A stretch of 64,000 nt of DNA from Bryoerythrophyllum caledonicum (lineage: Eukaryota; Streptophyta; Bryopsida; Pottiales; Pottiaceae). The notes under the pieces were generated by a model, which saw only the letters and a program-made list of their open reading frames with translations, did no database searches and was not told where the DNA came from. This document shows, one piece after another, positions 1 to 64,000 of the stretch (position 1 is its first letter; each line of letters opens with the position of its first letter). The position numbers and the translations under genes are program-made. Location of the stretch: the NCBI GenBank assembly GCA_963971425.1, contig OZ020518.1, positions 1,679,263 to 1,743,262 of the forward strand, read 5' to 3'.

Positions 1-235
1 CCTATCATAAGTTTTTGGAGGTGCTCGAGGTGCCCGCCCTCCCCATTTAAAATTCAAAACCCTATAACTTTTTCATCAAATGTCCAATTTAGGAAAAAAT
101 TGTTTTCCCATTAAGGTCTTGGTAATGTCTTTCTATAGTAAAAATTTCAAAGAAGAATGTTGGAAATTGACACCATAGGAACCTGACCGAACTTTCAAAA
201 AGCCCTTTTTGGACACTCGGTCCTTTAGGGGTTAA
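1..235 (-). mobile_element. TTAA-flanked MITE, terminal part (cut by window start)
   Basis: This is the end of a non-autonomous DNA transposon. It finishes in TCCTTTAGGGG followed by TTAA at 232-235. The interior matches, in reverse orientation, the block at about 11840-12070 of the full-length copy, including the recurring words around 'aagtttttggaggtgc' and 'gtgcccgccctcccc'. The other end lies outside the window. The family is described at the 11831-12780 copy. Confidence 0.65.
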
Positions 236-1920
236 TTGCAGTCAACCGTGCAATGAATCATGTTACCTTTTTTATTTGTAGTTTGTAATATAAAAACTAC
301 ACTGAAATGGTTGGACGAATGCGTTGCAAAGCAAGCGCCAATTGCTAGTCATACTACTGAATTCATAATCTAGGTAGTGAACCACGCAGTCAACCGTGCA
401 GTGAACTACAGAAACGCGGTAGCCAACCACGCAGTTAATTGCGCGGTCAACTCTGTAGGGAATCATCTTACCTTTTTTATTTGTAGATTGTAATAATAAT
501 AAAAGCAAATAATAATAAGAAGAAAGAAAATGACATTCGTACAAGCCCATACGGTACTCCTCCCGCGGTACGAGGCGAGGCTTCGAATACGCCGCAATCC
601 GGAAGATGCGGCGGTATTCGCGGTGTCTTGATGAGGAGGTACTGCTGCTGCCGCTGCCGCTGCCGCTGGTGGCTCTGGTGGTTTAGGGCGACTTACTTGC
701 AGCTCGCTTGCTTGTGGATTCTCTCTCCTTGTTTTCTCGGGTGGGAAGGCAGTTATGGTCGAAGCAGGTATGAACGCACTACCTCAAGTTATGGTGGCGG
801 TTCGGTGTGGATTCGGGGGCGGCATTGTCAGTGTCATGAGAACTAGAATTCCACTCATCTGTGAATGAGAGGTTGTGAGGTTTCGGTCATGTGAAGGAGG
901 ATGGTTGGTGAGTGAGAGGTTGAGGCACTATTTGTAGGGTTCACTGTTCAGGTATGAACGCACTAACTTAAGTTATGGTGGCGGTTCGGTGTGGATTCGG
1001 ATCTGAGGTGGGGCGGCATTGTCAGTGTTGTCATGAGAAGTAGAATTCTGCTCATCTGTGAATGAGAGGTTGTGAAGTTCAGGTCATTTGAAGGTTTCAT
1101 TTGAAGGACGATGGTGGGTGGGTGAGAGGTTGAGGCACTGTTTGTAGGGTTCACTGTCAGTCTTGAGAGTGACCCATTTGTACGGTGCACTGACCGAGGC
1201 CTCTTCTCGTTGTTAGTGAAGTCTTCTTCTTATTCTGATACTGTAGGGTCATGATGTCTCATCATTGTTGGACTCTGGTCTTTGATTTGTTGACTAGGGT
1301 ATGAGGGAATGGTGGCATTCACGTGGTAGCATTCTTTTGCTGTGAATGCGGTTGACGGGGAGGCTGCTGGAGCATGGATGCGGTGCTGGAGCGGCCTGCT
1401 TCGGAGTTGGATCGTGGGAAGCACCTGAAAACGGTATGTGAATGGGCAGGAAATGGATACAATCAATGGGGGAGAGTTTTTCCGGGGAGATATGAGCATT
1501 GATAGGATTGATATGTTTGTTTGCGTTTGGTATGGAATTTGCAGCAGGTGAGCAGCTATTTGCTTGATGTGAGATGGGTTAGGGCTGAATTTTGGGTAGA
1601 GGATGGGTGGAAACATGGGAGAAATATTTTTGGGGATAGAAATGAGCATGAGATGTGTGTTTGAGTTTCTGCAAGTTGTTATGGAATTTGCAGCAGGTGA
1701 GTCGCTTGAAACCAGATCTGAGGTGGATTATGGTTGAATTTTGTGTAAAGGAGATGGTTTGAATCAAGGCTGAGGGTATGATTTAAATTAAGGCTGAGAG
1801 TATATTGTTGAATGACTCCTCAGTGTGCTCTGCAGCAGCAGATGTTGTTTTTGTCCTCCAAATTAAGACAATAGCCGAGCTCCATGGCGCACCTGCTCCC
1901 TTGGTAGCTCTGCATCCAGC
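236..1920 (+). other. 5' flank of the KLCR gene with local tandem duplications
   Basis: No convincing coding region is seen. Two words, one ending in 'ttaccttttttatttgtag', occur at about 236-290 and 434-500. A GC-rich imperfect hairpin (arms AATACGCCGC and GCGGCGGTATT) sits near 575-622. A unit of about 185-210 bp starting 'caggtatgaacgcact' is duplicated head to tail at 765-948 and 949-1160. A weaker duplication containing 'atggaatttgcagcaggtgag' recurs at about 1530 and 1680. The short ORFs here lie inside these repeats and are not believed. Promoter and 5'UTR of the KLCR gene are expected near the 3' part, but no clear TATA box was identified. Confidence 0.5.
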
Positions 1921-4900
1921 ATGGTGATGGACCCCTCCTCGCTGCCAACGGTGTTGCCGGCCCGCACAGAGAGCAGGCCAGCCATGGCAGCACGGGAGAG
2001 CAAGAGCGCGCATCCGAGCTCCACCATCAAGCTCCTGAAGTCCACGACAAAGCCCAGCCCTGTGAAAAGATCCCCCGACCGGGCCCCGAAGTCCACCACC
2101 AGATCAGAGCCCGCCCGGCGAAGCGTCACCAAGGTGCCCGCAACGGAGAAGCCGCGGAAGAGCACCACGGAGAAGCCGAAGCGCTCAGACACGACGAGCC
2201 GGAACAAGGAGAAGCAGGAGATGGAGGCGCTGGTGCGTAAGCTCTCGACGCCGACCCTGGGTGCTCCTCGTCCGAAACCAGAGCTGGCTCCTCCTCAGGA
2301 ATCCGTCAGTCCAGAGACTCAAGACAGAAAGAGCAGGAACGCCACGCCCGTGAGGCAAGGTCCTAGCAACGAAAGCGAACTTCACGCGGGTTCAACAAGC
2401 GAAGACGTGTTGGCCACGCCCTCCCGGATCATGCCGCTCATGCCAGTCGCGGCGGTGGACGCCATGATGAACGATGAGTCTCAGGGCTCCAATGCGCACC
2501 TTGGTCCTTACCTCCTCAAGCTCACCAAGCTGTATTCGCTGGAGGAGGATCAGTCCAAGGCCATTGAGTATGGCATCAGGGCGGTGAGATTCTACGAGAA
2601 GCAGACGGACAATGGCCAGCCCAGTTTGGAGTTCATTGCGAGCTTGCAGATCTTGGCAGCTTTGTATGGCAGGTTGGGGAACTTTGATGAGGCCATTCCG
2701 CTTCTGGAGAGGTCGGTGGTGATTCCTGTCACGGGCGAGAGCGAGGACCACGCTCTGGCGAAATTCTCTGGTCATATGCAGCTTGGAGACTCGTTTAACC
2801 TGCTTGGCAAACAGAGCGCGGCGTTGGAATCGTACCACCGCGCTCTCAGGGTGCAGAAGGCCATGCTTGGCGACTTGGATCCCCGCGTTGGAGAGACTTG
2901 TCATTACATTGCTGAGGCGCACCTGCAGGTCAGTTGATTGGTAATGTTAGAGGTTTTTGTAAAGCCACAGCAAGATACCCCTCTTTTTCAATTGAGATCA
3001 CAGTTTTCAATATCTAATGAGAGAAAGGTGGCTGATATTCATTAGGGTTGATCTCACGCAAACTCTTTCTTCACTCTTAATGCCGGTTAACTTTACTTTG
3101 ACTTGAGTTTACCTCTATTTGATTTCGCTTGTTTGGGAGAGACATGATAGTAACAGTTGTGGTGACTTTGCTGCAGGCGTTGGACTTTGATAAAGCCCAG
3201 GCGTTGTGTGACCATGCGATTTCCATCCACAAGGAACACGGTGAGCAGGGCTCTTTGGAAGAAGCGGCAGATCGGCGTCTTCTCGCCCTGGTTTTGAGTG
3301 CCAAGGGGGACCATGAGAAAGCACTGGAAAATTTATCACTTGCTTCAACAACCTTACAGGAAAACAGTTTGGAGGTATGTAGAATCCGAGCCTGGATTCA
3401 GCCATCACAAGTAGAAGCCTTCGCTTTCTATGCACATATTAGAGTTATTTGTAGAATAAGAAACCTCGTCTTTTCCATTTTGTATAATTGAAATCAGCTC
3501 CAAATAGTGAATCTAGAATCAGCTCAAGAGAGAGAAGGGTGGCTAACAATCATGATTGATCTCATGGGAACTATACCTTCATTCTCGAAGATGGCTAAAA
3601 TTACTTTGAGTTGAGTTTAGAGACCACCCAGTTCTTCCATTGAAGGATGAGACCACCTACTGATCTTATAACTACTAAGCCAGGAAGGAGTACTATAACA
3701 AATCAAGAGAGGCGGTATCTTATTGAAACTTTAGGTGACTTTACAAATAACTCTGTAGTTTAAACCGTTATTCTTTTTCGGTGCATGTTTCATACTCATG
3801 CTGTGTTTCTTGTCATTTTTTAAAATTTCCAGCTTGATGCAGCAGCCGTGAATTTGAGTATTGGCGATGAACTACTCGCCCTGGGGCGAGACTCCGAGTC
3901 AGTGAGTGCGTACCAGAAGGCCATGTTATTGTTCAAGGCTCTGAAGGGAGACCACCACACGTTGGTCGCGGGCTGCTACGTCAGCCTTGCGGAGCTCTAC
4001 TTGAAGACCGACAAGCTCCGAGAGGCCAAGTCCTTCTGTGAAAACGCTTTGAACATCTATGGAAGGCAGGGCTCAGGTCATAACCCAAATGATGTTGCGA
4101 GTGGCCTTGCGGATGTGGCTGCTGTTTTTGAGCAAATGAACGAGAAAGACACGGCTATTTTGCTTCTTCAGCGTGCACTCACCATCCAGGAATCCCTTCC
4201 AGGTTCGAACTCTAGTGCTCTCTTCTTATCAGGAAAGTCATCTAGTGTGATAACCCCTTTTAAGACTACTCTTTCCTCATTCTAAATAGTTGAAGATCTT
4301 GGTGGTCTTATCCTCCAATCTAAAGAGCTTGATGGTCTCTAAACTCAAGTCAAACTATTTTCAGTAACTCCTCTTTTGACTACTCTTTCCTCATTTAAAA
4401 TAGTTACTAGAAGAGCTTGGTGGTCTATTTTTCAATTCTGAAAGAGCTTGGTGGTCTGTAAACTCAAGTCAGGGTAGTTTTGGCCTTCTTTGAGAGTGAA
4501 GAAAGATTTTCTAACATGAATATTAGTTGCCTTCTTCTCCTCTGAGCTGATCTTTGAGTACTATGTAGAGATGAATCGAGGGGGTATCTTGTTCCAACTT
4601 CAAGTAAGTTTCGGTTGATCTATCATGTTTTGTGAACAGGTCAGCAAGCAGCAATGGGTGGGATAGAAGCGCAAATGGGAATCCTCTACTACATGATGGA
4701 GAAGTTTGGGCCTGCTTTGGACGCCTTTAAGAGTGCAACTTGTAAGCTGAGAGATGGGGGCTTGGAGAAGACGCCTCTGCTGGGAATGCTGTTGAACCAA
4801 ATGGGCATCACTTGTGTGGAGCTTGGCGACATTGAGCAGGCTGCGGAGCTCTTTGAAAACTCCCGGAGTATATTAGAGGACTCCTACGGTCCAACTCACC

Positions 4901-5425
4901 TGGATACTCTCGATGTGTGCACCAACCTGGCCGGCAGCTATGATGCACTCGGAAGGTATTCATGTTTTTCTGCCGCATTCCATGGATGGGAGAAAGTTAT
5001 TTCATCCGAAGCGAGAGTTACCATCTCCCACTTCGTGGAATGTTTGACAATGCATCGCTCTCTCTCCAAAATAATCGACATTCTGGGCTCTTGGAATGGT
5101 GGAATGTTGATTCTCCCAGAGAGAGCGACGCATCGTCAAACATTTCATGAAGTGGAAGAACAGCAACTCTCAGTAGCCTTCTGATAGAACACACTTTCTC
5201 ATGCAATGTGCTGAAATTTATTGCAGATTGGACGAGGCCACCCAGCTCTTGGAGGACGTCCTCCAAGCCAAAGAGGACAAGCTGGGCACCGTGCACCCGG
5301 ACGTGCACGACGACCGCGAGCGGCTGCAGGAGCTGCTCAAGGACGTGGGGCGCACCTACACGCCCAAGTCTCGCAGGCTGGAGGAGCTCCTGCTCACCGC
5401 TAGAAAAACGAATCGCAAAAGGTGA
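1921..5425 (+). CDS. Kinesin-light-chain-related TPR protein (KLCR/CMU family), five exons
   Basis: Exons with GT-AG borders read as 1921-2928, 3177-3374, 3833-4202, 4640-4955 and 5227-5425, giving one frame of 696 codons plus stop. Seen: a basic, Ser/Pro/Lys-rich, probably disordered N-terminal third (to about residue 170), then successive tetratricopeptide repeats ending in RRLEELLLTARKTNRKR. Diagnostic stretches are LPGQQAAMGGIEAQMGILYY across the exon 3/4 junction and SNLAG-like TNLAGSYDALGR near the end. Known: plant KLCR/CMU proteins lack a role as kinesin cargo adaptors; in Arabidopsis they sit on cortical microtubules with IQD proteins and keep them in place during cellulose synthase movement. 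The length is slightly above the usual 550-650 residues because of the N-terminal region. The start at 1921 (or the ATG at 1927) is the first in frame. Donor 3 (GTTCGA) is weak. Intron-bearing partial copies lie at 40.2-41.4 kb and 48.3-49.6 kb. The family call is firm; the exact start is less so. Confidence 0.88.
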
Positions 5426-5866
5426 ATCGTCCAACTTCTGGTTTTCTTCAAGCATATTGCCACATGGTGCACTAAAGCTGTCTCTGAATGTTGTGTGCTA
5501 TTCTCCTTCTAGAAAGTCGTTTTCACCTTGTCTTCTTTTGAGTCTGAGTTTAGAGTGGGAAGTCCGTGTAGGAGATATTTGAGGCGCATTAAAGGTTGCT
5601 GCGCGTTTTAGAAGTTTTGGAGTGACATACCCAGTGTGTACTATAGGCATGAAATTTCTATGTATACTTCTTTCCCGACAGAATCTCCCTTGTTGTGAAA
5701 AGCATGAGGAGACTCTAGTAATTGTCTTTCCTATCTTTTGCTTTCCTCAGTTCGTGTAAGAACAAGTTACAGGAATCTTTGAGGAATTCGTAGGATCAAA
5801 ATTTGATTACAATAATTGATTTTCACAGTGATTTATTCCTTTTCTACTGGGCCAATGAAACACATC
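5426..5866 (+). other. 3' flank of KLCR gene
   Basis: This holds the presumed 3'UTR and downstream sequence. No second gene or repeat was recognised before the MITE that starts at 5869. Confidence 0.4.
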
Positions 5867-5868
5867 TA

Positions 5869-6414
5869 AGGTAGAGGCACCCTCTTCCGATCGGCCACCC
5901 AATTCCGATTGGCCACCCAATTCCGATCAGTAGAGTATGCATGGCATGGTGCATGAAATGGTGCATGAAGCAACCCAAATCCGATAACTCAAAATCTGAA
6001 AACCCCAGTCATTATCGGCATTGGGTCATGAAGTGTGCAATATTGGGTTGCTCCACATCAATTGAGCTCTCATTGGTGGCCTTGTCTCAAAAGTCGAACA
6101 AGGCTGATTGGTATTGGGTACCCTCCATGAATTGCTTATCCATGGCATGTCTTCTCTCTTTTACTCACTCTCACTTGTTGACATTGGGTGAAGGAGGGCA
6201 CCAAATCTCACCTACTCTACAACTTGATTATGGGCTCTGGTGGTATTTGGGCTTTTAAATTCTATTTCAATTCCAAATCTTTGTGATTAAATTTGAAAAA
6301 ATATTTGTTGAGTTTCATTCCTAATTCAGCATCTTTTTACATAAATGTTTTTGACATACAATGTCATTTGAGTCACCAACTCGCTTAAGTGATTGGAATT
6401 GGGCGCCTCTACCT
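5869..6414. mobile_element. TA-flanked MITE, AGGTAGAGGC family, full copy
   Basis: The ends are AGGTAGAGGCACC and its near reverse complement GCGCCTCTACCT, flanked on both sides by TA (5867-5868 and 6415-6416). The inner parts of the ends, built on 'aattccgatc/gattggaatt', continue the inverted repeat. TA duplication points to the Tc1/mariner (Stowaway-like) group. It has no transposase. An internally deleted copy lies at 41442-41680, and a 5'-truncated copy at about 48338-48688 sits inside the inverted KLCR pseudogene. The short open frames inside are repeat-derived. Confidence 0.75.
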
Positions 6415-6416
6415 TA

Positions 6417-7268
6417 GTTTTTTTCCTTTGGTGGTCATTTGCTTGATTTTCAGTAGGCTCTTTTACTTTAGATTCATGAACATCAAAATTCATTTTATGA
6501 TTGTTTCTCTTGAAGATCGCTGAATGGAAGGTTGTCATGATGTTATTATAGTATATTGATTTTAACAAATATTTCAATTTGTATGGATTTTTTTTTATAT
6601 TGACTGTCAATTTTGTTCAGTTTGTCATTCTACAATTTGTGATGCTCGTACATTTGGGTTTTTTGCAGTGGAAAGATCCTTTGAGTTTGAGGTTCTGCCT
6701 TCTTGAAAAGAGGCGCTAAAATATTAGTGTTGAACATATTGTCAAAATGTACATTGTTATCAATTGAATTAATTTTTGCCAAGCTTTGAAGGCGTATATT
6801 TTATCCAAAACATAATAGATTTCATTCATTTTCATTCATGATAGAGTTTTTGACTTGACGAGTCAAAATAAGAACACGGTTTATTTGAGTACTGGAGCTG
6901 AATTAGTAAGTTCAAATATGATAATAGTTGCAAGTTGTTAGAAGAGAGTTAAAATTGGTGCCTCTTATTTTCAAAGTGATGAATTATTTTATCTTTATGC
7001 ATAGATTTTCCTGTATTTTATATTCATGATTATTTTCACATGTATTTTACCTTAATAATAAATTTACATATGTTCAAGCATTTTGAGTAAATTCACTTAT
7101 ATAAATTATATCTTAAGAATACTCACATGTATTTTATTGATTCATTTGTTTTAGGTATGTTCATAAATATTTAAATTTAAGATATTACATATATAATTAA
7201 CATTTATTTAAGTTTTAAATTTTTGTACTCCTCCTAATAATTCTGTTGACTTTAATTAAATCAAGGGT
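6417..7268. other. AT-rich stretch, nothing recognised
   Basis: Very AT-rich sequence with stop codons in all frames. No gene, tandem array or clear transposon end was seen. Confidence 0.5.
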
Positions 7269-7270
7269 CC

Positions 7271-8167
7271 TTATCCCCTAAATATCTTTGACAATTTCAC
7301 ACCAAAAACACTTCAAAACACCTCTCTAAAATGCAACAATGCAAGACTGATTGAAACAACTTTTGACTACTTTCATTCATAGGATCTTCAGTTGAACTTC
7401 TATAAGGTGACACTATAAAAAATTCATAAACTTTGACCGCACGGATTGTAAGATACATGCATTTGAAACGCGCAGTGTGGATTTTATCTTCCTTGCCTGG
7501 ATAGGGTCAACGTACTTTGACTCAAGATATTGGCATACTTTTCTACCACACATTGCATAAATTTCATGAATCTATGTTCTACCTTGTATGGGTCGTTGCA
7601 CGCAAAAAATGACAAGTAATGGAGGTGTTCACCATAAGAATAAAAAACTTCCAATGATAAGGGGTGTAGAAAGTAGCCATTTGCTTCGGAAAGAAATTTT
7701 ATTTTTTAAATAGAAAAATATTTCTTGGATCTAAAATCTGAATGGTGGATGGAACTATCATGCCTTTACTATTGATAGAAAAAAATTATTTTTCAAAAAA
7801 AGGTAAATCCTTAATTTCTATGCGTTTTTAAGTAAAAACAAGAAAGGTTGCCAAGAGCTTTCCTTCATTGCTACCCGCCACAAAAAAAGTGCACTATTAA
7901 GCTCTATAGTGGAACTATTCAAGCTCTACAATAGTACTATTCACCTCTACAATACCCTGTCCGCCCTGCCCGCACTCTCGTTTCAAACTTCAAACCTCAT
8001 TGACTTTAGTTTCGTGAATTTGTTTCAGAATTTTTTTTTCCCACAAAGCTATTACTTATACAAATCTATGATAAAATTTTGAAAATTCATGATCTAAATT
8101 GACATTGGTGTAAGCTACCAAAAATCACTAGAAGCCCACCTCGAGACTTTTTGCATTTAGGGATTAA
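7271..8167 (+). mobile_element. TTAA-type MITE, near full-length but diverged copy
   Basis: The left end reads TTAT then CCCCTAAATATC (a decayed TTAA), and the right end reads TTTAGGGA then TTAA at 8164-8167. The interior shares blocks with the reference copy at 11831-12780: the 'cggattg(t/a)aagata' word, the 'gtgtggattttatc' region and the GC-rich 'gcccgccctgcccgc' block. No coding capacity was seen. Confidence 0.6.
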
Positions 8168-8272
8168 CAATAATAAATAATCTTATAGAAATTAAAATAC
8201 ATCTTGCTATACTTTATTTTATCTTTACAAAGATAATCAAGTTGAATATGTTCAATTTCTTCAAATCTTCTT

Positions 8273-8797
8273 TCAACCCCTAGAATTCTATGACAATTTC
8301 CCACCAAAAAACACTTTGAAATTGTTGATTCTAGTGCAATGAGTAAGGAAACAAGAACCTTTAGTATTGATCGTAGGATCTCAATTAAGACTTATTGAGT
8401 AACATACTCACAAAACTTTGTACACTTTGACCACACGGATTGAAAGATAATAGTGTCTGAAGTAGATAAAACGATTCATTTTCTTCCATGCGTTGAGTGA
8501 ATCAACAAACTTTGACTTCAATTGGTGTCAAAGTTTTGCACCACCGAAGGTATTAATTTTATACCATCATGTTAAAAATGGTATTAGTTCCTTGTACACC
8601 ACTTTTGAGAAGTAGACAAGGGTTGTAACATATTCAAAACAATTGTGCAAGGAGTGGTTGTTCAATAATTGCCAATTCACGTTATATTTTTTTTGTGAAC
8701 TAAATATGTTTAAGAATGAGAATCCAAATGGCCAATAAGGAGGTTTAAACTACATCCTAAATTTTTGCTTTTGATTTTTGCATTTACATATGTTTAC
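8273..8797 (+). mobile_element. TTAA-type MITE, partial
   Basis: It begins TCAACCCCTAGAATT and runs through the family blocks 'aaaacactttgaaa', 'cacacggattgaaagata' and 'gcaaggagtggttg'. Its far end was not found; it abuts another family member that starts at 8798. It looks truncated, or cut by that later insertion. Confidence 0.55.
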
Positions 8798-8959
8798 TTA
8801 ATCCCTTAAGGACCAAGGTATTTTATAGAAATCTCTACTCCATTGATTCAAATTGCTAGGAAGAACTTTTCGAGAATGTAACCGTAGGATCTTCTTCTAA
8901 ACTTATGTGATATGATGTGGTAAAAAAATTGTGAATTTGACCACATGGATTGAAAGATG

Positions 8960-10417
8960 CACTATAAGAAAACAAGGGTTTCTGGGACGTCAAAATGAAC
9001 GGGCGTTTTATCGATATGGACGTCAAAAGGGGCATTAACTAAAATTCGGGGTGTTTACGTGCCCTGGACATCCAAGAAAATCCGTGTGATGTCCCAAGAA
9101 ACGTGTAAAAGTTTTTGGGACATAAAAAACGACGAGGTCTTTTCGAGGGCCTGGAGCGTGCCATTTGGCGTCCAACTTAGCGCCACGTGGGATTTTTGAA
9201 AATGGGCAGGGACACGTCACAATGTTTTTCATCCATGACATGTCCACCGACGTGGACCCGTTCACATCTGACTTGGACCCCTGGAAAAATGACGTGGCAC
9301 CCGCTGATGTGGCGCCCATTTTTGGATGTTGTTGGTTGTTGATGATGTCCTCCTGGACATCATACAGAACTAGTGAACGTCTCCGTAGACGTATGAATAG
9401 ACGTTTACCTCGACGTCTACGTTTTTGTCGTTATTTCAAGGGGTGTTTCCCGCGACAATCTTTATGCACAAGTTTGTTAGTGGGGTTGTAATTATAGACA
9501 TCCACCTGATAAAAACGGCGTCCTACTGAACATTGTTTGTGTTCAAGGAATGCACATTTCGACATCTTCAGTGCACATGTGAATGTCCTGGATGACGTCT
9601 TCACAAACATCAAAGCAGGGGTCCCCTTCACTTCTTCCGACTTCCATCACCCTTATGCGCACGAATACGAAGGTCAGAATCGAACTTTGGCATACATTTG
9701 CAACCAATTCAACCCCCTCCTAAGCCAAAACCAAAGGCATCCACGCATTAGGAGGGAAAGCAAGCCCCGAGCATGTCGAACTGACCTTTGGGATTGGCGG
9801 TTTAGAATGTCCCACCGCCTTTGTTGGGGCCGCTTTCTTGGTCACCGAGGGGGGGAGAAGTAACGACTCCGTAGACGTCCGCACGCACTCAACACACACA
9901 CTCACACACCGCACGCGCACATACACACATCTAAGTCTCACCTACACACACCTGAAACTACACAAACACCTCACGCGCACACACTCCACACTAACAAGCA
10001 CACAACGCACATACAACTCACACGTGCACTCACTTCTCACACGCGCACACACAGAAAGAAAGAAAGAAAGAAAGACAAACCCTAGCGAGCTGTGAGAGAG
10101 AGAGAGAGAGAGAGAGGTGTCACGCCTTTATTCACTCTTGAAAAAGTGAGGACCGCCCCCCTGCCCGTCAAGACTAGCGGGAACAGTCCCCTGCGCTGAC
10201 GTGGCAGGGGCGCGTTCTCCGGGACGTCCTTTTTGACGTCTCAAGTGTCAGGACGTTTTTGTGGATGTCTACGTGGATCCGGCTACGTCCTCACCTGTTC
10301 AGCTTGATGTCCAAAAAAAACAAGGAATCTGGGCCGGGTCTTCAATTTTTTTTGACGTCCTGTGGGACGTCCAAAAATACGCGGGGGCGTCTCAAAAACC
10401 CCTGTTTTCTTATAGTG
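8960..10417. mobile_element. Non-autonomous CACTA (En/Spm) element
   Basis: The terminal inverted repeats are CACTATAAGAAAACAAGGG at the left and, reading inward from the right, CACTATAAGAAAACAGGGG, followed by subterminal GACGTC-type words repeated many times at both ends. This is the hallmark of CACTA elements. The flanking triplets are ATG and ATA, so the expected 3-bp target duplication is imperfect by one base. The interior has no transposase; short open frames are low-complexity. It contains a CA-rich tract (about 9885-10055), a GAAA run and a GA run (10055-10120). Confidence 0.85.
9885..10120. repeat. CA-rich tract plus (GAAA)n and (GA)n microsatellites
   Basis: Low-complexity sequence within the CACTA element: degenerate CACACA/CACGCA motifs, then about five GAAA units and about nine GA units. 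The open frame across it is a composition artefact. Confidence 0.8.
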
Positions 10418-10499
10418 ATAATTGCAGTCAAAGTGAAAAAAATTGTCTCTTGAAGGATCACTTGGTCCTTTAGGGGTTAATTGGGATTGCCTTTGGCCT

Positions 10500-10961
10500 G
10501 TTGATTACAATGGGGATTCTACTATTAGTAGGAAAAACAAAAAGTAATGGACATCATGATCTCTAGTTCTTATGTAGAAAAGAAGTTTTTTGGAACCTTG
10601 CCCAATAATGTGTGACACTGTTTGAAATTTTTAAACTTGGATTAGCATGCTATTTTTTCCGTAAGACAAAGATTTTTTTACAACATGGAAGGTAATAATA
10701 TTATATGCTAGTATTGAAAATCTCACATTCAATAGGTTGTCTTAACTCATCTTCTTTGGAGTTGCGTGATGTGCCTGCTCTCGCAAAGTTTTGCTTCAAA
10801 ACGGCATATCTTTAGGCTCATAAATTGTACTCATAAAAATCTTTAGGCGATGGCCATCTACAGTTAAAAGTTCAAAAAATAATGTTTCAAATTGACATTG
10901 TAGGAATCTGCCCAAACCTTCAAAAGACCCCGGAAGGGACTCTTGGAAATTTAGGGGTTAA
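10500..10961 (-). mobile_element. TTAA-type MITE, partial, reverse orientation
   Basis: The right terminus is AAATTTAGGGG followed by TTAA (10958-10961). The interior matches the reverse complement of the reference copy from its left end to about 12300, including the words around 'tattgaaaatctcacattcaatag'. The other end is missing. Confidence 0.6.
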
Positions 10962-11304
10962 GTTATGTACATATTTAAAAACTCTAGTCTCAAGGGAATT
11001 AAGGTTATTTGTAAATTACTTAAATCCACCAAAATTATTTGCAGCACTAAATTCTATCCTTGTTGTAGAATCTAGAGATTATAACACATCTATGCTATCT
11101 TTTGTTACATATTTTTAGTCTTTCACATATTATATACATATATGGTAATATGATATGAAATTTTTAGCAACTTGCTCAAAAATGATGAGAATACTTTGAC
11201 CTATCTTGGAGTAAAAGTTTTATTCTATGAGATGTAAATTTTTTACAATTTTGAGTAAAATGATTTTGGCTTATTTGTATAAAGAATCTCCCACTAAATA
11301 GCCC
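10962..11304. other. AT-rich spacer between MITE copies
   Basis: No gene and no repeat end recognised. Confidence 0.4.
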
Positions 11305-11539
11305 ATTAAAGATTGTTGTACAAGTTTTTGGAGCTGCCCAATGTGCTTGCCCTCCATAATTCTATATGAAAAGATGGTCTAACTTCTTCTTTGTAGATTC
11401 AATGAGAACAATAATTCATATTCCTACATAGCTCTTATCTTCTTGCATCTTCATACAAATGTTCAAGAGTTGGATATATAAATTACAATCATAGGATAGT
11501 GCCCAAGATTAGTATAAGTCTTAGCCTTATAGGAGTTAA
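11305..11539 (-). mobile_element. TTAA-type MITE fragment
   Basis: The block 'aagtttttggagctgccc' and following sequence match the reverse complement of the family. The right end is TATAGGAG then TTAA (11536-11539). It is diverged and truncated. Confidence 0.5.
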
Positions 11540-11830
11540 TATACCGTATCCAAGGGTCAGGTTTAGAAAAACAATTATGAAATTAGTTGCCAAAATTTTC
11601 AAAAATGAATAAATCTATGCTTGGTTTATATGAAGAATACTTATTTTTTCAACAATTTATTTTTAGAAATAAATGAATGTTTGACATCATAATATGGCAA
11701 TTGATGTACGTGTGCGGTTTTAGAATTCTTTATTAATCCTTTAAGGACAATGACCAAATTTGGTTCTCACGTGTCATAGATTATGCCCACCAAATCTACT
11801 ATAGGTGAGGACCACATTTGGCCATGGTCT

Positions 11831-12780
11831 TTAATCCCGAAATTACGAAGAGTCCCCTAGGGGAACTCCTGAAGGTTTGGGCAAGTTTCTACTGTGTCAA
11901 ATTTATAACATTTTTTATTGATTTTTTTAAATTGTAGATGGACATTACTAAAAGCTTTGTGTGATTCCAATTTTTTCCTAAATCCAACATTTAATGAAAA
12001 AGTTATACATGTTTTGAAGTTCAAATGGGGAGAGCGGGCACGTCGGGCAACTCCAAAAACTTTTGCTAGGACACTCTATTGAATGTGAGATTTTTAAACA
12101 GTAGAAAATAACATGATTTCCTTTCATATTTGATTCTTGTCTTTAGTGAAGAATAGCATGTTAATCCAAGTCAAACATTTTCACACATTGTCGCACATTT
12201 TCGGGCAAGGTACCAAAAAATCTTCTTCTTTTCCACATAAGACTTGGAGATCTTCATATTTTTTACTTTTTATTTTCTCCACGGCAATATGTAGAGTAAA
12301 CCTTTTCATTGACCATTCGGATTCTCATTCTAAATCATATTAAGTTCACAAAAAAACAAAACCTCAATTGCCAAGTTTTGAACCTCCACTCCTTGCACAA
12401 TTTTTTTGAATATGCTACACCTTTTGTTTACCTCTAAAAATTGGTGTAAAAGGAACTAATACCATGCATAACATGGTGGTAAAGAATTTAGACCTTGTGT
12501 AGTGCAAAAGTTGGACACCAAGTGAAGTCAAAGTATGGTGATCCACCAAACGCAAGGAAAAAAATGAACCATTTTCTGTATTTTGAACACTATAATCTTT
12601 CAATCCGTGCGGTCAAAGTTTATGAAATTTTGTGAGGATCTTAACTAATAAGTCTTTATTGAGATCCTACGGTTAAAACTAGAAATAAAAAGTTTTGGTT
12701 TTCTTCCTTACTCATTGCAGTGAAACAAGCAGTTTTGAAGTGCCATTGATTTGAAAATGGCTTGGTAATTTAGGGATTAA
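11831..12780 (+). mobile_element. Reference full-length TTAA-flanked MITE (piggyBac- or Sola3-like)
   Basis: TTAA (11831-11834) precedes TCCCGAAATTACG, and GGTAATTTAGGGA precedes TTAA (12777-12780), leaving a 942-bp element with short inverted ends. No further flanking duplication exists outside the TTAA in this or other copies, so TTAA is best read as the duplicated target. Known: TTAA targets are used by piggyBac and Sola3 transposases; short ends beginning CCC fit piggyBac. No transposase is encoded, and no autonomous partner was seen in the window. Relatives or fragments occur at 1-235, 7271-8167, 8273-8797, 8798-10480, 10500-10961, 11305-11539, 31139-31841, about 34860-35667, 47497-48291, 54676-55444 and 55795-56190. 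Confidence 0.72.
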
Positions 12781-12788
12781 AGGGTTAA

Positions 12789-12926
12789 GGGGCGGTTTAC
12801 ACTACGGACCAAGAACTCGTTCCATGCACCTCTAAAATCTGTGATTGGCTCCATCAACTCGATTGGCCAATCACATATTTTAGAGGTGCATGCGACGAGT
12901 TCTTTGTCTGTAGTGTAAACTGCCCC
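12789..12926. mobile_element. Hairpin Tourist-like (PIF/Harbinger) MITE
   Basis: A 138-bp element that is almost entirely one inverted repeat. Arms of about 63 bp run from GGGGCGGTTTACACTAC to GTAGTGTAAACTGCCCC and meet near 'ctccatcaactcg'. The flanks are TAA on both sides (12786-12788 and 12927-12929). A GGGGC terminus with a TAA/TTA 3-bp duplication is the Tourist pattern. It could fold into a long hairpin and be a small-RNA source if transcribed. Confidence 0.8.
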
Positions 12927-12934
12927 TAAGATAT

Positions 12935-14300
12935 GAAGAAGGACGAGGAAGTGAGGATCCACATGAATTGTCAATGCACATGCTCTTAAAAGTCCACAAT
13001 CACAAGGCCAGTTCTGAACACTGAAAAGAAGAACAGGATTGCATCGACCTTGTTGCCTTGACACTATTAAAACGAGCACAGTCATTACATGCCGCTTATC
13101 ATGCTCTGCAACCAAATCGGACACTGCCATGTAATTCAACCTCACACAACATTCCACAGTGACAATGGTTTTTCTCTAAGTCCTCAAACTTCTGCAGACT
13201 GACAGCATGAGATTTGTGGTGCCCTATTCAGACGAGGATGAAAAGGCTCCGAATTAGCTCGCACTTATGCCTAATGAGGGATATTTTTAGAGGTTGGCGG
13301 TTTGCCGGGAAGAATTGGGAGTTTGATTGTGAGTTCAAGGTAGATTTCCTTTTTATGACCATTGAGTATCAAATATATAGTATCAAACTCTTGACCTCTA
13401 TGTGGATAACTTATAAATTTGTAAAGTGGTGACGAGTACGGTTGCAAAGGGAATTGCGTTTAAAACAATGGCCCCAATGTAGTAGGACTATAAAACATTC
13501 TAATCATTGTTTACATCTACAGTAATCATCCTATTTATTATATTGGCCAGTCTTATGTAATTAAGGAATTACACTTGTTAGATACAAAATTTGGAAGGCA
13601 TGAGAAGTAGTCACAAGTCACACTTTTTCCGCTGGCCAAAATAATAGGGATTGGTCAAAATAACCTACATGCTATTACTAGCTTTGATGGTCCTTACGTA
13701 GTAAAATTTAGCTTTTATTTGTGACTTAGAGCTCCTAACCAAATTTATTGATTCTCAACCTTTCACAAATCTTGGTGGAGCGTTCATAGACTTTTGTATT
13801 TGTAGATTTTCTAGATGTCAAAGTTTGTAGAAGCTACCAAAGTTTCCAATATGTCAATTACTATGCCATATGTTGACAACCAATGAACATTGTGAAATGC
13901 TGATTATATGAGACATGGATTGTTCAAGTAACATTGTATGTGTACTCTTATCAGTTACATAGAATTTGTAACAGCAAGTATAATACAAGTAACAAGGACA
14001 AGTGTAGTACAAGTAACAAGTACAAGTATAGTACAATCCTGCAGGAAGCTGTGAGGTTGGTTTCCATGATGCTTTTAATTTCAACTCCACAACCAGTGAT
14101 TGAAGAAGTTGCAGTAGAATATCATGTCACATGCAGAGCTCAACTCAGCAATGAGTCAACGTCAGGAGCAGTGGGTGAAAGTTTTTCCAGTTCTGTGATT
14201 TGTAAAGTCACCCATAAAAATTCTTTTAGCTGTAACTGTAGCTGCAGTGTTTCATGCACCTTTCGAAGTCATCAAGTTTTCATCAGCTTGAGTTTATTGG
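12935..14300. repeat. Dispersed repeat A, copy 1
   Basis: From about 13080 onward it matches 36770-38040 in direct orientation: the words around 'atcatgctctgcaacca', 'ctgcagactgaca', 'ttgtggtgcc', 'taatgagggatattt' and the ACAAG-rich stretch near 13980-14030 recur in order. A part upstream of 13080 matches about 27090-27176. It is non-coding as far as can be seen, with scattered short frames only. Terminal repeats were not identified, so the element class is unknown. Confidence 0.6.
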
Positions 14301-14394
14301 CTCTGTCCTAGACAGAGGCTTTGTATTGAGGCCCGCAACGATTTCGCAAAAAGTCCAATGACCTATCTCCTTTTGCGTTCACACTTACCTGCAG

Positions 14395-14492
14395 GCCAGA
14401 AAACCCAGAAACAGGAAAAACCCAGAATGTGAACGCGGAATGGAAAAACCCAGAAACAGAAACCCCAGAAACAGGAAACCCCAGAAACAGAG
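14395..14492 (+). repeat. Short tandem repeat, 'cccagaaacag' type
   Basis: About five imperfect copies of an 'aaacccagaaacagg' word lie directly upstream of the calmodulin-like gene fragment. Confidence 0.7.
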
Positions 14493-14800
14493 TTGAGTAA
14501 GGTGTTGACGTCGCTCGGGGGTGAGATTTCGGACGGGGAGATGCAGGAGCTGATGAAGCAGATTGATACAGATTGATAAGGATGATGATGGGTTTATAAG
14601 TGTGGCGGAATTTATTGATTTTCATCAAACGAGCGCGGTGTCGTCGGTCAGTGCGGAGGCGTCGCTTGTGCATGATCCAATGAGAGGTAAGATTTCGGCC
14701 AACGAATTGCAATCGGTCTTGGTTAGTCTCGGGGATAAGGGGCACTCGCTTGAGGTATGTAAGCAGATGATTAGCAGCATGGATAAACGGAGTGGATGGA
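14490..14800 (+). pseudogene. Fragment of a calmodulin-like (EF-hand, CML/polcalcin type) gene
   Basis: The translation gives ELSKVLTSLGGEISDGEMQE, then an EF-hand loop DKDDDGFISVAEFIDF, then a half EF-hand GKISANELQSVLVSLGDKG leading to a last partial motif at SSMDK. These are typical of plant CML proteins. The preceding EF loops are absent, the third hand has lost its first half (VHDPMR in place of a normal loop start), and a 10-bp tandem duplication of CAGATTGATA at about 14560-14580 shifts the frame and introduces a stop. It is a broken partial copy, with no intron seen. It heads a run of host-gene fragments that continues to 19.3 kb. Confidence 0.8.
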
Positions 14801-15248
14801 GCAGAGCTGTGTCACCCAAGTGAAAACCACGGTCGTCACCCAAGTCACCGGGGGTGTGCAGGTTGACGCTCAGGGAAACGTCCAAGGCGCATATATTCAA
14901 ACCCAAGAGATATGCTCAACGCAAGTTGCAAGTAACGGAGCTGCGCAGGTTTCCCAAACAAACGGATATTATCAACAACAATCGCACACCCAGCAATGGT
15001 CGGCATATCCTTCGTCGAACCAAGCTCCGAATTTTAACCCGAACTCTGCGCCCGGTACGGTGCCCACCATGATGCAAGGTTATCCACCGCAGCAGATGAC
15101 ACCAGCGAATGGCTCGAGTTATTTCCAGCCTCAGCCAGCAGCAAACCCATCGGGAACTGTGACCATGGGCTACACATGGATTTGTGGATTTCATGGAGTT
15201 TCAAGAGTTGATGGGTGGTCAATAAACAAAACACCCGAGGATGCGTGA
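14796..15248 (+). CDS. Gln/Ser-rich ORF of unknown origin, probably a gene fragment
   Basis: An open frame of 150 codons starts inside the end of the EF-hand fragment. The protein is rich in Q, S, T, N and P (for example NGYYQQQSHTQQWSAYPSS) and looks intrinsically disordered. It resembles the low-complexity tails of plant RNA-binding or C2-type proteins, but no family could be named. It has the composition of a real coding sequence, unlike the surrounding AT-rich DNA, yet lacks a plausible start or end of its own. The last 25 residues differ in character and may be out of the original frame. Most likely it is a captured or broken piece. Confidence 0.4.
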   Translation: MEQSCVTQVKTTVVTQVTGGVQVDAQGNVQGAYIQTQEICSTQVASNGAAQVSQTNGYYQQQSHTQQWSAYPSSNQAPNFNPNSAPGTVPTMMQGYPPQQMTPANGSSYFQPQPAANPSGTVTMGYTWICGFHGVSRVDGWSINKTPEDA

Positions 15249-15504
15249 AATCACCGCATTGGATAGTCGAAGGATTGTGGTTGAAAACCGTTGGATTCGG
15301 GACAGCAGAGATTCGGTTTATCGGGAGGTGAGAAAACTAGGGCAGGCGATGGAGTTACCAGAAGAAGAGCACGATGATTTCAACGGTAACACCTAACCCT
15401 AGAGAGGGAGATCCATTTTTTTCGCAGATCCCATTTTTTCGGTCATCCCACTTTGGCGTTTGATAGAAGTATAAACATGCCTCCATCCCTCATTGTGCCT
15501 CATT

Positions 15505-15977
15505 GTCTACTTCAGGTGCCTCATTTACTGGTCTGATGGGTCATGGTACCGTGCTGCGGTGCCCAACGGTGCTTCCAGTGGTGAGATACTCTTTTGTTTT
15601 TTGAGGGCTTGTGTTTTTTTCCTTTCGATTTGTCATGTGGTTCGGTTATTGGATTTTTGGAGGATTGATCAAGGGTTGATGGTTGTGTTGACGATTAGCT
15701 GTGGTTGTGTTTTGTGAAGGTGTGTACGAGGCATTGGAGTTGAGGGATGGAGGCAAGCAGAAGGTATCGATGTAACTTATTTTGTGTAATTCGAGATTAG
15801 AAATGTAGAGAGTTTTGTCTTTTGTGTTGATGTTGCATTCGGGACGGGACTGAATGGTTGCTACAGGATGTGAAATTCTGATTTTGGTTTCTTTTTATGC
15901 AGTTGGGAGCTAACGCTATCTTGGCAGGTTCACTCGCTGTCTGCAAGGCTGGGGTTTCCAAGCTCCCACTTTACCAG
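15505..15977 (+). pseudogene. Enolase gene fragment, three exons with introns, internally deleted
   Basis: Three exon-like pieces with GT-AG borders read as enolase. The first, ending at about 15581, is WSDGSWYRAAVPNGASSG. The second, 15720-15763, is VYEALELRDGGKQK. The third, 15903-15977, is LGANAILAGSLAVCKAG plus VSKLPLYQ. Known enolases have about 50 residues between the RDGG and CKQK-LGANAIL motifs; here DGG is joined directly to KQK, exactly at the normal exon end, so a whole segment is missing. Catalytic and C-terminal barrel parts are absent. Retained introns show a DNA-level copy, not a retrocopy. A weak upstream piece near 15245-15390 (ITALDSRR...) may be a decayed first exon, but this is not certain. 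Confidence 0.82.
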
Positions 15978-16439
15978 GTTAGTTCGTGGTCATTGCTGGA
16001 GCACTTTTTGTTGCTCATGTGAATCTCTCATATATGTTAACGGTTAACCTTGGGGGTCTTTACATTGTAAAACTTTCTTGCTGAACAATGTTTTCTCTTA
16101 ACAACGACGTATCCTGGAGCTTAGTCGAGGAGTTTGGTGATGAAAAGACATCGGTGATCATTTTAGGTGATTTTTCACGTCTTGGTTTGAATCGTGTATG
16201 GCTTGATTACTGCAGACTTTGCTCTCATTTTGTAAATGGTTATTCCTTTGGCAAACATAAATTTTTAGAATTTGCTAGCTATCAGTCTGTTTTTTGTCAA
16301 GTGATGTTTGAAGATGCGTCAAGGGTTTATAGTCTTGTTGCTTTCAAGTACTTCTAGTTCGGTATGTAACTTGTTTTTCCTTTTTTCACAGATAAGAGTG
16401 GACTTTGGTTGTGACGTGGATTGTGAGGTAAAATGGTGA

Positions 16440-16676
16440 CGCCGGCTTCAACATCTCTTGTCTCCAACGGTGATGCACGACCAACTTGAACATGATGAGT
16501 GTGCATTTGCAAACATGCAGCATTTCTCTCGTGCAGGTGATTTTCTGTTGTGTAATACAGTAGAAAAATGTTCTGATGAGATTTTATTCTTGGCAGATGG
16601 TGAGACGCTTTACGTTGCCGAGCAGTTTCTGGATAGAGAGTTCGACCCAACTGTTACATGCGGAGGTTGGTACATC
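16440..16676 (+). pseudogene. Unidentified two-exon gene fragment
   Basis: Two stretches of protein-like sequence flank a short GT-AG intron (about 16537-16596). They are EHDECAFANMQHFSRA and DGETLYVAEQFLDREFDPTV, followed by another possible donor (GTTGGT). The joined reading is open and of coding-like composition. The family was not recognised. It lies between the enolase fragment and the RPA-like gene and may be one more displaced exon pair. Confidence 0.35.
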
Positions 16677-16679
16677 TAG

Positions 16680-17597
16680 ACTAGTCATTTCTGGACTTTT
16701 CGCATGTGGTACAGAAAGTCCTTGGTCGTAACAAACTTCAGGCTGTGATGAGAATATTTCATTAACGTAATATCCAATATTTTTTCTCGTATGTCTATGA
16801 TTATACAAATGTGAATAGTATGGCTGGAAGTTGCAGCTACATGTTAGATATACAAACCTGATGTGAACTTCTGTTTCGGTTTCTAAATTGTAATGTACCT
16901 TTCATTTGTGTGCAGCATATTCTTAACGGCATTGGAAGATATAGTGGCTGGTCTTAAGAAGATTTAATATTACAGATGAATATTACAGATTATAAGTTAA
17001 CTTTCTAGATTTTTGCTTCCAATCAGAAGCGGTTATGGGATGTTTTGTTCAAGCTGCTGTAGCGAGCTCCTTCTCATGACTTCGAGTTTTGAACTTTTTA
17101 AAACTATTTCTTGACACTGAATTTTTTTTGCACTTTTAACCGTGCAGGTTTAATGATGCTGGTCATTGTGCACGAAGTTGTACCTTCTGGTTTCATTGCG
17201 TACTCAGTTCTAGGCACTATTGAAATTAAATTCGACTAAGCTCAGTAACTTGTGATAATTGAGTATTATTAAACTGATGTCTGGTTGGCGTAATTAGTTT
17301 AGTTGCAGGTCTGGTCAGAGTTGTGGAAAATCCAGTCAAAGCATAGAGAAGTGGATCTTCGAACTGATAACTTTGTCAGACCATAGTTAATGCCATTGCA
17401 GCGGATTGACGGCGGTTTGCGGCAACATTAATTCGGCACCTATATGAAGAGTGGCCCCAGGATTGATTCTTACCCACATTTCAGTTTGACAGTGTGTGTA
17501 GCTTGTGCAGTTTGAGACAGTGTAGCATTTGTTAGAGAGAGTGTAGTGTTTGCAATTTGAGTCTGTTCCATTGTGTGTGAGTAGAGGTCGTGAGGAA
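16680..17597. other. Flank between gene fragments and RPA-like gene
   Basis: No clear gene. Part of the 3' portion (about 17440-17597) presumably holds the promoter and leader of the RPA-like gene; no TATA box was assigned. Confidence 0.35.
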
Positions 17598-18949
17598 ATG
17601 GCTGAGAGGAGGAGAATGGTTGTGTCCGTTGATGAGATCATGGAGGGTTTGAGAGATGTAGCCTTTGAAGGGAAGGTGTTGAATCGTTATGGTAACTACG
17701 ATTCTACCAAGGTGATTGAGTTTAAATACCTTCATTGTGATCTAGTAGACAGCCAGGGTTTTACAACCGTCACATTAAGTGTGAAAGAGGAACAGGTTAG
17801 AGCACACGAGTCCAAGCTTCGTGTAGGACAAATTATTAGAGTCGAGAATTTTGGAGTGGCAAAGAAAAGTGCAAAGTCGCATGAGAAAGGGGATCTGATG
17901 TTTGTTCTGAAAGTTATGTCTTCTACTGTTGTGAGCTTGGTAGAACCGATCCGTGTTGGTTTTGTTCCCGAATTTTATCATACTGACACTGTTTCAGAAT
18001 TCAGGGCCCGTTCCCATGAGGTGTGGGCAAGTGCAACTATTGCAGTGTGTGTGATAGAGGTGAGGGGGTCTTTTGCTCGGAAGTATGGAAATTTATACCA
18101 AGTGGTAGTTGCAGATGGTATCAAAGAAAGAGACTATGATGTCTTAGCTTTCTCTGACCAATTTAAACTAGAATATGAACAAGTTGTAGAGGCATTCAAC
18201 AATGGATTATGTGTTATGGTGCTTTTCAAGAACATTTCAACAACCCTTTCTGGAGATAAATATCTCATTACAAGAAATCACACCATCATCACCCCTGTCG
18301 TGGATGAAAGCACCAGAATGGAGTTGCAAAGGGTGTTTGAAAAGATTGGGAAGAAAACAATGACGGCATGTAAATCGGTAAGTTTTGCAGTCTTTTAACT
18401 TTTTTCATTTACCATAGTAAAATGCCATTTTTTCACATCTAACTATCCCTTTTGTTTTTTACAGGTGGAAGGAATACTCTCCATTGAAAGACCTTCGGTT
18501 GCTCCCTTTAAGCATCATTGCATCAAATGTCAGTATACTAATTTGATGGTAATAGAAGGAGGTTTTTACTGTAATTACTGTCGTTGTATGCAAGAGGTCG
18601 TGAAAAAAGCACACCTTGTGCGAAAATAGTAAATGGTGATGGAGAATACTCCATCACCATTGAGGGTCAGTGGTTGGTAGCATTAGTAAGGATGAGTGAG
18701 GAGCAATTTCTTGCTCTCTCACGTGGTAATCAAATTAAGCTTTTGTCAAGCTTAAAAGTGAAAGGTATCTACTCTTTGACACCTATGGCTGTCCTGTGTG
18801 GCTATGAAGAAAATATGGAGGTTAGTACTAGTGTTATAGATACGAATTTTTCACAAGGTAGTAAGGGTACTTTTAGAACACCTCCTAAAAGGAAGCTGGA
18901 CGATATGGGAGTCTCCACAGGGTCAGAATCTGTAACCAAGGCGAAGTGA
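17598..18949 (+). CDS. Replication protein A large-subunit-like ssDNA-binding protein (one intron, frameshifted)
   Basis: Exon 1 (17598-18377) encodes MAERRRMVVSVDEIMEG and OB-fold-like strands (LRVGQIIRVENFGVAKK). A GT-AG intron (18378-18464) follows. Exon 2 carries a zinc-ribbon pattern CIKC...CNYC, as in the C-terminal RPA1 OB-fold. Immediately after it the original frame stops at 18627-18629, while the next frame continues with GDGEYSITIEGQWLVALVRM and ends in PPKRKLDD, a nuclear-localisation-like motif. One indel, plausibly in the A-run near 18602-18607, would explain this; a sequencing error or undetected intron is also possible. Known: RPA-like genes are often carried by plant and animal Helitrons. 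Its place 1.1 kb upstream of a Helentron in the same direction suggests it belongs to that element, but a host origin is not excluded. The start was chosen at the first ATG before the conserved region. Confidence 0.7.
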
Positions 18950-19020
18950 GTTCATTGATGTCTTGTATATTTATATCTAATTTCCATATAATTAAATTTT
19001 GTATCTTTGTGCATTTTTGC

Positions 19021-19345
19021 TTGCCATGGCCGCCCTCCCCATAGCTACCAGGAGGATGCTCAACGTCGCTCTTCTGTGTTCCACTGCTTTTGTTTCATAT
19101 GCTGTTACTCCTCAGCCAGATGTATGTTAGCATGGCAACGCTTTCTATTGGATCTGGCCTAGCTTGTTCTAGTGATATCACAAATTAGTTCAGTTTCTAG
19201 GCTGGGTTTTGTAAACGAAAACAGGTGGCCTCTATTTTTTCAACATTGCAGCCCATTCGAAGTCCTTGGTGTTCATGGGTAGTGCTTCGGCAGTGCTTCG
19301 GAGGGCAGTGCATGTCGTTCCTCACATCAGCAGATTAGTTAGTTT
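19021..19345 (+). pseudogene. Short two-exon gene fragment, unidentified
   Basis: ATG at about 19026 opens MAALPIATRRMLNVALLCST, then AFVSYAVTPQPD to a donor GTATGT. A second piece after an acceptor TTGCAG (about 19250) reads AHSKSLVFMGSASAVLRR, then AVHVVPHIS. The N-terminus looks like an organelle-targeting or signal sequence. The joined reading is coding-like but very short, with no family recognised. It may be a captured exon pair beside the Helentron. Confidence 0.3.
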
Positions 19346-19486
19346 ACACAACCTAAATCTTCTGGTGTGTTCTTGGGAGAAGTTTAGTGTGAGAAGATTA
19401 AGAGCAATAGTATATTGTATTTCTCTTTATAAAAGTAAAGTGTTATTGTTTTCCTCCAAAGGGGTATCTATCCTCCAAACTTTCAA

Positions 19487-19850
19487 ATTACTCAAATTAC
19501 TCAAACTACTTAAATTACTCAAATTACTCAAACTACTCAAATTACTCAAATTACTCAAATTACTCAAAAACATGATTTCAAAAGCATGAACTCAAAAACA
19601 TGAACTCAAAAGCATGAACTCAAAAACATGAACTCAAAAACATGATCTCAAAAGCATGAACTCAAAAACATGAACTCAAAAGCATGAACTCAAAAACTCA
19701 AATTACTCAAACTACTTAAATTACTCAAATTACTCAAACTACTCAAATTACTCAAATTACTCAAATTACTCAAATTACTCAAAAACATGATATCAAAAGC
19801 ATGAACTCAAAAGCATGATCTCAAAAGCATAAACTCAAAAACCTTTTCTC
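19487..19850 (+). repeat. Compound tandem array upstream of the Helentron ORFs
   Basis: Two interleaved units, a 9-mer CTCAAATTA (variants CTCAAACTA, CTTAAATTA) and a 14-mer CTCAAAAGCATGAA (variants with AACATGA), form a block that is itself repeated (about 19487-19696 and 19697-19850). The (KLL)n frame across it is an artefact. Known: Helentrons and their non-autonomous relatives (HINEs, DINE-1) often carry short tandem arrays near one end, which fits the position just before the OTU reading frame. Confidence 0.85.
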
Positions 19851-20041
19851 ACCTTTATTATTTCACTTTGTAGCATTCATTTTTATCAACTTGTTTTACA
19901 ATATAGAATTTCCTACCATTATTATTTTCATTATTTCAAAATTTATTTGTAAATTAAAAAATTAGACTTTGTAGATACTTTTTATCAAACATTTATCACT
20001 ATAGATTTGTTTCAATTAATATATATATATAAATTGATATA

Positions 20042-21685
20042 ATGGCTCTTATAGATGAGAAATTAAAAGAGTGTAATTTACGTCGAGTTACTACTTATAA
20101 ATTCATTGTTGGTGATTGTTTATTCGACTCTATTTCATATCTCTTGGACTATGAGATTTCATCTATTATCTTAAGAAAAAATTCTATGAATCATCTTGCC
20201 CAATGCTTAGTTTTAAATACACCAAAAGCACTACAAACACGAAATCAAGAACTAAATCCTCAATGGTTGCATGATTTACATGAAGGTGTATATAATGAGC
20301 ATGACTATATAAGAAAAATGGCTCTTAGTGCAAGTAATGGTGGACTTTGGGGGGACTTTACAGCCATCAAATGGATCTCCGACTATTTACAAAAACCCAT
20401 TTATGTTTGGCTTAATAGTAGTGCAAAAATCATTAGTATATCTAGACAAGAATTAGAATTGGAACCATTACATTTAGCATTTGGAAACTCTCATTACGAA
20501 CCTATTGAAAAAATACACCAATCAATGCCGGTAATTTTATCCAATGATAATAGTTGTAATACTAATAATACAAACAAATGTCATAATGATGTGATTGATT
20601 TAGATTCAAGTTCTTCACATGAAATTGAGGTTCTAAGTTCACAAGAGACATTGATTCAGGATGAATCAAATCAAACATATCTCTCTAGTTGGCAATCAAA
20701 TTTCAATGAACAATGTTTAAATTCAAGTACTTCAACTAAAACATTTGACCATGATATTTTTAACTCCAAAGACTTATTAACAAAAAATAGAAATGATGTT
20801 GTGTTCAACAATGAAATGTACATGGGCTCATTTCCTAGTGTAGCTAATGAAACAATTATAAAATCCAAACTGAAATTAGACATGGATCAAAATTTGGTAG
20901 GAAATATAAACAAAAAAACTAAACAAATGTTTAGGACTGTAGATTTAGATGACCTTTTAAGAACTTTAATGTCAAAGTATTCAACGACTTCCGAAATTGC
21001 TACAAATTTTTTGTTTCAGAAAAACGAACTTGATTTAACAATGAATCAAGTAATGCGTCACATTAGAAACTTGAAATCTGGAAATTTAAAACCTAAGACC
21101 CCCATATTGAAAAAATCACAAGTAATAGATTCTCACATCACTCCAATTGATGTTACTTTACATTCAACCCAATGTTATACATCACCAAAAAAACGATCAT
21201 ATACTAGATGGAAAGAGATGGATGTTGAATTAGAAAAAATTATAAACAATGATGTCAATAACACTTATGTTGATAAAGCAAATTCATTTGTTATCAAAAA
21301 TCCAACCCTCAATAAAACTGCAGTACAAATAGTTAAGCGAATGAAACTTCTATCATCCAAAGCAAAAGCCAATTCCACTTTAATTCAAAAGTTACAAAAA
21401 AGAAAAAATGACCCTTTTGTTAAATTTCATGATAAATTTAATGATACCCCAACCTTTGTATGTGAATTGTGTGAAAGATATAATTTTCTTTCATCATCTA
21501 CTTTGATAAATGAAAAGCTTCTATACCAAATAAACAATTTTCTTCATCGAAGTCTTGTATTAAAACAAGATGAAAATTTATATGTATGCAATATTTGTTT
21601 AAATTGTGTTAAAAATGAGAAGATTCCAGTTTTTTGTGTTCCAAATAACATTTCAAGAAATTCTATCATTACAAGTGTGAAATAA
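20042..21685 (+). CDS. Helentron N-terminal ORF: OTU cysteine protease plus zinc fingers
   Basis: 547 codons from an ATG preceded by an AT-rich TATATATATATA stretch at 20021-20032. OTU domain at residues 20-155: catalytic Cys26 in GDCLFDS, a GDFTAIKWISDYLQKPIYVW stretch at 105-124, and catalytic His151 in GNSHYEPI. A linker of about 250 residues follows, rich in Asn, Ser and Thr. Near residues 470-535 two cysteine pairs, FVCELCERY and YVCNICLNC, plus FCVP form zinc-finger-like motifs. The frame ends at TAA (21683-21685) right after SIITSVK. The next codons in the same frame continue the conserved Helitron region, so this ORF is the first part of what is normally one polyprotein. Known: OTU domains occur in Helentrons and may process the polyprotein or remove ubiquitin; which of these holds here is not known. 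Confidence 0.9.
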   Translation: MALIDEKLKECNLRRVTTYKFIVGDCLFDSISYLLDYEISSIILRKNSMNHLAQCLVLNTPKALQTRNQELNPQWLHDLHEGVYNEHDYIRKMALSASNGGLWGDFTAIKWISDYLQKPIYVWLNSSAKIISISRQELELEPLHLAFGNSHYEPIEKIHQSMPVILSNDNSCNTNNTNKCHNDVIDLDSSSSHEIEVLSSQETLIQDESNQTYLSSWQSNFNEQCLNSSTSTKTFDHDIFNSKDLLTKNRNDVVFNNEMYMGSFPSVANETIIKSKLKLDMDQNLVGNINKKTKQMFRTVDLDDLLRTLMSKYSTTSEIATNFLFQKNELDLTMNQVMRHIRNLKSGNLKPKTPILKKSQVIDSHITPIDVTLHSTQCYTSPKKRSYTRWKEMDVELEKIINNDVNNTYVDKANSFVIKNPTLNKTAVQIVKRMKLLSSKAKANSTLIQKLQKRKNDPFVKFHDKFNDTPTFVCELCERYNFLSSSTLINEKLLYQINNFLHRSLVLKQDENLYVCNICLNCVKNEKIPVFCVPNNISRNSIITSVK

Positions 21686-24600
21686 TTGACATCACTAGAA
21701 GAAAGATTAATATCACCACGCTTAGCATTTGCACAAATACATAGATTGTACAATTATGGTCAATACAAATTACATGGAAGTATTGTAAATGTGCCTGTAA
21801 ATATTGATTTAACACAATCCATTCTTCCACGTTTACCTGAAGATGGAACAACAATTGGGGTGTTATTAAAACGCCGATTAGAATATAAGTCCCCATATAT
21901 GGCAGGAAACATACGACCAAATAAGACAATGTTAGCATTGAAGGATTTAATAAAAACACCCCTTTATGAAGAATGTAATGTTAGAATTCGTCCACAGTGG
22001 TATAGTTTATTTTCTTTACACCTAAAAGCAAGTATGAATTTAGATATTCAATGTGATACTATAAATGAAAATGACTTTGAAGAAGAAATTGATAATCCAC
22101 CAAGTGAAACTTTAGTACATAATTTCTTAGAATCTAATAAAATTCATGATTTTGATAAGATGTTATCTGTTGCTCCCGGTCAAGAATATTCTCCTATAGG
22201 AATTTTTAAAGACAAGTTTAGTGAAGAATTGAATCATCCAACATTATTTTATGGACATCCTAGAAATGAAAACATTAATGAAAACTTTTCTTATCATCAA
22301 ATAGCAAGTTGGGAGATTTTGCACAAGGATCATGATTTTGCTACAAACATCGAAAATATTTTCTTCAAAGCAATTAAAATCTGTTTACAAAAAGTAAGGA
22401 ATTCTAGTTGGATTCGAATTCGAAAAGGTAAGCTTTCAGGAAGAAGATTAACCGCCGGGCAAGTTGTTGATGAACCCAATCTTGATAAACTTTTACAATC
22501 TCATATAGGGTTTCGAGATTTAGAGAAATTACGCACATCACCAGATTATGTTGAAGGATTAAGGAAAAATTTGTTTGCTATGATTAGACAATTGGGACCT
22601 CCAACTTTTTTTATTACTTTGACAAGTGGAGAACGATTGTGGACACCATTAATTGAAGCTTTGTATAAGCTAAACTCTAAACGACTCAATTTACCACATT
22701 TTGATTTATTGGAATCTAGTCATATTGCTGAGTTAATAAGGTCTGATCCGGTGACTTGCGCTTTATACTATAATCATCGTACAAAAGCTTTTCGAGATTT
22801 GCTCAAAAAAGAATCATCTATTTTAGGAGAAGTTTTGGATTTTTTTTTTATAACCGAATTTCAACATCGTGGAAGTGAACATGAGCATGCTGTAATTTGG
22901 GTAAAAAATGCACCTCAATTTAGAACTAATTCCAACAAAGAAATTGAAAGTTTTGTTGATAAGTACGTATCCAGTGATAAGAGTTTGTTACCTGCAGCTT
23001 TACAAGAAGCCCAAACCCATAAACATTCACGAACATGCAAAAAGAAAGGACAATCTATATGTAGATTTCATTACCCACTTCCTCCAATGAATCGTACAAT
23101 GGTATTGGAACCTCTCGCTGAGACAAACAACTCTATACTATCATTCTTAAAAAAGAAGGCTAAAGAAATTTTTACATATTTGCAAAATGTAGAGGTAGGA
23201 ACTGAGGTTGAATTTGATGAATTTCTATCAAAATTTGAAATTGATGAACAAACTTACATATTGGTGTTATGTAGCCAACTTAAAAGACCACAAGTGTTTC
23301 TAAAGCGCTCATTAAGTAATATATGTACCAATGCTTTTAACAAAATTATAGCTCATAATTGGTATGCAAATACAGATGTTCAATTTATATTAGATCCATA
23401 TGCTGCTGCCACTTATTGTACATCCTATATGACAAAAGTTGATAAAACTATTACTGTAGAGTTAAAATCAATTTTACAAAAATGTATTGCAGAAAAAACA
23501 GATGCTAATTTAAGAATTTTGAAACTAGGAAATGCCTTTTTAAATGCCCAACAAATGTCAGCTCAGTTAGCAATATATCTTATTTTATCAATATCATTAT
23601 ATCATTGCTCTCGTTCATTTAGTTTTATAAATACATCACCATCACAAGAGCGTGCATTTATTTTAAAACCTCAAAACCAATTACTTAAATTAGATAAAGA
23701 TTGCACAGAAGTTATGTGCAAATCTATTATAGATAAATACATTGATAGACCAAGTAATTTAGAAAACATATGTTTGGCTGCCTTTGTAGCAGACTATAAC
23801 TATTATAAAAATAAAATCTCGATCCGAAAAAAGTCTAAAATAATAAGATTTGTTCATTACAATAAAATAAAAGATATAGAAAATTGGTGTCGTGAACAAT
23901 TATTACTATATGTTCCTTTCAATGTATCTGAAGAGTCTCAAAAGATTGGAAAGGAAACATGGAAAGAAGCATATGACGAACAAGTAGAAATGGTTTCATG
24001 TAATCGAAAAAAATTTAACTACCAAATACAAAAAAATGCATTAGAAGATTGTGGTGATGAATGGATAGATCTTCAAGATTTTGCAAATGAATTGGTTTTA
24101 TGTCAAGATTTTGATATTTGGAAAGATGCATCTATTGAAGAAACGGAATCGATTATAATGAGCATGAATACTGAAAAATATGACTTAGCTAGTGATATTT
24201 ATATAAAACCAAAGTCTACAAATACGTACAAAAATACATCAGTAGATAACAATAATGTTTTGGAACTTATGAAAAATGACGAATATTTTGGAATACTAAG
24301 ATCTCTTAATGAAGAGCAAAGATCAATTTATGATGATATAATGTATAGGAAAAGAACTTTTCCAAATGAGTCATTATATTTGTTTCTTACTGGAGGTGCA
24401 GGATCAGGAAAAACATACACACTTCATGCCATAATTCAAGGATTGTTACGTATTTATCATAAAGACCTACATTCCAATCCGTTAAAAGCAAAAGCCTTAC
24501 TTATGGCTTACACAGGAAAAGCAGCTTTTAATATCAATGGAACTACTATTCACTCAGCTTTATATATTCCTATCAATCAATCACTTGAAAATCTTAATAA

Positions 24601-26446
24601 TTTATCTTCAGAAATGCTGAATAAATTAACAGATCAATATGAAGAATTGCGATTTATTGTACTTGATGAAGTATCACTTGTAGGTGCTAGAATGTTACAT
24701 GCTATTGATCAACGACTTCGTTCAATTATGCATGTACAAAATAAAGTTTTTGGAGGTTTAGATGTTATAGTCACTGGTGATTTTTATCAAGCTCCTCCAG
24801 TAAGAGATAAATGGGTTTTTCAACAACTTGACTTTGGTCTTAATGCTATAGCTCCAAATTTTTGGCATCAATATATGAAATGCTACGAGCTACAAACCAT
24901 TGTGCGTCAAAATGATCCCATATTTATAAATATATTAAATAGATTCCGAAAGGCAACTCATACAGTAGAAGATGTGGAATTCATAAATAATTTATGTTTG
25001 AAAAAACCTCCAGAAAGTTCAATAATTCCTTATTTATATTACACTAATACGGAAACATCTGCTCATAACAATAGAGAGTTTATGAAATCTACGGAACCTA
25101 CATTTAATTTTGAAGCAATTGATATTCGACATCATTCACTACCATCAACATTTAAAATTCCAGACAATCCAAATAAAACTGCCGGACTTCAAACTACAAT
25201 CAAAGTTAAAAAAAATATGTTGGTGGAACTCACCCACAATTATGCCACCTCAGATGGACTTGTTCATGGAGCAGATGGATTATTCAAAACAGCCACATCA
25301 ATTAACAATAAAACATATGTATGGATAAAAAATTTCAATGAAAAAATTGGTAAAACTGCAAGGTTCGCAAATGCTCAATTATATGAAGATCAAAATGTAG
25401 ATTCTACTTGGACTCCTATAGAGTTAGTTTCAAAAGAAATAAATCTTAGCAAGAATAACAAGTATCTTTTAACACGTATACAATTTCCTATTCAATTAGC
25501 CGCAGCACGAACAATTCATCGCTCACAAGGTTTATCATTGGATGATGTAGCTTTTAATCCAAGTAATATTAATAAACACGGATTAACTTATACAGCATTA
25601 TCTCGTGTGTGTACCAAAGAAAAATTATATTTACTTGCTCCATTAACTATTTCCAATTTTCGTGTAGATGCATGTGTTACTGATGAAATGAACAGATTAA
25701 ATTCAATTGCAAAATGGGAATTTCTTGTACCAAGATTACAAACAATGCGTCATTCACATATAATTATCCAGAGTATCAATATAAATTCATTACAAAAACA
25801 TCACATTGATTATAAAAGTGATCATAATATGCAAGCAGCTCATATTTTATGTTTTCAAGAAACCAGAGTAGAACATGCAAATGAAATCATAAATTACATT
25901 GATACTTCTCGATATAAATATATACATGCTTATGATAAACACGGAATATTATTAATGTACGAAAATCGTATGGGATCTTGCAACATCGAAACATACAATG
26001 GTAGTGAATTTATTGCTGCTTCATTTAATTTGGGAACTCGAAATGCTATACATGTTATTACTATATATAGATCCCATTCAACCAAATTAGAAAAAATTCT
26101 AGAAATTCTACAACTACTGATATGTAAAGCACCAAACGAATGTCCAATTATTATTCTAGGAGATTTCAATGTTGATATTTTAGAAAATACAACCCAAAAA
26201 TATGATGCTAATGAGATTTTAAATTATATGCATAACCATTGTTTACATCAAAAAATATTAACAAGTACTACAAAGAATAATTCTTTGATAGATCATATTT
26301 GGACAAACATCCCTCGAGTAGATGCTAAGTATGGAGTTACAGATGCATATTGGCCGGATTATCATAAACCTATATATTGTGCTTTTAAACTACCAACTAC
26401 ATTACCAAAGTTTTTAAAAAATTCAACCTCATTTCGTTTTATTTAA
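21686..26446 (+). CDS. Helentron Rep-helicase-endonuclease ORF
   Basis: In frame with the preceding ORF after one TAA; 1587 codons with no internal stop. Residues 1-100 hold the conserved LEERLISPRLAFAQIHRL region. Rep: FQHRGSEHEHAVIWV (HUH-type His-Glu-His near residue 400) and YCTSYMTK with two tyrosines near 577-581. Helicase: Walker A GGAGSGKT near 903, Walker B VLDEVS near 995, GDFYQAPPV, then HRSQGLSLDD and YTALSRV near the end of the domain. Endonuclease (from about 1360): SININS, CFQETR, IILGDFNVD, SLIDHIWTN and DYHKPIY, matching the EEP/APE-like fold. All key residues appear present. Known role: nicking, strand transfer and rolling-circle replication of the element in the nucleus. 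There is no ATG in the first 70 codons, so separate initiation would lose the conserved start; readthrough or a recent nonsense change are the options. Confidence 0.93.
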   Translation: MTSLEERLISPRLAFAQIHRLYNYGQYKLHGSIVNVPVNIDLTQSILPRLPEDGTTIGVLLKRRLEYKSPYMAGNIRPNKTMLALKDLIKTPLYEECNVRIRPQWYSLFSLHLKASMNLDIQCDTINENDFEEEIDNPPSETLVHNFLESNKIHDFDKMLSVAPGQEYSPIGIFKDKFSEELNHPTLFYGHPRNENINENFSYHQIASWEILHKDHDFATNIENIFFKAIKICLQKVRNSSWIRIRKGKLSGRRLTAGQVVDEPNLDKLLQSHIGFRDLEKLRTSPDYVEGLRKNLFAMIRQLGPPTFFITLTSGERLWTPLIEALYKLNSKRLNLPHFDLLESSHIAELIRSDPVTCALYYNHRTKAFRDLLKKESSILGEVLDFFFITEFQHRGSEHEHAVIWVKNAPQFRTNSNKEIESFVDKYVSSDKSLLPAALQEAQTHKHSRTCKKKGQSICRFHYPLPPMNRTMVLEPLAETNNSILSFLKKKAKEIFTYLQNVEVGTEVEFDEFLSKFEIDEQTYILVLCSQLKRPQVFLKRSLSNICTNAFNKIIAHNWYANTDVQFILDPYAAATYCTSYMTKVDKTITVELKSILQKCIAEKTDANLRILKLGNAFLNAQQMSAQLAIYLILSISLYHCSRSFSFINTSPSQERAFILKPQNQLLKLDKDCTEVMCKSIIDKYIDRPSNLENICLAAFVADYNYYKNKISIRKKSKIIRFVHYNKIKDIENWCREQLLLYVPFNVSEESQKIGKETWKEAYDEQVEMVSCNRKKFNYQIQKNALEDCGDEWIDLQDFANELVLCQDFDIWKDASIEETESIIMSMNTEKYDLASDIYIKPKSTNTYKNTSVDNNNVLELMKNDEYFGILRSLNEEQRSIYDDIMYRKRTFPNESLYLFLTGGAGSGKTYTLHAIIQGLLRIYHKDLHSNPLKAKALLMAYTGKAAFNINGTTIHSALYIPINQSLENLNNLSSEMLNKLTDQYEELRFIVLDEVSLVGARMLHAIDQRLRSIMHVQNKVFGGLDVIVTGDFYQAPPVRDKWVFQQLDFGLNAIAPNFWHQYMKCYELQTIVRQNDPIFINILNRFRKATHTVEDVEFINNLCLKKPPESSIIPYLYYTNTETSAHNNREFMKSTEPTFNFEAIDIRHHSLPSTFKIPDNPNKTAGLQTTIKVKKNMLVELTHNYATSDGLVHGADGLFKTATSINNKTYVWIKNFNEKIGKTARFANAQLYEDQNVDSTWTPIELVSKEINLSKNNKYLLTRIQFPIQLAAARTIHRSQGLSLDDVAFNPSNINKHGLTYTALSRVCTKEKLYLLAPLTISNFRVDACVTDEMNRLNSIAKWEFLVPRLQTMRHSHIIIQSININSLQKHHIDYKSDHNMQAAHILCFQETRVEHANEIINYIDTSRYKYIHAYDKHGILLMYENRMGSCNIETYNGSEFIAASFNLGTRNAIHVITIYRSHSTKLEKILEILQLLICKAPNECPIIILGDFNVDILENTTQKYDANEILNYMHNHCLHQKILTSTTKNNSLIDHIWTNIPRVDAKYGVTDAYWPDYHKPIYCAFKLPTTLPKFLKNSTSFRFI

Positions 26447-27176
26447 ACAAAAATACTTCAAGGAAAATAAAATAAGAAATGATCCATAATTTCTTCAATG
26501 ATGGATATTTTGATTGGAAACAATCATAAATAATCTAAATATGGATTTTGTAATACGTACACTATATAAATATTAAAATAAAATTAAAATATGAAATGCT
26601 TATATCTAATCATGTTCAATCATATTTTAAACTATAGATTTGACTTTGAACATTAAATACCAGTTTACATACAAGATTAGAATTAAACATTAGGCATTGA
26701 ACATTATACATAGAATAGATATCATGTTGTACATAATTACATACAACTTACATAAATTTTATTGCAATTATATTCAATGCAATTATTGAAAAGAAAAAAA
26801 TATTTGAAAACAAATTTATAAAAAATGCCCCAAATACTAAATTCACCATGTTGTATTAAATAGGTTAATATATGATCTTGAAACTACAAATCGAGTGTAA
26901 AGACAGAGCCCTTACGGTCCTACCGTTTTCTTGTTTATGCATAAACTAAGTAGCAACAGTTTACTAATGCATGTTTGTTGACTACTGAAATATTGGCGGG
27001 TCTCCAATAATAAAGACCTTGTTGAAGGTCTCATTGAGGGGATGACCATTGCATAGCCTCAAAATTTCAGGTTGAGGCTGAGTTGGGGATGCTCTTAGGA
27101 GTCTTAAAAGTCCATGGTCACAAGGACCATCCTAAACATCGAAAAGAAGCATACGACTGCGTTGACCTTCTTGCCT
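26447..27176 (+). other. Helentron 3' flank with hairpins, and a piece of repeat A
   Basis: About 450 bp of AT-rich non-coding sequence follow the ORF. Hairpins: ACGGT-CCT-ACCGT (26914-26926), followed by TTTTC; TATTGG-CGGGTCT-CCAATA (about 26991-27009); and a perfect AGACCTT-GTTG-AAGGTCT (27014-27031). Any of these could be the element's terminal structure. From about 27090 a fragment similar to 12985-13060 (repeat A) runs up to the TTAA at 27177. Confidence 0.5.
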
Positions 27177-27850
27177 TTAACCCTTAGAACCCATGAGACC
27201 CAAATTTGGTCTCTAAATGAGTTGAATCTCAATCTACATGAAATCCATGAGGAATTAGGTTGTGGAATTTGGAGTTTAGATTTGCGTACATATTAGATGT
27301 ACACTCTCATAAAATTAGATCACAATTTGGAGTTATAGAACTCATGGAAAAGCTAGGAATGTACATGCCAAATGGAATTCATACACATGCCAAATGGTTT
27401 TGGCCTTTAAATTTGATTAAGTTTTTACTTAAGTGACTCTTTCATTGTTTTGTGATTGTGGATCTCCCCTCATCACATTCAAAACTTTTGTTTTAATTTG
27501 TATTAGTTTGGAATATTTTCGTATACAATCAAGTATAAATGTTTACTTCACATATATGTCAATGTGAAGGTATTAACCTAGTGCACATCTAAACCACTCT
27601 CATTCGAAGTACAAATTTTCTTGTAGGAATCTATGGATGGGTGAAGTACCGTAGTATACCCTCCAAAACCCACAATTTTCACTCCCAATGTATGGTAACT
27701 TTAACACTCTAGTCTCTAATATATTCCATCAAGCCATCAAGTATTGGATGTTGCTCAAAATTTTCAAAACTTTCAAAATCTTAATTATTTCTCTTATGAC
27801 TTGACACTTCACCTACACATATAGAACCTGCCATGCAGACCATGCATTAT
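27177..27850 (+). mobile_element. TTAA-type element, family B, copy 1
   Basis: It starts at TTAA (27177-27180) followed by CCCTTAGAACCC and matches, over at least 600 bp, the reverse complement of 50390-51093. Shared words include 'ctcatggaaaagctaggaat', 'gtatacaatcaagta' and 'accctccaaaa'. The right end is not recognisable. It sits inside a repeat A fragment. Non-coding. Confidence 0.6.
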
Positions 27851-27999
27851 TTCTATTTTTAAATTTTTTGGTGGAAATGAATTAAAACATGTGCCTTATG
27901 CATTGACACTAGCTATGGCTTTATTTGTCAACAATCCAAATTCTTTTTTTTCAAGGATATTGACTCAATCAATGATATTTTTTATTTTAGTATTCCAAA

Positions 28000-30900
28000 G
28001 CCTATTCAATTCGGGTAAATCTAACCCACTTCCATCCCATTTAACCCGGCTAATACTCAACATTCAATATATGTACCCTAAGCAGTGTTTGGATTTTTGT
28101 TAATTTTAAAACCAAAGGCATTTTTTTCTTACAAACAAAGCCTTTTGATTAAGCGAGCAAATGTTATTTTCTTTCAAGCATGATCACACAAACATCATTA
28201 ATTTTTTTAAGGGCACAAACAAAGGTAGTGGCTGATCTTTTTGTATTATGATTCAAGGTTCTATAATAATTGCAATTCGACTTCCAAAATATATAATTTA
28301 AATTTTTGACAAAGGAAAAAATTTATAAAGAAAAACATGATAGCCCATGCATCCCAAAACCCTCAAATACTTGGACCTTAAATCTTGAATCCAAAACCAT
28401 AGACCCTAAACCTTAGACGTGAAACCCTCAACCCTAAATCCTCGATCCTAAATCCTAGACCCATGAACCCTATCCAGGTGGCTTTGAAATTTACTGTCAC
28501 GAGTCGTCACTCAAGAGTGCCACATAATGATCCAAAGCCTAAAAAATTGGGATAAATCCATACCACTAACATCATATTGCCACAGACTCAATTGAAAGTT
28601 CATAACTAATTCAATTTTCATTGGAACAATATGAAAATCACTTTGGTTGGATTCGCTAAAATTTTGCTGTTGCCAAAAAGAAAAAAAAAAAAAACAAGCG
28701 TTTCTCTTTATATATATGCACATTCATTTCCTTGTCAGAAAGGTATTTAATCATTGTTGTTAATGTACATTAAGGAACGTTTCATTTTTGTTTTTTTTTA
28801 CTCAAGCAAAGGTAACTTATTTTTACGCACAAAAACAAAGATTTTTCACTTTTATGTCACATGTTTATCCCAAAGCCTTTACAAATGGGGGTAAATCCAT
28901 ACATCTCATATCCCATTATCACCGGCTCAGTTGGAAAGTCATATCTAATTCAATTTCATTGGAAAAATATGAAATTATTTTAGTTGGATTTGGTATTTCT
29001 TACGCTATTGCTATAAAAAAATCAAGCAAGCAAGCTAAGTGGAATTCTTTTTACGCACACAAAGAATTTAAAAAAAATAAACCAAGGTTTTTTGTTTCAA
29101 CAATGAAAGGTTTTCTTCGTTCAAGCACACAATCAAAGATTTTCTTTTTTCACACAAACAATTATGGTAGTGCCCAATCTTTGTGCATTATGCTTTGAGG
29201 TTCTAAATAGAATGCGGTTCATCTCTCAATTTTAAATAATTTACATTTTGGACAAGGGGAGAAATTTAAAATATGAAAAATATGAAATTCAATACTTTAC
29301 ATTATGGAAACATATGAAATTACTTCGGTTGGATTTGGTATTTCTTACGCTATCGATTTTTTTGAAAAACGTTTATCCCTGTAAATGTTCAATACCCACC
29401 AATAAGTATACGTTCATTTTGCTTATGTATTGTACATTTCCACACTGCTGCCAACTTTGACACCCGTGATCCATTTAAAGGCTAAAAATTTGTCATTTCA
29501 CCATGAAATTTTTGGCACAAGATCATTTCTATGTTGACAACATGTGTGCCAAGTTTCAAGTCTTGAAGATGAATTCAAAAAAAGATATTCAAAATTTTCC
29601 AACATGTGTAGCTATGAGAAAAGTTTCATAGCTGCCAACTTTGACACCCTTCCAAGTATTGAAAGAATTTTTTTCCATGGAATTTTTATTATGAGACCAC
29701 CTCTGTGTTGATTACATGTGCAAAAAATTCAAGTCCAAAAGATCCACACAAAAAAGAATATTCCAAATCAACCAACATATGTAGTTGTGAGAAATATTTC
29801 ACTCCTTGCCAACTTTGACACACTTCCAAGGATTGAAGTTTTTTTCCCCATAAATTTTTTGGCATGAAACTATCCCCATGTTGATTACATGTGAGCCAAA
29901 TTTATAGGCTAAATTATACACATAACAAACGATTTTTGAGATCTACCAGCATGCGTAGTTGTGAAAAACATTTCACTGCTGCCAACTTTGACACCTTCCC
30001 AAGGATTAAATTTTAGTTTTTTTCCCATGAGATTTTGGATATGAAACCATCATTGTGTTGATTTTATGTGTGCTTCATTTTAAGTCCAAAAGATCCACAA
30101 AAGAAAAGAAAAAATCTAAATCTACCAACATGTGTAGTTGTAAGAAACAACCAGGGAAACCATTTCACTATTGCCAACTTTGGCACCCTCCGTAGGTCTG
30201 AAAAACTGTTCATTGACCATGAAATTTTTGGCACAAGATCATCTCTATGTGATTATAATGTGTGCCAAATTTTAAGGCCAGAAGATGAATACAAAAATCC
30301 ATCTTCAAAATCTACCAACATATGTAAGTATGAAAAACAATTTTGAGTATCTTTTTTTATATTCATCATGTGGTCTTGAAATTTGGCAAATTTGTTTTAA
30401 AGATATAGATGATCTTGTGCCATAAATTTCACCGTAAATAAAATAAAAATCAATCTTAGAGAGGGTGTCAAAGTTGGCAACTGTGAACGGCTCACAACTA
30501 CACATGTTGGTAGATATTGAATATCTTTTTTCTTATTCATCTTCTGGCCTTGAAATTTTGCACACATGTTGTGAACATAGAAATGATCTTGTGCCAAAAA
30601 TTTAATGGTAAAATGACATTTTTTCAGCCCTTAGAAGGGTGTCAAAGTTGGCAGCAGTGTAGTGTGGAAACATTCGTGAACGTATACTTATTGGTGGAAA
30701 CTATACATTCTTTTACTTGTCGGAAAGGTACATCTGCAATGTTTGAATTTTTCTTTTTTTTGGACACAAGCGCAGGTATTTTCTTCTTTCGCACACAGAG
30801 CCTTATTTAAAGTAAGGAAATCTCCCATTTTTATCAAGACGCAATGGTTTTTTTCTCACAATCACAATCACACAATAAAATGTTTTCTTCATTTGGGCAC

Positions 30901-31135
30901 AAACAGAGGTGGTTGCCAATCTTTGTGTAATTTGGTTCAAGGTTCTAAATTGGTTGAGATTTAGCTCCCAAATTTATATAATTAAAATTTTTGGACAAAG
31001 GAATTTTTTTGAAAAGAAATACATGATAGTCCAAGCATCCCATAACCCTAAAATCCTTGGACCCTACACCCTCGATCCTATATCGTGAACCCTAAATCCT
31101 AGAGCTGTAAACCCTACCCACGTGACTCGATACTT
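28000..31135 (+). repeat. Dispersed repeat C, three direct copies
   Basis: A unit containing 'cacaaacaaaggtagtgg', 'gattcaaggttctaaat' and a following 'ttggacaaag' block occurs at about 28010-28490, 28860-29290 and 30740-31135. The first and third continue into a stretch of 'ccctaaatcctagaccc'-like words (28365-28480 and 31050-31125) that looks telomere-like but is degenerate. The foldback element at 29396-30697 lies between copies two and three. No coding capacity was seen; the class is unknown. Confidence 0.6.
29396..30697. mobile_element. Foldback-type element with inward-facing tandem units
   Basis: The ends form an inverted repeat of about 60 bp starting CCACCAATAAGTATACGTTC. Inside each arm the word GCCAACTTTGACACC recurs as the marker of a 174-190 bp unit. 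It is forward at about 29450, 29634, 29808, 29982 and 30173, and reversed at about 30464 and 30640. Each unit also carries 'accaacatgtgtagttgtga' and 'ttttggcacaagatcat'. Tandem subrepeats in inverted arms around a small centre are typical of foldback transposons (some are MULE-derived). No ORF. The target duplication is not clear. Confidence 0.72.
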
Positions 31136-31138
31136 ACA

Positions 31139-31841
31139 TTAACCCCTAATGGACCAAGGCGTTTTTCCCAGATGAAACACTCCAAATTTGCCACTATAAA
31201 AAAGTAGCAAAATAATCGAACTAAATTGAAGTATAATCTACTTTTAACCGTAATATCTTTCATTAAGACTACTATATAAGCCTACCATGTTATTTTGGTT
31301 GCAATCCACCGCACAGACATGAAGATTATAGCGTTTCAACGCAAAACAATGGAACTAGATTTTTCCACTAATGATAATCCAAACTGTCAATAAGAAGGTA
31401 TACACTACATGTTTTTGTCCAAAAAATAAAAAGTGAAAAATATGAAGATCACTCGCTTTTATGTAGAAAAAAAGAAGATTTTTTGGTACCTTGCCTGACA
31501 ATGTTTGACTTGAGTTTAAATGTTTTTTTTCTACTAAAGACAAGACTTTGTTTTTTGACATTCTCAAAGGAGGTAACATTCTCTATGTGTATGAAAAATC
31601 CCATCGTCAATAGACACTTTTAGCAAAACTTTTGGAGCTGCCTGGAGTCCCTATCATTAATTTAAGTGATACTAACTTGAAATTATGAATCCAAAGATAA
31701 TAAAAAATACCTTTACAAATCTCTTATCAAGTACAATCTAGGAATATGATATCAATTGAAAAAGATTTTTTTTCGAATTTAAGGTACATGCCCGATATTA
31801 AAATTGTCTCCAATAGGGACAATTGGTCCTTTGAGGGTTAA
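31139..31841 (+). mobile_element. TTAA-flanked MITE, complete shorter copy
   Basis: TTAA (31139-31142) followed by CCCCTAATGGACCAAGG; right end TTGGTCCTTTGAGGG followed by TTAA. The inverted ends are about 17 bp with few mismatches. The flanking bases beyond TTAA differ (ACA and ACT), supporting TTAA as the target duplication. Interior blocks match the reference copy. Confidence 0.72.
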
Positions 31842-31849
31842 ACTATACC

Positions 31850-32910
31850 GGATGATTATGTTTTACTTGCAGTAACTAATTTTTCCCGTTCTGTTCAGGG
31901 ACAACGGATGATGGTGTTAGTTATTGTGTAGGTCTTCCATCATATATGCTATTGAGAGCAACATGACCATTCTCTTTGGGCCGGAAGTCATGATGATTTT
32001 TGTTCCCGCCAACATGGGGGTTCAATTTAAAATTCAGATTCCCTCTCTATCACTCAAAGACTAGGCTGCTGTCATTTCGAGGAAGAAGTTCTTATGTGGT
32101 TGCAGTCTGTGAGCAAGTTCTGAGCTGTGTGAGATATGGAGCATGCTGTTAGAATTGAATGTGGTGAGATTGAGCGCGGAAGTTGGTGACTGTAAAGTGC
32201 CCGAGCGAAGAATTCGGAGACTAAAGACCTTGAGTGTGGTAGTCGGTGAGCGTGGAGCACTAAAGCGTAGAGATTGCTCTCGTCATTCTTTGCTGCTGTA
32301 GTTGGTTGTGGTTGATTGCTTTCGTCATTCTTTACTGCTGTAGTTGGCCGCTTTATATTGTAGCATCGAACACTATTTCAAAGGAATAAGGCGTTACTCG
32401 CTTCGCAATTCAAGGTATGATACCATTTTTGCACTCGGCCCTCATCATGCATTAAATTCATCGAGGTCTCTTCAATTGTCTTTGTTAGATCTTTTTGTTC
32501 AATCTCTTCTAATTCAATCTTTTTGTTCACTCTCGTGCGCGAGCAAACCATATGACTGACAAGTTTGTCTGTAGTTGTGTACAACATGGACTTGGTTCGT
32601 AATCGTAGATTTGTATATCTTTTGTATCTGTACAGCCGTATGTCTTTGGATATTCTAAGAATTCTGAGATCAGGCGCGCACCCGATCTAGCAATAGAGAG
32701 GAGTCGTGCTCCCAATCTCTTGTGGGAGATTGGGTGTGCTCTTGATCTCATGTGGGGGATCAAGTGCACTTCCAATCTCCTAGTGGTAATTGGGTGAACT
32801 CCTTGTCTCTCAGAGTTGATCTGAACTCACGTTCTTTTCACCTCTTACTCTTGTCATTGGGTAGGGATAATTGAATCGTGCGGAAGTGATTGTACGAGCA
32901 GACCGAGATT
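31850..32910 (+). other. Unassigned sequence upstream of a decayed ORF
   Basis: Moderate GC content. Short internal repeats include 'ttgctttcgtcattcttt/ttgctctcgtcattcttt' at about 32270-32335 and several GATC-containing words with 'caatctc' at 32665-32800. No gene identified. It may be the leader of the mobile sequence to which the following ORF belongs. Confidence 0.3.
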
Positions 32911-34047
32911 GATGACTACTTCACCTACACCCCCCGTTGATTTCACAAATCTTCCTCCATGGCCACACTCTAAGTTTGTTCCGGGCAAGACAATCTTCCT
33001 TGTCTACCCCTATCATGGTGTGGTTGGACAAGGCGTTGTCATTGAGGTTGTTCTGACCGGTCACTGACTCAATGTCAACATTCAACTTCACCTTGTTGTT
33101 CTGATGTTAATAGGCGTGTCCAAGATCATCCTCAAGGCCCATTCTCTTCCCATGCATCCGCAATAGGACGACATCTCCGTCTTGGCGGATTCTATTGGTA
33201 GGACAATCCTTTGGATGGCAAAGTGCTTAGTCCTTTCATTAGAGAATGTTCCTGTTGATCTTCACGTAGATCCTTCTTTTGAACCCCAAATCCCTCTTCC
33301 TTTCATATCTCAAATGGAATGGGTAGGTAAGGTGGTAAAACACTATATCAGCAACGGTATTCTAGCGGCCACTAGCCGGGTCAACGACTCCCTAGCTACT
33401 CAGCCATTCCAGAATATTTTCCTAGGGAAGGGCAACATTGGCGTTACAGTGTTGGACGTTTTCATTGGGGATCGTAGTAACATTATGAATCATGAGAGGT
33501 GGCCATTTCCGGAGTGCAGATTCGAAGGTGAGCGCAGTCTAATCGAGAGACTCGATCACTTCATTTGACTTCCGGAACTAGCGGACCCGAATGCGCACAT
33601 GGGTGGTTGTCCGAAAGCACCGTACCGATTTATCCCTCGCCGGAAGCAAACTGACGAGGAGCTAGCCGTATACTCTAAGAAGACTATGCCGAAGGCAATT
33701 CAATCGGTCACTTTGAAGTCATATTGCCCAACTCAATGCGTCCGCTTAATCCATTCAGAAGATATTGTTCTAACTTCTTATCCGGGAGAAGTTCTGGTTG
33801 AAGAATTATGACGATTGACGAGATTATGCTAGCTCTTAATCCACTCACCAAAGTAGGTCTAGCAGGGTTGGACAACCTTTTGAAATGCACTTTGGCCTTG
33901 GCCATGGCATTCCTCCTTTCCATGGATTGGGAAAGCCATTACATGCAAGAAGCTCTTATTTTTAGTTCTGACAAGATCATGACGTTCCTCAAAAAACACA
34001 CCGATTTTGTCTTTGCCAAGAAGTGGGAAGGAAATCTATATTCAAAC
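32911..34047 (+). pseudogene. Decayed ORF of unknown, probably mobile-element, origin
   Basis: From ATG at about 32911 a protein-like reading runs for over 900 bp in one frame with a few breaks, then continues in another frame to about 34047. Recognisable words are FTNLPPWPHSKFVPGKTIFL, DSIGRTILWMAKCLVLS and WPFPECRFEGERSLIERLDH. Codon-like composition contrasts with the AT-rich flanks. The G-x-G-x-V and IGRTILW patterns faintly recall C-terminal parts of plant transposon proteins, but I cannot name a family, so no function is given. It ends next to a MITE that starts at 34050. Confidence 0.4.
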
Positions 34048-34049
34048 TA

Positions 34050-34376
34050 AGGTAAGCCCCCCTAAGATCGACAAGTTAAGGAATGTACATATATGGAGAG
34101 AAGAGATAATTATACTCTTATTTTTCAATGATAGCCAATATAATTACAATTCCAACCCAAGTGATTTCATATTTTTTCGTTGAAAATTGAATTAGCTATG
34201 AATTTTCAAATTGTGCAGCTATGTTTAGTGGGTGGCCAACAATAGGTACCCCCCATAACCAACGACCGAAAGAAAGGGCATTGACTAATAGAAACCTCCA
34301 TTTGGAATTGAGTTGGCGGTAATGGGATAGAAGAGGGTTGGCTATGGTTTTGGTTGGGTTATGGGGGGGCTTACCT
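34050..34376 (+). mobile_element. TA-flanked MITE, AGGTAAGCC family, copy 1
   Basis: 327 bp with ends AGGTAAGCCCCCCTAA and TTATGGGGGGGCTTACCT, flanked by TA at 34048-34049 and 34377-34378. A second copy in opposite orientation lies at 56408-56760. TA target and short ends suggest Tc1/mariner mobilisation. No ORF. Confidence 0.85.
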
Positions 34377-34730
34377 TATTACTTTGGACCTCTAACCGTA
34401 AGCTCTTGAAAAAAAGCATCTCTAATATCTCCCCATATTTTTTCAGGCCTATGTAAGTCACTAACAATGAATCCAATGTTAACAAGGTAAATAGGAGGAG
34501 AAATGAAAAGGTTCAAAAATATCGCACATGTTAAAGAACTAAGAATAAAATAGAAACCATTTAACATCGGCGTAAAAATGACTTTTCTATGTTTCAAATA
34601 GACTACACATGCAAAGACAAAAAAAAAAGGGGAATGTGAAGGTTTCCAATTACCCTATGCCACGGTTGGTATTGTACATAATTAAGTCAAAAAGGAGAGT
34701 TGTCCAAAATTTTGGAAAATACAAATTTTT

Positions 34731-34809
34731 GGTCTAGGTGCTTACGCATGGTCTAGGTGCTTACGCATGGTCTAGGTGCTTACACATGGTCTAGGTGCTT
34801 ACGCATGGT
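34731..34809 (+). repeat. Four-copy 20-bp tandem repeat
   Basis: Four head-to-tail copies of 'ggtctaggtgcttacgcat' (one with 'acacat'), ending in a partial fifth. Purely sequence-based. Confidence 0.95.
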
Positions 34810-34859
34810 CAAATTTTTGCAAAATATATGAATAGTACAAAACACGTTCAATTTTTTTA

Positions 34860-35667
34860 ATTTAGGAAAATAATTTAATACAAACCATATAAAGCTCTCT
34901 CATTATTCTATAAAGAAATAAAATGAAAATAGAAGTTGATAATTGTGTTTTATATTGCTAGAAATTTTGCTAGAAGTATCTATTGACACTTAGATTTTTC
35001 GTACATGTAGAGCATATTACCTTCTTTGAAGATGTCAAAAAATAATTCTTGTCTAGACTCTATAGTGTAAAGAAACATTCTAATCCAAGTCGAATATTTT
35101 CACACATTTTGGGCAAGGGGGAAATGAACTTCATTTTTTTACATAAACATAGAGATCTTCATATTTTTTCACTTTTTAGTTTTTTGATAAAAATATGTGG
35201 TAAAAATCCTCTTAGTAGCTGTTTGGATTAACATTCTAATATACATCAAGTTCACAATAAATAGGAATGGGGAATGGCAATTTTTGAACCTCCACTCCTC
35301 ACCCACTCTTTTTGTATATGCTACACCCCTATACTACAAAAAATTGATGTGTATAGAACCAACATTGTGGTTAGCACAATGGTAAAAGATTTGGACAACA
35401 ATTTGATTCCAAGTGAAATCAAAGTATACTATTCCACTCAATGCAAGGAAGGAAAGATCCCTTTTTCTTCACCTCAAACACTATAATCTTTCAATTCCTG
35501 CGGTGGATGGGTGCTCAAAAAAAAATTGCACGTTCAAATTAAAGTCTTTTTTCATATCCTACAGTCAAAATTCATCTATATTTTGCCTATTAATGATTTT
35601 GCCACTTTTTGCGCGTGGAATTTGTGGAGTGTTTCTTAACTAGGAATCTTGGGCTTTTAGGGGTTAA
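34860..35667 (+). mobile_element. TTAA-type MITE, 5' part diverged
   Basis: The right end is GGGCTTTTAGGGG followed by TTAA (35664-35667). Family blocks run in order: 'acattctaatccaagtc', 'cacattttgggcaagg', 'cctccactcctcaccc', 'aacactataatctttcaatt'. The left end could not be placed. Confidence 0.6.
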
Positions 35668-35962
35668 CAATAACTGTGATCATACCTTCATATTATATTC
35701 ACATGCATAAATTCTTATGAAATGAGTAGATCCATAAATCACATATGCAATACTGTGCAAAAAAGATACTTCAGTTAGTATGTGTTTCATATGAACTCTA
35801 CTGAAGTATTAAACATTCAAAATGACAGATAGTAATCCATAACGCAATTAGGTCATGGTTTGAGTTCAATTTCGGAAGGTTAGATACTGAAATTTGACAT
35901 TATATTTCCATGAAAGTTAGTTCAAAGAAAAAAATCAGCACATATCTTGGTTTTACATAAAC

Positions 35963-36766
35963 CAGGGTTGACTATTGTGTCGTGACGGGGACAATTTCCG
36001 TCACAATGTCACGATGTCACGACACAATGACGGCATGACATTGTGACGGATCGTGACTTTACTGTGACGGAGCCATTTTGATGGCAGAAAACACAATTTT
36101 CACATTTACCTCTGGAGAGACACGTTGGAATCAGAAAGGAATCTGCATGCCACATGTGTAGACATGTCATCAACTGCGGTAAATTCATGGACGCGGTAAT
36201 TTTCAGCTTGGGTCGAAGGAGTGTCCGCGCCAATCCGCGCCTCACTCAGTCATCGAAGGCTGTCCGCGGCCAGTCCCCGCCTCAGTCCGCGGGCAGTCCG
36301 NNNNNNNNNNNNNNNNNNNNNNNNNNNNNNNNNNNNNNNNNNNNNNNNNNNNNNNNNNNNNNNNNNNNNNNNNNNNNNNNNNNNNNNNNNNNNNNNNNNN
36401 NNNNNNNNNNNNNNNNNNNNNNNNNNNNNNNNNNNNNNNNNNNNNNNNNNNNNNNNNNNNNNNNNNNNNNNNNNNNNNNNNNNNNNNNNNNNNNNNNNNN
36501 GGGGTTGAGGGGAGTTTAGAGTTAATTCTCCAGGGTAAAATGATGGTATTTTCTAATGATATCATTGCCATGTAGGTGGCCACATTGGATTTCATTGCCA
36601 CATAGGATGGCCACGTCAACGCCGAAGTAACTAATCTACCATGCATAGGGGTAAAGTTGGCCTTTGACCCTACGTTGACTCTATTATGTCGTGACGGGAG
36701 GGTCCGTCACGACGCGTCACGTCATGACGGCACGTCACTGTCACAATGTCACGATAGACAACCCTG
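35963..36766. mobile_element. Non-autonomous hAT element with 8-bp target duplication
   Basis: The terminal repeats begin CAGGGTTGACTAT at the left and, reading inward from the right, CAGGGTTGTCTAT. The flanks are a perfect 8-bp direct repeat ACATAAAC (35955-35962 and 36767-36774). Subterminal regions are packed with GTGACG/CGTCAC words in both orientations, as expected of hAT transposase-binding repeats. 200 bp of the centre are undetermined. No transposase was seen in the known part. It is inserted at or beside the start of repeat A copy 2. Confidence 0.9.
36301..36500. other. Assembly gap (200 N)
   Basis: Undetermined bases inside the hAT element. A round 200-N run is a placeholder, so the true length is unknown. 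The flanks are GC-rich 'cagtccgcggc'-like repeats at 36220-36300, which probably caused the gap. Confidence 1.
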
Positions 36767-36769
36767 ACA

Positions 36770-38110
36770 TAAACATGCACTGGACGCTGCTAATCATGCT
36801 CTGCAACCAAGTCCTATGCTACCATGTAATTCAACCTGACGGAACAATCCATAGTGTCGAGGTTTTTCTCTCTGTTCTAACTTCTACAATTTCTGCAGAC
36901 TGACACCATGATATTTGTGGTGCCTGTTCAGACGAGGATGTAAAGGCTGAGAATAAGGTCACAGTTATGGCTAATGAGGGATATTTATGATAGTTTGGGG
37001 TTAGACGGGCTGAATGGAGAGTTCGATTGTAAGCTGCAAATGCAGCGCAAATTTTCTTATTAGAGGACCATCAAGTATCAAATATTTAGAATCAAACTCT
37101 TGGCCAACTCATAACTTGTAAAGTGGTGACGAGTAGGGTTGCAAAGTTGATTGTACGTAACAATGGTCCCAATGTAGTAGGATTCTAGTCGTTGTTTACA
37201 TGTAAAATACTCAGCGATCTCAACTCAGCATGTTGGCCAATGTTAGGTGAAAAAAGAGTTACAAAATTTCGAAGTATGGGAAGTAGTCACAAGTCACTAT
37301 ATTTCCAGTGGCCAAAATAACAAGGATTGGTCAATATAACTAACATGCTATCAATAACTTTGACGATCCTTATATAGTAAGATTTACCTTTTATTTTGAA
37401 ATTAGAGCCAAACTTCTAACCAAATTTTTAATTCTCACCTACTAAACCTTAACCTTTATAAATAAGTTACTATCACGATAATGGGAACTTTGCCAACATA
37501 TCACAAGTTCTGGTAGTCCAGCATTCATAGATTTTTATACTTTGGACTTTCTAGATATCAAAGTTTGTAAAAGCAGTCGAAGTTTCCAATATATCAAATA
37601 CTCTGATATGTATATTACGTTGCATATATTTGGTATTATGACAACCAATGAATGTGAAATGCTGATTATATATCGTGTAACATTGTATGAGTACTCTATC
37701 AGTTACATACAATTTGAAACAGCAAGAATATTACAATTAACAAGGACAAGTAGAGTACAGTGACAAGGACAAGTATAGTTCAAGTAACAAGTACAAGTTC
37801 AGTACATTCCTGCAGCAAAAGGCGAAGTTGTCGAAGTAGGTTCCACGATGTTCTTAACTAAAACGCCACAACCTACCCTACCTGATTGAAGAAGTTACAG
37901 TGGAATATCATGTAACATGCAGAGCCCAGCTGAGCAAGCACGTCAATGTCAACAATTGCATGCCAACAATACGTCATTGTCAGGACCAGTTCGTTGAACC
38001 TTTTCAGCACTGTGATCACTGACAGGAAGTTTGATTGCAAGAGAGATTGCATTGTTTCATTTCTTGACATCATTTCCCTCACAAATCACGTATGTCAAGC
38101 ATCGACTTGT
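36770..38110. repeat. Dispersed repeat A, copy 2
   Basis: Direct-orientation counterpart of 13080-14300. The order of shared words is kept to about 38040, with many small differences. No ORF of note. Confidence 0.6.
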
Positions 38111-38618
38111 CAAAGTCATCAATAATTGAATCTGCTCGCTGACTAAATTATCCATGGGACATGCCAGTTCTGAAATAGCCACATGAAAGTACCGCAGCTG
38201 AATTTGCTACAAGACACGCATAAGACATGCATAAGAGACGTATTAGAGAAAGCCAAGAGATGTACAGGAGATGCATAAGATATGCAAAGGATACGCACAA
38301 GAGATAGACAGGAGGTGCACGAGCTTTGAAATGACCACATCCAGGCTGGGGTGGAGAAACATAAGATATGAAATGAGCACATCCAGGCTCCGGTTGAGAA
38401 TCAGGTCGCCACATTTGTTCGGCATCCGGAGGCGACAACATGCAGTTTATGTTTTGTAATCTACTTTCTTAATCGTACAGCCAACGGGACGGTCTACTTT
38501 TGTGACTTTCATGTCCCCATTTCCGTTGGTACTACAGGAAAATGCTAGTCTGTCAAAGCACCTCATCTAAGTATATACTTAATAGAAAGGCTTGGTACTT
38601 CAGCCATCGGCTCGAGCA
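38111..38618 (+). other. Upstream region of the proline-rich protein gene
   Basis: A stretch at 38210-38310 has imperfect repeats of 'gagatgcataagacatgcat' type. The pair 'aacataagatatgaaatgagcaca/gctttgaaatgaccaca' lies near 38310-38375. The remainder is ordinary sequence that likely holds promoter elements. Confidence 0.4.
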
Positions 38619-38626
38619 CTATAAAG
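38619..38626 (+). promoter_or_regulatory. TATA box of the proline-rich protein gene
   Basis: CTATAAAG lies 60 bp before the ATG at 38686, with a pyrimidine-rich leader (CTCTCTCTCTC) in between, a common plant arrangement. Transcription would start about 30 bp downstream, giving a very short 5'UTR. Confidence 0.7.
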
Positions 38627-38685
38627 ACCACACCCCATTCTACAATCTTCCCACCTCTCTCTCTCTCATTCACTCATCTCTGGCA

Positions 38686-39471
38686 ATGGCTCCCTTGCGG
38701 ATGAGCCTGGCTGTTGTGCTGGCCCTGTTGGTGGTTCTTGTTGGGGCTCCAGCGGATGCTAGGGGGCGTGACTTGATGGAATATTCTCCTCCGAAGTACG
38801 AGAAGCCTCCTCCCAAGTACGAGAAGCCCCCTCCGAAGTACGAGAAGCCCCCTCCGAAGTTCGAGAAGCCCCCTCCGAAGTACGAGGAGCCCCCTCCGAA
38901 GCACGAGAAGCCCCCTCCGAAGTACGAGAAGCCCCCTCCGAAGCACGAGAAGCCCCCTCCGAAGTTCGAGAAGCCCCCTCCGAAGTTCGAGAAGCCCCCT
39001 CCGAAGTTCGAGAAGCCCCCTCCGAAGTTCGAGAAGCCCCCTCCGAAGTTTGAGAAGCCCCCTCCGAAGCACGAGGAGCCCCCTCCGAAGCACGAGAAGC
39101 CCCCTCCGAAGCACGAGAAGCCCCCTCCGAAGCACGAGAAGCCCCCTCCGAAGCACGAGAAGCCCCCTCCGAAGCACGAGAAGCCCCCTCCGAAGTACGA
39201 GAAGTCTCCGCCTCCACCCAAATACGAGAAGCATCCGCCTCCTCCCAAGTATGAGAAGTCTCCCCCTCCGCCCAAGTACGAGAAGCATCCGCCTCCACCC
39301 AAGTACGAGAAGTCTCCACCTCCACCCAAGTACGAGAAGCATCCGCCTCCTCCGAAGTACGAGAAGTCTCCACCTCCACCCAAGTACGAGAAGCATCCGC
39401 CTCCTCCCAAGTATGAGAAGTCTCCCCCTCCGCCCAAGTACGAGAAGCATCCGCCTCCACCCAAGTATTAG
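38686..39471 (+). CDS. Secreted repetitive proline-rich / extensin-like cell-wall protein
   Basis: 261 codons, single exon. The ATG at 38686 is preferred over an in-frame one 48 codons upstream because it begins a clear signal peptide (MAPLRMSLAVVLALLVVLVG, cut probable near residue 25 after ADA) and sits just past the TATA box. The mature protein is nearly all repeats: about 20 heptads PPPK(Y/F/H)E(K/E), then ten nonapeptides alternating SPPPPKYEK and HPPPPKYEK, ending in PPPPKY. SPPPP is the extensin glycosylation motif; tyrosines may cross-link in the wall, and lysines give a strong positive charge that alternates with Glu. DNA repeats are almost identical (21 bp and 27 bp), which shows recent expansion or homogenisation. 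Long open frames on both strands here are a by-product of the repeat. A remnant of the 3' end lies inverted at 51.1-51.2 kb. Confidence 0.9.
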   Translation: MAPLRMSLAVVLALLVVLVGAPADARGRDLMEYSPPKYEKPPPKYEKPPPKYEKPPPKFEKPPPKYEEPPPKHEKPPPKYEKPPPKHEKPPPKFEKPPPKFEKPPPKFEKPPPKFEKPPPKFEKPPPKHEEPPPKHEKPPPKHEKPPPKHEKPPPKHEKPPPKHEKPPPKYEKSPPPPKYEKHPPPPKYEKSPPPPKYEKHPPPPKYEKSPPPPKYEKHPPPPKYEKSPPPPKYEKHPPPPKYEKSPPPPKYEKHPPPPKY

Positions 39472-40209
39472 CTGCGCAACATTCAGCCTGGACTTCAACT
39501 TGCTTCAAGCCACGAACTTGTGGTGAGCTACGGTTAACATCTCATCATTTTCTGTCGTTTTTGGACTGATCGAAATTGTGCCAATAGCTCAAGAAATTTC
39601 GTGAAGTCATTCATATCTCCTCATTGATGACCCTACTTCATAGAGTTATCCCTACATTAGCAGCTTCTCCCACCTTTGACATGAGTTTCTACCAACAATG
39701 ACAGTTCCTCCTAGTTCTAGTACCTCCTCTGTAAACAGCGTTATGTAGTGTATTTTGAACCCATGTTGAACCTCAAACTCAAAGCAATGAATATGATCTC
39801 CATAATGTGCTCTGGATATCTGATTGCTGACAGTTGGTTTGTGAATTCCAGGTAGCTGAGACGCTTGAAGGAGTTGAAAGGTGGAGAAATCGACGGAAGA
39901 GTTAGAGGCTTGGAGACAGATTATTCGTTGTAATGAAACAGTCCGTTGGAGTCTTGTACACAGAATATGTGTTGTGTTTGTGACCGTCACATTATGGCAT
40001 TTGGCGCCAAGTGCAGCTTGAGATAAGTCAATTTTGCGAGTGGTGGTGTTTAGGCTGATAATATGTTAGTTGCATCGACAGTATGGATTCAGCGCCAGTA
40101 GCAGTAGCCTGATGGATGAATCAGGCGGAATACTATGAGTCGTAACTTGACTCCTTGCTGTAGAGGCTCATAAGTACTAAATAAAACTGCTCAGGAACTC
40201 TGGGCCTAG
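39472..40209 (+). repeat. Arm A of a large inverted duplication, spacer part
   Basis: This non-coding sequence downstream of the proline-rich gene matches the reverse complement of 49640-50296 and 51094-51175. TTAA at 39534-39537 is the empty insertion site of the element found in arm B. The words around 'tccgttggagtcttgtacac' and 'agtcgtaacttgactccttg' recur in arm B. Divergence is moderate with many small indels. Confidence 0.8.
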
Positions 40210-41398
40210 TTCTTCTGTGAACGCTGAGAACATCTATTGAAGGCAGGGCTCAGGTCATAACCCAGATGATGTTGCAAGTTAGCTTGCGGATGTGTTTGCT
40301 GTTTGGTAGCGACTGAACGAGAAAGAGACTGCCATTTTGCATCTTCAGCGTGCGCCATCATCCAGGAATCTCTTCCAGGTTCGAGTCACTCTAGTGCTCT
40401 ATTCTGATCAGGAGAGTTATTTGTAAAGTCACCCAGAGTTTCAGCGAGATAACCCCTGTTTAGACTACTCTAGTTTCCTCACTCGAAATAGTTGCAGATC
40501 TTGGTGGTCTTACCCTCCTATGGAAGTCTTATTTAAGTGAAACTAGTGTTAGTTACCCCTTTTTTTTACTACTCTTTCCTTACTTAAAATAGTCACTAGA
40601 TCAAAGAAAGCTTGGTGGTCTCTAAACTTAAGTCGGAGTAGTTTTAGCCTTCTTTGAGAATGAAGAGAGACTTTCTAACATGAATATTAGTCGCCTTTCC
40701 CTCCTTCGAGCTGATTTTCAAGACCTATTTAGAGGTGAGTTTCAATTGGTCTATCATGTTTTGTGAGTTTCAATTGGTCTATCACATTGTTTTGTAAATA
40801 GTCCTCATGATTTTCAAGAACTAATTAGAGCCTAGAGGTGAAAGTCACGGGGTACTTTGTTCCAACTTCAAGTGAGTTTCAATTGCTCTATCATGTTTTG
40901 TGAACAGTTCAGCAAGCGGCAATGGGTGAGACAGAAGCGCAATGGGGAATCTTCTACGACATGATGGAGAAGTTTGGGCCTGCTTTGGAGCCTTCAAGAG
41001 TGCAACTTGTATGCTGAGAGATGGGGGTTTGGGTATGACGTCTCTGCTGGGAATGCTCTTGAACCAGATGGGCAGCACTTGTGTGGAGCTTCGTGTGATT
41101 GAGCAGTCTGCAGAGCTCTTTGAAAACTTCTGGACTAGGTCACAGATGACCCTAAACTATCTGGGTGATAGTGGGAGATACCCAAAGAATGAAGTGGCTG
41201 CGGGTTGATTGATCCGTGACTGTGAAATCTTCTTCTACTTGATAGGACCGCCACGAGTTCCTAAATAACAACTTGTGTGTGCCAAAAACAAAAAATCAAA
41301 ATTCCCGGAGTATATTAGAGGACTCCTATGATCCGACTCACCTAGATACTCTCGATGTGTGCACCAACCTGGCCAGCAGCTTCGATGCACTCGGAAGG
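40210..41398 (+). pseudogene. Partial KLCR pseudogene (exons 3-4 with intron)
   Basis: 40210-40380 matches the second half of KLCR exon 3 (4050-4202). The intron region follows, and 40908-41398 matches exon 4 (4638-4955), with the original GT/AG borders visible. Frame is lost by several small indels: SLADV becomes a stop-containing reading, and 'ggagccttcaag' lacks bases. A segment of about 166 bp (41137-41302) is inserted in exon 4 before 'cccggagtatattagagg'. Exons 1, 2 and 5 are missing. Retained introns show a DNA-level duplication of the gene at 1.9-5.4 kb. It forms part of inverted arm A. Confidence 0.9.
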
Positions 41399-41441
41399 TA
41401 ATCATTTGCTTGAGCCGCATTTCATGGATGGAAGAGAGTTA

Positions 41442-41680
41442 AGGTAGACTTGTTGGCATTGGGTGAAGGAGGGCACCAAATCTCACCTATTCTAGGGTTT
41501 GATTATGGGCTCCGGTGGTTTTTGGGCTTTTAAATTCAATATCAATTTCAAATCTTTGTGATGAAATTTCAAAAAAATATTTGTTGAGTTTCATTCCTAA
41601 TTCTGCATCTTTCTACATAAATGTTTTTGACATACAAGTCCCCAATTGGCTTAAGTGATTGGAATTGGGTGCCTCTACCC
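41442..41680 (+). mobile_element. TA-flanked MITE, AGGTAGAGGC family, internally deleted copy
   Basis: TA, then AGGTAGACTTG at the left and GGTGCCTCTACCC then TA at the right (41440-41441 and 41681-41682). The retained part is the 3' half of the full copy at 5869-6414. It lies at the KLCR pseudogene's exon 4 end. Confidence 0.75.
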
Positions 41681-41682
41681 TA

Positions 41683-42289
41683 CTTCATCCAGTCTCCAGA
41701 GTGAGTTACTCACTAGAGATTTTGGTTGAAAGTCATGGCAATGGAACCAAATTTGTAGAGAAGACCATGTAAAAAGATTAGAGGCATGTCTATGGAAAAG
41801 TGTGATGAGAATGCCGTGTGTAGAAAATTGGAGTCACAATTATCTTCCTCAAGGTAAAAAATAGTTTTTTGAAAATAATTTTGTAAAAAATAGATTGTGA
41901 ATAACTCAATCTATGTGCATTACTTGCTCATCTATATAACTACACTCATGTAACACTCATGTATACCATGACTTAGTCCATATAACTCAATCAATATGCA
42001 ACACTCATGCATCACACACAACACTCTCTCTATTCTCCTTATCATCCCAACATTCAATTTATCATAAATCACACACAACATTCTTTTTATATAACAGTGC
42101 TCAATTGATATTTAGAGGAGAAAACTTTGTCATGCGTGTATGATGCACAGTTTATAACCAAGTAGATTCTTCCCAATGAAACAACTCCATACTTCTACAT
42201 ACAGATGTAATAAAAAAATTGAGAAGCATTTATGTTTAGGGATTGTGTCACATGGATAAATTCAACGCGGGAGGATGAGGTGTCAAAGA
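41683..42289. other. Nothing recognised
   Basis: AT-rich sequence with a few short direct repeats ('acactcatg' words near 41945-42010). No gene or element end seen. Confidence 0.4.
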
Positions 42290-42860
42290 TATTTTGACAT
42301 TTTCAATATGTCCCTCAAATTGTTTCTCATCGTTACACACGTTGGTAGATTTTGAATATCTATTTTTGTATGCATCTCTTGGCCTTGAAATTTTCACACA
42401 TGTTATCAACATAGAGATGATCTTGTGCCAAAAACTTCTTGGTAAAGTAACAATTTTTTCAGCCCTAAGGACGGTGTCAAAGTTGGAAGTAGTGAAATGG
42501 TTTCCTCATTTATTCTCATAACTACACATATTGGTGGATTTGGAATAAAAAAATTGTGGATCTTTTGGACTTGAAATTTTTCACACTTGTAATCAACAAG
42601 GAGATGGTCTTGCGCCAAAATTTCATGGGCAAATGAGTTTTTTTTCAATCCTTGGAAGGGTGTCAAAGTTGGCAGCTGTGAAACATTTTTTAGAGTCACC
42701 CTATGTGGGTAGATTTTGAATATATTTTTTTGTATTCATCTTTTGGCCTTGAAATTTAGCACACATGTTGCCAATATAGAGATGATTTTGTGCCAAAACT
42801 TTCATGGTAAACTAATAATTTTCCAACCTTCATCGGGGCGTCAAAGTTGGCAATAGAGTG
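42290..42860 (-). repeat. Three tandem units of the foldback-element repeat
   Basis: The marker GGTGTCAAAGTTGG (or GGCGTCAAAGTTGG) recurs at about 42473, 42658 and 42835, a 177-185 bp period, in the orientation of the right arm of the 29.4-30.7 kb foldback element. No opposing arm is seen, so this is probably one arm of a broken element or an independent array. Confidence 0.75.
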
Positions 42861-43505
42861 GACACTATCCCTAGAATTGCAGAGATGCCAATTTGAATGT
42901 CACCCTACTATACATGACAAGTGATTGAAGTAATAACTTCCAAAATTGATGTAAACAAAAATAGTAGACATTAAAGTGAGTCATTCTACTCAAATTGAGA
43001 TTTTATTTATTGTTTTTATGATGGCTTCTTGATGAAATTTGAACCATTGGTTTGTATAGATAGTAAACTTAGTAATCATGTAGTTGCTAAGAATGGTATT
43101 AGATACGTAAAGTATACACTTATAAGTAAACTTGTATATTGAGAATATAATTGGTTCATCACTTTTTTTAAAGTAATTTTTTAATATACCTTTAACAATA
43201 TCTCTTACTATAATAAATGTAGAAACGGATATCTCTAATATTGGGGTGAGACTCTCCGGCTATTGCCACGTGGAAGAAGGGGATTGGTTGAAAAGTTTGG
43301 GAGGTGGGAACCACGGTGTATTTTTGGGCGAGCATTTACTTTAATATTTTTACTTTATATACCTAGGCAACCCAAGTATCTAAAGTAAAATAGCATGTAT
43401 CCAAAATAAATGACTAGGACTTTCCTTAATCTGTTATGAACAACGGGTAAGTACACAATTCAAATAAAAATGTACATTATTTTACAAACAATTTAACATA
43501 GTATA
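42861..43505. other. AT-rich flank, nothing recognised
   Basis: No gene. A second 'aacaacggg'-like motif at 43432-43448 resembles the Helitron terminal hairpin below and may be a decayed older end. Confidence 0.35.
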
Positions 43506-43533
43506 CTAGGTTATGTATCCGTTGTACCAACGG
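43506..43533 (-). mobile_element. Helitron 3' terminus: hairpin plus CTAG
   Basis: Read on the minus strand: a perfect 6-bp stem CCGTTG-GTA-CAACGG (43519-43533), then 9 nt, then CTAG followed by T. This is the canonical Helitron end (hairpin about 10 nt before CTRR, insertion before T). It lies about 40 bp past the helicase stop codon. Confidence 0.65.
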
Positions 43534-43547
43534 GGGCGACACGCTTA

Positions 43548-45930
43548 TTAATGAAGTGCTTCTCTGTAGACAACATTGCGTGTGCGCCCACTGCTCCCAT
43601 ACGTATCATCTGCCAGAAGAATGTTTATGTGGACATGCAAGGTTGCGCGAGAGAATGCAACATATAGGTGGCCATGGGAAAACACCTCTCTGCTGACATC
43701 GATGCCAATGTGTTTGAGGATCTGTCCTTGGGATTTGTTGATAGTCATCGCATATGCAAGTCGGACAGGGAACTGCTTGCCCTTGACTTCGTAAGGTAAT
43801 CCTGCATCCTTGGATGTCAATGACATGCGCAGAACAAAGGCAATGTGTCCTTTGTGGTCGCCTGTCATGACTTCCGCTTCAATGACCCACTGCGCAAACC
43901 GCCTGATGAGAAGTCGCGTGCTACTACGCAAACCGCCTGATGAGAAGTCGCGCGCCATTGCACAAATCATTTTCACGATCGAAGTTCCGCAACAACATAA
44001 TCGGTGTGCCAACCTTGAGTGACAACCAATGAGGAGGCCAGCCGTTGGGGTCCAGACGGTTGAGGTACTCGGTGGGGATCAGGTCTGCACTTGTCGGGTC
44101 CGTGATCGAATTTGCGCTTAGATAGGTTCGCTCATTGCCAGGGATGAACTTCAGAATCTTCTCATTGATCCCCGCAATGCCGCGGTTGAATGGGGCAAGG
44201 ATTGCATGCTCGCTCAGAATTTAGTCACAGTTGGCAATTTGGTGTCCACCGCGGACACCTCGGTATATACAATCAATGAGGCGTACGCAGCCGTTGTCTT
44301 GTCCATTGTTCAGCGCTGGTGCACATTCAACAATCATGCTTGGGGGGCAATGCACGTATCCATTATCGGCGCTCGGCAAGCGATCTTCGCCTAAGGCAAT
44401 GAGCCATTTAGAAAAAGTGCGTCTGCCAAGTTTCTCACTTGCTCTATAACCGTCCGCCCCAGTCCGCATGTTGATGGTTAGACAAAACGTTCGCACATGT
44501 GGCCACAGATGGGACTCCTTGATGGAGGCCATCGCAACCTGCGGACGTGACGCCTTCGGAAGAATTGGAAGCACTTGGCAAAAATCACCACACATGACAA
44601 AGATGATCCCGCCAACGAGAGGTCAATACCAATAGTATCCCGTAGCGATTGGTCCACCCCCTCGAATGCGTGCTTGTGTGTCATGGGCGCCTCGTCCCAG
44701 AGAATGAGCTTGGTGCGACGGATGAGCTTTGCAAGGTCCATCTGGCGTGTGATGGCGTACTAAGAGGTTGGTGTAAGCTGGAAGGGAATCCTGAACCTCG
44801 AGTGCGTTGTCCAACCTTTCTCAAGAAGGAGCGCAGCAATTCCGGAGGATGCCACTGCCAGAGCTATGTCACTGTTTGCACGGATGGAGTAGAGGATGAT
44901 GTTCTCCAAGTATGTCTTTCCCGTTCCTCTAGGGCCGTCAATGAAAAAAATATTAGGCTTGCTAGCTTGATAGGCACCATGAATTGCGTCAAACGTGGCG
45001 CGCTGATCAGCGTTTAGTGTGGGTAGCGTACGTCTCAGCTTTTCCTGAAGCGCTAGGATGTTGTTCTCAATCTAATCACGGATCAGTCGATAGCCTTCAA
45101 TCTCAAGCTCCTCCAGCGCAACGGATGGATTGAGCAGGCCAAAGTTGGTTAGAGTCCTGCCCATTGTGGTGGCAAGGTCGTCGTCGATGAGGTACATGGC
45201 GAGGCTACATATCTGATTCTCATTTGGTTGCACAATCCCACGCTGACAAAGCCGGTGTACGCAATCGTCGGCCATATGGAGGCTGTGTCGTTCCCAAAGC
45301 TGTAGCGGGTCTACTGGAGGGTCGTGTGTGAGGATTGTGACGAACAATGAGCGCAGCTGCGCTCCGGTCTGCATCCCTGCCCCCTTTGTCATGCACTAGT
45401 CCCACTCCTCATCTATCTCATACAGACCGCGTGCAACGCAAGCAGCCTTGAAGGTATCGTGGATACGCCAGTCAACGGTCCGCAGATTCTCAAAGGATGT
45501 GGCTTTCTTCACCACCGTCAAAAGGGTTCGTGCAAAGAACCGTTTGCCGCAGGACGGCCCAACTAAATACATCCGTCCAATTGCCGTTCCCGTTTGACGC
45601 CGCTTCCACTTCTTCTGCAAAACATTCCACGTGAAGTGCTTGGGCATGTCCTCGTAAAGCGTCTGGCGAGCAAGCGGATCAGTCTGATTGATGACAAAAA
45701 ACTCTGTCAAGTTTGTCTTGTAATCTGCTACGAGGGCAATGACCTCGGCAAGTGGCTCGTTGGCGTTGAGCGTGATGCGATGCTCATTTGGCAGGTGGAT
45801 TTGTAGTCATAGAATTGACGGCGATCCTGCCTGCAACCTGAATTCGAATTGTCGCCAAACGGCCTCTGGAGGTATCAAGTGAGTTGTTAATCACGAACGC
45901 CAGAACGTTGAAAAGCTCCACCATGATGCC
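43548..45930 (-). pseudogene. Decayed plant-type Helitron helicase (C-terminal part)
   Basis: On the minus strand a PIF1-like helicase reading runs from about 45930 (HRITLNANEPLAEVIALVAD) to the stop at 43548. Motifs: FFVINQTDPLARQTLYEDMP and HFTWNVLQKKWKRR, the Walker A-like DGPRGTGKT near 44930, LILWDEAPMTHKHAFE, GDFCQVLPILPK, MTINKSQGQ and YVAFSRA, ending TRNVVYREALH. Stops occur at 45394-45396, about 45071 and about 44760; a frame change occurs near 44590, and another near 44220-44020. A direct duplication of about 46 bp near 43885-43965 is also seen. The Rep domain is missing. GC content (about 52%) far exceeds the flanks. This is Helitron1-like, without OTU or endonuclease, so it is a different lineage from the Helentron at 20-26 kb. 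Confidence 0.9.
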
Positions 45931-46031
45931 AGATTTTACATAGAATCACGTCAATCGGATTGCATGCATGCATGCACCAAACTCAAGTTGAATTCCATCT
46001 ACCAACTCTATCTCTAGTCTGTTTTACTTTC

Positions 46032-46405
46032 TATTCCAAAAATAGACTTTCTAGATTCCAATAGTAGACTTTCTATTCCAAAAGTAGGCTTTCTATTCCA
46101 ATTCTAACTAATTAGAACTTTAGTTCTAGCTTCATCTTTCTTAAGTTTAGTTGAAGTGTAAGTGTTGCCTCACCCGAGAGCCTCACTTGAGAGCCTCACC
46201 CAGAGCCTCATCGAATTCTATTATAGATATAGATTCCAAAAGTAGACTTTCTATTCCAATAATAGACTTTCTACTCCAATTCTAACTAATTAGAACTTTA
46301 GTTCTAGCTATATCTTTCTTAAGTTTAGTTGAAGTGTGAGTGTTGCCTCACCCGAGAGCCTCACTCGAGAGCCTCATCCAAAGCCTCATCAAATTCTATT
46401 ATAGA
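46032..46405 (+). repeat. 178-bp tandem duplication
   Basis: Two head-to-tail copies (about 46032-46209 and 46210-46405) carry 'tagactttctattcca', 'ctaactaattagaacttta' and 'gttgcctcacccgagagcct'. Each copy itself contains repeats of 'gagcctca' and of 'agactttctattccaa'. No coding. Confidence 0.85.
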
Positions 46406-46419
46406 TATAGAATCTATTG

Positions 46420-47496
46420 TTTGCTATAAATGGAACAAACTATTTGCATACATCACATAGTAAATTAGATGAATTTATTTATTTACGGTATAAATTTATT
46501 TATACAAAATTGATTTATTGTATAGATTGTAATTAATCTTTTTCATCATGATACAAATTAAAACAAACTTAAAAAATATTGGTTTAATACACTATCTTAT
46601 AAAAATTAATATATTCGTATATTCAAATACAAATACAAATTTAAAAATATTAAATTCAATGTTTGGATATTAAAAATTTAAATTAATTAAATTCAATGTT
46701 TGGTACCATTAATTTTTTCAATTTACACTTTAGAACATTCAATAGGTTTATAGAGTTGGATATTTTTTTTAAAATTTTGTATCCATTATAAAAGTTGAAT
46801 ATTCTATCATGTAATATTGATAGAAGGAACTGATTGAAGTCTAGCCATACTATAATGAAATGTGTAGAATATTGGAACAAAATATAAGATGTATTTTGAA
46901 GATAATGTATACTACAATTTGATATAACATACTATTATTATCATACTACAATACATCCAAATAATTTTTATTTTAAAAAACTATTTGTTCATAAATATAA
47001 TCACTGTTAATTTCCACATGATTACAATGACTATCATATTATAGTTTATCATAATACACTTTATTATATTAATATACCATACATAAATTTTGATTAAAAG
47101 TAAAATTCGTTCAATAACATCCAATGAAACTTCCAAAAAAAAATCTTTTTTAAAACATTCAATGAGTTTATGAAGTTGAATCGTAGGCGTGCAAGATAAA
47201 TTGGAAGCTAATATGAAAATTAATTAAATTATTAAATTAATCTAAGTGTGGAATAATATAATACGTTGTAGGGCATCAAAGTAAAGTACTATGTTGCATA
47301 TAATACAAGTTCATAATCATATGATAAAATGTGTTGAATATTGGAACAAAGTGTAAAGTATATATTTCACATAGTCTATATTACAAACCAAATTAACATA
47401 CTATATTAAGCTACAATACATCCAAATTATTAAAAATTAATGTACCAGTTTATAATAGATATAAATTAAATTATCCAATATGTTTATCTTAAAATA
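46420..47496. other. Very AT-rich stretch, nothing recognised
   Basis: About 80% AT with no open frame of note. The word 'ttaaattcaatgtttgg' recurs at 46646 and 46687. Confidence 0.5.
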
Positions 47497-48291
47497 ATTG
47501 AAAAAGTTATAGGATTTTGAATTTCAAACAAGGAGGAGCAGGCAACGTCGAGCACCTCCTAAAACTTTTGTTAGGACACTCTATTGAATGTGAGATTTTC
47601 AATACCAACAAACAATATCATTTTCTTTCATGTTGTCAAAAAGAAGTCCTTGCCTTTAGTTAAAAATAGCATATTAACCCAAGTCAAACATTTTCACACA
47701 TTGCCACACATTGTCGGGCAAGGTACCATAAAAACTTCTTCCTTTCTAAATAAAATATAGAGATCTTCATGTTTTTTACTTTTTATTTTTTCCACAACAA
47801 TATGTGGTGCAATCCTTCTTGTTGACTATTCGGTTTATCAATCTAAAACATATTAAGTTCACAAAAATATCAAAACGTGAATTGGCAATTTTTGAACCTC
47901 CACTCCTTGCACATTTGTTTTGAATATGCTACACCCCTCTTCTACCTCTAACAACTAGTGTATAAGGAACTAACATAATGCTTCACACAATGGAAATGGA
48001 TTTAAACCTTGTGTAGTGCAAAAACTTGACACCAAGTGAAGTCAAAGTTTGCTGATCCACTCAACGCTCGGAAAAAAGGAACCGTTTCCTCTACTTCAAA
48101 CACTATAATTTTTCAATCTGTGCCGTCTAAGTTTCGGAATTTTGTAAAGAAGTCACTTAATAAGTCTTAATTTAGATCCTACAAGTAGAAGTAGAAATGA
48201 CAATTTTTGTTTTCCTCCTTACTCATTGCATTAGAACAAGCAGTTTTGAAATGCTTTTGGTGTGAAAATGCCTTGGGCCTTTAGGTGTTAG
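47497..48291 (+). mobile_element. TTAA-type MITE inserted in the inverted KLCR pseudogene
   Basis: Blocks match the reference copy from 'aaaagttata' to the right end CCTTTAGGTG plus TTAG (48288-48291, a decayed TTAA). The base after it is KLCR pseudogene exon 4 in reverse. The left end is truncated or diverged. Confidence 0.7.
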
Positions 48292-48337
48292 GCAGGCCCA
48301 AACTTCTCCATCATGTAGATCAATTGAAACTCACTTG

Positions 48338-48688
48338 AAGTTCTCATTGGTGGCCTTGCCTTGAAAGTCGAACAAGGCCGATCGGCATTGGGTACCTCCA
48401 TGAATTGATTATCCATGGCATGTCTTCTCTCTTTTTACTCACTCTCACTTATTGGCATTGGGTGAAGGAGGGCACCAAATCTCACCTACTCTATAGATTG
48501 ATTATGGGCTCTAGTGGTTTTTGGGCTTCTAAATTCAATATCAATTGCAAATCTTTGAGATTAAATTTGAAAAAATATTTGTTGAGTTTCATTCCTAATT
48601 CGGCATCTTTTTACATAAATGTTTTTGACATACAATGTCATTTGAGTCCCCAATTAGCTTAAGTGATCGGAATTGGGTGCCTCTCCCT
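48338..48688 (+). mobile_element. TA-flanked MITE, AGGTAGAGGC family, 5'-truncated copy
   Basis: Matches 6068-6414 closely, ending GGTGCCTCTCCCT then TA. It is inserted in arm B intron sequence; the 5' end is missing. Confidence 0.7.
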
Positions 48689-48923
48689 TATATAGTGCTC
48701 AAAAATCAGCTCAAAGGAGGAAGGCGGCTGATATTCATGTTAGAAACTCTTTCTTCACTCTCGACGAAGCCTAATAATACTTTGACTTAAGTTTAGAGAC
48801 TACCAAGCTCTTTCATAGTTGAAGGATAGCTCAACAAGCTCTTCTTCTGACGTAATTACTATTCTGAGTGAGGAAAGAGTGGTCATAAGAGGGTCTACTA
48901 GGAAACTGGATAGTCTAAAGAGG

Positions 48924-49207
48924 TGCGGACATGATATCCCCCACGCTCGGACTTACCCGAGGTGGGCCCATCTTAATTACATGGGGTCACATTTCTGGCC
49001 CTCATATTTTGGGGGGTCCAGAGGTTTTTTTTGGAATTTTTTGGACAAATTTGGGGCCCACGGCTATTGTTTACCCCGTAGGTCTATCTTTTGCTATAAA
49101 TAGGTCCCCATCCAAAAACAAAATAGGGGCCGAGTTTGGCCCCACCACCTTGTAAGTTGTGGCCCCACGCGGTAAGTCCGAGCGTGGGGGATATCCTGTC
49201 AAATTGG
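48924..49207. mobile_element. MULE-like MITE with 10-bp target duplication
   Basis: 284 bp. TCTAAAGAGG occurs directly on both sides (48914-48923 and 49208-49217). The ends carry a long inverted repeat whose inner part, GATATCCCCCACGCTCGG plus seven more bases, is perfect on both sides. A 9-10 bp duplication with long ends is the Mutator/MULE signature. Inside is a GGGGCC/GGCCCC-rich segment and TATAAATA (49096-49103). Non-coding. Confidence 0.85.
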
Positions 49208-49289
49208 TCTAAAGAGGGGTTATCTCACAAATACTATGGGTGACTTTACAAATAACTCTCATCAGAAGAAGAGAGCGCTAGAGTACAAA

Positions 49290-49640
49290 CCTGGAAGAGA
49301 TTCCTAGATGGTGGTGCACGCTGAAGAAGTAAAATGGCTGTCTCTTTCACTACTAACAACCTTGTTGCCCCTCACTAACTGCTCCAAGCATTTTAGAAGT
49401 TGGTGAGTAAGCTGGATCACAAAAGACAAGGAAAAGCACCCTTTTCCACATTCTACGTAAGTAAAGGGCAATATTTTTTGAGTGCGGAGCGACAGGGTTT
49501 CTTGTAGTGTTTTGCATTCATTCGCTCACAAACAGCAGCCACATCTGCAAGGCCACTTGCAACATCAACTGGGTTATGACCTGAGCCCAGCCTTCCATAG
49601 ATGTTTAAAGCGTTTTCAAAGAAGAACTAGGCCCGAGTTG
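49290..49640 (-). pseudogene. Inverted KLCR exon 3 pseudogene fragment
   Basis: The reverse complement matches 4050-4202, and more closely the arm A copy at 40210-40380: 'gccatttt.cttcttcagcgtgc', 'tgggttatgacctgagccc' reversed. About 185 bp of foreign sequence (49346-49531) splits it. No intact frame. Confidence 0.88.
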
Positions 49641-50296
49641 CTGAGAAATTTTATTTAGTACTTATGAGCCACTACAACAAGGAGCCAAGTTACGACTCAT
49701 AATACTTCTCCTAATTCATCCATCTGGCTACTGCTACTGGCGCTGAATCCATACTGTTGATGCAACTAACATATCATCAGCCTAAACATCACCACTCGCA
49801 AAATTGACTTATCTCAAGCTGCACTTGGCGCCAAATGCCATACTGTGATGGTCACAAACACAACACATATTCTGTCTACAAGACTCCAACGGACTGTTTC
49901 ATTACAACGTATAATCTGTCTCCAAGCCTCTAACTCTTCCGTCGATTTCTCCACCTTTCAACTCCTTCAAGCGTCTCAGCTACCTGGAATTCACAGACCA
50001 ATTGTCAGCAATTAGATATCCAGAGCACATTATGGACAATCAGATATCCAGAGGATATTTATTATTATGGAGATCATATTCATTGCTATGTTTATGATGT
50101 CAATAGATTTTTTTGGAGGATCTGTCATTGTTAGTAGAAACTCTTGTCAAAGGTAAGAGAAGCTGCTAATGTAGGGAATAACTGTATGAAGTAGCCTGGC
50201 CAACAATAAGGAGATATGAATGTCTTTACGAAATTTGCTAAGCTATTGGCACAATTTTGATCAGTCCAAAAATGACACAAAATGTTGAGATATTTA

Positions 50297-51093
50297 CCTT
50301 TCACCGCCCAGGTATGTTTCTGGAAAAACCAAGATTTTTGTTGATTTTTTTCTTTGAACCGGATTTGATGGAAATACAATGCCTAATATTAATACCTTAC
50401 CTTTCAAAATCAAACTTTACCCATGACCTAAACTTTGGGGAAATTTTGCACAACATCCAACGGTTGATGATATAGATTATAGTGTTTAAGGCTACCGTAT
50501 GTTGGTAGTGAAAACTGTGGATTTTGGAGGGTGTACTACTTTAACCATCAGTAGATTCTTGCAAGAATCTTTTTACTTTGAATTAGAGCAGCTCACATGT
50601 GTACTGGGTTGATAGCTTTGCATTGACATATCATGTGTGAAGAAAATATTTATACACAGTTATTGGTGACAATTTTGCTATTTTCTACTTGATTGTATAC
50701 AAAAATGTTCCAACCTTATACGAATCAAAACGAAAGTTTCATAGGTGAGGAGAGAAATCAACAATCACAAAACAATGAAGAATGTCTTAAAGACAAAGTT
50801 TAATCAAAATTTAAGACCAAAATCAATGTGGATGTGTGTGAAATACAACATAGTATGTGGCATGGTATTCAATGTATTCACTGTATCCATTGTATTTTAG
50901 TGTATTTGATGTATTGTGTGTTGTATTCCTAGCTTTTCCATGAGTTCTTCAAATCCAAATCATGATCTGGTTGTTGAAGAGCGTTCATGTAATGTGTGCG
51001 AATCTTAACCCGATATCTTGAAGTCTAGTTTTCATGCAAATTGAGTTTTAGCACCTCCGGAGTCCTATTTCGGGCTTCCTTGGCGGTAAAGGG
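50297..51093 (-). mobile_element. TTAA-targeting element, family B, copy 2 with visible empty site
   Basis: Read on the minus strand: TTAA, then CCCTTTACCGCCAAGG, running to CCTGGGCGGTGAAAGG, then TAAA (decayed TTAA). The inverted ends of about 16 bp share the CC(C)TTT-ACCGCC core. Arm A of the inverted duplication lacks the insert and has a single TTAA (39534-39537) between the same flanks. No ORF. A relative is at 27177. Confidence 0.8.
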
Positions 51094-51240
51094 TTAACCG
51101 TAGCTTACCACAAGTTTGTGGCTTGAAGCAAGTTGAAGTCCAGGCTCAATATTGCGCAGCTAGTACTTGGGCGGAAGTTGAGACTCCTCATACTTGGGCG
51201 GAGGTGGAGACTTCTTGTACTTTGGAGGAGGGTGAGACTT
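51094..51240 (-). pseudogene. 3' remnant of a second proline-rich protein gene
   Basis: The minus strand reads repeats like SPPPKYEESQLPPKY, then the stop and 3' flank matching 39440-39537. Upstream coding is lost at a (CATA)n run (51239-51272). It is a broken duplicate of the gene at 38.7 kb, too short to be functional. Confidence 0.85.
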
Positions 51241-51272
51241 CTCATACATACATACATACATACATACATACG
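51239..51272 (+). repeat. (CATA)n microsatellite
   Basis: About eight CATA units at the edge of the proline-rich gene remnant, where arm B ends. Confidence 0.95.
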
Positions 51273-52560
51273 TATTTTACTCTTGATCCCTAAATGAAAA
51301 AGTATCAAGGTGGGCTTTTGCAATTCTAGGGCACATTCCCATGGTTGCAATTTGTATTTGATATTTTTGAAATTTTGTCCAAAGATGCAAGAAGACAAGA
51401 TGTATGTGAGCAAAAATTAACCCCCTCCTAGTAGGAGAGTTAATATGAACACAAGGCCCTAGTTCAAGGGTTTAGCCCTTCCAAGAACAAAGCTTGTGTG
51501 TGAGTGTGTGTGCAATTTCCCTCACAACAAGTCCTAACTAATTGAAATCATTGGATTATTGACCCTTCATCACTACGTGGATTAATTCAGCTCACCTCAG
51601 CATGGTCTAGAGAGTCAGACTTAATTAGGCATCATTCAATTAGGTTGGTTCATTCTGATTATTTTTTCTCTTCCTTCCTTAAGTTATCTCCCTTACTGTC
51701 GTCCCTTTCTTTTACTTGTCCTTTTCTTTACTATATCCTCATTTACTCTTTTCTTTTACTTACTCTTTTATTGTATTTTAAAATTTATTTTATATTATTT
51801 ATTTATTTCATTTATTTATTTATAAATTTTATTTCCTTTTAAATTTTCCCGGCCCCTTTAATTTCAGATTAAGCTTGGGCGATTAGGTCCAGCTTCTGCC
51901 TTACACTATGGTCAATTTTGACAGCTCATAACTTTTGGCCTATGACTCCGAATTCCAATTTTTCACCTTCCAGAATGACTAGGAGCTTGGTATCTACTTG
52001 ACTAGGCTACTATACTTCAATTCAAGACCCACGTACAACCCTCACAGACAGCCAGCAGCAGACAATCTCCTAAAAATCTCAGAAAAAATCAATTAGTTAT
52101 AACTTCTTGGTGGTAACTCCGAATTGAATGTTTTCACCACCAAACCTTACTGATTTTTTGTGCTCTTGAAGATGAGACCTTTAAAACATCCAAATGGACC
52201 TTAGTGATCACAACATTCAGACGACCAGCAGCAACCCAACAAACATGACATTATCTTCACACTTCCCATACACCTTCACATATAATTTCACTCAACAATT
52301 CACTCATCAATGTCTTTGAATGAATTCAGTATGTTCTTGAGGTCATAAGCATCAAGCTGAGAGGTTCACCAAGGATTCTAGAATTCAAGCCTCAATATAA
52401 CCAATTGATTCAAGCATGAGATCGATCTTAACCATTCATGAACTAGTTGCTAATGTGGACAATTAACATGCAATTGGCAAGCTCCATATCTTAATTCAAA
52501 AACCTAACATTTACAAAAATTGGGCAGCGCTTTTGCACGGATCTCAACACCGGAAATTTC
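51273..52560. other. Unassigned, pyrimidine- and AT-rich
   Basis: Includes a T-rich stretch (51640-51850) and sequence of mixed composition with two related sentences ('tccgaattccaatttttcacc' at 51940 and 'ctccgaattgaatgttttcacc' at 52117). No gene identified. Confidence 0.4.
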
Positions 52561-52599
52561 CAACCATTAACACTTGCTAGGATCCACAACACAATTTCT

Positions 52600-53960
52600 A
52601 ACCTTCATCAAGAGCATGAGATTTTGGGAGAATGATAGCTCCTTGGTCAGATGGCCGAGGTAACCTTGCTGCCGATCCGCTGTTGTTGTTTGTCCTCGGC
52701 TCTCTCCTCTACTTGTCGGCACTTCGCTTGCAGGAAGACTGCCGGAGCCCCTCTCTTTGTCAGAGCCCCTCTCTTTGCCGGAGCTCCACTCGCTTTCTCT
52801 GTTCCCGGGCTCCTCTGCTCTCCGATCACTAGCGTCCTGATGCCGCGATCTGTAGTTGCGCCCGTCTTCCTGAATCTCTCCCTCGTGGCGCAGACTTCCG
52901 GTCGGAACCGCAACAAGTAACTTGCCCCTCAACCACGTCCACGTCGTCTTCACCGCCAACTCTAGCACCTCCGCATTGGAACCTGAGCGCCGCAGCTAGG
53001 TCTCGACTCTCTCTCTCCTCCAAATCATCGCCGAACTTCTCCACCGCAATGTTGCACCTTTTGGAAGTGCACGGCTCCTTGCATAGCCCGATCAACAGCG
53101 TGCTCCCCGTCTCCTTGATACAACGCCCTCCAACTGCCGTCTTCTTACTACTGCGATCCCTACGACTTCTTCCCCTAGCTACCCTCCCAAACTCTGCTCG
53201 CCGCAAGCTTCTTCTTGCCGAAGCTGCTCTTGCTGAGCTCACGTTGCCTCCTTCGAAGCTTCCAAGGCTGGAAATCCCATGAAAGTGAATTCAAGACCAA
53301 CAGCCATGGGATGTGACACAAGGGCAGCGCCGCAACCAACTTCACGTCGCCGGTACCATGATCATCCACTTCCGCGGTTAAAACCGCGACATGCACACCG
53401 CACGTCTCCTTGTGAGCTTCACACAGATCGTCCACGACGACCAAACATCCTCACCACCACACCAGAAATGGAAATAACCCACTATAACTGAACGTCAATT
53501 TCAACCTCGGAGGGTCAAAAGAACTCCTCACCCAACCAAAATTCTGATCGAGAAACCCCTACACCAAACTCTAATCTCCACATGCAAGAACGAACACCCC
53601 AGATGCGAAGAAGGAAGTATCAAGTCCGCATCGAAACTCACACCTCCGAGCTCCCAAGCTCCGCCGCGCATAGCACCTTAGCTGCAGCAACGCTTTCTCG
53701 CAAAGCTCGCATCTCCTCCGCACACACTCGTTAACCGAGAGCCAGAGAGAGAATGACTCTCTACCCATGAGTAAACCCCAGTGCTCCTCACTGCTGCGTA
53801 GAAAATCCGGTGTCTCCCCCTCCGACCGACGACGGTGTCAGATTGGTGGTGCTCCATGGCTCCCAGGTCTAGTCCGGCGCATGACCCCAACACAACGGAA
53901 ACCCCTCGCCACCAGCGAGATTTCCGGGAATATTCCTCAGCAAAATCCAAAATCCCCCTT
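52600..53960 (-). other. GC-rich island of uncertain coding status
   Basis: GC content is well above the flanks, with overlapping medium-length open frames on both strands, rich in Arg, Ser, Gly and Glu on the minus strand (for example near 52567-53242). A word 'cccctctctttg' is tandemly repeated at 52745-52785. No domain is recognised on either strand. It may be the leader of a transposon or a decayed gene; the composition alone keeps frames open. Confidence 0.35.
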
Positions 53961-54675
53961 CCCTAGCTCGAGAGGAGAAAAAAACAAGAATAAAAAAGAA
54001 TTTAGAAAGTAAATTCGGGCATGCCACTAAGGGCAGCCCATGATCGCCAATAATTGATGCTAATATTCCACTTTAAGTTGTTTAAGCTTATCTAAGTTTC
54101 TCCCTAAGCCACATGCCACCACTCATGCGTGGAGTTTTTAGCTTAGCTAAAATAGTGATCAATTCATGGCCACCACTTCAAGGTTTTCAATGTTTTCTTT
54201 TGTAGTCCCTCTTTTGTGTACTTACTTCCATAAATTTTAATCTTATCTCTTTTGCTGGTCACGCAATTTTCTTCTACTCTCACTTATTCCATATCTTTTC
54301 TCAATAAGGCCCTATCTAATTGTGTTAAAAACAAGTGGATTTGAGGATGTTTTGGTCTTATTTTTATTTTTTGGTGAGGGTCCATTTTAATTGAAAGGTT
54401 TGATTTTGATTTTATAATTTTTAGTCCCAATTAGGGATGATGAGTCAATTCTAACTAGGAAATAACTTTAAAGAGGCATCTTTGGCCCATTTAGTCATAA
54501 AAGGTGGTTTTGGTTAGACCACTCGTTCTAATTATTGGTTTCTAATGCTAATTAGTAACTATTAAAGCCCAAATGACACAGTGAGCCGTATTTTAGGCTC
54601 ACAACGTACGTAAGAGAATTTACTTACTCTCATTAGACTTATAGAAAAAATTTATGCCATCTTAAAGAAGAAGTT
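53961..54675. other. Nothing recognised
   Basis: AT-rich intergenic sequence with no open frame or repeat end seen. Confidence 0.45.
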
Positions 54676-55444
54676 GTTGAGTGCGGCCCGTCGGCACGTT
54701 GGGCAACTCCAAAAACTTTTGCTAGGACACTCTAGTAAATTTGAGATTTTCAATACTAGAAATTTATATTATTTCCATTCATATTGTCAAAAAATATTTC
54801 TTGTCTTTAGTGAAAAGATGCATTTTATCCCAAGTCAAAAATATTTCCCACATTGCCACACATTCTCGGGTAAGGAACCAAGAAAACTTCTTTTCCACAT
54901 AAAACTTTGAGATCTTCATATTTTTCACCTTTTATTTTTTTTATTACAAAAGGTGGTGCAAATCGTCTCATTAATCGTCTGGATTATCAATCCAAGATAT
55001 GTTTTTTTCCCAAATAAATAAAACGTGAATTGGCAATTTTTGAGCCTCTACTCCTTGCACAATTTTTAAAAATATGCTACACCCCTTCTCTACCTCTAAA
55101 AATTGGTGTACAAGAAGTTTGCATCATGATGAACATGATGGTATAAAATTTAGACCTTGTGTAGCGCAAAACTATGACACAAAGTGAAGTCATATTCTGT
55201 TGATCCACTCAACGCACGGATAAAGATGAATCATTTTTCCTACTTCAAACACTATAATCTTTCAATTTGTACGGTCAAAACGGATGAAATATTGTGAGTG
55301 TGTTACATATTAGTGTTTAATGAGATTCTACGGTCGAAAGTTGAAACAATTTTTTTTGTTTCCTTCTTTACTCATTGCACTAGAATTATCAGTTTTGAAG
55401 TGTTTTTGGTCACTGTGAAATTGTCAAGGAAATTTAGGGGTTAA
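54676..55444 (+). mobile_element. TTAA-type MITE, left-truncated copy
   Basis: Family blocks in order from 'gggcaactccaaaaactttt' to the right end AATTTAGGGG plus TTAA (55441-55444). It has lost the leftmost 170 bp or so. Confidence 0.72.
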
Positions 55445-55794
55445 CATACAAAAAAATGTAAAAAACTTTAGCAAGATGCACACGTTTGGATTCAAGATTC
55501 TTCATCTAACATCTTTCATTTTGAGGTCATTTCAAAATCTCAACCTTATCATGCTCAAATACGACACCATACATGTAGAATACATGACCATTTTGCAACT
55601 TCTCAAGCATGTAGTAGGTGCAATAATTATCTAAATTAGAATTGTCATGTGTCATTGGATCGGGGTCAACACACATACAAACTCTTGTACTATTGTATAC
55701 ACCAATTCTTACACCTTGCATGTCACATACATGGAAAACATCAGGTTGCAATCCAAATGTGGTTTCTCAAACCTGTAAAGGGTGAAGGACTAAC
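55445..55794. other. Spacer, nothing recognised
   Basis: AT-rich with one short minus-strand frame, not credible as a gene. Confidence 0.4.
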
Positions 55795-56190
55795 CTCTAA
55801 AGGACATATACTGTAGTATAAAAATTATATTTTAATGGATGCCAAGCATTTTCACACATGTCAACTAAGGTACCATAAAAACGTCTTCAATTGTGCAACA
55901 TCAATCTTCTACTTAAAAAAATTGGTATACAAGCACCTGACATCATAATGGTATGAAGCTTGTATCTTATGTAATGCAAAAATTTGACACCAAGTGAAGT
56001 CAAAGCATGTTGATCCTTTCAATGTAGAAAAGATAAAGAACGTTTCCATTCACTTCAAACGTAATTTTATAGATCTAAGTCAAGATCTTACGGTAAAAAG
56101 TTGAAAATAAATATGTTCCTTTCCCTTTCCCACTTTTTACAACAAAATGGGCAATATTGGTGTGAAACATTCAAGGAACTTTAGGGTTTA
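55795..56190 (+). mobile_element. TTAA-type MITE, short diverged copy
   Basis: Left end near TAACCTCTAAAGGACA, right end AACTTTAGGGTTTA. The family words 'gtgaagtcaaag', 'cacttcaaacg' and 'gttgatcc' lie inside. Confidence 0.5.
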
Positions 56191-56407
56191 TATATTCTAT
56201 TTTCAGACTTTTAAAAAAATGAATTTGCAGTGGTGGGTTCTCGAACATGTCCGTATGAAACAAACTTATGCTATCAATGAGATGCCTACATTTTCATCCT
56301 TACATCTACACCAATACATACGTGCAAAAGGAGTATTATCTATCAGAAGTGATTTTTATGAGCATTGCGATGGTGAATTTGGGAGTATTTTGGCATGAAA
56401 CTAACTA

Positions 56408-56760
56408 AGGTAAGCCTCCCCATTACCAACAAAAACCCATAGCCAACGCCTATAAAATTGGGGTATATCCAACCCTGTTCCATCCCATTACCACCAATTG
56501 AGCTCCAAATGGAGGTTTGCTATTAGTCAAGACCCTTACTTTTGGTCGTTGGTTATGGGGGTACCTACTGCTGGCCACCCACTAAACATGACTGCACAAT
56601 TTGAAAATTCACAACTAATTTAGTTTTCATTGAAAAAATATGAAATCACTTGGGTTGGAATTGTAATTCTATTGGCTATCACTGAAAAATAATAATGTAA
56701 TGATCTCCTCTCTCCATATATGCACATTCCTTAACTAGTCAGTTTTAGGGGGGCTTACCT
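56408..56760 (-). mobile_element. TA-flanked MITE, AGGTAAGCC family, copy 2
   Basis: 353 bp, ends AGGTAAGCCTCCCC and AGGGGGGCTTACCT, with TA at 56406-56407 and 56761-56762. Inverted relative to the copy at 34050-34376. Confidence 0.85.
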
Positions 56761-56762
56761 TA

Positions 56763-59235
56763 ACTAATTAACACTATTGATGGAGGCTGGTGATGCCTAC
56801 CAAGCTTGGAATGGAATATCAAGATTCAACACTGTTAGCTTCATCTAACTTAGCAAGTTGGGTGGGGCACAAGCCCATGGCCCCGTCATGGGGGCGTTCA
56901 ATCAGTTACATGCTCAGTCCTGCATCATGGCATGGCACTGGAATATATCGGGTTTAGAATCATGCCGAGGAAGCCGGCAGTGGTCATTTAATTTGTATCC
57001 CATATGAACTCACAGTGATTTTTGAGTGCTTTTCTGTAATGGTGCAAGAAAATGCCATGCAAAATTGAGAGGGGAAGCTACACATCTCTTAGTATCACAA
57101 GGGATTAACTATGTAAGGACAAGCAAAGTTTGGACGATGGGAGTATCTACAAGCATCATAGATTTTGCAAAACATCATCAAGGTAGTGATACAATTCACT
57201 TTCATTGGACGGCCACTCCTCCTTGAAAGGTTAATTATGATGATTTAGAACAATGATCAATTGTTACCACATTTAGATAGAGAGCCAATACATGATCACC
57301 ACACTAAAAATGATCCAGCCAGTAAATAAAATAATCAAAGTTGTGGGGTATCCGAGTAAATTATTTGTAAAGGCAATCTCTAACCTTTATTTTTGGCCTA
57401 GTATTTTAGTGTGTCAAACTATAGAACACTTTCAAGAATGTAATAATGCATTCTTGAAATAGTAGTGAAAATATTTAGTTGTGAGCTACCAATCTGGTGT
57501 TTTGGATGATGATTTTTGCAATCTTGCACCTCACTTCAAGAAACCCACACTACCCAATGCAACACAAAGATCTCCTAGAGGTTAACTATCCACAAGGTCC
57601 CTTGATGTTCTCCCATTCTAAAGATTGTGCTTCTCTTAAGCCTTAAGCCTTAAGGGGATTGACAACAATATGCTGGCCTAGTATTTTAGTGTGTCACAAT
57701 AGTAAAACTGATAAAACTTAGACTACCGTAAAACCAAGGTCCATGGTTACAAATAAAATTGTAACGCTTTCTTTGGCCAAGGAGGAATGACCCCTTCATT
57801 GCCTCCCTAGAAGATGGATGAGGTCATCCTGTTCAAACCCATAGTGTGGGATGTTTCAAAATTGTTGACACAAAATTAATGTGGATTGATGGAGAGGTGG
57901 CAATGAGTGGTGGTGAGGTTGTAGTTAGCAACACGGAGTAGAAGATATTTGGTAGTGAGTGGCGTTGAGGTGGCAATGAGGGGTGTGACAGATGTTGAAA
58001 TGTGTCGACATTAATCATGTTTCAAAATCAAAATTGATGTGGTCCACATCATTTTCACCCACATTACCAATGCATCCACACTATATTCAATGCTTAGCGT
58101 AGTACATTATATGGAGAATATCTTAATATTACATGTAGTTAGTTGTCTGAGCACATGTACTCAATAACCTTGCTTGACACCAAAGTCAACCACTAAGATA
58201 GAGGGCACTATTCTTGTTATTTAAGCCATGTAACGTACTTGTAAAAATGGTCTCAACACTCTGAACTTGGAGTGAGAATCTCAAATTCACTTTATGTATA
58301 TAAGATACTCATTATGATTTTCTTATGAATTGTTAAACTGAACCTTTGCGGCGTGTGATTGTTAGTTGAATACTCCATTTCTTGTACTCATATCATTGGT
58401 CAATCACTTTCCACCACTTTGGTAAGGTGGAGTGCTCGAAATCCACCCGGGACTAGTAACCGCACTCTTCAAAAGAGCTGAGAGTGCCAGAAACCGCACA
58501 GGGAGGTGAATGGAAGCACTGGAAACCCGGAATGAAAGTGGAATTGTTAGACTAAGCACATTTGTTGTGCGGTTCATGCACCGGTAGCATGTGGTTCACA
58601 GTCATAGAGTGCCTGTTGCACGAGCATGGGGGCATGCAAGAATAATGGATGCCTATAGATGTAATTGGCGGCAGTTTGAATTGATATGAGGCTTAATGAT
58701 GTTAGTTCATAAGCCTTGCCGGAGTGGGGAGGGGTGGCGGCCAGGTTTAACATCAAGATCAAACTGTGGGATTTGGCACATGCATTGCTTCACATTCAAG
58801 GCTTAGTGTGTACATGATGTTGTGCTTTGTGTGTAGATGATGAGGCCAAAATATACACACCAAAATGTGGAATTGGGTGAATTAGAGGTGTGAGTAGGAG
58901 CATGCAGGGAGGAGTAGGGACGTGCACGGAGAATGCAATCGGTGCGGGGGGCAGCACAGCCCATTTAGATTGCAGAGGTGGACTTCGACGAATTTTTGCA
59001 TGTGGGCGCCGGAGGGGGTGCGAGGATGGTGCTCCGCCAGCAGTGCTGGCCGCGGCTTCGGCGTGCAAGAGAGTCCCATAATCACTTGCTGGGACTCAAG
59101 TCACAGGGACTGGGATCGTAGCCTGAGCTCGGAGGGGATGAGTACCCCGTGCTGTGTGCTTGGCAGGGCGAGCAAGGGAGCTCACCATTGGAAGACTTGG
59201 CAGAGTTGAAAGCGGGGGCCCCGACCTCATCAGCG
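56763..59235. other. Unassigned 2.5 kb upstream of the pogo pseudogene
   Basis: No recognisable gene. The word 'ggcctagtattttagtgtgtca' is duplicated (about 57399 and 57676). 57890-57985 has short 'ggtggcaatgag' repeats. GC rises after 58900, where overlapping frames on both strands are open by composition only; the 3' part may be the 5' region of the pogo-type element. Confidence 0.35.
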
Positions 59236-60284
59236 ATGGTGCAGCACGCTGCGCCGCGGAGACAAAGAGAACAGGGCACACAGAGGAAGAACGGGCGCTG
59301 GACCGACATAGTGCTGCAGGAGGCTATGAATGCCGTCACCGATGATGACATGAGGATCAGAGCAGCCTCACGAGCTTTTCGAGTGTTGGTGTCATCCCTA
59401 CGAGATCACATCTACGGGAGGACAAGGAGCAGGTAGAGAGGTAATACTGCAACTTTGAAACAAGATGAGGATAAAAAATTTGTAGATTATATTTTTAAAT
59501 TGCAGGAGTTGGCCCACCCACTCACCCCAGCAGAGCTACGTTTAAAGGTAGCACTTGCAGCACAAGCTAGGAAAACACCTTGAAGTGCTACAGATGTCCC
59601 TGGGAAGGGTTGGCTTAGGAGATTTAGAGGTAGACACCGAGAACTTGCTACAAGAAGATCTCAAGGATTAGAGGTGGCTAGAGCACGTGCATTATGCCCT
59701 GCAATTGCTAAAACTCTTTACACTAATTTGGAATACCTCTACACTTCCTACAACTATCCTACAAGTCACATATGGAACTGTGACGAATCACGTGTCCAAG
59801 CAAGGAGAAGTGGTGGTGCTACTGTTTAAATGTTTTGGCTAAAAGAGGCAGCAGATATGTGCACTCTATAGAGCCAGATCAAAGAGAACATTTGTAAGTT
59901 TTGTCATGCATAAATGCTGATGGTGGTTCTATTCCTAACTTCTACATTCTCAAAGGCAAGTACTTTCTAGAAGACTATGTTGCACGATGTGAGGAGGGTG
60001 CTGTCATAGGCATGCAACCAAATGCTTAAATGACCAAGTGGTTGTTTGAGAGTTGGATCTTCCACTTCATAGGTTGCCTAAGAGGAGGACCTGATTTAGA
60101 TCTAACAAATAGACACCTGCTGATTTTAGATAGACACAACTCCCATGTGACATTAGAAGTGGTGAAGATTTCTATGAAATCAGGACTTGACATTGTCTCA
60201 TTACCTTTACATACTAGTCATGCACTACAAGCTCTAGATGTGGAATGCTTCAGGTGTTGCCTTAGGTTAAGGAGAGGAAGATGA
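59236..60284 (+). pseudogene. pogo/Tigger-type DDE transposase, decayed
   Basis: The reading starts at ATG 59236. A CENP-B/psq-like helix-turn-helix follows (RWTDIVLQEAMNAVTDDDMR then IRAASRAF, about 59287-59370), then VALAAQARKTP, GWLRRFRGRH and EVARARAL. The DDE_1 catalytic region follows: IWNCDESRVQ (first Asp), LLILDRHNSHVTLEVVKIS (second Asp) and HTSHALQALDVECF (third acidic position). At least five stops or frame changes occur, among them 59434-59436, about 59581, about 59827 and about 60027, plus a shift near 59830-59950. The end after VECF is lost. A plain Tc1/mariner-superfamily DNA transposon, no longer active. Terminal repeats were not found. Confidence 0.88.
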
Positions 60285-60891
60285 GAGAGGAGTAGCTCCG
60301 TAAAACCTGGTGAGGAGGGGTTTCTTAGGTGTTAGGCGCAAATGCAAGATACACAAACAATGAGAGTTGCTGGGCTCATTGTAGATCCCGTGTGCTCCTC
60401 CTTTGCTGCTGAATGGTCGACTTTAGGTGTATTAGAAGGTTGGAAGGGATTGCAAATCTTTGATCTAGTACTATAGAATATGAATGGAGATGCAAGAACC
60501 TAGCAATGGTCTGAGAGAGTAAGTCTGTAGCGGGGCTCTTGTGTTGGCTCAGATCTAGATCTAGACTTTGCTTACTCCATATCACCTTCCTATAGACAGA
60601 TCCCGATTCGGTTACCACAACACCTTAGGAAGCACCGTACGCCAAATCCCTCCTCATCCAGGATATAAACACCAATATGAGGAAAGCCTTCTTTCCACAC
60701 CAAGCTCGAATCAGACGCCAAGACACAATCGATATTCAAAAAGTTCAGCGATCCTCAACAACAGCTAAGTTCTCTTGTGACATTCCACACTTTGCATTGT
60801 ATTACTACTTTAGTTCTTACAATTATGGCATACAAGTATTAGTAAATGTTGACAATCGCCCTCGAATGGAGCCCATAGCTAGTATCTGTTT
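60285..60891 (+). other. Flank between pogo pseudogene and GC-rich ORFs
   Basis: No gene recognised. A short frame at 60677-61117 (containing YYFSSYNYGIQVLVNVDNRP) overlaps the next entry; neither can be assigned. Confidence 0.35.
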
Positions 60892-62592
60892 TTGCACACC
60901 AAATGTTGTGGTACACTATTGGCAGGCAAAACAGGGCTGGGAGGTACCCACCCTAGGCAACAGGGCAGCATCAAAACTCCAGCAAGTTCCATTAAACATC
61001 GCCGAAAACAAATGCACGACATGGCAAGTGACAATTGTGAGCCACAGTGGACGTGGGAAGATGCGTGGGGCAACTACATCGAATATAAGCGGAACACTCT
61101 ACAACAAGAGAGCGTAAAGATGGTAAGTATACCGCTATGTCTCCCACTGTGGAAATGCTATTGGCAGGAAAGAAACATCTGGAGCTGCAGCTGGCCGAAT
61201 TCATGCGGAGAAAAAGGCGAGGCAGTCTGCACACATCAACAAAGACGCAGGACCACACCACATAATAGTGAGCTCGTAGCAGTAGACACAAAACAGCAAA
61301 TGATGGTAACCCAAGAGCAACAGCAGCACCACCGACCATATGGATCACCAACAAAGAAACATAGGAGGAAAGCAACGAACAGCACCATCGACAATGAGGT
61401 AAGTCTCCTAACCACACCAAAAACTCAATTCCTCATCATGAAAACATCATGGCAAAGATGTGAAGGGAAAAACATGATGAGATACACGAGAAAATACCTC
61501 AACATATCCCACCGAAGTGACAACGAAAAGCAGACGCCCAAGCGAAAATCAATCAACACTGCTGCTGCTACAGAGAAACCTTCCCCTAAGCTAACCAGCC
61601 TAAGAGGCAGGATGCACCGCCTCAAGTCTTCGCGCCAGACGACTCAGTCTTCACAGCTTGAGCCACTTGCAGTCTTCGTCAGACAAGTACAAGTATCTAT
61701 ACACAATGGGATGGAAATGGTGAGAAGACGCGGCGACCTCCCCAAACCCTCAATGATACAGGACGCAGCCAAATCGAAGGACCTGACAACAACAGAGCCC
61801 CAAAAAGAAGTAACGGACTTCGTCACCACCAACAAGGTAAGTCTCCTAACCCCACAAATAGCCTACTTCTGCATCACGAAAACATCATCGGTGAAACGTG
61901 CAGATAATAGCAAGAGAAGTTACACAAGAAACTACCCCACCAAATACCATTTCAAGGAGGACAGCCGAGTGCGAACTCTCAAAAGAAAGTCATGCAGGAT
62001 TCCTGTAGAAGACGCGCGCCGCCCTAAACTGGCCAGCTCAAAACCGAGGACGTCCCGCTCCGAGCCTGCACGTCCAACGTTCAACCCCCTCAAAAATGCC
62101 GCCACAGTTCCTCCCCGAAATAACCATGACCTAGTATGGCAGCAGGATTGCCACCCACTGCCGACCGAAGACACCGGATTGGCCCAGGCCCCACCAAACA
62201 CCAGACTGCGTGCCGATGAAGAGCGGCGCCCTGGCGTCCCCTACAACCCAACCCTAAGGTGGAATAACACGTATAAACAGGTACGCTACAAACCCCATCG
62301 CCCATCCTCCCACCTCGACCCTCAGACTTTAGAACACAAGAGTTTTCTCTGCTACTGGCTAGATACCAAACTTGTAGACAGTAGGTTTCAAGTGCATAGT
62401 GGAGTAGAATCATACCGCAGCCAGACACACACCGCACGCCGCCGCACACGCCCCTGCAGAAGAGTACAGAACCAAGACGCCGCAACACGCAGCTGCTCTC
62501 TTCGGAGTCACCCACACCGAACGCCCCACTCACGTGACCGCGCCGCCTTGTACTACACTCGCAACTGGAGTAACCACAGACGCTTGCCGTGA
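60892..62592 (+). CDS. Long Arg/Thr/Lys-rich ORF, doubtful coding, with internal repeat
   Basis: 566 codons without a stop, but no domain is recognised and the composition (Arg, Thr, Ser, Gln, Pro) is that of a repeat-derived frame. Two modules of about 438 bp start at about 61397 and 61835. Each opens with a 'aggtaagtctcctaacc' word and encodes EVSLLTTPKTQFLIMKTS or KVSLLTPQIAYFCITKTS, then a basic segment. The GGTAAGT word is a perfect plant splice donor and a related one occurs at 61120. This may therefore be a series of exon-like units or a non-coding mobile leader instead of a single protein. No start context stands out. Treat as unassigned. Confidence 0.25.
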   Translation: MHTKCCGTLLAGKTGLGGTHPRQQGSIKTPASSIKHRRKQMHDMASDNCEPQWTWEDAWGNYIEYKRNTLQQESVKMVSIPLCLPLWKCYWQERNIWSCSWPNSCGEKGEAVCTHQQRRRTTPHNSELVAVDTKQQMMVTQEQQQHHRPYGSPTKKHRRKATNSTIDNEVSLLTTPKTQFLIMKTSWQRCEGKNMMRYTRKYLNISHRSDNEKQTPKRKSINTAAATEKPSPKLTSLRGRMHRLKSSRQTTQSSQLEPLAVFVRQVQVSIHNGMEMVRRRGDLPKPSMIQDAAKSKDLTTTEPQKEVTDFVTTNKVSLLTPQIAYFCITKTSSVKRADNSKRSYTRNYPTKYHFKEDSRVRTLKRKSCRIPVEDARRPKLASSKPRTSRSEPARPTFNPLKNAATVPPRNNHDLVWQQDCHPLPTEDTGLAQAPPNTRLRADEERRPGVPYNPTLRWNNTYKQVRYKPHRPSSHLDPQTLEHKSFLCYWLDTKLVDSRFQVHSGVESYRSQTHTARRRTRPCRRVQNQDAATRSCSLRSHPHRTPHSRDRAALYYTRNWSNHRRLP

Positions 62593-63716
62593 AGATCGAA
62601 GGAGGAGGCGAGCACTGCATGGAGTTGTAGACTCCACAAGAAAACTGTACGGTGCCGCGAAGGCTGCACCTGGAGGAGCCCGTGGATACCAGAATCGGCA
62701 GTTGACACTAGACGGAACCGCGGGCGTGCCCACTCACGGCGTCGGCACAGGAGAGATCGTCTTGTTACAAGCCGTGGCTGTCCTCCACCAAGCCGCAGCT
62801 GCCCTGCACAACCACACCAGGATCATCAGGAGGAGCCTATGGGTAAACAAGACGTGCCGAAGCCTACCTCGGGTGTCAATTACAGGAGGCCCAGCTGCCG
62901 ATACCTTGCACTCCCACATCAGAATCATCAGCAGGAGCCGAAGAGGAACCAAGAGGAGCCGAAGCTTACCCTGGGAGACATCAAGAAGAGAGACATCGGG
63001 AGGAGCCCAAGCAAACCCTGGCCGGAGAAGCCCCTGGAGTATTGCCTGGAGGTTCCACTGGAGCACGGTCTGGAGAAGCCCATGGGCGCTCAAGATAGGG
63101 TTACCCAAACTCGGCATTCCGCAAGAACCTGGAGGGAAGACCCTACACCTCGAGTGGGCGGTGCGACTTGGAGGCAGAGTAACAGCCCCAGCCGTCGTAC
63201 TCACACAGGACCGCGTTCGGCGAAAAGGCGGGCAGGGAACCGCCTCCCACACCAAGCACTTCAAACACGTTCAGGTAATCACTCCCCCACTCTGAATCTT
63301 ATCATGTGTAATACGTCATATCTCATTTCGTCATGCTTACACTTGATATCACGACCTGTAAGCCCACAAAGTAAGTTGTGGGATGGAAGTGATAGAAAAG
63401 TGATTAAGAGAAAATCAATATTCAAAATGATAAAAAGCGTCAATAGTAATCCACCACTTGTGACATGCAGAATGATGGCAAATACTACAGCCTCCTCTTC
63501 CAAAGGACCAGACCGCATGTTTGTTGACTCTACTGCCCCTTCTCTTAATGGTCCTATACTAATGGAAATTGTTGAGAAAAATGAATGTGAGGTCGTTGCA
63601 ATGCATAAACGGTCCATTGATGCGGTAGAATATACTCCAAACTTAAGAAGGTCAGAGCAACGCTGGTACAACGCCCACCCTATTGGTTAGGTTTCAATAC
63701 TCTGAACACTATAGGT
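62593..63716 (+). CDS. GC-rich ORF region, unassigned, repeat-containing
   Basis: Two overlapping frames (62534-63295 and 62839-63690) are open, the second for 283 codons. A direct repeat of about 96 bp (62797-62876 and 62893-62981) carries 'aggatcatcaggaggag/agaatcatcagcaggag'. The C-terminal part of the second frame, from about 63300, has a different, more protein-like composition (PSLNGPILMEIVEKNECEVV, KRSIDAVEYTPNL). No family recognised. Confidence 0.25.
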
Positions 63717-64000
63717 ATGTGTTGTGGCAGTCCCAAAGAACCGGTCCTAATCCTCCAGGAATTGCTTGTGTTGGGCCTGACTGAACCAGAAGCACAAGAG
63801 AGGATTGGAGCACTACCTTCCTTCCCATTTGTCAACCAAGAAGAGTGGCCTTCGCGGAGGGCAGATGGGAAAGAAGGTAATCACTTCAACTTAACCCAAT
63901 TACCTAGTGAGGTGGAGATTGATGTGCATGGTTATGCCTTAGATTACCAAATAGCCATTTTCTTCGAAATTGGTGAACAAACTCTATCTAGGAATATAGT
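63717..64000 (+). CDS. Partial ORF running off the window end, unknown
   Basis: Open from ATG 63717 (MCCGSPKEPVLILQELLVLG) to the last base, 94 codons without stop, ending YQIAIFFEIGEQTLSRNI. The composition is protein-like and mildly acidic, unlike the upstream Arg-rich frames. It may be a later exon of a gene or mobile sequence that includes the preceding segment. No domain recognised. Confidence 0.35.
   Translation, partial: MCCGSPKEPVLILQELLVLGLTEPEAQERIGALPSFPFVNQEEWPSRRADGKEGNHFNLTQLPSEVEIDVHGYALDYQIAIFFEIGEQTLSRNI

Follow-up and report, generated by a model that had tools for sequence, protein, structure and literature searches.

An endonuclease-bearing Helentron, very probably at home in a land plant and mobile until recently

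Whether a Helentron can be at home in a plant genome is the question raised by a 6.4-kb coding region in the window analysed here (the whole stretch of DNA, 64,000 nucleotides). HELIANO, a wide survey of such elements from 2024, may report Helentron-type elements in plants; our own literature search for plant Helentrons was unproductive. Helentrons are known mainly from animals and fungi. Families are described from a mite, Culex, Drosophila, fish and Nematostella, and the 2014 survey of these elements reported them as missing from most plants, with contamination possible for the few matches (Thomas et al. 2014, PMC4067079). The earlier note on this locus had proposed a Helentron lineage that is, or recently was, active in the plant, possibly after horizontal transfer. 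The coding region proved to occupy only the 3' half of an element that is 12,635 bp long (Table 1). We regard it with high confidence as an endonuclease-bearing Helentron on the Helitron2 side that resides in a land plant, probably not a flowering one, and was mobile there until recently. Flowering-plant plastids are not known to contain the gene chlL, which was taken to have chlN as its neighbour. Of the earlier proposal, the Helentron assignment, the plant genome and the recent activity stand, on the strength of 13 copies, their synonymous divergence, captured host DNA and empty sites; the suggestion of horizontal transfer found no support in the form proposed.

The 13 copies, which share both ends and diverge beyond them, are distributed over seven contigs (C1, C2, C3, C4, C6, C8 and C15) of the 437-Mb genome and range from 9.6 to 18.1 kb in length; position 20,042, formerly taken as the start, is not a border. 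In a genome-wide search, the 5' end pattern was found at 13 places with up to three mismatches, 10 of them exact; no further 5' ends beyond those of the 13 copies appeared within this limit, and a non-autonomous family was not seen. The C4 copy (L043) had pointed to a 5' start near 19452, an idea that was dropped once the common 5' end was located at 14299. At the other end, the hairpin folds at -3.7 kcal/mol, with a z of -3.4 when the terminal 30 nt are considered and of -0.7, not above shuffles, for 50 nt. The 3' arm of the inverted repeat is intact in 12 of the 13 copies; the C4 copy has partly lost it and has a hairpin shortened on one side, a point against the Helentron reading. The AT content, estimated in the earlier note at about 70%, was measured at 70.2%.

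Table 1. Features of the element and its borders, in window coordinates
Feature	Position	Strand	Details or basis
Host target TTTATT	14293..14298	+	Left of the element
Complete element	14299..26933 (12,635 bp)	+	GGCTCTGTC to CTTG; both borders common to 13/13 copies
Asymmetric inverted repeat, 5' arm	14299..14307	+	GGCTCTGTC; reverse complement of 26902-26910
5' palindrome CTCTGTC-CTA-GACAGAG	14301..14317	+	Folding -7.8 kcal/mol, z -2.4
EF-hand (calmodulin-like) gene fragment, read as captured host sequence	14433..14820	+	Pfam
Stretches like other genome loci, candidate older captures	15705..17019	+	C7:23.22 Mb, 79-91%; C4:24.72 Mb, 72-75%
RPA-like gene	17550..18949	+	OB-fold part with weak DUF223 match; zinc-ribbon-like CxxC...CxxC part
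Tandem minisatellite	19487..19850	+	ACTCAAATT- and AACTCAAAAACATG-like units; sequence, 13-copy alignment
ORF1, 547 aa	20042..21685	+	OTU match aa 24-132; in-frame stop 21683-21685
ORF2, 1586 aa	21686..26446	+	DUF6570-like start, Rep, PIF1 helicase, endonuclease
HUH Rep region (Helitron_like_N, aa 216-404)	22331..22897	+	HUH residues aa 399-401
Y-x3-Y catalytic tyrosines YCTSY (aa 577-581)	23414..23428	+	Sequence motif
PIF1 helicase core (aa 874-1077)	24305..24916	+	Pfam profile
APE-like endonuclease (aa 1384-1556)	25835..26353	+	Pfam profile
Asymmetric inverted repeat, 3' arm	26902..26910	+	GACAGAGCC; 23 nt before the end
3' hairpin ACGGT-CCT-ACCGT	26914..26926	+	5-bp stem, 7 nt before the end
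TT, right side	26934..26935	+	2-bp duplication or element-borne; TT in 13/13 copies

Insertion into T-rich sequence with TT, a Helentron trait, characterizes all 13 copies. The left flank reads TTTRT in every copy and TTTRTT in 12 of them, an agreement whose chance probability (at least 12 of the 13 sites having TTTRTT) is 4.9e-34 for a motif picked after the sites had been seen. When all 13 insertions were queried, empty sites were found for four, with TTTRTT standing in each; the insertions at C1:5.7 Mb, at C1:6.1 Mb and on C4 have exactly two bases more than their empty sites, and the one at C3:20.7 Mb lies in a run of T, where the gain of TT is ambiguous. The element is thus inserted directly after the host target TTTRTT, with TT gained. 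A repeat of about 30 nt flanking the C1:6.1 Mb insertion was considered as a target duplication and rejected as a host repeat, since both of its copies also occur at the empty site (L076).

The OTU, Rep, helicase and endonuclease domains named in the earlier note were recovered at the positions given there, each above Pfam's own cut-offs, although not in one 6.4-kb frame: codon 548 of the window copy is a stop, which splits the 2139-codon frame into products of 547 and 1586 aa. The OTU domain (PF02338) scored 32.2 bits (cut-off 23.3), Helitron_like_N 75.5 (28.9) and PIF1 101.5 (25.9), and the C-terminal endonuclease was identified by two profiles, PF14529 (Exo_endo_phos_2; 32.8, cut-off 27.4) and PF03372 (Exo_endo_phos; 31.3, cut-off 24.5), with a homologous stretch both in a second lineage of the genome (lineage B) and in a relic on C7. 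Cys26 and His151 of the OTU domain are present, and one lineage B sequence, 46% identical there, keeps both; the HUH motif (TEFQHRGSEHEH), YCTSY and Walker A were likewise found, and CxxC pairs, putative zinc fingers, are visible in the coding sequence. Both tyrosines of Y-x3-Y are kept in six of the seven relatives fully covering the site (L025, L026, L032, L033, L034 and L036), and in the seventh, L037, the site is aligned across a gap. A low-confidence model of the endonuclease (mean pLDDT 48.5) had the LINE-1 endonuclease as its best match (Foldseek E 4.6e-4, TM 0.36), and the OTU model predicted by AlphaFold reached a pLDDT of 36, too low for use. A sequence search of the PDB found no OTU, and the endonuclease and RPA-like parts had no meaningful match there.

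The Rep signatures of Helentrons are divided. The S that stands between G and P ahead of HxH in motif 2 is present in the window copy (RGSEHEH, with E where P is published); motif 2 reads GGEHEH in one relic of lineage A and GGYPHDH in lineage B, where the missing S counts against the Helentron reading. So does the absence of F/Y-x-R before motif 2, where FFI-TEFQ stands instead; ahead of HUH, neither lineage follows the pattern of the animal elements. According to Thomas et al. (2014), who do not use these sites to define the group, they distinguish in most cases (PMC4067079).

Upstream of the coding region, the OB-fold part of the RPA-like gene matched DUF223 with 23.0 bits, under the cut-off of 24.6, and two other pieces of the gene, as well as the lineage B counterpart, matched no Pfam family, which counts against the Helentron reading; the CxxC...CxxC pattern is visible by eye in the RPA-like pieces of both lineages. 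Among the matches listed for this stretch, none lies outside element copies, and a DUF223 search over the genome returned zero matches, with zero in the controls too, which makes it uninformative. The minisatellite differs in length between copies, among the parts of the 13-copy alignment listed.

The element also carries host DNA. The EF-hand fragment exceeded the cut-offs of two Pfam families (PF13202, 30.4 bits; PF13405, 28.1 bits), and all 13 copies have its beginning, as far as about 14622. Similarity to other loci of the genome is 69-71% for this stretch and 88-89% for a short piece further along (15176-15221). About 5 kb of captured DNA is common to three copies and identical there (100% as rounded), and within it 3,054 bp match the DNA of a gene on another chromosome, C4, at 98.2%. 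The AAA domain of this gene was confirmed (PF07724, 140 bits). In a Pfam scan of six pieces, two matched, both AAA-type and from the C4 gene; the four without a match include both other captured genes and the lineage B RPA-like piece. Tentatively, we take the captured pieces to be ClpB-like, fatty acyl reductase-like and UDP-glucose epimerase-like. Host DNA was therefore captured in this genome and then moved further.

Among the eight copies with one unbroken match over ORF2, dS ranges from 0 to 0.0125, and a synonymous divergence of 0-1.25% implies that movement was recent. To a family that moved lately and has no mobile copy left we give somewhat less than even weight: the 2139-codon frame is broken in 11 of the 13 copies, including that of the window and that at C3:20.7 Mb, which has a single stop, and dN/dS between copies is 0.4-1.1, as expected once elements are inserted, but the two copies with an open frame, at C1:5.7 Mb and C1:6.1 Mb, have no synonymous difference between them.

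The youth of the copies (eight of 13 compared), together with the scarcity of known plant Helentrons in 2014 (PMC4067079), might also suggest a recent horizontal transfer from an animal, fungus or oomycete followed by a burst. We consider this quite unlikely in view of lineage B, which occupies about ten loci, is 45% identical to lineage A and, at the one locus read, repeats its module order of RPA-like ORF, OTU, Rep, helicase and endonuclease. Relics 65-78% identical tell the same story, with saturated synonymous sites (pS 0.66-0.69) and a pN of 0.14-0.19 in four of 11 comparisons; the remaining ORF2 comparisons gave a pS of 0.63-0.70 and a pN of 0.24-0.38. Between lineages, constraint is weaker on ORF1 (pN 0.38-0.41 in three comparisons) than on ORF2, a point against the Helentron reading. 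The pre-HUH residues unlike the animal pattern in both lineages, and the presence in all 13 copies of part of an EF-hand fragment that resembles other loci of the genome, also speak against a recent arrival. Lineage B and the older relics with pN far below pS agree better with long residence in the genome than with a single recent transfer. No outside Helentrons were confirmed in viral contigs or GTDB scans, and among the five matches listed each for plasmids (25 records) and phages (412 records) only helicase-region matches occurred, at 26-31%.

That the element entered the assembly as contaminant DNA from an animal, a fungus or an oomycete, a doubt that Thomas et al. (2014) could not exclude for plant matches (PMC4067079) and that a second, different rbcL on contig C821 might revive, has next to no probability, given that no copy lies on C821, that the copies sit inside seven contigs of 20-65 Mb, each with at least one WRKY match, and that paralogous empty sites occur in the same chromosomes; the captured host gene and the copies on large contigs exclude contamination for these copies. 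For one plant, the captured gene and the empty sites thereby remove the doubt of 2014.

Plant Helitron1 elements are not known to have an endonuclease or an OTU; they insert at A^T and end in TC...CTRR. With them, including those of the same genome, the element shares the HUH Rep with PIF1 helicase and the capture of genes. The origin of the element from a plant Helitron1 that separately acquired OTU and endonuclease would agree with the abundance of Helitron1 in the genome (PF14214 matches up to 225.7 bits) and with the RPA-like gene, typical of plant Helitrons (PMC4683698), but its probability is minimal: the element lacks TC...CTRR termini and does not insert at A^T, motif 2 is RGSEHEH versus RGLPHAH in the two Helitron1 proteins read, and a tree of the helicase region, in which all Helentrons are from this genome, sets the element's clade apart from these two proteins with support of 100/100, so that a position inside the plant's own Helitron1, for which the earlier note had proposed to look, was not recovered. 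Helitron2 in the narrow sense, with similar ends and no endonuclease, is not matched, as the element has an endonuclease.

For the Helentron reading, we infer an order of steps that builds on the observed domains, ends, target register, copy number, recency and in-genome capture followed by movement. Next to TT, Rep, with HUH and two tyrosines, would nick the 5' end and hold it while the PIF1 helicase would peel off one strand; the RPA-like protein might coat the displaced strand, and the 3' hairpin would act as the stop signal. By way of a probable circular intermediate, the single strand would then be inserted at another TTTRTT site, and the LINE-type endonuclease may nick this target or assist in nicking it; any role of the OTU domain is likewise putative. 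Read-through or repair during replication would occasionally take up host genomic DNA.

A further reading, which we offer tentatively and regard as rather improbable, holds that the element belongs to an ancient clade of land-plant Helentrons (at least outside flowering plants), that TT is a true 2-bp target-site duplication, and that two nucleases, the HUH Rep and the LINE-type endonuclease, make staggered cuts in the strict target TTTRTT, 2 nt apart. If TT were a true duplication, it would depart from the no-duplication rule for rolling-circle transposons. Because a similar target (TNAT) serves fungal Helitron2 elements that have no endonuclease, it might be Rep that chooses the target, leaving the other strand for the endonuclease to cut.

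Among known systems, FoHeli1/2, Helitron2-type elements of Fusarium oxysporum, share with the element asymmetric inverted repeats and hairpins near the ends, and their T-rich target, TNAT followed by T or A, resembles TTRT|T; unlike the element, they have a fungal host and are described without endonuclease and RPA-like gene (PMC5148889). Closer are the animal Helentrons, with their Rep-PIF1 protein that ends in a LINE-type endonuclease, OTU, subterminal inverted repeats in which a 5' inverted repeat is nested, 3' stem-loop, T-rich site, internal tandem repeats and capture of gene fragments; they also have an RPA-like gene, for which the element has a candidate (PMC4067079). Among Helentrons, OTU is frequent though not universal, and an RPA-like ORF is frequent. 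The element differs from them in its plant host, its length and the lack of R ahead of motif 2, and its inverted repeats, a Helentron trait in themselves, are 9 bp rather than the published 12-15 bp and lie 23 nt from the 3' end, compared with 38-60 in the mite (PMC4067079). The many non-autonomous derivatives of animal families have no counterpart within three mismatches of its 5' end, another point against the Helentron reading. An OTU in one frame with Rep, helicase and endonuclease is not clearly a difference, as Helentron proteins with OTU are mentioned (PMC5148889). The target is strict TTTRTT, whereas animal Helentrons use a run of T of varying number (PMC4067079), without the register that A or G provides here and that makes target choice and TT gain directly testable. 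With this element, plants have a second rolling-circle system capable of gene uptake.

The host assembly comprises 437 Mb in 894 contigs, with the window at C6:1679263-1743262. Within the coding region at 20042-26446, the OTU, Rep, helicase, and endonuclease modules that the earlier note had recognized all yielded matches above the Pfam cut-offs, and its estimate of about 70% AT agrees with the measured 70.2%. The single 6.4-kb frame described there is open in two other copies of the element (2139 codons) but is interrupted in the window copy, where a stop codon separates ORF1, the OTU part, from ORF2, which encodes Rep, helicase, and endonuclease. The OTU domain may cleave the polyprotein or have ubiquitin as its substrate. 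The part of the element ahead of the OTU gene also contains older gene fragments, of which one matches EF-hand families.

Features of the window element and of a related locus (window positions unless a contig is named)
Feature	Position	Remarks
Whole element, window copy	14299-26933	12,635 bp
RPA-like gene	17550-18949	upstream of OTU gene; DUF223 score 23.0, below the cut-off of 24.6
Minisatellite inside element	19487-19850	between RPA-like and OTU genes; unit number differs among copies
ORF1 with OTU domain, 547 aa	starts 20042, closed by stop 21683-21685	Pfam match above cut-off
ORF2, 1586 aa	ends 26446	same frame as ORF1 beyond the stop; DUF6570, Helitron_like_N, PIF1, Exo_endo_phos_2, all above Pfam cut-offs
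Lineage B locus	C1:34.211-34.219 Mb	RPA-like ORF, OTU, Rep, helicase, endonuclease; order as in window element

Element borders were compared across 13 copies, the 12 outside the window measuring 9,624 to 18,102 bp. All 13 share the 5' terminus GGCTCTGTCCTAGACAGAGGC (10 exactly, 3 with one or two changes) and the 3' terminus CCTACCGTTTTCTTG followed by TT, past which the sequences diverge. The inverted-repeat arm GACAGAGCC precedes the 3' terminus in 12 copies, with one change close by in the copy at C1:45.8 (contig C1, 45.8 Mb); the C4 copy is missing about 10 nt at this arm. The 5' arm, GGCTCTGTC, is located within a palindrome and recurs inverted 23 nt ahead of the 3' end. A 5-bp hairpin ends 7 nt short of the 3' terminus; its folding is pronounced in the 30-nt end (z -3.4) and no longer stands out in a 50-nt fold (z -0.7). 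Genome searches with the 5' end (up to three mismatches) recovered 13 places, the same loci as the 13 copies, and those with the 3' end recovered 12, missing the C4 copy; no non-autonomous family was seen. Two further sequences, C4:21790803-21790898 and C10:21509233-21509322, show 80% and 74% similarity, respectively, to the first ~90 bases of the element (window 14294-14386) and may represent the termini of relatives that are older or non-autonomous.

The left flank reads TTTRT in 13/13 copies and TTTRTT in 12/13, the per-strand background frequency of TTTRTT in the window's host DNA being 0.14% of positions, and the right flank is invariably TT (13/13). Searching with the joined flanks of all 13 insertions (40 of 7,627 candidates scored) returned junction-spanning matches for at least four, five empty sites of which were read. 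The empty sites of C1:5.7 (two sites), C1:6.1, and the C4 copy have the form flank-TTRTT-flank, so that TTRTT belongs to the host and what is gained on insertion is the element plus exactly TT. How many T residues came with C3:20.7 is uncertain, since its empty counterpart is a dispersed repeat whose T run differs in length. Near-identical empty sites of two insertions occur several times over inside roughly 160 kb (C1:6.02-6.18 Mb), and also on contig C878; the C1 region has the look of a tandem or segmental duplication, with two Helentron copies in or near different units.

Recent activity, as proposed in the earlier note, is borne out by the similarity of the copies and by their cargo. Of the 13 copies with common ends, the eight with one unbroken match over ORF2 are 98.8-99.9% identical in DNA, with dS of 0-0.0125; C1:5.7 and C1:6.1 differ there at no synonymous and four other positions, and are separate insertions, since their flanks differ. 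The C1:6.1 copy shares a 5.3-kb stretch, at 100% identity (rounded), with C1:5.7 and with C3:20.7, where it is split into two pieces. Of this stretch, 3,054 bp align at 98.2% with C4:18379620-18382669, a locus not among the 13 element loci, and another 313 bp align at 95.2% with sequence lying upstream of it. The C4 locus reads as a host AAA+ gene, which we take to be ClpB-like, in several separate open stretches, and the matched DNA therefore seems to include introns; the captured piece retains a PF07724 match (140 bits). Other parts match C2:15.20 Mb (four pieces, 92-96%) and C12:1.90 Mb (95.5%), and parts of the C2-type piece occur in the C1:45.8 and C4:31.2 copies too. Because the captured pieces match host loci and recur in several copies, the element has incorporated DNA from this plant's genome and afterwards transposed once more. 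This is the strongest evidence for activity within this host lineage and against a contaminant scaffold, the alternative raised earlier.

WRKY matches number 49 in the assembly, 44 of them on large contigs, and 0/14 control genomes has any. On contig C894, rbcL is accompanied by a chlL-like gene whose neighbour reads as chlN. Flowering-plant plastids are not known to carry chlL, which makes a non-flowering land plant the probable host. On C821, an rbcL unlike that of C590 adjoins trnR-CCG and an accD-like ORF, and on C590 rbcL is joined to sequence without a plastid look; the assembly may thus hold plastid DNA of a second plant, plus a nuclear plastid insertion. C590 also contains (locus L064, reverse complement, about 2760-3250) a sequence beginning CTCCCTTCATCCCATAATGATCG and ending near GGGACAGAGGAAGTA, which we take to resemble a Stowaway-type MITE. 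In the window, long open frames overlap on both strands at 38542-39526; of these, 38542-39468 (+) was scanned and matched no Pfam family.

Placement inside the plant's own Helitron1 is contradicted by a helicase tree of 10 rows, its Helentrons all from the host genome, in which the window element's lineage (A) and a second lineage, 45% identical to it (B), group together (100/100), apart from two host Helitron1 proteins (100/100), albeit with a long-branch warning. A host-genome search with PF14214, in which 150 of 492 candidates were scored, listed 152 matches, Helentrons included; Helitron1-type sequences are abundant among them, some with frames open for as much as 1350 aa and uninterrupted within the match, implying that this plant harbours two rolling-circle systems side by side.

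A tblastn search with ORF2, which scored 30 of 250 candidates, gave at least 34 matches, among them copies at 42-78% identity. Over ORF2, four lineage A relatives (loci L025, L030, L034, and L035) have pS of 0.66-0.69 and pN of 0.14-0.19; the corresponding values are 0.69 and 0.37 for L026, the lineage B copy, and 0.63-0.70 and 0.24-0.38 for the remaining six rows, which have up to 39 stops. Synonymous sites are nearly saturated. Constraint is weaker on ORF1 (pS 0.55-0.74, pN 0.38-0.41; three rows). Lineage B occupies at least about ten loci (39 of 204 candidates scored), mostly 77-91% identical to the tabulated copy, whose frame is broken within Rep.

The modules, ends, target register, recency, and capture are legible in the DNA itself, and the enzymatic steps follow by analogy with known Helitron biochemistry: Rep would nick the DNA, the helicase would peel off a strand, a circle would form as intermediate, and the hairpin would act as stop signal. 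This kind of element is already known, including a minisatellite of varying unit number, a feature described for animal Helentron derivatives. What sets this case apart is a plant-resident lineage, an altered motif 2, a strict TTTRTT target, and the absence of a visible non-autonomous family; the literature searched, with subscription papers and HELIANO outside its coverage, yielded no described plant Helentron. Nicking of the target by the endonuclease is a hypothesis of Thomas et al. (PMC4067079). The account of FoHeli1/2 (PMC5148889) describes a target similar to that of the window element in elements that, unlike it, have no endonuclease, an argument against the endonuclease being the sole determinant of the target.
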